This document shows, piece after piece, positions 1-64,000 of a stretch of 64,000 nucleotides of DNA. The notes under the pieces are model-generated. The model did no database searches. It was given only the letters and a program-made list of their open reading frames with translations, and had not been told where the DNA came from. Origin of the DNA: Deroplatys truncata (lineage: Eukaryota; Arthropoda; Insecta; Mantodea; Mantidae); contig CM060985.1 of the NCBI GenBank assembly GCA_030765065.1, positions 4,278,001 through 4,342,000 of the forward strand, read 5' to 3'. The position numbers and the translations under genes were made by a program. Numbering within the stretch: position 1 is the stretch's first letter; each line of letters opens with the position of its first letter.

Positions 1-9
1 TGGATGCAG

Positions 10-19
10 GAGTATAAAT
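10..19 (+). promoter_or_regulatory. LTR TATA box
   Basis: GTATAAATAG is a strong RNA polymerase II TATA box. It is repeated in the 3' LTR at 3173-3182. It fits the U3/R boundary of an LTR and lies about 270 bp upstream of the LTR polyadenylation signal. Confidence 0.75.
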
Positions 20-289
20 AGGGTAGGTTAGAGGTAGCTTCATGGGCAGTTCATCAAAAATCTGTGTGCACTACACGTCGTCTTCAGTCAGTCAGTTCGT
101 CATACATTGGATATAGATTCACAAGTTACGCGCAGCAGAATTATGAAAGATCTAAAGTATTGTAAGGTTAATTATACAAAAGATTGAAGTAAGTGGATTA
201 AAAGAATTATCAGTAAGAAGTTATTATAACAGTTTCAGTTTGGCGAGTGTTAAGATCAATGTGTAAATGTGATAGTTAACGTGTTCGAC

Positions 290-295
290 AATAAA
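290..295 (+). terminator. LTR polyadenylation signal
   Basis: AATAAA within the LTR, downstream of the TATA box, as expected near the R/U5 boundary. The same hexamer is in the 3' LTR at 3453-3458, where it would act on the element transcript. Confidence 0.6.
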
Positions 296-579
296 AATTA
301 TAAAACAAATTTCTTCATCAGTGTTCTTTTTGGATAAAAGATTCCTTTCCGTTTACACAACCCTTATCAAGAGACATGTTCGACCGAGAGATAATAGCTA
401 GCCGGAGGACAGTAAACCAAATTTAAATCAAATAACAGTCGCATGCTTTCGAACACTAACACTGCTGCAAATTGCTAACACCAGATGGAGCTACAAACCG
501 AACAAATGAATGACGTCACAAGATGGCTTCACATGAAGTAAACAAACATACACAAACATTTGTAAGTAATACCGTCGCA

Positions 580-663
580 AATTGGCTACCACAACGTGGG
601 GCTACAATAATGTTAAATAATATAACATTAATACCGTTACAAATTGGCACCCAGAACGTGGGG
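580..663 (+). other. Duplicated primer-binding site
   Basis: Two LTR-end plus primer-site units lie in tandem. The first is ACCGTCGCA followed by ATTGGCTACCACAACGTGGG (571-600). The second is ACCGTTACA followed by ATTGGCACCCAGAACGTGG (633-661). The TGGC...CGTGGGG form is typical of tRNA-primer sites just inside 5' LTRs of arthropod and plant LTR elements. The 3' LTR has only one LTR end (GTTACA, 3731-3736). The second copy matches that end better, so the first may be a decayed copy or a product of aberrant priming. Confidence 0.6.
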
Positions 664-1083
664 CAAAGTAACCAGGAAAGTAGCAGAATTAACCAGGATG
701 TGGAATGAATGGAGCAGTGAATTGATCTACAAGACGCAGATTCCAGAAACAACAAAAGGGACGACAGACTACGCGGATGATTGGACATCGTAATTCCGAG
801 ATTACAAGGCAACAGGGGAATTCAACTACAAAAACATCGAGAAGACGCAGATTCCAGAAACAACTATAGGAACGACAGACTACGCGGATGAGTGGACACA
901 AAAACATCGAGACAACGCAGATTCATCGTAATACAACGCAGAAGCGACATATAATCTAGGAGAGAGGGGCAGGAAGCTGGACATCAAAGTAACAGCAACA
1001 GACAGCATCACAAAGGTCAGAGTATCGTAATTTTTTTTAGAAAACAAAAACAATGGCTACTAGTAATACCTATTGAAGAAACA

Positions 1084-2064
1084 ATGATGGAAGAGGATAG
1101 TGTAACAGTTAGCTGTAATTCAATACAGGTTACAGAAAATAGCTCAAACAATGTAGAATTTGAGGGAGGAAATGTTAGTGAAGAAAGTCAGAATAGAATA
1201 GCAGGAAATGTTAATTTTGATGCTAGTATGATGATGGAAATGATGAGAAATTTTGGTGAAATATTAAATAAGGGTTTAGAACGAATCAGGGAAGATATGG
1301 AAAAGAGAAATGAGAGAATAGAACAAAAACTAACTCAGAGTATGGAAAAAAGGAATAGGGAAATAATGGGAGATATAGAAAATAGAAATAGGAAAATAAT
1401 AGAAGGATTTGAAAAGAAAGTTATGAAGCTAGATAGTAGTATGCCAAAAATGAGAGATGAAAATCAGGAAGTAATAGCAAGTGAGATAGGAGAAATTTCA
1501 AAGAAAATGCTAGACATGAGCAGGGAAATAGGTAACAAAAAAAGTGAGGTTAATACTAAAATTGAACATGTTAATGTAGAATGTACAGAGTTAGGAAGTC
1601 AAGTGAGTAGTATTTCAAGTGAGATAAGAGAGATGAAAGAGGTTATGAATGTAGATGTGAATCAGGCGCAAGTTAATTTTAGAGGTGAGATATCTGAAAT
1701 TCAGAAAGAGTCAGTAATGCAAAGAAATAAATTGTACGAAGAAGTTAAAGTGTTGCCTGTAAATAATCAAAAGCTAACTTCTGAAATTAACAAGTACCAA
1801 GATGTTCAAAATGAAAACTCCAGTCCAGTACAGTTTAGTACAGATTTGTCAGAGTATTCTCAAATTAAAATGATAGCAGAAGAATTGAAAATGACAGTTG
1901 TTAAAAGATGTGTAGTTCAGAAAACTTTAGATTGTTTTCAAAGTATATCTTGGGATGAAATTTCATATGAATACTTTAAGAGGTTATCCATGAACAAATG
2001 TTTGAAGGTTAGGATACGGCTACGAGTAATGTTTAGCCACAGACAATTTGATCCAGGAGGGTAA
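1084..2064 (+). CDS. Gag-like coiled-coil protein of the LTR element
   Basis: The ORF encodes 326 residues starting MMEEDSVTVSCNS. Residues about 50-230 are rich in Glu, Lys, Arg, Asn and Met, with heptad-like patterning (for example MEKRNERIEQKLTQSMEKRN) that predicts a long coiled coil. This is typical of the N-terminal half of Gag polyproteins in arthropod Gypsy-like elements, where it drives particle assembly. The C-terminus (from SWDEISYEYFKRL on) is short. There is no CCHC zinc knuckle, and no protease or polymerase follows, so the protein appears truncated relative to full Gag. It is the only long ORF between the LTRs and lies 420 bp after the second primer site. The first ATG of a double Met is taken as the start. 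The Gag assignment rests on context and composition, not on a signature motif. Confidence 0.6.
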   Translation: MMEEDSVTVSCNSIQVTENSSNNVEFEGGNVSEESQNRIAGNVNFDASMMMEMMRNFGEILNKGLERIREDMEKRNERIEQKLTQSMEKRNREIMGDIENRNRKIIEGFEKKVMKLDSSMPKMRDENQEVIASEIGEISKKMLDMSREIGNKKSEVNTKIEHVNVECTELGSQVSSISSEIREMKEVMNVDVNQAQVNFRGEISEIQKESVMQRNKLYEEVKVLPVNNQKLTSEINKYQDVQNENSSPVQFSTDLSEYSQIKMIAEELKMTVVKRCVVQKTLDCFQSISWDEISYEYFKRLSMNKCLKVRIRLRVMFSHRQFDPGG

Positions 2065-2964
2065 ATAGCAATAAGATGTAAAGTAAATGCTGGATAGTTA
2101 AAGACGAAATGCAGAGCAATGTATTGGAACGTAAGAGAGTTAACTATTTATATATGTCATATGAAAGGTGAAATAAAATTTTGGACATAATTAAATTTAA
2201 AAAAAAAAACATTTTTTTTGTAACTATAACAGTATTTGAAAATTAAGAATGTAAAGATTGAAACTTAATATGATATTAAAGTAAAAGTACGTAAATACAA
2301 TTCCAAGAGTATTGTTAAAATAAAGTACAAAATAACAAAATTGGGTAAAAATAATTAAAAACAAATATTTATGTAGCAAACAGAACATGTGAAACAGTGC
2401 CTAGATTTAATAGATGTAAATATATTTGTGTAAAGGGTGAATATTTTTGGTAAATATGTTTAATAATTACAAACAATTCTTGAATTGATAAATTTTTGTT
2501 AACAATATAAGAAAGTAAACCATTTTTTGTAACAATAATTAAATACTTCTGGATACAGTATTTGCTATAAAATTTTTTTTTTTTTGTAATGTCAGATTAA
2601 TGTCTAAACACATTAAACCAGAGACAGTAAGTAGTGGTGAGATATAAAAAAAAAAACATATGTCGTGTGTTAAATACGTGTGAAGTGTTAAGTGAAAGTG
2701 ATAGCGTGTGTTCCAAGATTTAGGAGACTAAAACCCCAATTATAAAATTTCCAAACAAGTTGTAAATATTTATAATTATGTTTCTAGTGGGGCATATGAT
2801 GCAGTAATTTGTATCACAAATTACTTAAATGTAAATAATGATTGTAATATGAATATGCATTTTTATGTGACATTGATTTCAGATGTTTATTAATTGTAAT
2901 TATTATTTGGAAATAAGTTTATACGGCCTTACTGAAACTGTCAATAATAGCGTGCAATAATGCA
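2065..2964 (+). other. AT-rich non-coding interior of LTR element
   Basis: About 900 bp with many A and T runs and no ORF of note. This is where pol would lie in an autonomous element, and no fragment of it is recognisable. It is consistent with replacement or complete loss of pol. Confidence 0.6.
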
Positions 2965-2980
2965 GCGAGGGGGGGTGAGC
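2965..2980 (+). other. Polypurine tract
   Basis: A G-rich purine run (GAGGGGGGGTGAG, 2967-2979) lies immediately before TGTTTATCAT, the inferred start of the 3' LTR. This is the expected site for priming plus-strand DNA synthesis. Confidence 0.65.
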
Positions 2981-3736
2981 TGTTTATCATTATTGGAAAC
3001 GAGGAAGTTGCGTAATGTTGGCGCGTTTTTTCGTTTAGAACCTTCTGGAATGTTTTCTCCCTAAAGCATATGTATTCATAATTTTCATGGAAATTAAAAT
3101 AGACGCTAATGTTGGCGCGTTTTATTAGCCAATTGCAGTTCAGTTATAATCTTTAGGTGTATCTGGATGCAGGAGTATAAATAGGGTAGGTTAGAGGTAG
3201 CTTCATGGGCAGTTCATCAAAAATCTGTGTGCACTACACGTCGTCTTCAGTCAGTCAGTTCGTCATACATTGGATATAGATTCACAAGTTACGCGCAGCA
3301 GAATTATGAAAGATCTAAAGTATTGTAAGGTTAATTATACAAAAGATTGAAGTAAGTGGATTAAAAGAATTATCAGTAAGAAGTTATTATAACAGTTTCA
3401 GTTTGGCGAGTGTTAAGATCAATGTGTAAATGTGATAGTTAACGTGTTCGACAATAAAAATTATAAAACAAATTTCTTCATCAGTGTTCTTATTGGATAA
3501 AAGATTCCTTTCCGTTTACACAACCCTGATCAAGAGACATGTTCGACCAAGAGATAATAGCTAGCCGGAGGACAGTAAACCAAATTTAAATCAAATAACA
3601 GTCGCATGCTTTCGAACACTAACACTGCTGCAAATTGCTAACACCAGATGGAGCTACAAACCGAACAAATGAATGACGTCACAAAATGGCTTCAACACAC
3701 GTGATGTAAACAAACATTATAAGTAATACCGTTACA
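2981..3736 (+). repeat. 3' LTR (complete)
   Basis: About 756 bp, starting TGTTTATC after the polypurine tract and ending CCGTTACA, so it has TG...CA ends. Positions 3164-3736 align with window positions 1-579. It has the same TATA box and AATAAA. It joins directly to the 120-bp tandem array at 3737. Confidence 0.8.
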
Positions 3737-4936
3737 ATGTGATTAAGTTAGGAAGTGATAGATATGGTTCAAGAAATACCTATCCTAGGAGTTCTTTGTA
3801 ACCCTTTGAAGAGACTATCACACCAGTAGAGACTTTTGAAGAACTAAATCAAGGACATGTGATAAAGTTAGGAAGTGATAGATATGGTTCAAGAAATAGC
3901 TATCCTAGGAATTCTTTGTAACCTTTTGAAGAGACTATCGCACCAGTAGAGACTTTTGAAGAAATCAATCAAGGACATGTGATAAAGTTAGGAAGTGATA
4001 GATATGGTTCAAGAAATAGCTATCCAAGGAGTTGTGTGTAACCTTTTGAAGAGACTATCACACCAGTAGAGACTTTTGAAGAAATAAATCAAGGACATGT
4101 GATAAAGTTAGGAAGTGATAGTAATGGTTCAAGAAATAGCTATCCAAGGAGTTGTGTGTAACCTTTTGAAGAGACTATCACACCAGTAGAGACTTTTGAA
4201 GAAATAAATCAAGGACATGTGATAAAGTTAGGAAGTGATAGATATGGTTCAAGAAATAGCTATCCTAGGAGTTCTTTGTAACCTTTTGAAGAGACTATCG
4301 CACCAGTAGAGACTTTTGAAGAAATAAATCAAGGACGTGTGATAAAGTTAGGAAGTGATAGATATGGTTCAAGAAATAGCTATCCCAGGAACTCTTTGTA
4401 ACCTTTTGAAGAGACTATCACACCAGTAGAGACTTTTGAAGAAATAAATCAAGGACATGTGATAAAGTTAGGAAGTGATAGATATGGTTCAAGAAATAGC
4501 TATCCTAGGAGTTCTTTGTAACCTTTTGAAGAGACTATCACACCAGTAGAGACTTTTGAAGAAATAAATCAAGGACATGTGATAAAGTTAGGAAGTGATA
4601 GATATGGTTCAAGAAATAGCTATCCAAGGAGTTGTGTGTAACCTTTTGAAGAGACTATCACACCAGTAGAGACTTTTGAAGAAATAAATCAAGGACATGT
4701 GATAAAGTTAGGAAGTGATAGATATGGTTCAAGAAATAGCTATCCAAGGAGTTGTGTGTAACCTTTTGAAGAGACTATCACACCAGTAGAGACTTTTGAA
4801 GAAATAAATCAAGGACATGTGATAAAGTTAGGAAGTGATAGATATGGTTCAAGAAATAGCTATCCCAGGAATTCTCTGAAACCTTATGAATACATTAACA
4901 GATCAACAAAGACTTTTGAAGAAATGGAGAGAAGCA
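3737..4936 (+). repeat. 120-bp tandem repeat array, ten units
   Basis: Units start at 3737, 3857, 3977 and so on, every 120 bp without indels. They differ by few substitutions except in the tenth unit (4817-4936), which diverges from about 4876 on. Because 120 is 40 codons, one frame runs through all units with a single TAA per unit, at the same place each time (TTTGTAACC). Read this way, each unit resembles protein sequence such as VIKLGSDRYGSRNSYPR before the stop. The last unit has AAA in place of TAA. This may be a former coding minisatellite, or the frame may be chance. Confidence 0.9.
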
Positions 4937-5188
4937 TGCAGTGTTAGAGGATGTCCACAATACGCACAAGTAGAAGAGAAACATACCATAAGATTAGAAA
5001 ACGATGGCCATTTAGTTCAATCTGTTGCAAAGAAATTAAACAAGAAATCTGTCAGGCCATTAATGTTTAATAACAGGACAATATGTCGGTCTGGATCCAG
5101 GTTTGAACAAGAAATAATCCAGAAGTTTATTATAAGAGTACAGGTAGGTACTGTTGCATATACCCACCATTGTATTTCTGACAGTTGA
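4886..5188 (+). CDS. Possible relict exon, unknown protein
   Basis: A 100-residue ORF begins in the diverged last 120-bp unit (MNTLTDQQRLLKKWREACSV) and runs through the only unique DNA between two arrays. Residues about 20-86 look like ordinary protein, with mixed charge and several Cys and aromatics. At 5141-5149 the sequence is CAG followed by GTAGGT, a good splice-donor match. A plausible reading is that an exon ends at 5143 and that the residues after it are intron. The 107-bp satellite begins a few bases later, inside the would-be intron. No domain is recognised. It could also be chance. The 40-codon frame of the 120-bp repeats is in a different phase and does not join it directly. Confidence 0.3.
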   Translation: MNTLTDQQRLLKKWREACSVRGCPQYAQVEEKHTIRLENDGHLVQSVAKKLNKKSVRPLMFNNRTICRSGSRFEQEIIQKFIIRVQVGTVAYTHHCISDS

Positions 5189-8100
5189 GAAGTAATTCTG
5201 GATACCTGATAGAGTCAAGTGCAGGAATTCTGAAGAAAGTGGACACAAAGGCCAGTTCTGATACACACAACCACTATTGAGTTCATGACAGTTGAGAAGT
5301 AATTCTGGATACCTGATAGAGTTAGGCACAGTAATTCTGAAGAAAGTGGGCACAAAGATCACTTCTGATACACACAACCACTATTGAGTTTATGACAGTT
5401 GAGAAGTAATTCTGGATACCTGATAGAGTTAGGCACAGTAATTCTGAAGAAAGTGGACACAAAGGCCAGTTCTGAAACACACAACTGCTATTGAGTTCAT
5501 GACAGTTGAGAATTAATTCTGGATACCTGATAGAGTTAGACACAGTATTTGTGAAGAAAGTGGACAAAAAGATCACTTCTGATACACACAACCACTATTG
5601 AGTTCATGACAGTTGAGAAGTAATTCTGGATACCTGATAGAGTTAGGCACAGTATTTGTGAAGAAAGTGGACACAAAGATCACTTCTGATACACACAACC
5701 ACTATTGAGTTCATGACAGTTGAGAAGTAATTCTGGATACCTGATAGAGTTAGGCACAGTATTTGTGAAGAAAGTGGACACAAAGATCACTTCTGATACA
5801 CACAACCACTATTGAGTTCATGACAGTTGAGAATTAATTCTGGATATCTGATAGAGTTAGGCACACTAATTCTGAAGAAAGTGGACACAAAGATCACTTC
5901 TGATACACACAACCACTACTGAGTTCATGACAGTTGAGAATTAATTCTGGATACCTGATAGAGTTAGGCACAGTAATTCTGAAGAAAGTGGACACAAAGA
6001 TCACTTCTGATACACACAACCACTACTGAGTTCATGACAGTTGAGAAGTAATTCTGGATACCTGATAGAGTTAGGCACAGTAATTCTGAAGAAAGTGGAC
6101 ACAAAGATCACTTCTGATACACACAACCACTATTGAGTTCATGACAGTTGAGAAGTAATTCTGGATACCTGATAGAGTTAGGCACAGTAATTCTGAAGAA
6201 AGTGGACACAAAGATCACTTCTGATACACACAACCACTATTGAGTTCATGACAGTTGAGAATTAATTCTGGATACCTGATAGAGTTAGGCACAGTAATTC
6301 TGAAGAAAGTGGACACAAAGATCACTTCTGATACACACAACCACTATTGAGTTCATGACAGTTGAGAAGTAATTCTGGATACCTGATAGAGTTAGGCACA
6401 GTATTTGTGAAGAAAGTGGACACAAAGATCACTTCTGATACACACAACCACTATTGAGTTTATGACAGTTGAGAAGTAATTCTGGATACCTGATAGAGTT
6501 AGGCACAGTAATTCTGAAGAAAGTGGACACAAAGGCCAGTTCTGATACACACAACCACTATTGAGTTCATGACAGTTGAGAATTAATTCTGGATACCTGA
6601 TAGAGTTAGGCACAGTAATTCTGAAGAAAGTGGACACAAAGATCACTTCTGATACACACAACCACTATTGAGTTCATGACAGTTGAGAAGTAATTCTGGA
6701 TACCTGATAGAGTTAGGCAGAGTAATTCTGAAGAAAGTGGACACAAAGGTCACTTCTGATACACACAACCACTATTGAGTTCATGACAGTTGAGAAGTAA
6801 TTCTGCATACCTGATAGAGTTAGGCACAGTAATTCTGAAGAAAGTGGATACAAAGGTCACTTCTGATACACACAACCACTATTGAGTTCATGACAGTTGA
6901 GAAGTAATTCTGGATACCTGATAGAGTTAGGCACAGTAATTCTGAAGAAAGTGGACACAAAGGTCACTTCTGATACACACAACCACTATTGAGTTCATGA
7001 CAGTTGAAAAGTAATTCTGCATACCTGATAGAGTTAGGCACAGTATTTGTGAAGAAAGTGGACACAAAGATCACTTCTGATACACACAACCACTATTGAG
7101 TTCATGACAGTTGAGAAGTAATTCTGGATACCTGATAGAGTTAGGCACAGTATTTGTGAAGAAAGTGGACACAAAGATCACTTCTGATACACACAACCAC
7201 TACTGAGTTCATGACAGTTGAGAAGTAATTCTGGATACCTGATAGAGTTAGGCACAGTAATTCTGAAGAAAGTGGGCACAAAGATCACTTCTGATACACA
7301 CAACCACTACTGAGTTCATGACAGTTGAGAAGTAATTCTGCATACCTGATAGAGTTAGGCACAGTAATTCTGAAGAAAGTGGGCACAAAGATCACTTCTG
7401 ATACACACAACCACTATTGAGTTCATGACAGTTGAGAAGTAATTCTGCATACCTGATAGAGTTAGGCACAGTATTTGTGAAGAAAGTGGACACAAAGATC
7501 ACTTCTGATACACACAACCACTATTGAGTTCATGACAGTTGAGAAGTAATTCTGGATACCTGATAGAGTTAGGCACAGTAATTCTGAAGAAAGTGGACAC
7601 AAAGATCACTTCTGATACACACAACCACTATTGAGTTCATGACAGTTGAGAAGTAATTCTGGATACCGGATAGAGTTAGGCACAGTAATTCTGAAGAAAG
7701 TGGACACAAAGATCACTTCTGATACACACAACCACTATTGAGTTCATGACAGTTGAGAATTAATTCTGGATACCTGATAGAGTTAGGCACAGTAATTCTG
7801 AAGAAAGTGGACACAAAGATCACTTCTGATACACACAACCACTATTGAGTTCATGACAGTTGAGAAGTAATTCTGGATACCTGATAGAGTTAGGCAGAGT
7901 AATTCTGAAGAAAGTGGACACAAAGGTCACTTCTGATACACACAACCACTACTGAGTTCATGACAGTTGAGAAGTAATTCTGGGTACCTGATAGAGTTAG
8001 GCAGAGTAATTCTGAAGAAAGTGGACACAAAGATCACTTCTGATACACACAACCACTATTGAGTTCATGACAGTTGAGAAGTAATTCTGCATACCTGATA

Positions 8101-11100
8101 GAGTTAGGCAGAGTAATTCTGAAGAAAGTGGACACAAAGATCACTTCTGATACACACAACCACTATTGAGTTCATGACAGTTGAGAAGTAATTCTGGATA
8201 CCTGATAGAGTTAGGCAGAGTAATTCTGAAGAAAGTGGACACAAAGATCACTTCTGATACACACAACCACTATTGAGTTCATGACAGTTGAGAAGTAATT
8301 CTGGATACCTGATAGAGTTAGGCAGAGTAATTCTGAAGAAAGTGGACACAAAGATCACTTCTGATACACACAACCACTATTGAGTTCATGACAGTTGAGA
8401 AGTAATTCTGCATACCTGATAGAGTTAGGCACAGTAATTCTGAATAAAGTGGATACAAAGGTCACTTCTGATACACACAACCACTATTGAGTTCATGACA
8501 GTTGAGAAGTAATTCTGGATACCTGATAGAGTTAGGCACAGTATTTGTGAAGAAAGTGGACACAAAGATCACTTCTGATACACACAACCACTACTGAGTT
8601 CATGACAGTTGAGAAGTAATTCTGGATACCTGATAGAGTTAGGCACAGTATTTGTGAAGAAAGTGGACACAAAGATCACTTCTGATACACACAACCACTA
8701 TTGAGTTCATGACAGTTGAGAAGTAATTCTGCATACCTGATAGAGTTAGGCACAGTAATTCTGAAGAAAGTGGATACAAAGGTCACTTCTGATACACACA
8801 ACCACTATTGAGTTCATGACAGTTGAGAAGTAATTCTGGATACCTGATAGAGTTAGGCACAGTATTTGTGAAGAAAGTGGACACAAAGATCACTTCTGAT
8901 ACACACAACCACTACTGAGTTCATGACAGTTGAGAAGTAATTCTGGATACCTGATAGAGTTAGGCACAGTATTTGTGAAGAAAGTGGACACAAAGATCAC
9001 TTCTGATACACACAACCACTATTGAGTTCATGACAGTTGAGAAGTAATTCTGCATACCTGATAGAGTTAGGCACAGTAATTCTGAAGAAAGTGGACACAA
9101 AGATCACTTCTGATACACACAACCATTATTGAGTTCATGACAGTTGAGAAGTAATTCTGGATACCTGATAGAGTTAGGCACAGTAATTCTGAAGAAAGTG
9201 GATACAAAGATCACTTCTGATACACACAACCACTATTGAGTTCATGACAGTTGAGAATTAATTCTGGATACCTGATAGAGTTAGGCACAGTAATTCTGAA
9301 GAAAGTGGATACAAAGGCCAGTTCTGATACACACAACCACTATTGAGTTCATGACAGTTGAGAATTAATTCTGGATACCTGATAGAGTTAGGCACAGTAA
9401 TTCTGAAGAAAGTGGACACAAAGATCACTTCTGATACACACAACCACTATTGAGTTCATGACAGTTGAGAATTAATTCTGGATACCTGATAGAGTTAGGC
9501 ACAGTAATTCTGAAGAAAGTGGATACTAAGGCCAGTTCTGATACACACAACCACTATTGAGTTCATGACAGTTGAGAATTAATTCTGGATACCTGATAGA
9601 GTTAGGCACAGTAATTCTGAAGAAAGTGGACACAAAGGCCAGTTCTGATACACACAACCACTATTGAGTTCATGACAGTTGAGAAGTAATTCTGCATACC
9701 TGATAGAGTTAGGCACAGTAATTCTGAAGAAAGTGGATACAAAGGTCACTTCTGATACACACAACCACTATTGAGTTCATGACAGTTGAGAAGTAATTCT
9801 GGATACCTGATAGAGTTAGGCACAGTATTTGTGAAGAAAGTGGACACAAAGATCACTTCTGATACACACAACCACTACTGAGTTCATGACAGTTGAGAAG
9901 TAATTCTGGATACCTGATAGAGTTAGGCACAGTAATTCTGAAGAAAGTGGACACAAAGATCACTTCTGATACACACAACCACTATTGAGTTCATGACAGT
10001 TGAGAAGTAATTCTGGATACCTGATAGAGTTAGGCACAGTAATTCTGAAGAAAGTGGACACAAAGATCACTTCTGATACACACAACCACTATTGAGTTCA
10101 TGACAGTTGAGAAGTAATTCTGGATACCTGATAGAGTTAGGCACAGTAATTCTGAAGAAAGTGGATACAAAGGTCACTTCTGATACACACAACCACTATT
10201 GAGTTCATGACAGTTGAGAATTAATTCTGGATACCTGATAGAGTTAGGCACACTAATTCTGAAGAAAATGGACACAAAGATCACTTCTGATACACACAAC
10301 CACTATTGAGTTCATGACAGTTGAGAAGTAATTCTGGATACCTGATAGAGTTAGGCACAGTAATTCTGAAGAAAGTGGACACAAAGATCACTTCTGATAC
10401 ACACAACCACTACTGAGTTCATGACAGTTGAGAAGTAATTCTGGATACCTGATAGAGTTAGGCACAGTAATTCTGAAGAAAGTGGACACAAAGATCACTT
10501 CTGATACACACAACCACTATTGAGTTCATGACAGTTGAGAAGTAATTCTGGATACCTGATAGAGTTAGGCACACTAATTCTGAAGAAAATGGACACAAAG
10601 ATCACTTCTGATACACACAACCACTATTGAGTTCATGACAGTTGAGAAGTAATTCTGGATACCTGATAGAGTTAGGCACCGTATTTGTGAAGAAAGTGGA
10701 CACAAAGATCACTTCTGATACACACAACCACTACTGAGTTCATGACAGTTGAGAAGTAATTCTGGATACCTGATAGAGTTAGGCACAGTAATTCTGAAGA
10801 AAGTGGACACAAAGATCACTTCTGATACACACAACCACTATTGAGTTTATGACAGTTGAGAATTAATTCTGGATACCTGATAGAGTTAGGCACAGTATTT
10901 GTGAAGAAAGTGGACACAAAGATCACTTCTGATACACACAACCACTATTGAGTTCATGACAGTTGAGAATTAATTCTGGATACCTGATAGAGTTAGGCAC
11001 AGTATTTGTGAAGAAAGTGGACACAAAGATCACTTCTGATACACACAACCACTACTGAGTTCATGACAGTTGAGAATTAATTCTGGATACTTGATAGAGT

Positions 11101-11955
11101 TAGGCACAGTATTTGTGAAGAAAGTGGACACAAAGATCACTTCTGATACACACAACCACTACTGAGTTCATGACAGTTGAGAAGTAATTCTGGATACCTG
11201 ATAGAGTTAGGTACAGTAATTCTGAAGAAAGTGGACACAAAGGTCACTTCTGATACATATAGCCACTACTGAGTTCATGACAGTTGAGAAGTAATTCTGG
11301 ATACCTGATAGAGTCAAGTGCAGGAATTCTGAAGAAAGTGGACACAAAGATCACTTGTGATACACATAGCCACTACTGAGTTCATGACAGTTGAGAAGTA
11401 ATTTTGGATACCTGATAGAGTCAAGTGCAGGATTTCTGAAGAAAGTGGACACTAAGGTCACTTCTGATACACACACCACTACTGAGTTCATGACAGTTGA
11501 GAAGTAATTCTGGATACCTGATAGAGTCAAGAGCAGGAATTCTTAAGAAAGGGGACACAAAGATCACTTCTGATACACACAACCACTACTGAGTTCAGGA
11601 CAGTTGAGAAGTAATTCTGGATAGCTGATAGAGTTAGGCACAGTAATTGTGAAGAAAGTGGACACAAAGGCCAGTTCTGATACACAGAACCACTACTGAG
11701 TTCACGACAGTTGAGAAGTAATTCTGGATACCTGATAGAGTCAAGTGCAGGAATTCTGAAGAAAGTGGACACAAAAGTCACTTGTGATACACACAACCAC
11801 TACTGAGTTCATGACAGTTGAGAAGTAATTCTGGATACCAAGTGCAGGAATTCTGAAGAACCCAAACTTGGGTTACTTCTACAGGTACACTCACCATTGT
11901 GTTCGTGACAGGTGAGAAGTAATCCTGGATACCTGGAGAGAGTCAGGCGCAGCTC
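5152..11955 (+). repeat. 107-bp satellite array (about 64 units)
   Basis: The unit starts TTCATGACAGTTGAGAAGTA and repeats at 5282, 5389 and every 107 bp with almost no indels. Variants at fixed positions (TAATTCTG or TATTTGTG; GATCAC, GGTCAC or GGCCAG; AGTAATT or ATTAATT; GGATACC or GCATACC) recur in blocks, which shows local amplification. At 8385-9034 a three-unit (321-bp) pattern occurs twice in a row. Units at both ends are the most diverged, as expected when unequal exchange homogenises the middle. The unit length is not a multiple of three, and the minus-strand ORFs of 61-105 codons inside are by-products of the repeat. Confidence 0.96.
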
Positions 11956-12010
11956 TAGGTGTGCAGGTATTTTGAAAAATGTGAATATGGCTTCCTCTTC
12001 TTCCACACCT
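11809..12010 (+). repeat. Diverged edge of the 107-bp satellite
   Basis: The last recognisable units (GACAGGTGAGAAGTAATCC near 11908) carry deletions and many substitutions. The array then fades into unique sequence. This edge keeps a CACCATTGTGTTCGTGACAG motif that resembles the opposite edge near 5163-5183, so both edges preserve an older version of the unit. Confidence 0.7.
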
Positions 12011-12269
12011 GAATTACTTCTATTACTTTGACTACTGCTGCTCCTGCAGTTGTCTGTAACAATGAAAATGTACCTTAGTTAATAAATACTCTGACATAGT
12101 GTAATTTTGACATTTTTATTGCTGCGTACTCAGCGACCAGCTTGGACACTCACAGGTTAAAGTTGCACGTGATGTGAAACAGCATTTTTGGACAATGTTT
12201 ACTTGACTCTTGCTGACAGATAACGCGTATGTGTGTTACTTACATCGTACTGAACTTGCTTCCTTAAAG
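12011..12269. other. No recognisable feature
   Basis: AT-rich sequence between the satellite edge and the first DR1 copy. No ORF, RNA gene or repeat was recognised. Confidence 0.5.
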
Positions 12270-12895
12270 TTGGGGAAGCATTGCATTCTAACAAAAAAAT
12301 TGATACCGACATTTCCCTCGAAAGACCTATTTTTAGATCTCCCGAAGAAATAAATGAATAAGTAAAGAAAAGTATTTTGGAAAAGGTCTTGTGTGTTTGT
12401 CTGTGAACAGCATAAATAAAACATAAAAAGTCGGTTAGATACCATACTTGGCATTTAAGTTCAACATCTTCAAAGAATGCGACACAAAGATTTTCAGGAA
12501 ATTTTTCCAACCTTGAACTACCCTTTACTCGGAAAGCTTTTATTTTCTCAAAAATATATCTAGCGATTTTAATTCAAGTACAGAATAATTAAGATATTTA
12601 CATGACAAATAAAATATATATGTTGACTTTTCTTGGAACAGCCTCTTCATTCTGAATTACTTTTAGATAATTGGTAAACTGTAGGATATGTCATTAAAGC
12701 AATCAATTTATGTCAATTCTTTTGGGGGGGCATTAAGCATTTTAGACATATTCCTCATTATTGGTTTCAATTTTCAAATACCTATACATTTCTTGAGTAT
12801 TGTCTGTTGTTTCCCCTCCCCCTTTTCTTCCAAAGAGAGCGGAATTTCAAAGCTGGACATGGCCACCAGCTTTTAAGAAAGATTTGACTATCGCT
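12270..12895 (+). repeat. Dispersed repeat DR1, copy 1
   Basis: First copy of a repeat family seen about a dozen times in the window in both orientations. Shared anchors, in order, are: an AACAGCATAA segment; a GCGACAC(A)AAGATTTTCA segment; a CCTTTAC...GGAA segment; CGATTTTAATTCAA; a TTTACATGACAAATAAAAT segment; and near the end TTTGACTATCGCT (about 12887 here). The family has no ORF and is diverged between copies. It is probably a non-autonomous DNA transposon or foldback family, but no clear terminal repeat or target duplication was established. Confidence 0.6.
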
Positions 12896-13229
12896 TACGT
12901 CTACTGTATGCACGTAACAAAACCGCTTCTAGAAATGTTCATGGTCCGAAGTATCTAAGTTTAAATTTGCCACAAGAAAGAAGGCTCGTTACTTCTCTTC
13001 GTCAATCTTTAAGGAAAATCTAAACAAAAATTACCTGATTTTAAAGTGTAAGAAAACAAGATTTAAAAGAAAGTGAATTTTTTAAAGGTTCATTTGCGAG
13101 TTGGTAGGTGTTTGAGGAATGTGTGCATGGAATGAAAACCGCCGTTCTTAGCTTTGAGTTCACGATAGAAGCGTATATATGGGCAAAGGGGTTGTAGTAA
13201 TATACTTGCAACCTTCTACTCTTTTCCAG
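12896..13229. other. Unique AT-rich DNA
   Basis: No gene or clear repeat. ORFs of about 60 codons here have no coding character. Confidence 0.4.
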
Positions 13230-13480
13230 CAGCACTGTCTCTACACGTGATGGATTGTAAATCTAGGACATGACCGCGTAAACCTGTGGAAGAGCTTGTA
13301 CCGCGACCCCTGGAGGGAGGGCACCAACACAAGCTTGGGCCCCGAGCCTCCGGGGGTGTCCCTAAGGAGCTCCCGCCCAGGGACGGGTTCAGATGAAACC
13401 GCAACCCGCCCGCCTGGTCCTACAAGGAAGACGAATGAATCACCGGCGGGGATCGATCCCGGGACGTGGTTGTAGGTGGA
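13230..13480 (-). other. GC-rich patch, unrecognised mobile-element remnant
   Basis: This 250-bp block is much richer in G and C than its surroundings (for example CTCCGGGGGTGTCCC near 13348) and includes GGGGATCGATCCCGGGAC (13448-13465). The sharp change in composition suggests insertion of foreign repeat DNA. A 62-codon minus-strand ORF spans part of it but matches nothing I recognise. Confidence 0.35.
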
Positions 13481-13519
13481 TGTTTTATTGGTGATAAAAC
13501 AAAGTTCCTCTCAACTACT

Positions 13520-13822
13520 CTGTACTGGACCGGTCTCTTTATCAGGCTTGAGGTTCTTTTACGTGTCGTAAATCTACCACCAGCTTTACTTCCTTTCCGA
13601 AGGTAGTTATGCTAAGGATTTTTATGCCCGAAACAATCCATCGCCCTCCGCTGGATTTGAACCCAGCATTCTGGTTGGCAGTAATCATATTACAGATGAT
13701 GGGTGAAGTGAAATGGGGGGACAGGAGGATGTAAAGATCCTTTCCAGCATTCACCTGGCGACCCGATGGGACAGGAAGGTCGGCCAGGGAAATCGAACCA
13801 ACAACCTGAGCCATCCCGCTGG
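13520..13822 (-). mobile_element. tRNA-related SINE
   Basis: Read on the minus strand from about 13822, the sequence has an A-box-like TGGCTCAGGTTG and then a B-box-like GGTTCGATTTCC about 15 bp later. These are the two internal RNA polymerase III promoter elements of a tRNA-derived SINE head. A body of about 240 bp follows, ending near 13520 with CTCAAGCCTGATAAAGAG. A second, shorter copy of the 3' part is at 46160-46250, which confirms that it is dispersed. The box spacing is shorter than in a tRNA gene, so the head is degenerate. The 90-codon ORF across it is not a gene. Confidence 0.65.
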
Positions 13823-14369
13823 GTGAAAAAGTATAACTACAGCGCCTTCGTTTTATGCCAAGGCCGCGTGCTCTACTACATGGCAGGGTTTTCCGTTCCG
13901 TAACTTCCGCGTTACTTACTCACGAGTGTGCCTACTAACTTGTTGGAAGTGGCGTCCGAAGACATTCTTGTTATCGTCGGATCAAATTGCCACTTCTTCT
14001 TGCGTAATGTTCATAATTTCTACTTTTATATTGTCCTTAAGTTCGTCTATGCTGTGGGGATGCTTGCTATTTAGCGATCCCGTTGTTCTAAATTTATTGA
14101 CCAAACATCTCACAGTGGATGACCACGAAATTGTCTACATGATTCACGTATGTATCGTACATAAAAATACGCCCTTTAAGCGTAAATTTGTTGGCAGGCA
14201 TTTCCGTGGACTTATATCAGAATAACATTCCTAATCAAATCACGCACAACACACGCATTTTCGAAGCACTTCACAACACGAAGACAAAGCTCACGGCTAA
14301 TAAGCGTACCCTCGATATAATACCGAGGTCAGTGCCGTCTCGGCGGTTGTGCCCTTATGGGCATAAAAA
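13823..14369. other. Unique DNA, no recognised gene
   Basis: A 99-codon plus-strand ORF (13926-14225) and an overlapping 61-codon ORF have no recognisable domain or codon signature. I treat both as chance ORFs. Confidence 0.4.
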
Positions 14370-14730
14370 TTGATTTGACATAAACTATTTATTTTAACCG
14401 GATCTACATTTTTGATGTAGTAAGATTTTGCCTTATCCCTTACGGTTTGCCAAGTATACAAAGGTCATTTAGACCGAATAGGACTTTATAGGATATTAAC
14501 AGAAAATTCAACATACATGTTTTATTTATGACGAAGATATCTTAAACATGGATATTTTAATGAAAATCCTTAGAACTACTTTGGAGTAAATAAAAAATAA
14601 TGAAATATTCGTAAAGGGTGAGAGCATTTTCCTGAGAATCTTCATGTTCTAGTCCTTGCAAAGACGATATCAAGTTTGTATTTAAACAAGTTTTCGTTTC
14701 ACGGATCGTTTTCCTAACTTGATTTTTGGG
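14370..14730 (-). repeat. Dispersed repeat DR1, copy 2 (reverse)
   Basis: The reverse complement of the DR1 segment, recognisable by TTCAACATACATGTTTTATT (about 14507-14526), AAAATCCTTAG, and GAATCTTCATG. It is strongly diverged and partial. Confidence 0.5.
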
Positions 14731-16029
14731 AGGGATTCAGGGAACCTCAAATCATGTATTGTTGCTCTGCAAGTAGGCAAGACTGATTGAAACAAACACT
14801 CCTGCGTGTTCTGCTATTATCGGTCAAGACATTAACATTCCAACAATATCACACATCTGTTTCTCATCAACACGTTACAGAACGGTCGAACCTGACACGG
14901 GCAGCTCTAACGCGCCAAAATTCCACTTTTACCACAACGACCTATTAACTATAACGTCACTAGCGAGCGACAGAAATTTGGGAATATTGCATTTTAGATT
15001 CCAAAATAATAGGCAATTTGTATTTCCTCTACATTTTACCTACGCGTGGTAGAGAAGTATTGTATTAGAACTGAAAACTCGATAAGGAGATTTTCACCAG
15101 AAAATATGTTTGTGTGGCATAACTAAAGAAGCAAATGCCCGATAAATACCAAACTTTATGGTTAAAATTGACTACCTACTACCCTTCAAAGATCCAACCC
15201 TACACTGACTGTCCTTGTTTTTTGTTTTCTCAACAACGTTGACGACTTTCAGTAAAATAACATGTTTGTATAATTAGCAAAACATACAAGATACACAAAA
15301 ACACATCACAGGAAAGAGGTCATTAAAACATACTTTCCTCGTGGCGATAGCCGTTTTCGAAATATCCCATATTGCAACTGTATCTATAGCATTTCCAAAT
15401 GTGAGATGTTGTTTATACTTCCGTTATGAACCAACTTTTGAATAACGTCGAACTTTTATGTACATATTTGGATAGTAAATTAACCTGGGACACATGTGAA
15501 AAGCCCAAGACTGTATTAGTGCGTATTCTGCTGTTGTTCAAGCTACACAAAGGCCTTCGCTTTATGCTGCATCTGTATTGGTACACAACTTCAAGCGACA
15601 AACAATGACAAAATCTAAAAGGACTTTTCTATAAAACATTGTACCGCCACATTGAAGTGATTAACACTGATGAAGTAGGCAGCCTAACATCACGTTGTAC
15701 ATCCACTTGTTAAATTGTCAATAAAATGAATGTATGTTGTAACGTTCCTGCTTAATTTGGAATCATTCCTAAGTAAGATTATATCGTAAGTAACGTGGCC
15801 GCACAAATCACAATATATGCGAAATTGTGATGGGCAGAGAAAGCCACGTGAGTGTAATACGTGTTTATTTGACTTGTGCGACGCTCCCATCTGTGACGTC
15901 ATGTTCCCAAGGTGAAGGAGCAGTTTACTCGTAACTACACATTCCTTTTAAGAGTCGTACGAATTTCTCTACCCATTATCGTTTACGTTTCTATGCTTGT
16001 CGCAATTTTAAAACGTACCTATACGGTTA
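14731..16029. other. AT-rich DNA with DR1 fragments
   Basis: Short DR1-like pieces occur at about 15040-15120 (GATTTTCACCAGAAAATATG), 15344-15370 and 15832-15860 (AGAGAAAGCCACGTGAGTG). The rest is unrecognised. The 60-70-codon ORFs on both strands are not credible genes. Confidence 0.4.
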
Positions 16030-16570
16030 CCTATGTTTTAAGCTATTATTTTCCTTACAATGTAAACACACTCTGTAGGTAAATATTATAAGAAAAAACG
16101 TTTCTGCGGTTTTCAACATTAACTCAAAAACGAAAAGTCGCTTAAATACTAAATTGAGTATTAAATTCAGCATCTTCCAAAAATACGACATGAAAATCCC
16201 CCCACGGCCGCATCCCAAACTGCCCTTTGCATGGAACATTTCTCATTTTCTCAGAAATTGCTCCCCTACAATTTTGATTAAAATGCCATTTTATATTTAA
16301 AATATTTACATCACAAATAAATATATATCTGAGAAGTCGTCTTCAGGATTTGTACAGGTGCTGAACAGTTCTCGTCCAAACACACAATTTATGTTACATG
16401 CATTATTTCTCAATACCTGCTTTATAACATTTCAAGTGCTAAGTCACCATCCTTTTGTTTCTCGTGACTCACAGGTCAGCGACCCACTTTTTAAACATTT
16501 GACGTGTAATGAAACTATTTCTCGATTAACATTAAGAACAACCTTCGGGAATAATAATCTGTAGAAGGTA
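16030..16570 (+). repeat. Dispersed repeat DR1, copy 3
   Basis: Shows the AACTCAAAAACGAAAAGTCG segment (16122-16141), ATACGACATGAAAATC, CTGCCCTTTGCATGGAACAT (16218-16237), and a TTTACATCACAAATAAATAT segment, followed by CATTTGACGTGTAATGAAAC in place of the usual CATTTGACTATCGCT. Confidence 0.6.
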
Positions 16571-17105
16571 AATAAATATAAAAGGAAAGTGTAGAGAAAG
16601 CCATTTAAAACCTAAAAGAGCGAGTTATTGGTGAAGTGTAGGTACATATTGAATTTTTAGGTCGATTACGGCAGTTTGCGTGTTGTTGAATTATACATTG
16701 CGTTGTTTGATGCAACTTAACCTCAAATACTTCGATATTGGTATTCAAGGCAGGTCGCAACACCTGACGTGTCCGTGTTTACTAACCTTATGCACAGGCT
16801 TCACTTTATCTGTTATGTGAACATAGGTATCTAATCAAAATCGTTAGTGCCATTTTTGGGAATATCGAAAATAGGGAAACATTTCCATGTGAATGGAAAA
16901 TCAAGACGAAAAAATTAATTCATCACAATTTTTGGTCCGCAATGTTGAGAAGCATGCAACATCAGAGCAGTAGTAATAAATAAATGCTCACTTGGGCCAG
17001 CTGCAAACTCCACCTCACACACTCAGTGCAGTAATAGCAAGGCTATGTGGACGTGAGACAGCATACCGTCAATAAGAAGATTCATGGTGGTGGAGCATAA
17101 TCTAA
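16571..17105. other. Unique DNA with a short reverse DR1 piece
   Basis: About 16835-16900 (AATCAAAATCGTTAGTGCC, GGGAAACATTTCCATGTG) is a reverse DR1 fragment. Nothing else is recognised up to the start of the 50-bp satellite. Confidence 0.45.
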
Positions 17106-20100
17106 CTTGATCTCGGTACAGACCAGACCAGGCAGGGTGGTACAGTATAATTTATTTTGATCTCGGTACATACCGGACCGGGCAGGGTGGTACAGTATAA
17201 TCTATCTTGATCTCGGTACATACCGGACCAGGCAGGGTGGTACAGTATAATCTATCTTGATCTCGGTACATACCGGACGCGTTAGTGCAGTATAATCTAT
17301 TTTGATCTCGGTACATACCGGACCGGGCAGGGTGGTACAGTATAATCTATCTTGATCTCGGTACATACCGGACCAGGCAGGGTGGTACAGTATAATCTAT
17401 CTTGATCTCGGTACATACCGGACCAGGCAGGGTAGTACAGTATAATCTATCTTGATCTCGGTACATACCGGACGCGTTAGTGCAGTATAATCTATCTTGA
17501 TCTCGGTACATACCGGACCAGGCAGGGTGGTACAGTATAATCTATCTTGATCTCTGTACATACCGGACCCGTTGGTACAGTATAATCTATTTTGATCTCG
17601 GTACATACCGGACCAGGCAGGGTGGTACAGTATAATCTATCTTGATCTCGGTACATACCGGACCAGGCAGGGTGGTACAGTATAATCTATCTTGATCTCG
17701 GTACATACCGGACCAGGCAGGGTGGAACAGTATAATATATCTTGATCTCGGTACATACCGGACCAGGCAGGGTGGAACAGTATAATCTATCTTGATCTCG
17801 GTACATACCGGACCAGGCAGGGTAGTACAGTATAATCTATCTTGATCTCGGTACATACCGAACCAGGCTGGGTGGAACAGTATAATCTATCTTGATCTCG
17901 GTACATACCGGACCAGGCAGGGTAGTACAGTATAATCTATCTTGATCTCGGTACATACCGGACCCGTTAGTAAAGTATAATCTATCTTGATCTCGGTACA
18001 TACCGGACGCGTTAGTGCAGTATAATCTATCTTGATCTCGGTACATACCGGACCAGGCAGGGTGGTACAGGATAATCTATCTTGATCTCTGTACATACCG
18101 GACCAGGCAGGGTGGAACAGTATAATCTATCTTGATCTCGGTACATACCGGACCAGGCAGGGTGGAACAGTATAATCTATCTTGATCTCGGTACATACCG
18201 GACCAGGCAGGGTGGAACAGTATAATATATCTTGATCTCGGTACATACCGGACCAGGCAGGGTGGAACAGTATAATCTATCTTGATCTCGGTACATACCG
18301 GACCAGGCAGGGTAGTACAGTATAATCTATCTTGATCTCGGTACATACCGAACCAGGCTGGGTGGAACAGTATAATCAATCTTGATCTCGGTACATACCG
18401 GACCAGGCAGGGTAGTACAGTATAATCTATCTTGATCTCGGTACATACCGGACCCGTTAGTAAAGTATAATCTATCTTGATCTCGGTACATACCGGACGC
18501 GTTTGTGCAGTATAATCTATCTTGATCTCGGTACATACCGGACCAGGCAGGGTGGTACAGGATAATCTATCTTGATCTCTGTACATACCGGACCAGGCAG
18601 GGTGGAACAGTATAATCTATCTTGATCTCGGTACATACCGGACCAGGCAGGGTGGAACAGTATAATATATCTTGATCTCGGTACATACCGGACCAGGCAG
18701 GGTGGAACAGTATAATCTATCTTGATCTCGGTACATACCGGACCAGGCAGGGTGGAACAGTATAATATATCTTGATCTCGGTACATACCGGACCAGGCAG
18801 GGTAGTACAGTATAATCTATCTTGATCTCGGTACATACCGGACGCGTTAGTGCAGTATAATCTATTTTGATCTCGGTACATACCGGACCAGGCAGGGTGG
18901 TACAGTATAATCTATCTGGATCTCTGTACATACCGGACCAGGCAGGGTGGAACAGTATAATCTATCTTGACCTCGGTACATACCGGACCAGGCAGGGTGG
19001 AACAGTATAATATATCTTGATTTCGGTACATACCGGACCAGGCAGGGTGGAACAGTATAATCTATCTTGATCTCGGTACATACCGGACCAGGCAGGGTGG
19101 AACAGTATAATATATCTTGATCTCGGTACATACCGGACCAGGCAGGGTAGTACAGTATAATCTATCTTGATCTCGGTACATACCGGACGCGTTAGTGCAG
19201 TATAATCTATCTTGATCTCGGTACATACCGGACCAGGCAGGGTGGTACAGTATAATCTATCTTGATCTCGGTACATACCGGACCAGGCAGGGTGGAACAG
19301 TATAATATATCTTGATCTCGGTACATACCGGACCAGGCAGGGTAGTACAGTATAATCTATCTTGATCTCGGTACATACCGGACGCGTTAGTGCAGTATAA
19401 TCTATCTTGATCTCGCTACATACCGGACCAGGCAGGGTGGTACAGTATAATCTATCTTGATCTCGGTACATACCGGACCAGGCAGGGTGGTACAGTATAA
19501 TCTATCTTGATCTCTGTACATACCGGACCCGTTGGTACAGTATAATCTATTTTGATCTCGGTACATACCGGACCAGGCAGGGTGGTACAGTATAATCTAT
19601 CTTGATCTCGGTACATACCGGACCAGGCAGGGTGGTACAGTATAATCTATCTTGATCTCGGTACAAACCGGACCAGGCAGGGTGGTACAGTATAATCTAT
19701 CTTGATCTCTGTACATACCGGACCCGTTGGTACAGTATAATCTATTTTGATCTCGGTACATACCGGACCAGGCAGGGTGGTACAGTATAATCTATCTTGA
19801 TCTCGGTACATACCGGACCAGGCAGGGTGGTACAGTATAATCTATCTTGATCTCGGTACATACCGGACCAGGCAGGGTGGTACAGTATAATCTATCTTGA
19901 TCTCGGTACATACCGGACCCGTTAGTGCAGTATAATCTATCTTGATCTCGGTACAGACCAGACCAGGCAGGGTGGTACAGTATAATCTATCTTGATCTCG
20001 GTACATACCGGACCAGGCAGGGTGGTACAGTATAATCTATCTTGATCTCGGTACATACCGGACCAGGCAGGGTGGTACAGTATAATCTATCTTGAAATCG

Positions 20101-21362
20101 GTACATACCGGACCAGGCAGGGTAGTACAGTATAATCTATCTTGATCTCGGTACATACCGGACCCGTTAGTGCAGTATAATCTATCTTGATCTCGGTACA
20201 TACCGGACCGGACGCGGTGGTACAGTATAATCTATCTTCAGTCTCGGTACATACCGGACCGGACGCGGTGGTACAGTATAATCTATCTTCAGTCTCGGTA
20301 CATACCGGACCGGACGCGGTGGTACAGTATAATCTATCTTCAGTCTCGTTACATACCGGACCGGACGCGGTGGTACAGTATAATCTATCTTCAGTCTCGT
20401 TACATACCGGACCGGACGCGGTGGTACAGTATAATCTATCTTCAGTCTCGGTACATACCGGACCGGACGCGGTGGTACAGTATAATCCATCTTCAGTCTC
20501 GGTACATACCGGACCGGACGCTGTGGTACAGTATAATCTATCTTCAGTCTCGGTACATACCGGACCGGACGCGGGGTACAGTATAAGCTATCTTGATCTC
20601 GGTACATACCGGACCGGACGCGGTGGTACAGTATAATCTATCTTGATCTCGGTACATACCGGACCGGACGCGGGGTACAGTATAAGCTATCTTGATCTCG
20701 GTACATACCGGACCGGACGCGGGGTACAGTATAAGCTATCTTGATCTCGGTACATACCGGACCGGACGCGGGGTACAGTATAATCTATCTTGATCTCGGT
20801 ACATACCGGACCGGACGCGGGGTACAGTATAAGCTATCTTGATCTCGTTACATACCGGACCGGACGCGGTGGTACAGTATAATCTATCTTGATCTCGGTA
20901 CATACCGGACCAGGCAGGGTAGTACAGTATAATCTATCTTGATCTCGGTACATACCGGACCAGGCAGGGTGGTACAGTATAATCTATCTTGATCTCGGTA
21001 CATACCGGACCAGGCAGGGTGGTACAGTATAATCTATCTTGATCTCTGTAAATACCGGACCAGGCAGGGTGGTACAGTATAATCTATCTTGATCTCGGTA
21101 AATACCGGACCAGGCAGGGTGGTACAGTATAATCTATCTTGATCTCGGTACATACCGGACCGGGCAGGGTGGTACAGTATAATCTATACTCGGACTCAGT
21201 GCAGACCGGACCAGGCAGGGTGGTACAGTATAATCTATCCTCGGACTCAGTGCAGACCGGACCAGGCAGGGTAGTACAGTATAATCTATGTTGATCTCGG
21301 TACATTCCGGACGCGGTGGTACAGTATAATGTATCCTCGGTCTCAGTGCAGACCGGACCGTG
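17106..21362 (+). repeat. 45/50/51-bp satellite array (about 85 units)
   Basis: The main unit is 50 bp, starting CTTGATCTCGGTACATACCG and ending TACAGTATAATCTAT. A 45-bp variant replaces the middle with GACGCGTTAGTGCAG or GACCCGTTGGTACAG. A 51-bp variant starts CTTCAGTCTC and carries GGACCGGACGCGGTGG. Every unit has an inverted repeat CGGTA-CA-TACCG. Unit types are arranged in higher-order blocks, with a 490-bp block at about 17690-18170 repeated at 18180-18660, and a 345-bp block nearby. The many ORFs, seen mainly on the minus strand, come from the repeat having few stops. Edge units near 21185-21362 are the most diverged. Confidence 0.96.
20200..20890 (+). repeat. 51-bp/GC-rich subfamily within the 50-bp satellite
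   Basis: A run of units with GGACCGGACGCGG in place of GGACCAGGCAGGG. From about 20238 to 20580 the unit is 51 bp (17 codons), so open frames run in register on both strands (149 codons plus, 141 codons minus). This is a local amplification of one variant, not a gene. Confidence 0.85.
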
Positions 21363-22429
21363 CCGAACCTAGGAATACCGAGACCCGTAGGGTACATGCG
21401 TCACCAGATGATGATGACTGGGAATGGGAACGTTCTAGAATAAGGCCCCAGTATTTGTGAGTTATGAGAAAAACCTGGCGATGCTGTACGGTTCTGCTTA
21501 ACGACCCTGACGGTTGCTTTAATGTTGCAACGATAAACAAAATGTTCATTTCAAATTGCCGGACATGTAACTGGAGCTTCAAATTAGTACTTAATTTAAG
21601 CGAGTAACTTCTGTACATAAAGGCTGAAGCTATTGTAGCCTACGTAAAACACGCCGCTGATTTTTATGTTGTGAGCAGTACAAAAATAAGTTGAAACGGA
21701 ATCTTATGTTCATAATGTTGTAAGGTCTGTAGGTAGTGGTTTGAAAGTAGTGGCAAGGAGTAACCAGGGTTTGTGCAGAATCTGAGCATAGATATCTGTT
21801 TAAAGTAGCCGAATGATACATACAAGGGGGGTAAGAGTGGGAATTTGAAACTGAATGAAGTATAGGATTGAAAAGGTACTATAAGGTAACTTGTGATTTT
21901 GGTCAGATCCTACGTATAGCATTGTTGTACAGTGATTTGTGTAATATTATAAAGAGCGAAATTTGAAAAGGGTGGATGTTAGGAATCACATAATAGATTT
22001 TGACAAGTCTTTCAGCACTGAAAAGGCCGACCTATTCTTTCTTACGGACATAGTCTGTAAAACACCTAATTAACTGAAAGATTAAAAGGATTTAGAACGC
22101 CCTTGTACTTGAATACGAGCGCATTGGAGTTGCAGAAGGACATGCCATGGGGTAGGAAACGATTGTTGATACTCCACAGAATATGCATGTAAAAGAAAAC
22201 AAGTGCCGCCGATACTAGTTTCATTCGAACGTGGTTATGATTTAGGAGCATCTGCTCTCGTAATGCTACGATACGCATGCAATACCAAAGCAAAAATAAT
22301 TCTGATGTTTTACATTTATATGACTTTCTCCAACCACTATCGTTTATTTTTATATAAGTTCGATAAACTATTCATACAAAAGTTTATTTTTCTATCCACT
22401 TCATATTAATCGAGATAAACGTTTACAGA
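21363..22429. other. Unique DNA after the satellite
   Basis: No recognised gene or repeat. ORFs of 63-91 codons on the minus strand and 68 codons on the plus strand lack domain or codon evidence. Confidence 0.4.
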
Positions 22430-23600
22430 AACGTAGGTAAAAAAGGAGTTTAGAAAGCTAATCTATGGTTACATACAACAGGATATCTCGGAAATGGTTC
22501 ATGTTACAAAAAAGTTATGTGTTAATAAATTGTGTGTTTAAAGAGATCTAAATTTCCTTCCGAGGACTTCACACTTCATTTGTCATGTATGATGGTATTT
22601 TAATCAAAATCGTTAGAGGTATTTTTCAGAAAATCAAAAACTTCGAAAAATATTCCATGTAAAGGGTACTTGGGGTGAGAGTATTTCTTGAAAATCTTCG
22701 TATTGCATATTTGGAAGATACTAAATCAAATACAAAGTTTTGTATTTATCGAGCATTCGTTTTTGAGTTATGCTGTTCACAGACGCGCGCGGATCTTTTC
22801 TAAAAGTGCTTTATTTGTAATCGGGGGACCTCAAAACATGTATTTCCGGTGAAATGCAATAGCTTCTCTATCTATATGCACGTGGTAGAGGAAGTCATGT
22901 GAATGCATCGCATTACGCAAAGTATTGTATTCCATCCAAAAATAATGTGTCGAGATTTCACCGGAAATATACGTTTTGAGAGCCCTGAACCCAAAAGAAG
23001 CATTTTTAGAAAAACGCCCATGCGTCTATCTGTGTATGCGAACAGCATAACTCAAAAACGAAAAGTTGGATAAATACGAAACTTATAATTCAAGTTCCAA
23101 GGTTAACACACAAAGATTTTCAAGAAATTCCCTCACCCCTAGTACCCTTTGCAGGCGTATTTTTCGAAGCTTTTTATTTTCTGAAAAATAGCTCTAACGA
23201 TTTTGTTTAAAATACCACACATTAAAGGCATTTACATGTGAAATAAAATGTAGATCTTGAATTTTGTGGGAATAGCCTCTGAAGTCCTATTCATTCGGAA
23301 CGAATTTTACATAATCTTGTATAACTTTTAAACGTTAAGGGATAGACAAAAACGTACTCCACAATAAATGTAGATCTGCTTAAGACACACTATTTATTTC
23401 AAATAACTTTTTTTGCGGCATCAGCCATTTCCGAGATATCTGTTATTCGAATGTTTCATACATGGTCATTGTTTAAAGTCCTGTCAACATTCAGTTGTTT
23501 CTCGCGATGTCATGGCCAGCATATAGCGTGCAGTTGTTAAACATTTGACTATCGCTCTTCTCTATAACGTAATGTGGCTGTTTCTGTTAGGGTTTATTTG
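22430..23600. repeat. DR1 foldback pair (copies 4 and 5)
   Basis: A reverse copy (about 22440-22870) and a forward copy (about 22960-23600) face each other across a spacer of about 100 bp. The inner edges carry ATTTCCGGTGAAAT (22843-22856) and ATTTCACCGGAAAT (22957-22970), a perfect inverted pair. The arms share AAAATCGTTAGAG and its complement CTCTAACGATTTT-like segments, the AAGATTTTCAAGAAAT segment, and others. The spacer has a GTAGAGGAAGTCATGTGAATG motif. The RNA would form a long imperfect hairpin. Confidence 0.65.
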
Positions 23601-23639
23601 GATTAAACGGAAATAGAATAATAAGCTGAATAGTTTGAA

Positions 23640-24620
23640 TACCCACTAATAAGCGATAGGGCAGAGAAAGTCATGTGAATGTAACAAATCAGTATCTTTA
23701 AACAGGGGGCCTCAAAACATGTGTTTTGGGTATGGAATGTTTTGTGTAATGCAATACCAGCAGGTAAATATGTATTTTGATAAAGACAAGAGACGTTAGC
23801 AGTTTCCCTCATATTACATTCGACCTTGAAGTCACGTGGCAGCAACATCCCCCCACAGTGACTTTCCCTACTTCCTGTTTGCCGAGATGAGCTTTCATTA
23901 CACATTTCGTGTAAAGATGCAGAACGTTAAAGCGATAGAGGGTAGAGAAACTCATGTGAATGTAACACATCGGGTTTTTAGAAAAAGGTCCTTGTGTGTG
24001 TGTCTGCGAACAACATAACTCAAAAACTTGGAATTTAAGTTCAAAAGATGCGACACCAAGATTTACACGAAAATTCCCTCACCCCAAACTAACCTTTACC
24101 GAAAGTTTTGGTTTTCTAAAAAATGGCTAACGAATTTTAATTCAAGTAGCATACGTTAAATATATTTACATGATAAATAAAATGTATCTATATCGTGAAT
24201 TTTCTGGGAATACTCTGTGAAGTGCTCTTCATTCAGAAGCAATTTTGTATAATCTTGTACACCTGGTAAACGTTAAGGGATAGACGAAAACGTACTCCAC
24301 AATAAATGTAGATCTGTTTAAAACACACAATTTATTTCAAATAACTTTTTTCCTGTTATTAGCCATTACTGAGATATCCCTTAGTAATGGTTCAAAACTT
24401 TGTCGTTCTCTCATAGTCCTGTCAACATTCAGTTGTTTCTCGCGATGTCATGGAAACAGTATGGAGCATATAGCGTCCAATTGTTAAGCATTTGACTATC
24501 GCTGTTGTCTATAACGAAATGTGTAATGTAGCCGTTTCTGTAAAGATTTAGCTTGATTAAAATGAAGTAGATATTAAAATTAGGTCTCGTAAGAATAATT
24601 TGTATAGCCACTAATAAACG
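23640..24620 (+). repeat. Dispersed repeat DR1, copy 6
   Basis: Contains two GAGAAA(G/C)TCATGTGAATGTAAC motifs (23664-23685 and 23946-23967), TAGACGAAAACGTACTCCAC (24282-24301), the CATTTGACTATCGCTG motif (24488-24503) and CTATAACGAAATGT. It is one of the longest copies. Confidence 0.6.
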
Positions 24621-24756
24621 ATAAGGGTAGAGAAAGTTTTCTGGTGGTCATTCATCCTTCACTTGTCTCCTCTTGTATCTACAACGAAATGAAACTATTT
24701 CTGTAAACGTTTATCTCTAATTAGAAAGTAAGGCTTCGTGAGAATGGTTTGTATAC

Positions 24757-25157
24757 CAGATGTTCAAAAAAGGTTCTATATTTACAGATGCAAGAAAAGA
24801 AGAAAAGCCCTTCCTATAAAGCTAATACTCCGAGCACGAAACACAAGGTGTAAGATACGTATTGCTCAGCTATGTTGTGTACGACAGTGCTGTTTTCTTG
24901 TGCACAACAGGTAATACGAATCTTTCATGAGCGATGGATTGGTCGGGGAGGGACAATGCCTTGGGCTTCCGGTTCTCGTGACCCTTTAGATTTTGTCATT
25001 GTATGCAGTCCCAATAAATGACACTAAGAGAATACTGTTGGGGATGCCGGCCACATTATGAAGAAGAGTAGATGGTAGTGTAGTAGACTACAAAATACTT
25101 AGTTTACAACATTTGTTCCATGATACCTCCTCTGGAACCTTTTTTCCGGACATTCTG
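24757..25157. mobile_element. Mariner-type DNA transposon, deletion derivative
   Basis: The 401-bp segment has imperfect inverted ends: CAGATGTTCAAAAAAGGTTC at the left, and at the right the complement of CAGAATGTCCGGAAAAAAGG. Both ends are bordered by TA dinucleotides. Inside, at about 24932-25019 on the plus strand, the reading RWIGRGGTMPWASGSRDPLD resembles the conserved region around the last catalytic Asp (SPDL.PLDF type) of IS630/Tc1/mariner-like transposases in insects. It is broken by a stop soon after. The rest of the transposase is gone, so the copy cannot move on its own. Confidence 0.6.
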
Positions 25158-26269
25158 TATATATAAAAACAAACGAAGTGGGTAGAAACTCGTGTGAATG
25201 TAGCACTCCAGAATTTGTGTCTAAAAATGCTTTCTTTTATTTAGGGGGTGTGTTGGGTGGAATGACCGGCGTAGGTAGGGAGAGGTTTTGGAGTTGAAAT
25301 CCCCCTTGGTGTAAAACAATAGCATGTTTGTTCAGATCGCCTTGGCATGTTTTCGTCCCGTTACAGCATAACTAGAAACACAGGCTGGCAGCGGTAACAT
25401 AAAATACTTCAAAGGGACCATTAATTCCCACCTCCTGGAATACATTTTAATTCCAATGCTGTAATATAAAATGAATTAATTTCCACTCAGGATTAATTAA
25501 TATTTTTCATTTGAGTTGATACAAATCGTTTCATAAGGCCCAATACACTACTGGGTCGAGTACAAATGTTACTATAGGTACTGAAGAATATAAAAAGGGG
25601 ACAATTTTCAGCTACAAGGAACTGACATACATCTGTGACGTAAAACCAGGGCCGCCCATGAAGGGGAGGGCGGATCGGAACATTTTTGAGAATACAAAAA
25701 TATTGAAGTAAATTAAAATAGCTAATACAAAGACATTTGTTACAATTTTTAATTCAGTAGTGTAATTAACTCGATTTACATATTTAAATTCACTAATCTA
25801 AAGGTGCTGTATACCCCCAAAAGTAGGTTAAGTACAAGTTGTTATTAATACTGTGTGGCATAGGATGAAATGATAACTTTTGGAAGTGTAACATTACAGG
25901 TAGGTATGCAGTTGTATATTCGTTTATTTAGATACCACCTGACAAATATTCTTATTTCTAATTTTTTGCTGTAAATATGACGATATTGATTTTAATTTTC
26001 CAATCATTTGTTTAAGGTTTTACCGTGCAATGGTATCACAATAGCTTCTGCAGTCAGTCCCTTTGTCCAGCGGCATGAAATACTTGACATTGAAGTCTCA
26101 GAGATGGGCCCCTCTAAGTGAGAGAAAAGACTGTGTAACATTTCCGTGACACAAACGAGATAGTTGTTCAGTAGCCGATCTGACACATCCTCTCTCTATC
26201 TCTACCCTCACAGTATTTCCCCTACTCACAAACACTATCTGATTCTAGTTATTGCGTAGCTATAAGCGA
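25158..26269. other. AT-rich DNA, no gene recognised
   Basis: One partial DR1 motif (GGTAGAAACTCGTGTGAATG at 25180-25199), then unrecognised sequence. No credible ORF or RNA gene. Confidence 0.4.
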
Positions 26270-26990
26270 TAGTCACATTTTTACGTAAGTATTGCATTCC
26301 AACAAAAATTGGATACTGAGATTTCACCGGAAATACACCTTTTGAGGCGCTCTGAATCCAAAAAAGGTATTTTTAGAAAAACGTCCCGGTGTGTGAATAG
26401 CATAAATTGGTATTTAGGTTCAGTATCTTTCAAACATGCGACACGAAGATTTTCAAGAGAATTGCTCCACTCCAGAGTACCCTTTACTTGGAACATTTTT
26501 GGAAATTTTGATATTCTTAAAAATGGCTGTAACGATTTTGATTAAAATATCACATGTTTAACATATTTTCATGGCAAATGAAATGTATGTCTTGAATTTT
26601 CTGGGAATGTCCCCAAAAGTCGTCTTCATTGTGAATGGCTTTTGCATAGCTGGTAAACCGTAATGGATAGATACAATTTTTGTACACAAAAAAATGTAGA
26701 TGTCGTTAAAACGCACAACCTATGTCATATAGATTTTTTTTGGAGTGAACCATTTTCAAGATACTCCTTGTTATTTGTTTGAATTTTCCAATACTTATAC
26801 TTTTTCTCAAATGGGAATTCGTTATTTGTTTTTTTTTTATGTCCTGGTAAAGCAAAGAGGATGGAATGCTCCACATAGCAACCAGCTCTTAAAACATTTG
26901 ACTATCGCATATTCACCTTGCATCTACAAGAAAATTAGCAATAAGACTAACATGAAGTAGCGTTTGTACAAGAGTAGAGAAAGTGATGTG
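26270..26990 (+). repeat. Dispersed repeat DR1, copy 7
   Basis: Starts near GGATACTGAGATTTCACCGG (26310-26329) and carries CGACACGAAGATTTTCAAG (26440-26458), CGATTTTGATTAAAATATC (26533-26551), CATTTGACTATCGCAT (26896-26911) and GTAGAGAAAGTGATGTGAGT (26974-26993). Overlapping ORFs of 64-79 codons are not credible. Confidence 0.6.
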
Positions 26991-27350
26991 AGTGCAACAC
27001 ATGAGATTTTTATAAACCGTGTGATGCTTTTGACCACTATAGCAAGTATTTCGGAAAGTTTAAAGCGTACATTTTTTCTTACGGTTTATCAGTTATGCAG
27101 GGACTTCGCTGAAAACTCAAGATTTACATTTTATTTGATAAGAAAAGGTGTATTTTAACCCAAGTGGTTATAGTTATTTTTGAAAAAAAAAACATTTGCA
27201 TGGGGCGGGGGGATCTTGTTGAAAATGTCTGCAAGTTAGTTGCTGTTGTCAAACTGACTCACTCACTAAAAAGCTTTTTGAGATTCAAGGTGCTTCAAAA
27301 CGTGTATTTTAGTGAAATCTCGGTATCTAATTTTTCGGTGGAATGCTCTG
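26991..27350. repeat. DR1 fragment, partly reverse
   Basis: Degenerate DR1-like pieces, including a reverse segment near 27290-27345 (TCAAAACGTGTATTTTAGTG, ATCTCGGTATC). Too decayed to set boundaries. Confidence 0.35.
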
Positions 27351-27660
27351 CTTATTATAGGTTCAGGTTGCGGACACTGCGGCTGCAGGAAGGGACGAGG
27401 TGAATGAACCACAGGAGACTACATGGCGCAGACATCAAGCAGCCCTCTCGTGTCCACTGGGAATAGTCTTTCCTTTGAGCAAGAATCCGCGCCATCTGTC
27501 CGGCACCGCCATCTCGAACAAGGAAGCGGAATGAAAGGGAAATGGTGGTAGATGAGAAAGCACCCCAACCAGGGAAAACCCGAAGTGTCGTAGAGGAAAC
27601 AGAAACGTTAACATGCATCAAATCGAACTCAAGGCAGTCTACTGAGCTCAGGAGTGGCTT
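27351..27660 (-). other. GC-richer patch, unrecognised repeat or relict
   Basis: About 300 bp of higher GC than its surroundings, with an 88-codon minus-strand ORF (27355-27621, starting MMHVNVSVSSTTLRVFPG). The composition step suggests an inserted element. I recognise no domain, and it is not called as a gene. Confidence 0.3.
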
Positions 27661-28339
27661 TTTAAATCACTTTTATTTCCCCACTATAAAACGTTAATAC
27701 AGTGATTTTTTATGCAGAATCCTTCCCTTTACCCCTTAAAACAATTACTTCGTAAATGCTGGTATTCCTTAACCTCCCCTCCAAGTATCTTTTGGCGGTC
27801 TGTCTCGTTGGTATTTAATGACATAATACAGAAACAGGAGTGCTAGACTTGGAGAAAGTTCCTCAAAGTGTAGCTAGGCTTCTAATAAATAATGTCTTTA
27901 TGTCACAGTTCCCCAGGCGCTGGTACAATAGTACAAATAGTACCGTTCGTTATTAGTACATTTGTAAAGGGGTTGAAATCAGAAGTTGTTTTATAGCCTA
28001 TGCCCATCAAGAAAAAGGGTGCTTGTCAATTATAAAAGCAATTTTGGTTTCTATAGTTCTGTTAGTTGTGTTACGGGAATAGCGTCTAAGATCGACATTG
28101 TTTCTGGCACCAAACTTCTTTATTAAATTCCCAAAATTATTACTTAAACTGTCTCAGACCTTGCATTGCAGCAGTCATAGAGACGGGACTGACAACTTAA
28201 GATTTTATTCAACAAAATTGTAACTACAGTAACTATGGAAACCAAACGCCATTTATTTTTATAATGCTTTAAAACTGAAAGTAAAGTTTTCGCTTTGCAG
28301 CATTACGTGTTCGTGTGGTTTTACTTACGTTCTCTACCG
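27661..28339. other. No recognised feature
   Basis: AT-rich sequence with no ORF of note and no clear repeat. Confidence 0.4.
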
Positions 28340-29130
28340 AGTATAACACGTAGGGAGAGTACTGTATTCCACCCAAACATTCGAGGCCTAGATTTCAGCT
28401 CCCAGAACCCCCCGAAAAAGCGTTTTTAGAAAAAAAAAAAAAGGTCGGTATGTGTATCTCTGAACAGCATAACTCAAAAACTAAAACTCAGATAAATGTC
28501 AAACTTGGTATTTAAGTTCAGTATCTTCCAAAGATGCGACACGAAGAAAATCTCTCCACCCCAAATTATCCTTTACATGGAACATTTTTCGAATTTTTTG
28601 ATTTTCTAAAAAATGGCTGTAACGATTTTGATTGAAATATCATATACTATAGATATTTACATGACAAATAAAATGCATATCTTGAACGTTCTGGGAATAG
28701 CCTGCAAAGTGCTACGAATCTTGTATAACTGTAAACGTTAAGCGAAAGACGAAAATGTACTTCAGAAAAAATGTAGATGTCTTTAAAACATACAAGTTAT
28801 TTCAAATAATTCATGTGGCATAAGCCATTTCTGAGATATTCCTTATCAATGGTTCGATTTCTTCAATACTTCGTCATTCTTCTAAAGTCCTCGACATTCA
28901 CTTGTTTCTCGCGATGTCATGGCCAGCATATAGCGTGCAGTTGTTAAACATTTGACTATCGCTGTTCTCTATAACGAAATGTAGCTGTTTCTGTAAAGGT
29001 TTATCTCGGTTAAAATGAAGTACATAGGAAAAGAGGTTTTAGTAAGAAAAGTTTGTATATCCACTAATAAAGATAGAGCAGTGAATGTAAGACATCAGAT
29101 TTTTGTATATTAATTTTCCGCTTGAGTTAT
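28340..29130 (+). repeat. Dispersed repeat DR1, copy 8
   Basis: Well preserved: AACAGCATAACTCAAAAACT (28454-28473), GATGCGACACGAAGAAAAT, CCTTTACATGGAACATTTTT, CGATTTTGATTGAAATATCA, TTTACATGACAAATAAAATG, and CATTTGACTATCGCTG (28948-28963). Confidence 0.65.
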
Positions 29131-29533
29131 GTTTTTCACAGAGTTAATACTTCTCTTTAATGAAGAACGTGAATGTTAATTGAGACTATGATAGCTAAGT
29201 GGGAGGTTATTGCTAGCAACACAAGGACAAACAGTTCAGATTTCAGCAACATTTCTGTGGTTACATTCGCCAGGTAGAATAACATCGAACACAACAAATA
29301 TGAGGCGACTTCTTCAGGAGTAACTGAAACATTAAACATCTTATGCGTCACATTCACACAACTTTCTCTAACCATTAAGTATTACAAAAGCTAAACATTT
29401 GCAGAACTAGTGTCAGCGATGAACTGTATTTATGAAGAATGTTCATGTACATTTCCACTGTGCAATATTTGAAATAGTGTTGCGGCTTTGCATCTCTTTC
29501 ACAAACATTTGTATTCTGGATTTTGCTGTAAAC
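29131..29533. other. Unique DNA flanking the Polinton insertion
   Basis: A 72-codon minus-strand ORF (29157-29375) lies here without recognisable features. The insertion target AATGAC ends this stretch. Confidence 0.4.
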
Positions 29534-29539
29534 AATGAC
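29534..29539. repeat. Left target-site duplication (AATGAC)
   Basis: AATGAC directly precedes the element's first bases (AGTAGTATA) and is repeated exactly after its last base at 45732-45737. Six-bp duplications are characteristic of Polinton/Maverick insertion. Confidence 0.9.
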
Positions 29540-29604
29540 AGTAGTATAGAATTGCGGGGACTGGCACAGTTAATTTATGCATGGCTATTCATATGCTAAT
29601 TAGA

Positions 29605-29629
29605 CCCCCGCCCCCTCCCCCCACCCCCA
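29605..29629 (-). other. G-quadruplex-like run near left end
   Basis: The plus strand is C-rich here, so the minus strand has four runs of five or six G separated by single bases, 65-90 bp from the element terminus. The mirrored copy is at 45643-45666. Such a tract can fold into a G-quadruplex. A role in terminal replication is only a suggestion. Confidence 0.6.
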
Positions 29630-29639
29630 GCTCCTTGGT

Positions 29640-30370
29640 AGTTTTACTTGCACTCGAGGGTCATAAATCTTGTTGAGTACAATGGAAGCTTGACAGTTAA
29701 GTAATTAAGGCTGTCAATCAACTGTCAAAACGAACAAAGGGGTCATAAATTTAAGGTTCTGTAACAAAGGCGAGATGTTTTTCCTACCCCTTCCACATCA
29801 GGCCACTTCTGCACCTGGTCAGTTACCCACCCCCACTTGCATTGTTTGTCGAACACGTGGCATACTCATTCCACAAGCCAATAACAAAGCCGGTCCCTTT
29901 CCATTGTGTAAGAGATTCTATTGTGTGTGCCTTTCTATTGTCCTGGGCAAAACTAGTTTAGAAAGACACCTGCGGCGTTCCCATCCCACTACTCCATAAC
30001 AAAGCCTGACCCTTTCCATTGTTTGAGCTTAACAAAAGAATTCGAGGGCTGCTTTATACTCGTCCTGTCCTTGTTTGCGTGAAAGAGAGAGACACTTGTT
30101 TACCAACTCTGCGTAACAACGTCAGAGTCGCCATCATGATTTTGCCTGAGGGAGTTCTCCCCGATGTTTTACGACATCCTACGAATATACCCGAGCATAG
30201 TTAACAAGTATTCTGTTTGGTTTATTTCAGCCAGCGACTCTGAAAAAGCGTCTAATATACATTTCATTACATGCATTAAACCTCTGCGTGATATCCATAG
30301 ATCGGTGTTCGATTCTTACTGTAATCAAAAGTTTATTGCTAATGAGAAATTGATGATTGATATTATTATA
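29640..30370 (+). other. Left subterminal non-coding region
   Basis: Overlapping ORFs of 74, 61 and 72 codons (29775-30382) are mirrored in the right arm, but their composition is poor and they show no motif. I regard this as non-coding terminal sequence. Confidence 0.45.
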
Positions 30371-30374
30371 TCAT

Positions 30375-31055
30375 TACCCTAATTAATAAAAAAGGTGTTC
30401 AGAGAATTCTAACTTGACTCTTACCAAGTGAAACTCTAATGCTTAATAACTATTAAACTATGAAAGGTCAGATTAAAAAAATGTATTTATCAAATATAAT
30501 TTAATTTTTTATATATCATTACCCAAATTAATGAAAGGGCGTTCAGAGGGTTCTAGCTCGAATCTTACGCAGCGAAACTCTAATGCACAATAACTATTAA
30601 ACTATGCGCGGCCGGATTAAAATGTATTTAACAAATATAATTTAATTTTTATATATCATTACAATAATTAATAAAAAGGGTGTTCAGAGGGTCCTAGATC
30701 GCATCTGCGAAACTCTAATGCACAATAACTATTAAACTATGCACGGCTAGATTAAAATGTATTTAACAAATATAATTTAATTAATGAAACGGTGTTCAGA
30801 GGGTTCAAGATCGAATCTGCGAAACTCTAATGCTTAATAAATATTAAACTATGTGAGTATTGGGCGGTCAGATTAAAACGTGTTTAACAAATATAATTTA
30901 ATTTATACGCCATTACAATGTTTAACGAGCTGTATTCTTAGGAACCAGAGGTCCATAGTTTGAATCTTACCCTGCGAAACGTTATAATAACTATTAAAAT
31001 ATTGAAGCAGGGGGCGGTCGGATTAAAATTGCAATTAGCAAATATAATTATTTAT
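30375..31055 (+). repeat. Five diverged tandem repeats of about 110-143 bp (left arm)
   Basis: Units start near 30381, 30524, 30666, 30778 and 30917. Most share AATTAAT...GGTGTTCAGAGG, a TTCGAATC-like motif, GAAACTCTAATGC, AATAACTATTAAACTATG and AACAAATATAATTTAATT. The mirror copy is at about 44217-44790. Confidence 0.8.
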
Positions 31056-31146
31056 ATTAAACCTGGTGCATACTTAGATATCCCGATGCCTAGACAACAT
31101 TCTTTCTTCTCTCTTTTTCTTTCTATCTATCTCTTTCTTTCTCCAC

Positions 31147-31545
31147 GACTTGTACACATTCAGGCGTTCGCATATACACGAGCACTTGCACACACATCAG
31201 CAAACATACACTGGTGCACGCATGCACACACACGCACACACGTACATGTAAGTACACACACGCACACACGCGCACATACATACACCAACACACGCACACA
31301 TACATACACCAGTACACACACGCATTCACGCACCTCATGCGTATACCTACATACACCAGTGCTCTTACACTCACACATACATATACATGGACACACACAC
31401 ATACACGCACACACACTCGCGTACATACATACACTGTTACACTTGCACATACGCACACGACCACACACACACATGCAAACACATATGTCTGTTCACCTAC
31501 ACCCGACAGCACCAACCCACACACACACACACACACACCAACTCA
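31147..31545 (+). repeat. CA-rich low-complexity tract (left arm)
   Basis: About 400 bp of degenerate ACAC/ATAC repeats. It yields long His/Thr ORFs on the plus strand and Cys/Val ORFs on the minus strand, which are artefacts of the dinucleotide bias. The right-arm copy (about 43697-44120) has one extra repeat of about 30 bp. Confidence 0.9.
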
Positions 31546-31639
31546 CGCGCATGTCCTGAATGAAAAGAGACAAAACGATGCAATAAAAACTAATTATAGC
31601 TCGGGATGCGACGCGTCATTTACGAATTGTTCGAAACTG

Positions 31640-32440
31640 GTCTGGATGCAGGGGTTCGAATCCTAGGAGGGATTACAAATTCATCTTCTAATAACTACAA
31701 AACTAATTAAAATAAGGACAGTAAATAAACTTTATTACTTTTATGTCATTAGTTCCTTTCTTGTGCATGTATATTAGAGTCCAGGTGTCATGGGTTCGAT
31801 CCTTAATTTTAAAATCTCAATTATCTCGGAAACTAACAGTGATAGAGGAGCGGACCAAAGCACGATTGTTACCTCCTATGATGAACAACTAATGCCTTAT
31901 ATAATTTCCAATCAATTGTCCCTAGTTCGAATCCTGAATTTTCAGTGACTTCCTTAATTTTCCAGTGTACACTAGAATATATCACTTAGATCGATGCTGT
32001 AACTGCATACAGGACTTTTAAACACAAGGTAATATTATAAATAATTTTGTTTCTGGCGTTCTGAGTTCGAATACCGATTCAATGAAGTTTACTTATAAAT
32101 TTAATAACAGTAAATAATTAAGACAAAGGTACCAAATAAACCTATTACGTTTATGTCATCAGATAATATCTTGCGGGCGTATATTAGGGTACCTGACGTC
32201 CAAGGTTCGATCCTTAAGTTTAAATCTCAATTATCGCAGAAACTAGCAGAGATAGAGCTGTAGACGAAAGCATGTTTGATAGCTCATGCAATGAACAATT
32301 AATGCTGTATATAATTTTTAATCAGTTGCCCCTAGTTCGAACCCCGATCTTTCAATGACTTCACTGATTTTCCTCTGTACTCTAGAATACATCGCTTAGA
32401 TTGATGCTTTAACTGTATGCAGCTTTGTGTAACGACATTA
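31640..32440 (+). repeat. Tandem segment carrying B-box-like motifs (left arm)
   Basis: Two diverged copies of a unit of about 410 bp (about 31690-32100 and 32100-32440). Within them, near-consensus RNA polymerase III B-box motifs recur: GGTTCGAATCC (31653-31663), GGTTCGATCC (31793-31802), AGTTCGAATCC (31925-31935), AGTTCGAATACC (32064-32075), GGTTCGATCC (32204-32213) and AGTTCGAACCCC (32334-32345). No tRNA cloverleaf or convincing A box was found. Confidence 0.65.
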
Positions 32441-32457
32441 TGGATGTACTCTGTGTG

Positions 32458-32505
32458 AGAAAGAGCGAGAGAGGGAGAGAGAGAGCGAGAGGAAGTGAAA
32501 CAAGC
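32458..32505 (+). repeat. GA-rich tract upstream of promoter (left arm)
   Basis: A GAGA-type purine run (AGAGAGGGAGAGAGAGAGCG, 32466-32485), about 150 bp upstream of the TATA box of the small-protein gene. GAGA tracts are common in arthropod promoters. The mirror copy is near 42752-42795. Confidence 0.5.
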
Positions 32506-32636
32506 AGGGATAGAAGTGCTGAGGGCCTCTGCGCATGCGTAGCAAGAGATGATGTCATTGGCTGCAATAATCACGTGAGTGTAAGCATCACAGCCATGAT
32601 GACGTGCCGGCATCACCTGGAGGGGGTTTAGATCCC

Positions 32637-32644
32637 TATATAAA
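32637..32644 (+). promoter_or_regulatory. TATA box of left-arm small-protein gene
   Basis: TATATAAA lies about 130 bp before the first-exon ATG (32768). The same spacing holds in the right arm (42608-42615). It is the best RNA polymerase II promoter in the arm. Confidence 0.6.
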
Positions 32645-32767
32645 CAGATATCTGCCCATGTTAGAACTGTTGTGTACTTATTAACTTTACATTCAAGTTT
32701 TAAAGAGCATTAAAAGCAACGTGAGCTGCAGGCCGTCTACACATTCAGCACATATCAAAACGTGGCA

Positions 32768-33926
32768 ATGCAAGGTGAGTTTTAAATAACTATACAAAAT
32801 CACTGTTGGCTTTTACAATACATTTAATGTTGTTTAAACGTTACAGTACATGAAAGACGATTCGTTGCAAAGAGCATAATATTTTCTAATCTGTGCTTTA
32901 CATTCACATGGATTTCACTGCATACTCTTCTTCAGTTCACATGATTTTCGCCACACATTCTTCTTACATAAACATTCATACGATTTTCCCCCCCTCATTC
33001 TTTGTTTCACTATACACTCACATGATTTCCTCTACTCATTCTTTGTTCCCCTACAGTTCATGCCCTGTTAACATTAACATGACTTTCTCTGCACATTCTT
33101 TACTTCCATTAACATTCACATGATTTTCGCCACACATTCTTCTTACCTAAACATTCATACGATTTTCCCGCTCATTCTTTGTTTCACTATACACTCACAT
33201 GATTTCCTCTGCTCATTCTTTGTTCCCCTACAGGTTCATGCTCTGTTAACATTCACACGACTTTCTCTGCACATTCTTTGTTTCCATTAACATTCACACG
33301 ATCTTCGCTACAAATTCTTCTTACATAAACATTCATACGATTTTCCCCCACTCATTCTTTGTTTCACTATACATTCGCAAACGATTTCCCATACTCATTC
33401 TTTGGTTCTCTGCTGGCTCATTTTCAATGAACATTCACATGATTTTCTGTACTTATTCTTTGTTTCTCTACACATTCATAGGCTTACTTACAAAACATAC
33501 ACACCCTAGTTCTAATATAAAGAAGTGTATAACTCGTTCTTCAACTTGAATAATGTAGTGAATATAATAATTCATGACAATGTCTGTTACAGTTTGTTTA
33601 GCTGATAGACTTAACAAGATGGTGGAAGAGCGTAGTTTCCTACCGACTCGTAGAGTTCAAGACCTCGAAATAGGTCTTAACTAGAGATAAAGTCCTTAAA
33701 GAGAGTTCAAACAAGATATGGTACCAGGATCGTATCTTCGCTGGATGATTGTCAAGTGTTCTTGCCAGAGCGCTATAATTCGTTAACCGATCAAGAGATT
33801 GCAGAAATACCTGGGAACATATACCTCCAGTATAACGGCATGGCAGAGACGGGGAAATTTAAGACATGTAAATTGTCTTTTTTACATGCAAAGAAGGTGC
33901 GTAGAAGTGTCAAACTTAAGTATTGA
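32768..33926 (+). pseudogene. Small OB-fold-like Polinton protein gene, left copy (frameshifted)
   Basis: Mirror copy of the gene at 41324-42484. Exon 1 is ATGCAAG followed by GTGAGT (32768-32780), a perfect donor. The acceptor is TCTGTTACAG ending at 33592, and exon 2 would run to the TGA at 33924-33926. Around 33681-33684 one T present in the right arm is missing (CTAGAGATAA against CTATGAGATAA), which creates an immediate stop about one quarter of the way into exon 2. The promoter, splice sites and the rest of the frame are kept, so the damage is recent and specific to this arm. Confidence 0.6.
32895..33490 (+). repeat. Tandem repeats of about 40 bp in the intron (left arm)
   Basis: About 14 imperfect units built on CATTCACATGATTTTC, TGCACATTCTTTGTTTC and similar, grouped in super-repeats of about 180 bp (near 32940, 33118 and 33297). 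They fill most of the intron of the small-protein gene. The mirrored copy is at about 41760-42360. Confidence 0.8.
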
Positions 33927-34135
33927 ATGTTCTCCCATTTCACAATGAAAAATTCATAAATAAAACAACTGACTCATTGATATTACATATAAAGATACAA
34001 AAGATGCATATTATAGAATTTTATAAAAAATTTACGAAATTACAATATCACATGCTTTGAGTTTAATTATATCTAGCGCATTGAAATAACTCTAAATATC
34101 CGAATGTTTATACAAATCTTTGTGCTTCTTTTTAC

Positions 34136-34498
34136 ATGTGCAATATGCTTCATTTTACATGTATCATAACAAAAAATGTAATTCTTTCCAGGTTGCCTTT
34201 ACTTGACCAAGATAGTTTTCTAAGACTTTCATTGTGCGATGTTTCAGGGTGTGCAATAAGAGGAAGAAGAAGAGGAATAGCCTGCTGTCATGCAAAGGAT
34301 GCTGACGCTATTGGAGGGTGGAATAAGCACCATCGGCACCTACAAGAAACATTTCGGCAAGAAACGGGTGCTGAGACATCTACATCACCGAAACACATTA
34401 AGACAGGATCCTTATATAACATTACAGGGTATACAATGAAAAAATACGGTCAATTTTGTATACAATTCAATGCAAGGCTGAGAGTTAGCTCGAACTAG
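34136..34498 (+). CDS. Hypothetical Polinton-arm ORF, left copy
   Basis: A 120-residue ORF conserved without a break in both arms (right copy 40752-41114). A good splice acceptor (ATTCTTTCCAG, 34181-34191) lies inside its 5' part, so the true coding part may begin there at residues like RLPLLDQDSFLRLS, with an upstream exon not found. The middle has CDVSGCAIRGRRRGIACCH, a Cys- and Arg-rich segment. The C-terminus (SLYNITGYTMKKYGQFCIQF) weakly recalls the Y-I...K.(R/K)YG pattern of the neighbouring small OB-fold-like protein and may be a diverged relative. Function is unknown. It sits between that gene and the capsid remnant. Confidence 0.4.
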   Translation: MCNMLHFTCIITKNVILSRLPLLDQDSFLRLSLCDVSGCAIRGRRRGIACCHAKDADAIGGWNKHHRHLQETFRQETGAETSTSPKHIKTGSLYNITGYTMKKYGQFCIQFNARLRVSSN

Positions 34499-35154
34499 TC
34501 TCCCTATATTCATTGAAATTAAGCATTGTGAGCAATAATTTAAGTGACTGTGAAAATACTTTAAGTAATGGTGAAATTTGTATTCTAAAAGACTTCAGCC
34601 CTGTATACATTAACAGCATTAAGACTGTTTGCCACGCTGGAATACAAATTATGAAAATAAAAAGACTTTCATTTAAATAATAAGGAAATTTGCATAACCT
34701 GCTGTTACAAGTGTAATTGCATATACAGAAACAATGAGTCGGATGAGAAAGTGATGGAAATGTAAGATAAATAATAACAATAAAAGAATTAAGGTATGCT
34801 TTTACATAGTGTTTTTATTCATTAAAAATCCTTGCATTCCTAATGAAAAATAAATCATTACAATGATTAGTTTAAGTTATGTCACAATGATCAAAAAGAG
34901 AACCGTCTTTAGATGCATTACTCGATCTTAAGTCAGAGCACCAAAAAAGACAAATCACGGCTTCTCCATTTTAGATGCGGTGTCACTATTCAGGTAAATT
35001 CCTGTAACACAGCAGGTTGAGTATGCAGATCCGTTGTCCTAAATGGGTGAAACAGAGTCTTATCCAGCTTAACAGTCTTGAGATCTCAGCATCAGAAAGT
35101 CGAATCACAAGCCTTCTCCACTCGATGAGTACAGGTTTAACAACAGCATTCTCT
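34499..35154. other. Left-arm interval without intact gene
   Basis: AT-rich sequence. The part from about 34960 to 35154 mirrors DNA just downstream of the capsid remnant and shows short coding-like stretches on the minus strand with stops. Nothing can be named. Confidence 0.4.
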
Positions 35155-35328
35155 TCACCCTGAGACGATGTAAAGTATATAAATGTTCAACTTGACAAGG
35201 GATTCTAAACTCGTTGTTAGAGTCCAGAACTGATGTATTATATGGTGAAAACACGTGTTCCTCTTCTTAGTGATCTTGTCGTCGAATCTCGGTGTCATTG
35301 AGGTGTCGATAACATTGAAGATGCCCAT
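35155..35328 (-). pseudogene. Major-capsid-protein N-terminal remnant, left copy (frameshifted)
   Basis: Mirror of 39922-40095. The minus-strand ORF starts MGIFNVIDTSMTPRFDDKIT and then leaves the capsid-like frame at a purine-rich run near 35262. Capsid-like sequence continues in another frame up to about 35150. The same frameshift is present in the right arm, so it is older than the arm duplication or has been copied between arms. The remaining several hundred codons of a capsid protein are missing. Confidence 0.45.
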
Positions 35329-35330
35329 GA

Positions 35331-35480
35331 TTATAGGATTCTGAAGCCCAATAACTGTAGGAACTGCTGATTGCGTGATGTTAACTTGATGGGCGTCAAG
35401 GGCAGAGCATGATGTGTGCGTCGAATCATTCCATTATTATATCCTCGACGTCGTTGACTTCTTCTAAAATCTATAGGCAT
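35331..35480 (-). CDS. 49-residue Arg-rich ORF, left copy
   Basis: A minus-strand ORF starting MPIDFRRSQRRRGYNNGMIR and ending in the motif RNQQFLQLLGFRIL. It is intact and the same in both arms (right copy 39770-39919). It lies 2 bp upstream of the capsid remnant in the same orientation. Short basic ORFs just upstream of the capsid gene are a recurring feature of insect Polinton-like elements as I recall, but the function is unknown. Confidence 0.45.
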   Translation of the reverse strand: MPIDFRRSQRRRGYNNGMIRRTHHALPLTPIKLTSRNQQFLQLLGFRIL

Positions 35481-35827
35481 TATGCTTATATCCTTGTTTA
35501 TAAAGGCAATGATATTGCTGTTAGGCTCCCCTGTTGCTCTATGAAGCGGATGTTTATGAACAACAGGTAAAATTTGATTTGATGGTTCCTGTGAAATACG
35601 TTATCCAGCCGTAACAGATGGGAACACTGGTAGATGGAGTGTCCACTTTTACTATCGAGGAAGGAGACTGCGCTAAATTCGTATGATGCTCAACTTAAAT
35701 ATATTCACTAGGAAATCAGATTCAGACAGCTGATTAGATGGAATAACTTTGTCACTGAAGGACCACAGAACGTTCCTATAGAACAATCACTGGAAAAAAT
35801 CAAGAGTGAAAGGACATTTTAATGACA

Positions 35828-35830
<3 letters not shown>

Positions 35831-35898
<68 letters not shown>
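35831..35898 (+). repeat. (ATT)n microsatellite
   Basis: About 68 bp of pure ATT/TTA repeat. The right arm has only a few units at the same place (near 39411-39420), so this expanded after the arms formed. Confidence 0.95.
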
Positions 35899-35900
<2 letters not shown>

Positions 35901-35980
35901 CTGATCTAATAAAGAAGACATTCGCATCCTAATATGAGGAATCTTTAAACGTAGGGCATACAAGTCAAGGTCTATGTTAC

Positions 35981-36487
35981 TCAATGTTTTTTCCGGGACA
36001 AGTATAGCCCTCTGCCTGAGTTTTTTGAATTCCCTTTCACGCTCTGTCTCCTCTTCGTTTCTGTGTTTCTTCCCTTATTCTTCTTCACTCGAAAACCTCT
36101 CCCTCTTGCTTCAATTTCTCTGTTACGTCTCATCATTTCAGCAAGTTGTTTATCTGCAGCTTTTTTCGTATTTACAGCTGTAGCAATTTGTGATGCATCT
36201 CCAGCGGCGGCTCCTAGTGCTGCAATAATTGGTATGAGCGGTAGAAATCCTCCTCGTTTCATCTTTTTGGACCCTCCGCCAACAGATACCTTTCTCTCAA
36301 TTTCTCTCTTATGCCTCATCATTTCGGCAAGTTGTTTATCTGCTGCCTTTTTCTTATTTACTTCTGAGGCAATTTGGGCTGCACCTCCAGCAGCAGCGCC
36401 TAGAGCTGCAATAATTGGTATGAAAGGTAGAAATCCCCCTCGTTTCTTCTTCGTGGTTACTGCACCTGGAGCTACCTTTCCCTTCAT
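35981..36487 (-). CDS. pX-like core protein with duplicated module
   Basis: A 168-residue ORF on the minus strand with two near-identical modules. Each starts with basic residues, then GGFLP(F/L)IPIIAALGAAAG, a hydrophobic Gly/Ala-rich segment of about 20 residues, and then a Lys/Arg-rich amphipathic part (KKAADKQLAEMM). Module 1 spans residues about 14-62 and module 2 about 73-122. The tail is very basic and ends GRGLYLSRKKH. A basic flank plus a GGFLP...A-rich hydrophobic stretch is typical of the pX (mu-like) core protein of adenoviruses and its Polinton/adintovirus counterparts, which packs DNA and may act on membranes. Those usually have one hydrophobic segment, so the doubling is unusual. 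The start is the first Met of the frame. The frame is intact although the element is otherwise decayed. Confidence 0.6.
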   Translation of the reverse strand: MKGKVAPGAVTTKKKRGGFLPFIPIIAALGAAAGGAAQIASEVNKKKAADKQLAEMMRHKREIERKVSVGGGSKKMKRGGFLPLIPIIAALGAAAGDASQIATAVNTKKAADKQLAEMMRRNREIEARGRGFRVKKNKGRNTETKRRQSVKGNSKNSGRGLYLSRKKH

Positions 36488-37030
36488 AATTGCTGTTACT
36501 AGTCACGCTGCCAACTTTTTCACCTAATGTAACATCAGATTGCACGCTTTTCCAAGTCGTTTCACCAGATCTTGTCAGCAATGTTTCTCGAAGCAGAGAC
36601 CTTATGCTGAGCGTTGGCAATGCCACTAAGATTACACGAATCGTCTAACGGAATGATTCCAGGGTCTCCTCTCTTTAATTTTTCTCTAGCTTTACCACAG
36701 TTCCTCAGCCTATGTAACCAGGTAAATGTACTTCAACCGTTGCAGGCTAGTGAGAGAGTTAATTAAACCGAAACCTCTTGCGAGCTTAACCACCTTAGCT
36801 CTCACGTTATACTAATCGATTTTTATTCAGGATAGTTCTTTTATACTTTCTCATTAGCGTATATACATTAAGAGCGATTTATTTTACTTTAGCTGTCAAG
36901 CTAGAGAGGATGAAACAAGAATGCTCACAGCCTATTGATATGTTAGGCTTTGAAAGCGACTTTAGATGTGAACTTAGTGGAAAACTGTTTCATGTCAATG
37001 TTCTTGACTTGCCTATCATGTAACCCATTC
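36488..37030 (-). other. Possible degenerate coding DNA upstream of the pX-like gene
   Basis: On the minus strand, a second frame (ORF 36354-36626, starting MALPTLSIRSLLRETLLT) overlaps the pX-like start. Its upstream part could be a remnant of a preceding gene. Short coding-like stretches in another frame lie at about 36600-36730, interrupted by stops. Nothing can be identified. Confidence 0.3.
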
Positions 37031-38437
37031 AGGGAAAAGGTGACCAGCAAAGGGAAAAATGTTACCAGCAAAGGGAAAAACGTGACCAGCAAAGGGAAAA
37101 ACGTGACCAGCAAGGGGAAAAAGGTGACAGCATAGGGAAAAATGTGACCAGCAAAGGGAAAAAAGGTGACCAGCAAAGGGAAAAATGTGACCAGCAAAGG
37201 GAAAAACGTGACCGGCAAAGGGAAAAAGGTGACCAGTAAAGGGAAAAATGTGACCAGCAAAGGGAAAAATGTGACCAGCAAAGGGAAAAAAGGTGACCAG
37301 CAAAGGGAAAACGTGACCAGCAAAGGGAAAAACGTGACCATCAATGGGAAAAAAGGTGACCAGCAACGGGAAAAACGTTACCAGCAAAGGGAAAAAGGTG
37401 ACCAGCAACGGGAAAAACGTTACCAGCAAAGGGAAGAAGGTGACCAGCAAAGGGAAAAACGTGACCAGCAAAGGGAAAAAGGTGACCAGCAAAGGGAAAA
37501 AGGTGACCTGCAAAGGGAAAAAGGTGACCAGCAAAGGGAAAAACGTGACCAGCAATGGGGAAAAAGGTGACCAGCAACGGGAAAAACGTTACCAGCAAAG
37601 GGAAAAAGGTGACCAGCAACGGGAAAAACGATACCAGCAAAGGGAAAAAGGTGACCAGCAAAGGGAAAAACGTGACCAGCAAAGGGAAAAACGTGACCAG
37701 CAAAGGGAAAAAGGTGACCAGCAAAGGGAAAAAGGGTGACCAGCAAAGGGAAAAAGGTGGCCAGCAAAGGGAAAAACGTGACCAGCAAAAGGGAAAAAGG
37801 TGACCAGCAAAGGGAAAAAGGTGACCAGAAAAGGGAAAAACGTGACCAGCAAAGGCAAAAACGTTACCAGCAAAGGGAAAAAGGTGACCAGCAAAGGAAA
37901 AACGTGACCAGAAAAGGGAAAAAGGTGACCAGCAAAGGGAAAAACGTGACCAGCAATGGGAAAAAAGGTGACCAGCATAGGGAAAAAGATGACCAGCAAA
38001 GGGAAAAAGGTGACCAGCAAAGGGAAAAAGGTGACTAGGAAAGGGAAAAACGTGACCAGCAAAGGGAAAAAGGTGACCAGCAAAGGGAAAAACGTGACCA
38101 GCAAAGGGAAAAATCTGACCAGCAAAGGGAAAAACGTGACCAGCAAAGGGAAAAAGGTGACCAGCAAAGGGTAAAAAGGTGACCAGCAAAGGGAAAAAGG
38201 TGACCGGCAAAGGGAAAAATGTGACCGGCAAAGGGAAAAATGTGACCAGCAAAGGGAAAAATGTGACCAGCAAAGGGAAAAAGGTGACCAGCAAAGGGAA
38301 AAATGGGACCAGAAGAGGGAAAAACGTGACCTGCAAAGGGAAAAAGGTGACCAGCAAAGGGAAAAATGTGACCTGCAAAGGGAAAAAGGTGGCCAGCAAA
38401 GGGAAAAAAAGGTGACCTGCAAAGGGAAAATGACCAG
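37031..38437 (+). repeat. 21-bp minisatellite (about 67 units)
   Basis: The unit is GTGACCAGCAAAGGGAAAAA plus one base. The length is 7 codons and the unit has almost no stops, so long ORFs exist in several frames: VTSKGKN/K and DQQREKR/G on the plus strand, and FPFAGHV, FPLLVTF and SLCWSRF types on the minus strand (up to 378 codons). The variable base (C, G or T before GTGACC) and occasional 22-bp units shift the frame. Several frames are open at once, so the ORFs reflect the unit and are not evidence of a gene. Confidence 0.93.
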
Positions 38438-38744
38438 TATCTCCCTCAACTCTCGCATTCTCTGTGCTAACTATCAAGAAAACTTGTACTCTTACCTCTA
38501 TGAATCCATTTCTAGCTACTTGAATCTGCTTGTGCTTAATGAGATAGTTATAATTAACGGAATTACAACTATTATGCGCGAATGCTACAATATTTTGCTT
38601 AGTCTAATTCGGACATGGCTGTTTATATGCATCAAAACCTGAGTACATATATAAATACATAAATGTTAAAAAATAGCTCAGTCTCGTGTTATCGTATACG
38701 AATTCAACATCTACAGTATACATTGACTAGTTTATATATACTGC
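38438..38744. other. Spacer between minisatellite and BED-like ORF
   Basis: About 300 bp of AT-rich DNA. TTATATATAC (38731-38740), just before the BED-like ORF, could act as a TATA element, but it is very close to the start codon. Confidence 0.35.
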
Positions 38745-39323
38745 TTGAGCATGAACACTCACAAAGACGGACAATTACAGTCAATTTACGAGAATCTTGA
38801 TTTTTCGTATGTTTCCCAAGGGGGGAGTAATCGCTTTGTTAAGTGCTGCATATGTAATAGAACTTTAAAAAACAGGACAATTTCAAGGCTTAAGCAACAT
38901 AGGAGACGATGCTGTAAAGCAATGACCAGCTGTGCATTGACTACAACACCCAAACGAGATCCTGAAATCTTCTCAAGTCCCGAAGAGCGGGATTCAAGAT
39001 GTACCGTACTTGGAACCAGTTCAAGCGACCCTGTAATAACGTCAAGAGCTACCACTGATGAAGCAATGAGAGCAGTTTCTTTGAATGAGCAAGCTCTGAA
39101 TAAACACACCAATGAAAGCAAGCATACTAGTTTCAACTAACCTAGATTAGAAGATATATCCAAAGCGAATACAGAGGAGATGCTATGCCGCTACACTGAT
39201 CCTAATGATTTGGTAAACATGCTAAGGGTACTCATGAGGCTTCATACACCTGATAAAAATGACTTTTCCGATGCGATTAACGACATTATTCAGGATTTAA
39301 AGCTGGGTGGTTTTATAGCGTGA
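38745..39323 (+). pseudogene. BED-finger-like protein with one in-frame stop
   Basis: The ORF 38745-39140 (131 residues, starting MSMNTHKDGQLQ) contains a zinc-finger-like segment CCICNRTLKNRTISRLKQHR followed by RRC, a C-x2-C...H-x-C pattern as in BED fingers of DNA-binding and hAT-type proteins. After the TAA at 39138-39140 the same frame stays open for another 60 codons to the TGA at 39321-39323, with normal-looking protein (for example DPNDLVNMLRVLMRLHTPDK). The original protein was probably about 192 residues and has acquired one nonsense mutation, unless there is readthrough. It may be a captured host or transposon gene, or a Polinton regulatory gene. It ends 38 bp before the right arm. 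Confidence 0.5.
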
Positions 39324-39769
39324 TTAGCATCTGCAGAACCTTGAAACCATGAAAGAGTTAGAAAGATTCCTCATATTAGGATGCGAATGTCTTCTTTATT
39401 AGATCAGTGAATAATAATAAAAATGTCATTAAAATGTCCTTTCACTCTTGATTTTTTCCAGTGATTGTTCTATAGGAACGTCCTGTGGTCCTTCAGTGAC
39501 AAAGTTATTCCATCTAATCAGCTGTCTGAATCTGATTTCCTAGTGAATATATTTAAGTTGAGCATCATACGAATTTAGCGCAGTCTCCTTCCTCGATAGT
39601 AAAAGTGGACACTCCATCTACCAGTTTTCCCATCTGTTACGGCTGGTAACGTATTTCACAGGAACCATCAAATCAAATTTTACCTGTTGTTCATAAACAT
39701 CCGCTTCATAGAGCAACAGGGGAGCCTAACAGCAATATCATTGCCTTTATAAACAAGGATATAAGCATA

Positions 39770-39919
39770 ATGCCTATAGATTTTAGAAGAAGTCAACGAC
39801 GTCGAGGATATAATAATGGAATGATTCGACGCACACATCATGCTCTGCCCTTGACGCCCATCAAGTTAACATCACGCAATCAGCAGTTCCTACAGTTATT
39901 GGGCTTCAGAATCCTATAA
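39770..39919 (+). CDS. 49-residue Arg-rich ORF, right copy
   Basis: The same protein as at 35331-35480, on the plus strand. ATG at 39770 and TAA at 39917-39919, 2 bp before the capsid-remnant ATG. The N-terminal half is strongly basic (RRSQRRRGYNNGMIRR) and the C-terminal half hydrophobic (FLQLLGFRIL). It may bind nucleic acid. Confidence 0.45.
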   Translation: MPIDFRRSQRRRGYNNGMIRRTHHALPLTPIKLTSRNQQFLQLLGFRIL

Positions 39920-39921
39920 TC

Positions 39922-40095
39922 ATGGGCATCTTCAATGTTATCGACACCTCAATGACACCGAGATTCGACGACAAGATCACTAAGAAGAGGAACATGTGTT
40001 TTCACCATATAATACATCAGTTCTGGACTCTAACAACGAGTTTAGAATCCCTTGTCAAGTTGAACATTTATATACTTTACATCGTCTCAGGGTGA
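39922..40095 (+). pseudogene. Major-capsid-protein N-terminal remnant, right copy (frameshifted)
   Basis: The plus-strand ORF (57 residues) opens MGIFNVIDTSMTPRFDDKIT. A frameshift near 39985-39990 (a run of A and G) moves the rest to the next frame, where NNEFRIPCQVEHLYTLH is read at about 40034-40084. A short acidic start followed by an E-(F/I)-RIP...LYTL block is, as I recall, characteristic of the N-terminus of double-jelly-roll major capsid proteins in insect Polinton/adintovirus-like elements. The protein would normally be several hundred residues, and all but the first tenth or so is missing. The identification rests on these short motifs. Confidence 0.45.
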
Positions 40096-40751
40096 AGAGA
40101 ATGCTGTTGTTAAACCTGTACTCATCGAGTGGAGAAGGCTTGTGATTCGACTTTCTGATGCTGAGATCTCAAGACTGTTAAGCTGTATAAGACTCTGTTT
40201 CACCCATTTAGGACAACGGATCTGCATACTCAACCTGCTGTGTTACAGGAATTTACCTGAATAGTGACACCGCATCTAAAATGGAGAAGCCGTGATTTGT
40301 CTTTTTTGGTGCTCTGACTTAAGATCGAGTAATGCATCTAAAGACGGTTCTCTTTTTGATCATTGTGACATAACTTAAACTAATCATTGTAATGATTTAT
40401 TTTTCATTAGGAATGCAAGGATTTTTAATGAATAAAAACACTATGTTAAAGCATACCTTAATTCTTTTATTGTTATTATTTATCTTACATTTCCATCACT
40501 TTCTCATCCGACTCATTGTTTCTGTATATGTCATTACACTTGTAACAGAAGGTTATGCAAATTTCCTTATTATTTAAATGAAAGTCTTTTTATTTTCATA
40601 ATTTGTATTCCAGCGTGGCAAACAGTCTTAATGCTGTTAATGTATACAGGGCTGAAGTCTTTTAGAATACAAATTTCACCATTACTTAAAGTATTTTCAC
40701 AGTCACTTAAATTATTGCTCACAATGCTTAATTTCAATGAATATAGGGAGA
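40096..40751. other. Right-arm interval without intact gene
   Basis: Mirror of 34499-35154. Just after the capsid remnant a coding-like stretch occurs (KPVLIEWRRLVIRLSDAEIS, about 40110-40172) in a frame that soon ends, perhaps the tail of another deleted gene. A 61-codon ORF (40392-40577) is AT-driven. Confidence 0.35.
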
Positions 40752-41114
40752 CTAGTTCGAGCTAACTCTCAGCCTTGCATTGAATTGTATACAAAATTGA
40801 CCGTATTTTTTCATTGTATACCCTGTAATGTTATATAAGGATCCTGTCTTAATGTGTTTCGGTGATGTAGATGTCTCAGCACCCGTTTCTTGCCGAAATG
40901 TTTCTTGTAGGTGCCGATGGTGCTTATTCCACCCTCCAATAGCGTCAGCATCCTTTGCATGACAGCAGGCTATTCCTCTTCTTCTTCCTCTTATTGCACA
41001 CCCTGAAACATCGCACAATGAAAGTCTTAGAAAACTATCTTGGTCAAGTAAAGGCAACCTGGAAAGAATTACATTTTTTGTTATGATACATGTAAAATGA
41101 AGCATATTGCACAT
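40752..41114 (-). CDS. Hypothetical Polinton-arm ORF, right copy
   Basis: Identical in translation to the ORF at 34136-34498 (120 residues, ending NARLRVSSN). Perfect conservation in both arms, despite silent-looking differences nearby, shows that it was intact when the arms formed. The internal splice acceptor is conserved here as well (complement, about 41059-41069). Confidence 0.4.
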   Translation of the reverse strand: MCNMLHFTCIITKNVILSRLPLLDQDSFLRLSLCDVSGCAIRGRRRGIACCHAKDADAIGGWNKHHRHLQETFRQETGAETSTSPKHIKTGSLYNITGYTMKKYGQFCIQFNARLRVSSN

Positions 41115-41323
41115 GTAAAAAGAAGCACAAAGATTTGTATAAACATTCGGATATTTAGAGTTATTTCAATGCGCTAGATATAATTAAACTCAAAGCATGT
41201 GATATTGTAATTTCGTAAATTTTTTATAAAATTCTATAATATGCATCTTTTGTATCTTTATATGTAATATCAATGAGTCAGTTGTTTTATTTATGAATTT
41301 TTCATTGTGAAATGGGAGAACAT

Positions 41324-42484
41324 TCAATACTTAAGTTTGACACTTCTACGCACCTTCTTTGCATGTAAAAAAGACAATTTACATGTCTTAAATTTCCCCG
41401 TCTCTGCCATGCCGTTATACTGGAGGTATATGTTCCCAGGTATTTCTGCAATCTCTTGATCGGTTAACGAATTATAGCGCTCTGGCAAGAACACTTGACA
41501 ATCATCCAGCGAAGATACGATCCTGGTACCATATCTTGTTTGAACTCTCTTTAAGGACTTTATCTCATAGTTAAGACCTATTTCGAGATCTTGAACTCTA
41601 CGAGTCGGTAGGAAACTACGCTCTTCCACCATCTTGTTAAGTCTATCAGCTAAACAAACTGTAACAGACATTGTCATGAATTATTATTTTCACTACATTA
41701 TTCAAGTTGAAGAACGAGTTATACACTTCTTTATATTAGAACTAGGGTGTGTATGTTTTGTAAGTAAGCCTATGAATGTGTAGAGAAACAAAGAATAAGT
41801 ACAGAAAATCATGTGAATGTTCATTGAAGATGAGCCAGCAGAGAACCAAAGAATGAGTATGGGAAATCGTTTGCGAATGTATAGTGAAACAAAGAATGAG
41901 TGGGGGAAAATCGTATGAATGTTTATGTAAGAAGAATTTGTAGCGAAGATCGTGTGAATGTTAATGGAAACAAAGAATGTGCAGAGAAAGTCGTGTGAAT
42001 GTTAACAGAGCATGAACCTGTAGGGGAACAAAGAATGAGTAGAGGAAATCATGTGAGTGTATAGTGAAACAAAGAATGAGCGGGAAAATCGTATGAATGT
42101 TTAGGTAAGAAGAATGTGTGGCGAAAATCATGTGAATGTTAATGGAAGTAAAGAATGTGCAGAGAAAGTCATGTGAATGTTAACAGGGCATGAACCTGTA
42201 GGGGAACAAAGAATGAGTAGAGGAAATCATGTGAGTGTATAGTGAAACAAAGAATGAGGGGGGAAAAATCGTATGAATGTTTATGTAAGAAGAATGTGTG
42301 GCGAAAATCATGTGAACTGAAGAAGAGTATGCAGTGAAATCCATGTGAATGTAAAGCACAGATTAGAAAATATTATGCTCTTTGCAACGAATCGTCTTTC
42401 ATGTACTGTAACGTTTAAACAACATAAAATATATTGTAAAAGCCAACAGTGCTTTTGTATAGTTATTTAAAACTCACCTTGCAT
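41324..42484 (-). CDS. Small OB-fold-like Polinton protein, two exons, intact
   Basis: Read on the minus strand: a TATA box (42608-42615), exon 1 ATGCAAG (42484-42478) with donor GTGAGT, an intron of 819 bp filled with short repeats, an acceptor TCTGTTACAG ending at 41659, and exon 2 41658-41324. The two exons total 342 nt, an exact 114 codons including the stop, giving 113 residues. Without splicing the ORF would start MTMSVTVC (117 residues). The protein has YEIKSLKRVQTRYGTRIVSS followed by LDDCQVFLPERY, a beta-rich pattern like that of small OB-fold single-strand DNA-binding proteins. I recall similar small proteins in insect Polinton-like elements, but the function is not established. If it binds single-stranded DNA it would suit strand-displacement replication. 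Confidence 0.55.
41760..42360 (-). repeat. Tandem repeats of about 40 bp in the intron (right arm)
   Basis: Mirror of 32895-33490. Units such as GCAGAGAAAGTCATGTGAAT (42159-42178) match a motif found repeatedly in the host DR1 repeats outside the element. Confidence 0.8.
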
Positions 42485-42607
42485 TGCCACGTTTTGATAT
42501 GTGCTGAATGTGTAGACGGCCTGCAGCTCACGTTGCTTTTAATGCTCTTTAAAACTTGAATGTAAAGTTAATAAGTACACAACAGTTCTAACATGGGCAG
42601 ATATCTG

Positions 42608-42615
42608 TTTATATA
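42608..42615 (-). promoter_or_regulatory. TATA box of right-arm small-protein gene
   Basis: TATATAAA on the minus strand, the same distance upstream of the exon-1 ATG as in the left arm. The GA-rich tract lies about 140 bp further upstream. Confidence 0.6.
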
Positions 42616-42819
42616 GGGATCTAAACCCCCTCCAGGTGATGCCGGCACGTCATCATGGCTGTGATGCTTACACTCACGTGATTATTGCAGCCAATGACAT
42701 CATCTCTTGCTACGCATGCGCAGAGGCCCTCAGCACTTCTATCCCTGGTTGTTCACTTCCTCTCGCTCTCTCTCTCTCCTTCTCTCGCTCTTTCTCACAC
42801 AGAGTACATCCATAATGTC

Positions 42820-43620
42820 GTTACACAAAGCTGCATACAGTTAAAGCATCAATCTAAGCGATGTATTCTAGAGTACAGAGGAAAATCAGTGAAGTCATTG
42901 AAAGATCGGGGTTCGAACTAGGGGCAACTGATTGAAAATTATATACAGCATTAATTGTTCATTGCATGAGCTATCAAACATGCTTTCGTCTACAGCTCTA
43001 TCTCTGCTAGTTTCTGTGATAATCGAGATTTAAACTTAAGGATCGAACCTTGGACGTCAGGTACCCTAATATACGCCCGCAAGATATTATCTGATGACAT
43101 AAACGTAATAGGTTTATTTGGTACCTTTGTCTTAATTATTTACTGTTATTAAATTTATAAGTAAACTTCATTGAATCGGTATTCGAACTCAGAACGCCAG
43201 AAACAAAATTATTTATATTACCTTGTGTTTAAAAGTCCTGTATGCAGTTACAGCATCGATCTAAGTGATATATTCTAGTGTACACTGGAAAATTAAGGAA
43301 GTCACTGAAAAATCAGGATTCGAACTAGGGACAACTGATTGGAAATTATATATGGCATTAATTGTTCATCATAGGAGCTAACAATCGTGCTTTGGTCCGC
43401 TCCTCTATCACTGTTAGTTTCCGAGATAATTGAGATTTTAAAATTAAGGATCGAACCCATGACACCTGGACTCTAATATACATGCACAAGAAAGGAACTA
43501 ATGACATAAAAGTAATAATGTTTATTTACTGTCCTTATTTTAATTAGTTTTGTAGTTATTAGAAGATGAATTTGTAATCCCTCCTAGGATTTGAACCCCT
43601 GCATCCAGACCAGTTTCGAA
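42820..43620 (-). repeat. Tandem segment carrying B-box-like motifs (right arm)
   Basis: Mirror of 31640-32440. Several motifs are identical to the left arm (for example GGTTCGAACTAGGGG, 42909-42923, on the plus strand as complement). One has lost its CpG (GGATTTGAACCCC at 43588-43600). Confidence 0.65.
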
Positions 43621-43696
43621 CAATTCGTAAATGACGCGTCGCATCCCGAGCTATAATTAGTTTTTATTGCATCATTTTGTCTCTTTTCATTCAGGA

Positions 43697-44120
43697 CATG
43701 CGCGTGAGTTGGTGTGTGTGTGTGGGTTGGTGCTGTCGTGTGTAAGTGAACAGACATATGTGCTTGCATGTGTGTGTGTGTGGTCGTGTGCATATGTGCA
43801 AGTGTAACAGTGTATGTATGTACGCGAGTGTGTGTGCGTGTATGTGTGTGTGTCCATGTATATGTATGTGTGAGTGTAAGAGCACTGGTGTATGTAGGTA
43901 TACGCATGAGGTGCGTGAATGCGTGTGTGTACTGGTGTATGTATGTGTGCGTGTGTTGGTGTATGTATGTGCGCGTGTGTGCGTGTGTACTTACATGTAC
44001 GTGTGTGCGTGTGTACTTACATGTACGTGTGTGCGTGTGTGTGCATGCGTGCACCAGTGTATGTTTGCTGATGTGTGTGCAAGTGCTCGTGTATATGCGA
44101 ACGCCTGAATGTGTACAAGT
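43697..44120 (-). repeat. GT-rich low-complexity tract (right arm)
   Basis: Mirror of the CA-rich tract at 31147-31545, with an additional copy of a segment of about 33 bp (TGTGTACTTACATGTACGTG occurs twice, near 43984 and 44017). ORFs here are artefacts of composition. Confidence 0.9.
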
Positions 44121-44216
44121 CGTGGAGAAAGAAAGAGATAGATAGAAAGAAAAAGAGAGAAGAAAGAATGTTGTCTAGGCATCGGGATATCTAAGTATGC
44201 ACCAGGTTTAATATAA

Positions 44217-44790
44217 ATAATTATATTTGCTAATTGCAATTTTAATCCGACCGCCCCCTGCTTCAATATTTTAATAGTTATTATAACGTTTCGTAGGGTA
44301 AGATTCAAACTATGGACCTCTGGTTCCTAAGAATACAGCTCGTTAAACATTGTAATGGCGTATAAATTAAATTATATTTGTTAAACACGTTTTAATCTGA
44401 CCGCCCAATACTCACATAGTTTAATATTTATTAAGCATTAGAGTTTCGCAGATTCGATCTAGGACCCTCTGAACACCCTTTTTATTAATTATTGTAATGA
44501 TATATAAAAATTAAATTATATTTGTTAAATACATTTTAATCCGGCCGTGCATAGTTTAATAGTTATTGCGCATTAGAGTTTCGCTGCGTAAGATTCGAGC
44601 TAGAACCCTCTGAACGCCCTTTCATTAATTTGGGTAATGATATATAAAAAATTAAATTATATTTGATAAATACATTTTTTTAATCTGACCTTTCATAGTT
44701 TAATAGTTATTAAGCATTAGAGTTTCACTTGGTAAGAGTCAAGTTAGAATTCTCTGAACACCTTTTTTATTAATTAGGGTAATGATATAA
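44217..44790 (-). repeat. Diverged tandem repeats (right arm)
   Basis: Mirror of 30375-31055. One unit fewer is recognisable around 44440-44530, where a fusion of two left-arm units suggests unequal exchange in this arm. Confidence 0.7.
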
Positions 44791-45642
44791 TAATATCAAT
44801 CATCAATTTCTCATTAGCAATAAACTTTTGATTACAGTAAGAATCGAACACCGATCTATGGATATCACGCAGAGGTTTAATGCATGTAATGAAATGTATA
44901 TTAGACGCTTTTTCAGAGTCGCTGGCTGAAATAAACCAAACAGAATACTTGTTAACTATGCTCGGGTATATTCGTAGGATGTCGTAAAACATCGGGGAGA
45001 ACTCCCTCAGGCAAAATCATGATGGCGACTCTGACGTTGTTACGCAGAGTTGGTAAACAAGTGTCTCTCTCTTTCACGCAAACAAGGACAGGACGAGTAT
45101 AAAGCAGCCCTCGAATTCTTTTGTTAAGCTCAAACAATGGAAAGGGTCAGGCTTTGTTATGGAGTAGTGGGATGGGAACGCCTCAGGTGTCTTTGTAAAC
45201 TAGTCTTGCCCAGGACAATAGAAAGGCACACACAATAGAATCTCTTACACAATGGAAAGGGTCAGGCTTTGTTATGGAGTAGTGGGATGGGAACGCCTCA
45301 GGTGTCTTTCTAAACTAGTCTTGCCCAGGACAATAGAAAGGCACACACAATAGAATCTCTTACACAATGGAAAGGGACCGGCTTTGTTATTGGCTTGTGG
45401 AATGAGTATGCCACGTGTTCGACAAACAATGCAAGTGGGGGTGGGTAACTGACCAGGTGCAGAAGTGGCCTGGTGTGGAAGGGGTAGGAAAAACATCTCG
45501 CCTTTGTTACAGAACCTTAAATTTATGACCCCTTTGTTCGTTTTGACAGTTGATTGACAGCCTTAATTACTTAACTGTCAAGCTTCCATTGTACTCAACA
45601 AGATTTATGACCCTCAGGTGCAAGTAAAACTACCAAGGAGCT
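44791..45642 (-). other. Right subterminal region with a 115-bp tandem duplication
   Basis: Mirror of the left subterminal region. Positions 45135-45249 and 45250-45364 are a direct tandem duplication (AATGGAAAGGGTCAGGCTTT starts both copies) that is absent from the left arm. The copies differ at one or two bases, so it is recent. ORFs of 61-74 codons are not credible genes. Confidence 0.7.
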
Positions 45643-45666
45643 GGGGGTGGGGGGAGGGGGCGGGGG
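45643..45666 (+). other. G-quadruplex-like run near right end
   Basis: Four G runs of five or six (GGGGGTGGGGGGAGGGGG then CGGGGG) about 65-90 bp inside the terminus, mirrored at 29605-29629. The G-rich strand is the one ending 3' at the right terminus, and the same polarity relative to the end holds on the left. Confidence 0.6.
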
Positions 45667-45731
45667 TCTAATTAGCATATGAATAGCCATGCATAAATTA
45701 ACTGTGCCAGTCCCCGCAATTCTATACTACT

Positions 45732-45737
45732 AATGAC
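45732..45737. repeat. Right target-site duplication (AATGAC)
   Basis: Exact copy of 29534-29539, directly after the last base of the element. Confidence 0.9.
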
Positions 45738-46159
45738 TCATTATTAACAAAACAGAGCAGAGTAACGCCGCATTTAAGCCAATCTAGCGCGCCCTCCAAA
45801 ATTGAAACTTACAATAAGAGTTGGTTGGCGGATAGATTTATGTTGTACAATCCATTCCTGGTGTAGCCCATTGCTACTCTTGAGGTAAACACGGGGAGTT
45901 GTTTGACCTTTCTGCTGCCGCCATAATGGAACGTTGCAGCATAAAGAGTCACAAGTCCATTTCAACGATATTGTAACGAAGTGAAATGACAAAAACGTAT
46001 TGTGGCATTAGATATAAATTTGAATGCAGTTACCAGCGAACTATGCAACGATTTTGCACTCGAATCTAACGCGCATTTGAAAAAAAATTAAATTGAGTTT
46101 TGTTTATGGACGCTCTTTAATTACTATGATTCTTAGGGTCCCATTCTGTATTGAGCGTG
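45738..46159. other. Unique DNA right of the Polinton-like element
   Basis: A 72-codon minus-strand ORF (45774-45992) without recognisable features. Nothing else is seen. Confidence 0.4.
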
Positions 46160-46250
46160 AAAGACCGGCCTCTTTATCAGGCTTGAGGTAAATGTACGTC
46201 ACGGGACCTACTTGCCTTCCAAAGGAAGTCATGCCTCCGCCGGGACACGT
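46160..46250 (-). mobile_element. SINE 3' fragment
   Basis: TTTATCAGGCTTGAGGT (46171-46187) followed by ACGTCACGGGACCTACTTGCC and TTCCAAAGGAAGTCATG aligns with the 3' part of the SINE at 13520-13822, in the same orientation. The tRNA-like head is missing. Confidence 0.55.
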
Positions 46251-46309
46251 AATGTCAAAGACAATTTTGAATAGATACTGCATTTGGACAAAAAAGGTGC
46301 GCGTTAGGT

Positions 46310-46480
46310 TGTGGTATCGTGGGGGGGGGGGTTACCAACGTATTAATGTTAAATAAATGCAACCTATATAGGTGGCTATGAAATTAAAACAGCCAATTGC
46401 TGTGAAATCAACTCATATTTTAGCAATTAACGAAGTAATTGTAGAAACTGATTGGCACTACACTCTCAGGATTAAGGTGT
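46310..46480. other. G-run and unique sequence
   Basis: A homopolymer of about 12 G (near 46320-46332) in otherwise AT-rich DNA. No gene. Confidence 0.4.
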
Positions 46481-46890
46481 AGAGAATACGCGATAGTCAA
46501 GGGCTGGTCGCTATGTGATTGCCTTGAGATCCGTTGTTCTGTTTGCATGACCACGAGAAAAGTGTAAGTATTCCAAAATTGAAACCATAACAAGAAATAT
46601 GTCGGAAATGCTTAACTCTACACAAAATTGAATTTCACATAAATTGTGTGCTTTAACAAGATCTATATTTTTTGTGTAGTTAGATTTTGTCCATCTCTTA
46701 CGGTTTACCAATTATACAAAATGAAGACGACTTCACAGACTATTTCCAGAAAATTCAACATATACATTTTATTTGTCATGTTACTATCTTATATGGCATT
46801 TTAAATAAAATTGTTAGCCATTTTTGAGAAAACCGAAATTGGGGTGCAGGTTTGTTGAAAATCCTCAAAAGATAAGCAAGTTGTGCTGTT
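46481..46890 (-). repeat. Dispersed repeat DR1, copy 9 (reverse)
   Basis: Shows GCGATAGTCAAGGGCTGGTC (46490-46509), CTTACGGTTTACCAATTATA, CAACATATACATTTTATTTG (46757-46776) and AAAATTGTTAGCCATTTTTG, the complements of the DR1 anchors. Confidence 0.6.
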
Positions 46891-47639
46891 CACCGTTTTC
46901 ATGGAAGGATGGTGAATCAGAGATTACAAGCTAACCTAGTTACATGACGTACAAGAAACCGCACTGTTTTACTAGGTATTTCCTTCCGTCACTACGCTCA
47001 CTTCATCACATCCGTTCATGACGTCACTCCACGATTTGGACCTGAAATCTTCCAACGACTTGAGGACGGAGAGTAGGTCAGTAAATAAAGACACCCAAAA
47101 TATCTAAAACTTGTTGATAAAATTAATGAGTCGAAATGATATTAAAAGTCTTCATGATGGTAAAAGATGGACGATCGTTTCAAGGCCCCATCATCAGCGG
47201 TAGTCGACATGTGTACAGCTTTTTGTTATGTCTAAAATAACAGCATTTTATGATTCCGTAGAGTGGGGACTGAATGATACCCTCCTCCCTCATAATTTGA
47301 TGATATGCAAAGTAAACTGAATACTCCATTAGAAGTAACAACAATATGAAAATGATTACAAAGAAATAGTAATAAAAAGGAGCCCTTGAAGGCGTTAGTT
47401 AACATTAGAGTAAAGACATCGTATCGAGACATTTGTCAGTACATGGGCACATACAAAATTTCAATAGAAATAAAAAATAAACAAAGGTGCAAGTGGATAG
47501 GACAAACACTAAGAAATGTCTTTGGATAGGAAGCCCCGGGTTAGAAGTTGGCAACAAATACGGTCCTGTGTTCATCACAAGGAGATTGTAAAGTCCATGG
47601 GAACGCTGTTCTGCTTGCTACACGCACATACTTACCCAG
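46891..47639. other. Unique DNA, no gene recognised
   Basis: A 66-codon minus-strand ORF (47232-47432) lacks features. The stretch CTTCATGATGGTAAAAGATG...CCCCATCATCAGCGG (47149-47200) may belong to another repeat, but no second copy is in the window. Confidence 0.4.
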
Positions 47640-48430
47640 TGGGTAGATATCGAGATTTCACACGAAATACATGTTTTGAGACCCCCTGAATGCAAAAAAC
47701 AAAAATTATAAAAAGGTCCGTGTCTGTGAACACCATAACTCAAAAACGAATAGTCGGATAAACATCAAACTTGGTATTTAGGTCCAGTACTTTCCAAAAA
47801 TACGACACGAAGATTTTCAAGAAAATCCCCCACCATAAACTACACTTTACATGGAACATTTTTCGAAATTTTCCGTTTTCTAAAAATGGCTCAAACGATT
47901 TTGATTAAAATACCATATATTAAAGATATTTACACGAGAAATAAAATCTATATCTTGAATTTTTTTTGAACAGCCTGTGAAGTCCTCTTCAATCAGAAGG
48001 AATTTTATATAACCTTGCGTAACTGCTAAACGTCAAGTGAAAAACGAAAACATACTGCACAAAAATTGTAGATCTCTTTAAAACACATAATTTATGTCAA
48101 ACAACTTTTTTGTGGCATAAGCCATTTCTGAAATATCCGTTATTAATGGTTCCAATTGTTCATTACTTGGTCAAAGTCCTCGACATTCAGTTGTTTCTCG
48201 CGATGTCATGGAAACAATATGGAGCATATAGCGTCAGTTGTTAAACATTTGACTATCGCTGTTTTCTTTGTATCTATAACGAAATGTCTAATGTACCTAT
48301 TTCTGAAAACGTTTATCTGGATTAAAAGGAAGTAGATAGAAAAATAAGTTTCAGTAAGATTACTTTGTATACCCGATAGAGGGTAGAGAAAGTCATGTGA
48401 GTGTGTCATATCAAGATAATGTTTCGTTAC
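47640..48430 (+). repeat. Dispersed repeat DR1, copy 10
   Basis: Well preserved: GAGATTTCACACGAAATACA (47652-47671), CATAACTCAAAAACGAATAG, ACGACACGAAGATTTTCAAG (47801-47820), CTTTACATGGAACATTTTTC, CGATTTTGATTAAAATACC, CATTTGACTATCGCTG (48245-48260), and GTAGAGAAAGTCATGTGAGT (48380-48399). Confidence 0.65.
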
Positions 48431-49089
48431 ACATTTTAAAAATGAAGTTCGAAAATGTAAACAGGCTTTTCCCAGATAAACATTTTATTAGGTGCTCATG
48501 CAAGTATCTAAACATAACGAAAACTGCACTTTGGGCTTGACGAAATTTCTTGAAAATCTTCCTCGAACATCCTCAACTTTGTTAGTTATTCGCTAATATT
48601 TTTTGACCTTTTATTAAATATGTTTTTCTTTTATCCAGGTACCTCAAAACGTGTACTTCCGGTGCATCTCAATATACAAAATACCATACTTGCTGTATTT
48701 GGTGCACACACACAAAATCTCATTACAGGAAAAAAGTACAGCATATAATTCATTCCGAATAACATTTTTGTAGGACTAACCATTTCCGAGCTATTCGTTG
48801 TTGTTTTCAAACACTTGACACTTTTTTAAGCGTTAAGTGGTCAACATTTCTAAACATGTGACTATCACTACTTCAGACTCCTATTGTACCTTTGTATTAA
48901 CATAAACTAAATAGAACAATACGATTTCGTAACATTAGTTTGGAGAAGAGGTATAAAAATAAACGATAAAGTCATATGAATTTATCACATCATAGTTAAC
49001 ATTATAAAAAATGAGTTAATTTCGGATGAAGTAAAGTTTTAATTAGTCAACTGTTAACATGATGAGACTCGAGTCCACCTTCACGCCAG
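48431..49089. repeat. Degenerate DR1 fragments
   Basis: Short matches such as CTCAAAACGTGTACTTCCGG (48642-48661), CATTTCCGAGCTATTCGTTG (48781-48800) and GTGACTATCACTAC show old DR1 pieces. No ORF of note. Confidence 0.4.
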
Positions 49090-49500
49090 TAAATGTGCCT
49101 ACTCAAATTTGATGTCTTGCATTCACGTGACCTTCTCTACTCTCTCGTCTTACAGAACCTTTACTCATTTCGTTGTAGAATACACTACCCTAAAGCGATA
49201 GTCAGATTTTTTAAAAATGTGTCGCTATGTGACGTCTTTAACTTAGATAATCATGAGAAAAAACGAATAGCGACTTGGTACTTGAAAATTCAAACCTATA
49301 ACAAAGAATATCTCGGAAATGCTTAACGAAAATGCTTCAATCAGATGTAGGAGGTTCAGTTTTGGCGCAGTAAGATTTTGTTTATCTTTAACAGTATAAC
49401 AATTACACAAAAATTGAAGATAAACATTTTATTTGTATCTTAAAAATACCTATTGCACTTTAATCAAATGCTTTGTCATTTTAATGAAAATCTAAAAAAG
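49090..49500 (-). repeat. Dispersed repeat DR1, copy 11 (reverse, partial)
   Basis: Contains CATTCACGTGACCTTCTCTAC (49120-49140) and AAAGCGATAGTCAGATTTTT (49193-49212), then AAGAATATCTCGGAAATGCT. A 77-codon ORF overlaps it and is not credible. Confidence 0.5.
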
Positions 49501-50224
49501 TAGAATTGTTGCATGTAGAGTATGATTTAATGCAATACTAAAAGTAGCACGTAGTACTCACTGGGAAGCTGACGGTTCATGACTGAGCGTGGTGCTGGGA
49601 GGAGAGACGATTCAACACTGACTCGCACGCAACAAGTCCAGGAACGCGCACAGATTCTCAAGTTTTACAAATCTCCCCACCAAGTCGTCCTATACATAAA
49701 GCATTTGTCGTTATTTTTGACTTCTCAAAAACAGTTTTCTCTCTAACGATTCTCATGACAAATAAAACTATATGTTGAATGTTCTGGAAACACCTTTCAT
49801 TCCAAATGAACGTTGTATAACAGGTAATCGTAACACAACAACTTATGTCATTTTTATTATATTATTTTTTGTCGTTAACTATTTCTGTGATATTCATGGT
49901 TATCGGTTTGAACTTTCCAATATTTATACGTTTTTTGAAATGCAATTTCTTTGTTTCTCGTGATGTCATACAAAAAGCCAGCGGCCCAGTATCGCTTCAG
50001 TTTGCTGTCTCTACAAGCAAATGTATAGGGGCGACAAATGACTACGCGCTGGTTATTACTGCTCCACCACAACAAAAATTACTTTTAATACAAATATTTC
50101 ACATTTGAGAAGTAAAGGATGATTGATTTTCTTTTAGGCTAAAAGTGTCACGAAAATTTCGCAAACTGCTTGAAGCAATCTTATCCACCCTTAACAGAAA
50201 CTGAAATGACGCTGCCGATGAAGA
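49501..50224. repeat. DR1 fragment and unique DNA
   Basis: About 49740-49990 is a partial forward DR1 copy (CATGACAAATAAAACTATAT, TTGAATGTTCTGGAAACACC). ORFs of 63-87 codons here arise from it. The remainder is unrecognised. Confidence 0.4.
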
Positions 50225-50870
50225 AGACAACAAATCTGATGTTACATTCACATGACTTTCTCTACCCTCTATCGCTTAATAGTGGGTAAAAAATTATTCT
50301 TACGGAAGTTTATTTTCCTAAGTACTCCATTTTAATGGAGATAAACCTTTGCAGAAATACCTACATTTCGTTATAGAGACCAGCGATAGTCAAATGTTTA
50401 ACAACTCGACGCTACATGCTCCATACTGTTTCCATGACATCGCGAGAAATAACTGAATGTTGACAAGACTTTAAGAGAATGCCAAAAAATAAACAAATGG
50501 AACCATTAATAAGGATTTCTCAGAAATAACTGATACCACATTACGACTTCACACGCTATTCCCAAAAAATTCTGGATATGTATTTTATTCTTCATGTAAA
50601 TATCTTTTATACACGGTATTTTAAGCAAATGGATACAGACATTTTTTAGAAAAACATAATTTTCGAAACATGCTCCTTGTAGGTTGGGGTGGGGAATTTC
50701 CCTGAAAACCTTATTATCGCATCTTTAGCAGATACCAAACCTAAACACAAAGTTTGGTATTTATCCTCATTTTCCAATTTTTGAGCTATGCCGTTCACTG
50801 ACACCGCTACTCGGACCTTTTTCTAAAAATACATCTTTTTGTCGAACATATGTTCCATTAGAGGTGAATG
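50225..50870 (-). repeat. Dispersed repeat DR1, copy 12 (reverse)
   Basis: CATTCACATGACTTTCTCTA then CCCTCTATCGCTT (50249-50280), AGCGATAGTCAAATGTTTAA (50382-50401), CATGACATCGCGAGAAATAA, and AAATCGGAT-poor but recognisable tails to about 50870. Confidence 0.6.
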
Positions 50871-50987
50871 ACGCGCTCAAGTGTACACTTTATTACCTCT
50901 CAACTGTCACTTGCTGGTGTAAAAACAGTGTTCGTTAATTGTGTACCTCAAAACTCAAACCTTATTGAAACATCTGTGTTGTCTGAG
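50871..50987. other. Transition into the 88-bp satellite
   Basis: Short unique stretch. The first recognisable satellite unit begins at TACTAGCTCACATACCTGAT (about 50989). Confidence 0.6.
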
Positions 50988-53900
50988 AATTACTAGCTCA
51001 CATACCTGATGTTGTGACTAACTTAACATCCTTACTGTTTTATTTGTTACCACAGTCACAATATGAATTTGTGTTTATTATTAGCTGACGTACTTGATGT
51101 TGTGACTAACTTAACATCTCTACTGTTTTATTTGTTTACACAGTCACAATATGAAGTTGTGTTTATTATTAGCTGACATACTTGATGTTGTGACTAACTT
51201 AACATCTCTACTGTTTTATTTGTTTCCACAGTCACAATATGAAGTTGTGTTTATTATTAGCTGACATACTTGATGTTGTGACTAACTTAACATCTTTACT
51301 GTTTTATTTGTTTACACAGTCACAATATGAAGTTGTGTTTATTATTAGCTGACATACTTGATGTTGTGACTAACTTAACATCTCTACTGTTTTATTTGTT
51401 TACACAGTCACAATATGAAGTTGTGTTTATTATTAGCTGATATACCTGATGTTGTGTCTAACTTAATATCCTTACTGTTATATTTGTTTCCACAGTCACA
51501 ATATGAAGTTGTGTTTATTATTAGCTGACGTACTTGATGTTGTGACTAACTTAACATCTCTACTGTTTTATTTGTTTACACAGTCACAATATGAAGTTGT
51601 GTTTATTATTAGCTGATATACCTGATGTTGTGTCTAACTTAATATCCTTACTGTTATATTTGTTTCCACAGTCACAATATGAAGTTGTGTTTATTATTAG
51701 CTGACATACCTGATGTTGTGTTTAACTTAACATCTTTACTGTTATATTTGTTTCCACAGTCACAATATGAAGTTGTGTTTATTATTAGCTGACATACTTG
51801 ATATTGTGACTAACTTAACATCTTTACTGTTTTATTTGTTTCCACAGTCACAATATGAAGTTGTGTTTATTATTAGCTGACACACCTGATGTTGTGACTA
51901 ACTTAACATCCTTACTGTTTTATTTGTTTCCACAGTCACAATATGAAGTTGTGTTTATTATTAGCTGACGTACTTGATGTTGTGACTAACTTAATATCTT
52001 TACTGTTTTATTTGTTTCCACAGTCACAATATGAAGTTGTGTTTATTATTAGCTGACATACTTGATATTGTGACTAACTTAACATCTTTACTGTTTTATT
52101 TGTTTCCACAGTCACAATATGAAGTTGTGTTTATTATTAGCTGACACACCTGATGTTGTGACTAACTTAACATCCTTACTGTTTTATTTGTTTCCACAGT
52201 CACAATATGAAGTTGTGTTTATTATTAGCTGACACACCTGATGTTGTGACTAACTTAACATCCTTACTGTTTTATTTGTTTCCACAGTCACAATATGAAG
52301 TTGTGTTTATTATTAGCTGACGTACTTGATGTTGTGTCTAACTTAATATCCTTACTGTTTTATTTGTTTCCACAGTCACAATATGAAGTTGTGTTTATTA
52401 TTAGCTGATATACCTGATGTTGTGTCTAACTTAATATCCTTACTGTTTTATTTGTTTCCACAGTCACAATATGAAGTTGTGTTTATTATTAGCTGATATA
52501 CCTGATGTTGTGTCTAACTTAATATCCTTACTGTTATATTTGTTTACACAGTCACAATATAAAGTTGTGTTTATTATTAGCTGATATACCTGATGTTGTG
52601 TCTAACTTAATATCCTTACTGTTTTATTTGTTTACACAGTCACAATATGAAGTTGTGTTTATTATTAGCTGATATACCTGATGTTGTGTCTAACTTAATA
52701 TCCTTACTGTTTTATTTGTTTACACAGTCACAATATGAAGTTGTGTTTATTATTAGCTGACATACCTGATGTTGTGTTTAATTTAACATCTTTACTGTTT
52801 TATTTGTTTACAGAGTCACAATATGAAGTTGTGTTAACTATTCGCTGACATATCTGATGTTGTGACTAACATAATATCTTTACTGTTTTATTTGTTTACA
52901 CAGTCACAATATAAAGTTGTGTTTATTACTAGCTGACATACCTGATGTTGTGACTAACTTAATATATTTACTGTTTTATTTGTTTCCACAGTCACAATAT
53001 GAAGTTGTGTTTATTATTCGCTGACATATCTGATGTTGTGATTAACTTAATATCTTTACTGTTTTATTTGTTTCCACAGTCACAGTATGAAGTTGTGTTT
53101 ATTATTCGCTGACATATCTGATGTTGTGACTAACTTAATATCTTTACTGTTTTATTTATTTCCACAGTCACAATATGAAGTTGTGTTTATTATTCGCTGA
53201 CATATCTGATGTTGTGACTAACTTAATATATTTACTGTTTTATTTGTTTCCACAGTCACAATATGAAGTTGTGTTTATTATTCGCTGACATATCTGATGT
53301 TGTGACTAACTTAATATCTTTACTAATTTATTTGTTTCCACAGTCACAATATGAAGTTGTGTTTATTATTCGCTGACATATCTGATGTGACTAACTTAAT
53401 ATCTTTACTGTTTTATTTGTTTAGACAGTCACAATATGAAGTTGTGTTTATTATTACTTGATATACCTGATGTTGTGACGAACTTAACATCCTTACTGTT
53501 TTATTTGTTTACACAGTCACAATATGAAGTTGTGTTTATTACTAGGTGACATATCTGATGTTGTGACTAACTTAATATCTTTACTGTTTTATTTGTTTAC
53601 ATGGTCACAATATGAAGTTGTGTTTATTACTAGCTGACATACCTGATGTTGTGACTAACTTAATATCTTTACTGTTTTATTTGTTTACACAGTCACAATA
53701 TGAAGTTATGTTTATTATTAGCTGACATACCTGATGTTGTGACTAACTTAATATCTTTACTGTTTTATTTGTTTCCACAGTTACAATATGAAGTTGTGTT
53801 TAATATTTGCTGACATATCTGATGTTCTGACTAACTTAATATCTTTAATGATTTATTTGTTTCCACAGCCAAAATATGAAGTTGTTTTTATTACTAGCTG

Positions 53901-56900
53901 ACATACCTGATGTTGAGACTAACTTAACATCTTTACTGTTTTATTTGTTTACACAGTCACAATATGAAGTTGTGTTTATTACTAGCTGACATACCTGATG
54001 TTTTGACTAACTTAACATCTTACTCTTTTAATTGTTTAAACAGTCACAATATGAAGTTGTGTTTATTATTAGCTGATATCTGATGTGACTAACTAAATAT
54101 CTTTACTGTTTTATATGTTTACACAGTCACAATATAAATTTGTGTTTATTACTAGCTGACATACCTGATGTTGTGACTAACTTAATATCTTTACTGTTTT
54201 ATTTGTTTACACAGTCACAATATGAAGTCGCGTTTATTATTAGCTGACGTACTTGATGTTGTGACTAACTTAACATCTTTACTGTTTTATTTGTTTTCAC
54301 AGTCACAATATGAAGTTGTGTTTATTACTAGCTGACATAACTGATGTTGTGACTAACTTAACATCTTTACTGTTTTATTTGTTTACACAGTCACAATATG
54401 AAGTTGTGTTTATTACTAGGTGACATATCTGATGTTGTGACTAACTTAATACCTTTACTGTTTTATTTGTTTACATGGTCACAATATGAAGTTGTGTTTA
54501 TTACTAGCTGACATACCTGATGTTGTGACTAACTTAATATCTTTACTGTTTTATTTGTTTTCACAGTCACAATACGAAGTTGTGTTTATTACTACCTGAC
54601 ATACCTGATGTTGTGACTAACTTAACATCTTTACTGTTTTATTTGTTAACACAGTCACAATATGAAGTTGTGTTTATTACTAGGGGACATATCTGATGTT
54701 GTGACTAACTTAATATCTTTAATGTTTTATTTGTTTCCACAGCCAAAATATGAAGTTGTGTTTATTACTAGCTGACATAACTGATGTTGAGACTAACTTA
54801 ACATCTTTACTGTTTTATTTGTTAACACAGTCACAATCTGAAATTGTGTTTATTACTAGCTGACATACCTGATGTTGTGACTAACTTAACATCTTACTCT
54901 TTTAATTGTTTACACAGTCACAATATGAAGTTGTGTTTATTATTAGCTGATATCTGATGTGAGTAACTTAACATCTTTACTGTTTTATATGTTTACACAG
55001 TCACAATATGAAGTTGTGTTTATTACTAGCTGACATACCTGATGTTGTGACTAACTTAATATCTTTACTGTTTTATTTGTTTACACAGTCACAATATGAA
55101 GTCGCATTTATTATTAGCTGACCTACTTGATGTTGTGACTAACTTAACATCTTTACTGTTTTATTTGTTTTCACAGTCACAATATGAAGTTGTGTTTATT
55201 ACTAGCTGACATACCTGATGTTGTGACTAACTTAACATCTTTACTGTTTTATTTGTTTACACAGTCACAATATGAAATTGGGTTTCTTACTAGGTGACAT
55301 ATCTGATGTTGTGACTAACTTAATAGCCTTACTGTTTTATTTGTTTACATGGTCACAATATGAAGTTGTGTTTATTATTAGCTGACGTACTTGATGTTGT
55401 GACTAACTTAATATCTTTACTGTTTTATTTGTTTACATGGTCACAATATGAAGTTGTGTTTATTACTAGCTGACATACCTGATGTTGTGACTAACTTAAT
55501 ATCTTTACTGTTTTATTTGTTTCCACAGTCACAATATGAAGTTGTGTTTATTATTCGCTGAGATATCTGATGTTGTGATTAACTTAATATCTTTACTGTT
55601 TTATTTGTTTCCACAGTCACAATATGAAGTTGTGTTAATTATTTCCTGACATATCTGATGTTGTGACTAACTTAATATCTTTACTGTTTAATTTGTTTCC
55701 ACAGTCACAATATGAAGTTGTGTTTATTATTAGCTGACGTACTTGATGTTGTGACTAACTTAACATCTTTAGTGTTTTATTTGTTTCCACAGTCACAATA
55801 TGAGGTTGTGTTTATTATTCGCTGACATATCTCATGTTGTGACTAACTTAATATCTTTACTGTTTTATTTGTTTCCACAGTCACAATATGAAGTTGTGTT
55901 CATTATTCGCTGACATACCTGATGTTGTCACTTACTTAATGTCTTTACTGTTTTATTTGTTTCCACAGTCACAATATGAAGTTGTGTTTATTATTCGCTG
56001 ACATATCTAATGTTGTGACTAACTTAATATCCTTTACTGTTTTATTTGTTTCCACAGTCACAATATGAAGTTGTGTTTATTATTCGCTGACATATCTGAT
56101 GTGACTAACTTAATATCTTTACTGTTTTATTTGTTTCCACAGTCACAATATGAAGTTGTGTTTATTATTTGCTGACATATCTGATGTTGTGACTAACTTA
56201 ATATCTTTATTGTTTTATTTGTTTCCACAGTCAAAATATGAAGTTGTGTTTATTATTCGCTGACATATATGATGTTGTGATTAACTTAATATCTTTACTG
56301 TTTTATTTGTTTCCACAGTCACAAAATGAAGTTGTGTTTATTATTCGCTGACATATCTGATGTTGTGATTAACTTAATATCTTTACTGTTTTATTTGTTT
56401 CCACAGTCAAATATGAAGTTGTGTTTATTATTAGCTGACATATCTGATGTTGTGACTAACTTAATATCTTTACTGTTTAATTTGTTTTCACAGTAACAAT
56501 ATGAAGTTGTGTTTATTATTCGCTGACATATCTGATGTTGTGACTAACTTAATATCTTTACTGTTTTATTTGTTTCCACAGTCACAATATGAAGTTGTGT
56601 TTATTATTCGCTAACATATGTGATGTTGTGACTAACTTAATATCTTTACTGTTTTATTTGTTTCCACAGTCACAATATGAAATTGTGTTTATTACTAGCT
56701 GACATACCTAATGTTGTGACTAACTTAATATCTCTACTGTTTTATTTGTTTCCACAGTTACAATATGAAGTTGTGTTTATTATTCGCTGACATATCTGAT
56801 GTTGTGACTAAGTTAATATCTTTACTGTTTTATTTGTTTCCACAGTTACAATATGAAGTTGTGTTTAATATTTGCTGACATATCTGATGTTGTGCTAACT

Positions 56901-59900
56901 TAATATCTTTAATGTTTTATTTGTTTCCGCAGCCAAAATATGAAGTTGTGTTTATTACTAGCTGACATACCTGATGTTGAGACTAACTTAACATCTTTAC
57001 TGTTTTATTTGTTTCCACAGTCACAATATGAAGTTGTGTTTATTATTTGCTGACATATCTGATGTTGTGACTAACTTAATATCTTTATTGTTTTATTTGT
57101 TTCCACAGTCAAAATATGAAGTTGTGTTTATTATTCGCTGACATATATGATGTTGTGATTAACTTAATATCTTTACTGTTTTATTTGTTTCCACAGTCAC
57201 AATATGAAGTTGTGTTTATTATTCGCTGACATATCTGATGTTGTGATTAACTTAATATCTTTACTGTTTTATTTGTTTCCACAGTCAAATATGAAGTTGT
57301 GTTTATTATTAGCTGACATATCTGATGTTGTGACTAACTTAATATCTTTACTGTTTAATTTGTTTTCACAGTAACAATATGAAGTTGTGTTTATTATTCG
57401 CTGACATATCTGATGTTGTGACTAACTTAATATCTTTACTGTTTTATTTGTTTCCACAGTCACAATATGAAGTTGTGTTTATTATTCGCTAACATATCTG
57501 ATGTTGTGACTAACTTAATATCTTTACTGTTTTATTTGTTTCCACAGTCACAATATGAAATTGTGTTTATTACTAGCTGACATACCTAATGTTGTGACTA
57601 ACTTAATATCTCTACTGTTTTATTTGTTTCCACAGTTACAATATGAAGTTGTGTTTATTATTCGCTGACATATCTGATGTTGTGACTAAGTTAATATCTT
57701 TACTGTTTTATTTGTTTCCACAGTTACAATATGAAGTTGTGTTTAATATTTGCTGACATATCTGATGTTGTGCTAACCTAATATCTTTAATGTTTTATTT
57801 GTTTCCGCAGCCAAAATATGAAGTTGTGTTTATTACTAGCTGACATACCTGATGTTGAGACTAACTTAACATCTTTACTGTTTTATTTGTTTACACAGTC
57901 ACAATATGAAGTTGTGTTTATTATTAGCTGACATACCTGATGTTGTGACTAACTTAACAGCTTACTCTTTAATTGTTTACACAGTCAAAATATGAAGTTG
58001 TGTTTATTATTAGCTGATATCTGATATGACTAACTTAATATCTTTATTGTTTTATATGTTTACACAGTCACAATATGAAGTTGTGTTTATTACTAGCTGA
58101 CACACCTGATGTTGTGACTAACTTAATATCTTTACTGTTTTATTTGTTTACACAGTCACAATATGAAGTCACGTTTATTATTAGCTGACGAACTTGATGT
58201 TGTGACGAACTTAACATCTTTACTGTTTTATTTGTTTTCACAGTCACAATATGAAGTTGTGTTTATTACTAGCTGACATACCTGATGTTGTGACTAACTT
58301 CACATCTTTACTGTTTTTTTTGTTTACACAGTCACAATATGAAGTTGTGTTTATTACTATGTGACATACCTGATGTTGTGACTAACTTAATATCTTTACT
58401 GTTTTATTTGTTTACATGGTCACAATATGAAGTTGTGTTTATTACTAGTTGACATACCTGATGTTGTGACTAACTTAACGTCCTTACTGTTTTATTTGTT
58501 TACAGAGTCACAATATGAAGTTGTGTTTATTATTAGCTGACATACCTGATGTTGTGACTAACTTAACGTCCTTACTGTTTTATTTGTTTACACAGTCACA
58601 ATATGAAGTTGTGTTTATTATTAGCTGGTATACCTGATGTTGTGACTAACTTAACATCCTTACTGTTTTATTTGTTTACACAGTCACAATATGAAGTTGT
58701 GTTTATTATTAGCTGATATACCTGATGTTGTGACTAACTTAACGTCATTACTGTTTTATTTGTTTACACAGTCACAATATGAAGTTGTGTTTATTATTAG
58801 CTGATAAACCTGATGTTGTGACTAACTTAACATCCTTACTGTTTTATTTGTTTACACAGTCACAATATGAAGTTGTGTTTATTATTACTTGATTTACCTG
58901 ATGTTGTGACGAACTTAACATCTTTACTGTTTTATTTGTTTACACAGTCACAATATGAAGTTGTGTTTATTATTCGTTGACATATCTGATGTTGTGACTA
59001 ACTTAATATCTTTACTGTTTTATTTGTTTCCACAGTCACAATATGAAGTTGTGTTTATTATTCGCTGACATATCTGATGATGTGACTAACTTTATATCTT
59101 TACTGTTTTATTTGTTTCCACAGTCACAATATGAAGTTGTGTTTATTATTCGCTGACATATCTGATGTTGTGATTAACTTAATATCTTTACTGTTTTATT
59201 TGTTTCCACAGTCACAATATGAAGTTGTGTTTACTATTCGCTGACATATCTGATATTGTGACTAATATAATATCTTTACTGTTTTATTTGTTTCCACAGT
59301 CACAATATGAAGTTGTGTTTATTATTCGCTGACATATCTGATGTTGTGACTAACTTAACATCTTTACTGTTTTATTTGTTTCCACAGTCACAATATGAAC
59401 TTGTGTTTATTATTAGCTGACGTACTTGATGTTGTGACTAACTTAATATCTTTACTGTTTTAATTGTTTACACGGTCACAATATGAAGTTGTGTTTATTA
59501 TTAGCTGACACACCTGATGTTGTGACTAACTTAATATCTTTACTGTTTTATTTGTTTACATAGCCACAATATGAAGCTGTGTTTATTACTAGCTGACATA
59601 CCTGATGTTGTGACTAACTTAATATCTTTACTGTTTTATTTGTATACACAGTCACAATATGAAGTTGTGTTTATTATTAGCTGATATACCTGATGTTGTG
59701 ACTAACTTAACATCCTTACTGTTTTATTTGTTTACACAGTCACAATATGAAGTTGTGTTTATTATTCGCTGACATATCTGATGTTGTGACTAACTTAACA
59801 TCCTTACTGTTTTATTTGTTTACACAGTCACAATATGAAGTTGTGTTTATTATTACTTGATATACCTGATGTTGTGACTAACTTAAAATCCGTACTGTTT

Positions 59901-62900
59901 TATTTGTTTCCACAGTTACAATATGAAGTTGTGTTTATTATTCGCTGACATATCTGATGTTGTGACTAACTTAATATCTTTACTGTTTTATTTGTTCCCA
60001 CAGTCACAATATGAAGTTGTGTTTATCATTCGCTGACATATCTGATGTTGTGACTAACTTAATATCTTTACTGTTTTATTTGTTTCCACAGTCACAATAT
60101 GAAGTTGTGTTTATTATTCGCTGACATATCTGATGTTGTGATTAACTTAATATCTTTACTGTTTTATTTGTTTCCACAGTCACAATATGAAGTTGTGTTT
60201 ATTATTTGCTGACATATCTAATGTTGTGACTAACTTAATATCCTTTACTGTTTTATTTGTTTCCACAGTCACAATATGAATTTGTGTTTATTATTCGCTG
60301 ACATATCTGATGCTGTGACTAACTTAATATCTTTACTGTTTTATTTGTTTCCACAGTCACAATATGAAGTTGTGTTTATTATTTGCTGACATATCTGATG
60401 TTGTGACTAACTTAATATCTTTATTGTTTTATTTGTTTCCACAGTCAAAATATGAAATTGTGTTTATTATTCGCTGACATATATGATGTTGTGATTAACT
60501 TAATATCTTTACTGTTTTATTTGTTTCCACAGTCACAATATGAAGTTGTGTTTATTATTCGCTGACATATCTGATGTTGTGATTAACTTAATATCTTTAG
60601 TGTTTTATTTGTTTCCACAGTCAAATATGAAGTTGTGTTTATTATTAGCTGACATATCTGATGTTGTGACTAACTTAATATCTTTACTGTTTAATTTGTT
60701 TTCACAGTCACAATATGAAGTTGTGCTTATTATTAGCTGACATATCTGATGTTGTGACTAACTTAATATCTTTACTGTTTTATTTGTTTCCACAGTCACA
60801 ATATGAAGTTGTGTTTATTATTCGCTAACATATCTGATGTTGTGACTAACTTAATATCTTTACTGTTTTATTTGTTTCCACAGTCACAATATGAAATTGT
60901 GTTTATTACTAGCTGACATACCTAATGTTGTGACTAACTTAATATCTCTACTGTTTTATTTGTTTCCACAGTTACAGTATGAAGTTGTGTTTATTATTCG
61001 CTGACATATCTGATGTTGTGACTAAGTTAATATCTTTACTGTTTTATTTGTTTCCACAGTTACAATATGAAGTTGTGTTTAATATTTGCTGACATATCTG
61101 ATGTTGTGCTAACTTAATATCTTTAATGTTTTATTTGTTTCCACAGCCAAAATATGAAGTTGTGTTTATTACTAGCTGACATACCTGATGTTGAGACTAA
61201 CTTAACATCTTTACTGTTTTATTTGTTTACACAGTCACAATATGAAGTTGTGTTTATTATTAGCTGACATACCTGATGTGACTAACTTAACATCTTACTC
61301 TTTTAATTGTTTACACAGTCACAATATGAAGTTGTGTTTATTATTAGCTGAAATCTGATGTGACTAACTTAATATCTTTACTGTTTTATATGTTTACACA
61401 GTCACAATATGAAGTTGTGTTTATTACTAGCTGACACACCTGATGTTGTGACTAACTTAATATCTTTACTGTTTTATTTGTTTACACAGTCACAATATGA
61501 AGTCACGTTTATTATTAGCTGACGTACTTGATGTTGTGACTAACTTAACATCTTTACTGTTTTATTTGTTTTCACAGTCACAATATGAAGTTGTGTTTAT
61601 TACTAGCTGACATACCTGATGTTGTGACTAACTTCACATCTTTACTGTTTTATTTGTTTACAGAGTCACAATATGAAGTTGTGTTTATTACTAGGTGACA
61701 TACCTGATGTTGTGACTAACTTAATATCTTTACTGTTTTATTTGTTTACATGGTCACAATATGAAGTTGTGTTTATTATTAGCTGACATACCTGATGTTG
61801 TGACTAACTTAACGTCCTTACTGTTTTATTTGTTTACAGAGTCACAATATGAAGTTGTGTTTATTATTAGCTGAGATACCTGATGTTGTGACTAACTTAA
61901 CGTCCTTACTGTTTTATTTGTTTACACAGTCACAATATGAAGTTGTGTTTATTATTAGCTGGTATACCTGATGTTGTGACTAACTTAACATCCTTACTGT
62001 TTTATTTGTTTACACAGTCACAATATGAAGTTGTGTTTATTATTAGCTGACATACCTGATGTTGTGACTAACTTAACGTCATTACTGTTTTATTTGTTTA
62101 CACAGTCACAATATGAAGTTGTGTTTATTATTAGCTGATAAACCTGATGTTGTGACTGACTTAACATCCTTACTGTTTTATTTGTTTACACAGTCACAAT
62201 ATGAAGTTGTGTTTATTATTACTTGATATACCTGATGTTGTGACGAACTTAACATCCTTACTGTTTTATTTGTTTACACAGTCACAATATGAAGTTGTGT
62301 TTATTATTCGTTGACATATCTGATGTTGTGACTAACTTAATATCTTTACTGTTTTATTTGTTTCCACAGTCACAATATGAAGTTGTGTTTATTATTCGCT
62401 GACATATCTGATGATGTGACTAACTTAATATCTTTACTGTTTTATTTGTTTCCACAGTCACAATATGAAGTTGTGTTTATTATTCGCTGACATATCTGAT
62501 GTTGTGATTAACTTAATATCTTTACGGTTTTATTTGTTTCCACAGTCACAATATGAAGTTGTGTTTATTATTCGCTGACATATCTGATATTGTGACGAAC
62601 TTAACATCCTTACTGTTTTATTTGTTTACACAGTCACAATATGAAGTTGTGTTTATTATTCGTTGACATATCTGATGTTGTGACTAACTTAATATCTTTA
62701 CTGTTTTATTTGTTTCCACAGTCACAATATGAAGTTGTGTTTATTATTCGCTGACATATCTGATGATGTGACTAACTTTATATCTTTACTGTTTTATTTG
62801 TTTCCACAGTCACAATATGAAGTTGTGTTTATTATTCGCTGACATATCTGATGTTGTGATTAACTTAATATCTTTACTGTTTTATTTGTTTCCACAGTCA

Positions 62901-64000
62901 CAATATGAAGTTGTGTTTACTATTCGCTGACATATCTGATATTGTGACTAACTTAATATCTTTACTGTTTTATTTGTTTCCACAGTCACAATATGAAGTT
63001 GTGTTTATTATTCGCTGACATATCTGATGTTGTGACTAACTTAACATCTTTACTGTTTTATTTGTTTCCACAGTCACAATATGAACTTGTGTTTATTATT
63101 AGCTGACGTACTTGATGTTGTGACTAACTTAATATCTTTACTGTTTTAATTGTTTACACGGTCACAATATGAAGTTGTGTTTATTATTAGCTGACACACC
63201 TGATGTTGTGACTAACTTAATATCTTTACTGTTTTATTTGTTTACATAGCCACAATATGAAGCTGTGTTTATTACTAGCTGACATACCTGATGTTGTGAC
63301 TAACTTAATATCTTTACTGTTTTATTTGTATACACAGTCACAATATGAAGTTGTGTTTATTATTAGCTGATATACCTGATGTTGTGACTAACTTAACATC
63401 CTTACTGTTTTATTTGTTTACACAGTCACAATATGAAGTTGTGTTTATTATTACTTGATATACCTGATGTTGTGACTAACTTAAAATCCGTACTGTTTTA
63501 TTTGTTTCCACAGTTACAATATGAAGTTGTGTTTATTATTCGCTGACATATCTGATGTTGTGACTAACTTAATATCTTTACTGTTTTATTTGTTCCCACA
63601 GTCACAATATGAAGTTGTGTTTATCATTCGCTGACATATCTGATGTTGTGACTAACTTAATATCTTTACTGTTTTATTTGTTTCCACAGTCACAATATGA
63701 AGTTGTGTTTATTATTCGCTGACATATCTGATGTTGTGATTAACTTAATATCTATACTGTTTTATTTGTTTCCACAGTCACAATATGAAGTTGTGTTTAT
63801 TATTCGCTGACATATCTAATGTTGTGACTAACTTAATATCCTTTACTGTTTTATTTGTTTCCACAGTCACAATATGAATTTGTGTTTATTATTCGCTGAC
63901 ATATCTGATGCTGTGACTAACTTAATATCTTTACTGTTTTATTTGTTTCCACAGTCACAATATGAAGTTGTGTTTATTATTTGCTGACATATCTGATGTT
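50988..64000 (+). repeat. 88-bp satellite array (about 148 units, runs off the window)
   Basis: The unit, counted from CACAATATGAAGTTGTGTTT, is 88 bp (for example 51057 to 51145) with rare 80-89-bp variants. Each unit contains GACTAACTTAATATC, a T-rich tract TTTATTTGTTTCCACAG and then TCACAATATGAAG. That is, it has branch point, pyrimidine tract and AG of a 3' splice site, followed by an ATG. TTGTGAC and GTCACAA form a 7-bp inverted repeat around this block. Sub-blocks are repeated at long range: positions about 57283-62500 resemble DNA about 3.34 kb earlier or later. Only where 87-bp units occur (near 60540-60740) do frames join into a longer ORF. That ORF is not a gene. Confidence 0.96.

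What the first reader, a model, noticed from the sequence alone, without database searches (positions are those of the whole stretch)
29540..45731. Polinton-like element whose two ends are the same 6.4-kb segment in mirror orientation
Seen: AG...CT ends, a perfect 6-bp target duplication (AATGAC at 29534-29539 and 45732-45737), arms of about 6.4 kb matching in inverted orientation, and a 3.4-kb centre. Known: Polintons/adintoviruses and adenoviruses have protein-primed linear genomes with short terminal repeats, and adenovirus-like replication can generate defective genomes with duplicated, mirror-image ends through panhandle intermediates. Inference: a mirror-ended defective genome carrying one end twice was integrated as a unit, by an integrase supplied in trans. 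This would be a fossil of defective genome formation in this group.
Basis: partly seen in the sequence, partly recalled or inferred. Interest (0 to 1): 0.9.

Follow-up and report, generated by a model that had tools for sequence, protein, structure and literature searches.

The report
Mirror-ended Polinton half-element, amplified family
A virus-like mobile element in an animal genome lost half of its genes, replaced them with a mirror copy of its own other end, and then spread to hundreds of places, much like the copy-back defective genomes that viruses make by accident.

Summary
In detail: 29540-45731 has AG...CT ends, a perfect 6-bp duplication (AATGAC), inverted arms of 6,407 and 6,370 bp differing by 0.7-0.9% substitutions, and a 3,415-bp centre.

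It is not a one-off. The 4.29-Gb host assembly holds 638 matches to the mirror junction (control 0). All 12 copies read have mirrored arms; 8 of 12 have a resolved, different, perfect 6-bp duplication.

A full-length relative with polB, integrase, ATPase, pX and capsid genes (19,389 bp) has 2,070-bp terminal repeats. The mirror element is colinear with its right half, up to just before the integrase, and then continues into an inverted copy of its own right end. The half with integrase and polB is gone. "One end carried twice" is therefore supported; a passive single-copy fossil is not: this is an amplified, non-autonomous family.

In 12 of 12 copies the two arms are each other's closest relatives. 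One copy carries a tract swapped in from the full-length relative.

Best reading: a copy-back-like half genome, moved in trans by intact Polintons, with one end templating the other. Structure, relative and amplification are shown; founding process and homogenisation mechanism are inferred.

The parts
29534..29539 (.). 6-bp target site duplication AATGAC, left
   Evidence: sequence
45732..45737 (.). 6-bp target site duplication AATGAC, right
   Evidence: sequence
29540..35946 (+). left arm (the native end: continues into the pX gene as in the full-length relative)
   Evidence: self-alignment; junction alignment
39362..45731 (-). right arm, inverted copy of the left arm
   Evidence: mirror junction at 39361/39362
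29540..31251 (+). outer part of the left arm, alike to the 2,070-bp terminal repeat of the full-length relative (mirrored at the right end)
   Evidence: blastn against L031/L032
34702..35928 (-). decayed remnants of the major capsid gene and the gene before it at the inner end of the left arm (mirrored in the right arm)
   Evidence: blastn and tblastx against L032; window alignment
41324..41680 (-). conserved 117-aa arm ORF, open in the right arm
   Evidence: the terminal stop alone and no indel in 19 of 24 arms of 12 copies
33681..33926 (+). the same ORF in the left arm, interrupted by a frameshift in this copy
35947..39361 (.). unique centre
35981..36502 (-). pX-like ORF with two hydrophobic repeats; Pfam reports no phospholipase domain in it, unlike the relative
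   Evidence: PF05829 Adeno_PX E=2.8e-9, 37.1 bits, cut-off 25; relative: PF08398 E=1.3e-14 and PF05829 21.6 bits, below the cut-off
37031..38430 (.). 21-bp tandem array, 66 copies, where the relative has the rest of the ATPase gene and the fibre-like ORF
   Evidence: colinearity
38727..39140 (+). BED-zinc-finger-like ORF
   Evidence: PF02892 E=0.0058, 17.1 bits, below the family cut-off 20.6
39168..39323 (+). last 52 codons (stop included) of the protein encoded next to the integrase in the relative, ending at the same stop
   Evidence: tblastx 42% over 52 positions, E=1.5e-8
39324..39366 (+). possible protease-gene remnant at the mirror junction (place where the copied arm may have begun)
   Evidence: local score 14 against L032, 6 of 1000 base shuffles as high; weak

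Best explanation
This is a copy of a non-autonomous Polinton family. Its founder was the right half of a full-length Polinton: right terminus, capsid genes, pX, ATPase side, up to just before the integrase. At that point synthesis or joining turned back into the protease/pX region of the same half and ran outward again to the right terminus, so the half genome gained a mirror copy of its own end and lost integrase, polB and the other end (inferred; copy-back or snapback type). Both ends are then genuine Polinton ends, so intact Polintons can replicate it by protein priming and integrate it in trans (inferred). Because the ends are complementary over 6.4 kb, displaced strands can form panhandles and one end can template the other; this would keep the two arms of each replicating lineage alike while lineages diverge (inferred). 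The family has spread to several hundred sites, and at least one copy has exchanged sequence with the full-length elements (shown).
For: Colinearity with the right half of L031/L032 in one direction only: terminal repeat, capsid remnants, a gap of about 530 bp, pX, ATPase 5' end, then the last 52 codons next to the integrase. The relative: polB motifs KKMNNSVYG and YMDTDS in an open frame of 1,217 codons (the motif reading is recalled), rve integrase E=7.5e-10, Pox_A32 ATPase E=6.4e-7, phospholipase plus pX, double-jelly-roll capsid E=4.4e-110, terminal repeat 2,070 bp with 1 mismatch, TSD TACGAT. No blastn match of the mirror element to the polB or integrase genes of the relative. Shared junction: 638 places at up to 3 mismatches; the 11 copies aligned across it share it apart from an 18-bp duplication in copies 6 and 10, with copy 5 unlike the rest a little further into the arm (copy 4 not aligned there). 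8 of 10 terminus pairs sampled show arm plus pX side at one end and arm plus the other centre side at the other. Concerted arms: 12 of 12 copies have sister arms, within-copy 0.11-2.14%, between-copy (left arms) 1.4-5.8%; 0 fixed left/right differences (80% threshold on each side) in 5,940 columns, 1,565 departures shared by both arms against 564 in one arm. Exchange with full-length elements: copy 9 has, on its left side only, a tract 94-99% alike to L032 in 80-column windows, between neighbouring windows of 67-95%, and two further places join the native junction to the mirror junction.
Against: No step of replication was observed. Copy-back, end joining of two half molecules and recombination between ends give the same final structure. 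The middle of the arm (about arm positions 1,712-4,607) has no blastn match at the right end of L032, and part of it (the 41-bp minisatellite and a 60-bp piece) matches the left, polB-side subterminal region of L031, so the donor was not simply L031/L032-like. The 117-aa arm ORF is in neither (best tblastn E=0.11). Arm differences are clustered: the longest identical run is reached by 6 or fewer of 300 shuffles in 9 of 12 copies, so gene conversion on the chromosome after insertion may account for part of the arm likeness. Ten of the 12 copies were best hits to one part of the centre, a biased sample. The right junction is matched more often (638) than the left (513), and only 15 of 25 exact left junctions checked have an exact right partner.
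Confidence: 0.6

Rival explanations
1. End joining: two broken right-end fragments of Polinton DNA were joined head to head by host repair, and the inverted product was then mobilised. (The rivals are not all exclusive of each other or of the best explanation.)
For: Gives the same structure; an 18-bp duplication variant at the mirror junction shows that the junction has been locally unstable.
Against: Needs two independent breaks and joining of molecules of different length. Nothing in the data tells it from copy-back.
Confidence: 0.2
2. Stepwise expansion of the terminal repeat: recombination between the ends of a full-length element copied more and more of the right end over the left, and the inner genes were lost by ordinary deletion.
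For: The relative already has a 2,070-bp repeat. Part of the arm middle resembles the other end of the relative, as if longer repeats once existed. Arms clearly copy each other.
Against: No intermediate was seen among the few loci read: 11 of 12 copies share the left inner boundary, the exception (copy 9) being a recombinant, and the 8 mirrored pairs sampled end at or near the same arm position.
Confidence: 0.2
3. Chromosomal palindrome: mirror arms kept alike after insertion by ordinary gene conversion, without any role of element replication. (Concerns the likeness of the arms, not the origin of the mirror.)
For: Differences between arms are clustered and identical runs are long in 9 of 12 copies.
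Against: Copies at different sites share the same inverted structure and junctions, so the inversion predates insertion. Arm divergence varies about 20-fold between copies (0.11-2.14%).
Confidence: 0.1
4. Assembly artefact: one arm collapsed or mirrored by the assembler.
For: Long inverted repeats are hard to assemble.
Against: 638 and 513 junction matches at separate loci, different TSDs, and arms of each copy with their own private differences.
Confidence: 0.01

Closest known systems
Polintons/Mavericks (adintovirus-type), full-length relative L031/L032 in the same genome
   Same: 6-bp TSD, AGTAG ends, homologous terminal sequence, gene remnants in the same order, pX-like protein
   Different: No polB, integrase or intact capsid gene found; arms 6.4 kb against 2.07 kb here and 46-1,447 bp in 134 intact vertebrate Mavericks (PMC8097293, passages)
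Copyback defective viral genomes of negative-strand RNA viruses (PMC12363239, start of abstract in search listing)
   Same: Truncated genome with complementary ends, formed where the polymerase leaves its template and rejoins
   Different: DNA, integrated, amplified as a family of hundreds of insertions; polymerase mechanism not shown
Asymmetric snapback genomes of adeno-associated virus (PMC8235507, passages)
   Same: Self-complementary DNA genomes built from the left or right part of the genome, with a loop
   Different: Subgenomic particles of a parvovirus; not protein-primed (recalled), not a transposon family
Symmetric defective adenovirus genomes (Ad12 SYREC; recalled, a search for the name found no such paper)
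   Same: Protein-primed linear DNA with a duplicated, mirror-image end
   Different: Laboratory recombinant with cell DNA in the centre; not propagated in a germ line
Galileo/Foldback transposons (PMC3573991, start of abstract in search listing)
   Same: Very long terminal inverted repeats
   Different: P-element type transposase; repeats internally repetitive; not derived from a viral half genome
Invertron linear plasmids (PMC1864894, passages)
   Same: Presumed adenovirus-like strand displacement; racquet or panhandle replication intermediates proposed to create long inverted repeats on integration
   Different: There the inverted repeats are of host mitochondrial DNA

Membership tests
Polinton/Maverick | 6-bp target site duplication | tested here: met
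   8 of 12 copies exact; 4 not resolved
Polinton/Maverick | AG...CT ends, AGTAGT-type motif | tested here: met
   motif in PMC8097293 (passages)
Polinton/Maverick | terminal inverted repeats | tested here: met
   far longer than the 46-1,447 bp reported for vertebrates
Polinton/Maverick | protein-primed polB | tested here: not met
   longest open frame in 29-46.5 kb is 420 aa and lies in the 21-bp array; no blastn match to the polB gene of L031; present in L031
Polinton/Maverick | retroviral-type integrase | tested here: not met
   none among the 10 ORFs of the element scanned with Pfam; no blastn match to the integrase gene of L031; present in L031
Polinton/Maverick | capsid and packaging genes | tested here: not met
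   only decayed capsid pieces and the start of the ATPase gene; pX-like ORF retained
copy-back / snapback defective genome | both ends derive from the same end of the parent | tested here: met
   inner arm found once in the relative, twice here
copy-back / snapback defective genome | unique segment between the complementary arms, contiguous with one arm in the parent | tested here: met
   left arm to pX is native order with a gap of about 530 bp; the centre runs to just before the integrase
copy-back / snapback defective genome | formed by template switching of the replicating polymerase | not testable with these tools
   structure only
copy-back / snapback defective genome | replication needs a helper | not testable with these tools
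   no polB or integrase found in the element; open frames of both elsewhere in the genome

The most novel reading that the evidence does not exclude
A copy-back defective genome of a protein-primed DNA virus became a self-sustaining satellite transposon family. It is replicated, and perhaps packaged, by intact Polintons, interferes with them by competing with two good ends, and any transcript across it would fold into a 6.4-kb hairpin that could feed small RNAs against the helper.
Probability: 0.25. Interest if true: 0.9.

Novelty: new variant of a known kind. Interest (0 to 1): 0.72.

Why it matters
Defective genomes with mirrored ends are known as by-products of viral replication. Here one has been fixed in a germ line and multiplied, next to the full-length elements it probably depends on. 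Hundreds of copies would allow direct tests of how protein-primed linear genomes copy one end from the other, how often they recombine with helpers, and whether such genomes interfere with helpers over evolutionary time. The two arms also give each insertion its own clock, as LTRs do for retroviruses, if conversion after insertion can be accounted for.

Tried and rejected
Protein search with the 117-aa arm ORF: 2 candidates, none at E<=0.01; no relative in viral contigs; AlphaFold model from the single sequence at mean pLDDT 43, not used. No megablast match of the element to phage records. Selection on the pX ORF of the mirror family: pN/pS 0.96 between copies, no sign of constraint; the arm ORF gave 0.40 and the BED ORF 0.41, but counts of distinct changes gave 0.71 and 0.52, and the pairs are not independent, so only weak evidence of function. 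Copy 9 was first taken as an ancestral intermediate; rejected because its extra tract is 94-99% alike to L032 while its flanks are less so. Dating copies by the centre was dropped: 10 of 12 copies were chosen as best hits to one part of the centre. tRNA and Rfam scans of the window: none. Paper searches for mirrored or long-armed Polintons listed nothing that, from titles and abstract starts, describes one; I read listings and passages, not whole papers, and subscription papers and Repbase are not held.
Full report
WHAT IS IN THE WINDOW. The stated structure is real. The element runs from 29540 to 45731 with AATGAC on both sides. Arms 29540-35946 and 45731-39362 are inverted copies with 42 mismatches in the 6,125 aligned sites up to about 35,789, plus copy-number indels in tandem repeats. 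The centre of 3,415 bp holds a pX-like ORF (Adeno_PX, E=2.8e-9), a 21-bp array of 66 copies and a BED-finger-like ORF that falls below the Pfam cut-off. No polymerase, integrase or intact capsid gene was found: the longest open frame is 420 aa in the array, and blastn gives no match to the polB or integrase genes of the relative described below.

IT IS A FAMILY. The window lies in a 4.29-Gb assembly of 818 contigs. The pX side of the centre gave 40 scored matches, the window itself and 39 others at 97-99%, out of 2,045 first-look candidates. I read ten of these around the insertion and one more from a terminus pair. With the window copy, 12 of 12 have both arms in inverted orientation; in three (copies 4, 5, 11) the right arm is cut by the end of the fetched stretch. 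The arm|centre junctions match 638 places (right, mirror side) and 513 places (left side) at up to 3 mismatches, with no match of the reversed patterns. On contigs C1-C4, 15 of the 25 exact left junctions have an exact right junction 2.6-4.5 kb downstream on the same strand; inexact partners were not in the capped lists. I also sampled 10 of about 32 terminus pairs visible in the capped list, 1.4 kb on each side. The ten are early in the list; the pair of copy 12, a 10.0-kb and a 34.0-kb pair were passed over, and the native pair is not among them. Eight are mirrored with pX side and other side as here, one is native (18.4 kb), one is rearranged. Exact, different 6-bp duplications were found in 8 of 12 copies; 4 could not be resolved.

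THE FULL-LENGTH RELATIVE. G000:C1:246959448-246978836 (L031, L032) is 19,389 bp, TSD TACGAT, with terminal repeats of 2,070 bp differing at one site. Order from the left: polB-type frame of 1,217 codons; then on the other strand rve integrase, an unnamed protein, a fibre-like ORF (T7 tail fibre model, 21.3 bits, below its cut-off) and a Pox_A32 ATPase; then phospholipase plus pX, a protease-like ORF (Josephin and adenovirus endoprotease models, both below cut-off), a 255-codon ORF without a match and the double-jelly-roll major capsid protein. Pfam did not report DNA_pol_B_2 for the polB-type frame at E<=0.1; I identify it by its motifs (recalled) and by position. Many PF03175 matches lie elsewhere in the genome, several in open frames of 1,261-1,315 aa. 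Its capsid protein has 1,007 relatives at E<=0.001; of the 120 listed, one unnamed protein is 87% alike, the others 42-50%, and those named with a species are insect proteins. An ATPase fragment of it gave 40 of 40 scored matches at 99-100%, from 2,382 candidates. The native pX/protease junction matches 546 places, control 0. In the listed C1-C4 places, all 15 ATPase matches lie within 2.5 kb of an exact native junction and none within 2.5 kb of a listed left mirror junction. By position, one terminus identical to the window's (C7:50010066) lies 6.2 kb from a native junction on the same strand (not fetched), so native and mirror elements seem able to share ends exactly.

HOW THE MIRROR ELEMENT RELATES TO IT. 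Read inward from the right end of the relative, the mirror element follows the same order without a reversal: terminal repeat (arm 1-1712), downstream of the capsid gene (arm 4607-4976), capsid gene pieces (arm 5163-5622), capsid start and the gene before it (arm 5631-6309), a junction that skips about 530 bp of the relative, pX, the start of the ATPase gene, the array, and finally the last 52 codons of the protein next to the integrase, ending at the same stop. Then comes the inverted arm. The left arm is therefore the native one, the right arm the added copy, and the integrase-polB half with its own end is missing. The last bases before the mirror junction resemble the protease gene read outward (6 of 1,000 shuffles as good), which would put the start of the copied arm in that gene; I hold this lightly.

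ARMS EVOLVE IN CONCERT. In a tree of 24 arms, both arms of each of 12 copies are sisters (support 0.985-1.000). Within-copy divergence is 0.11-2.14%; between left arms of different copies it is 1.4-5.8%. Had the arms drifted apart since the founding, left arms would group with left arms; at an 80% threshold there is not one fixed left/right difference in 5,940 columns. Between-copy divergence falls from 6.4% (arm 1-1500) and 6.0% (1500-4000) to 2.3% (4000-6300), and is 1.8% and 2.7% in two parts of the centre. The outer segment's distances correlate weakly with those of the inner arm and centre (r 0.16-0.22), well with the middle (0.53), as if ends were exchanged among elements and then copied to both sides. 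Against a purely replicative cause: arm differences are clustered, and identical runs exceed shuffles in 9 of 12 copies, which points to some conversion after insertion.

EXCHANGE WITH THE HELPER. Copy 9 (L023/L024) has on its left side a tract that spans the 530-bp gap and is 94-99% alike to L032 in successive windows, while the neighbouring windows are 67-95% alike to L032 and 96-100% alike to the window copy; its right side has the usual junction. Two more places join an exact native left junction to an exact mirror right junction (2 of 38 native junctions on C1-C4); they were not read. Mirror and native elements have thus met and recombined at least once.

MECHANISM. Shown: the anatomy, the relative, the shared junction, amplification, concerted arms, one recombinant with the relative. 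Inferred: a polymerase that entered from the right end turned back just before the integrase and copied its own end out again (copy-back), or an equivalent joining; replication and integration in trans; arm copying through panhandles. The analogues I could read are copyback genomes of RNA viruses (PMC12363239, start of abstract in a listing) and asymmetric snapback genomes of AAV (PMC8235507, passages). Vertebrate Mavericks have repeats of 46-1,447 bp (PMC8097293, passages).

LIMITS. One full-length relative was read in full and one at two interior places. The arm middle and its 117-aa ORF are not found at the right end of L032, and part of the middle resembles the other end of L031, so the true donor is still unseen. 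Host name unknown; sister species were not available.

Noticed in passing
window 3737-4925, 5164-11839, 17086-21359, 50989-64000: Very large tandem arrays: 120 bp x 10, 107 bp x 62, 50 bp x 87 and 88 bp x 148 (running to the window's end), together about 25 kb of the 64 kb.
   Followed up: no
whole assembly G000: Enormous Polinton load: 11,882 first-look candidates for DNA_pol_B_2 (76 scored), several in open frames of 1,261-1,315 aa.
   Followed up: partly
L023 with L024; G000:C1:221302863-221306268; G000:C2:34926512-34929027: Elements that join a native left junction to the mirror right junction; in L023 the tract is a patch from an L032-type element.
   Followed up: partly
right mirror junction of copies 6 and 10; gaps of similar size in L037, L046, L047, L052: An 18-bp duplication at the mirror junction may mark a sub-lineage (gap sizes).
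   Followed up: no
window 22592-24637, 26287-26804, 28411-29088, 46556-48413, 50229-50839: A dispersed repeat of roughly 200-800 bp in both orientations, about 66-82% alike, on both sides of the element.
   Followed up: no
G000:C8:25333626-25350799 (L051, L052): A 17.2-kb terminus pair with the usual right side but an unmatched inner left side: a rearranged family member.
   Followed up: no
window 955-2064: A 369-aa open frame, the longest in 1-29500; not searched against any library.
   Followed up: no
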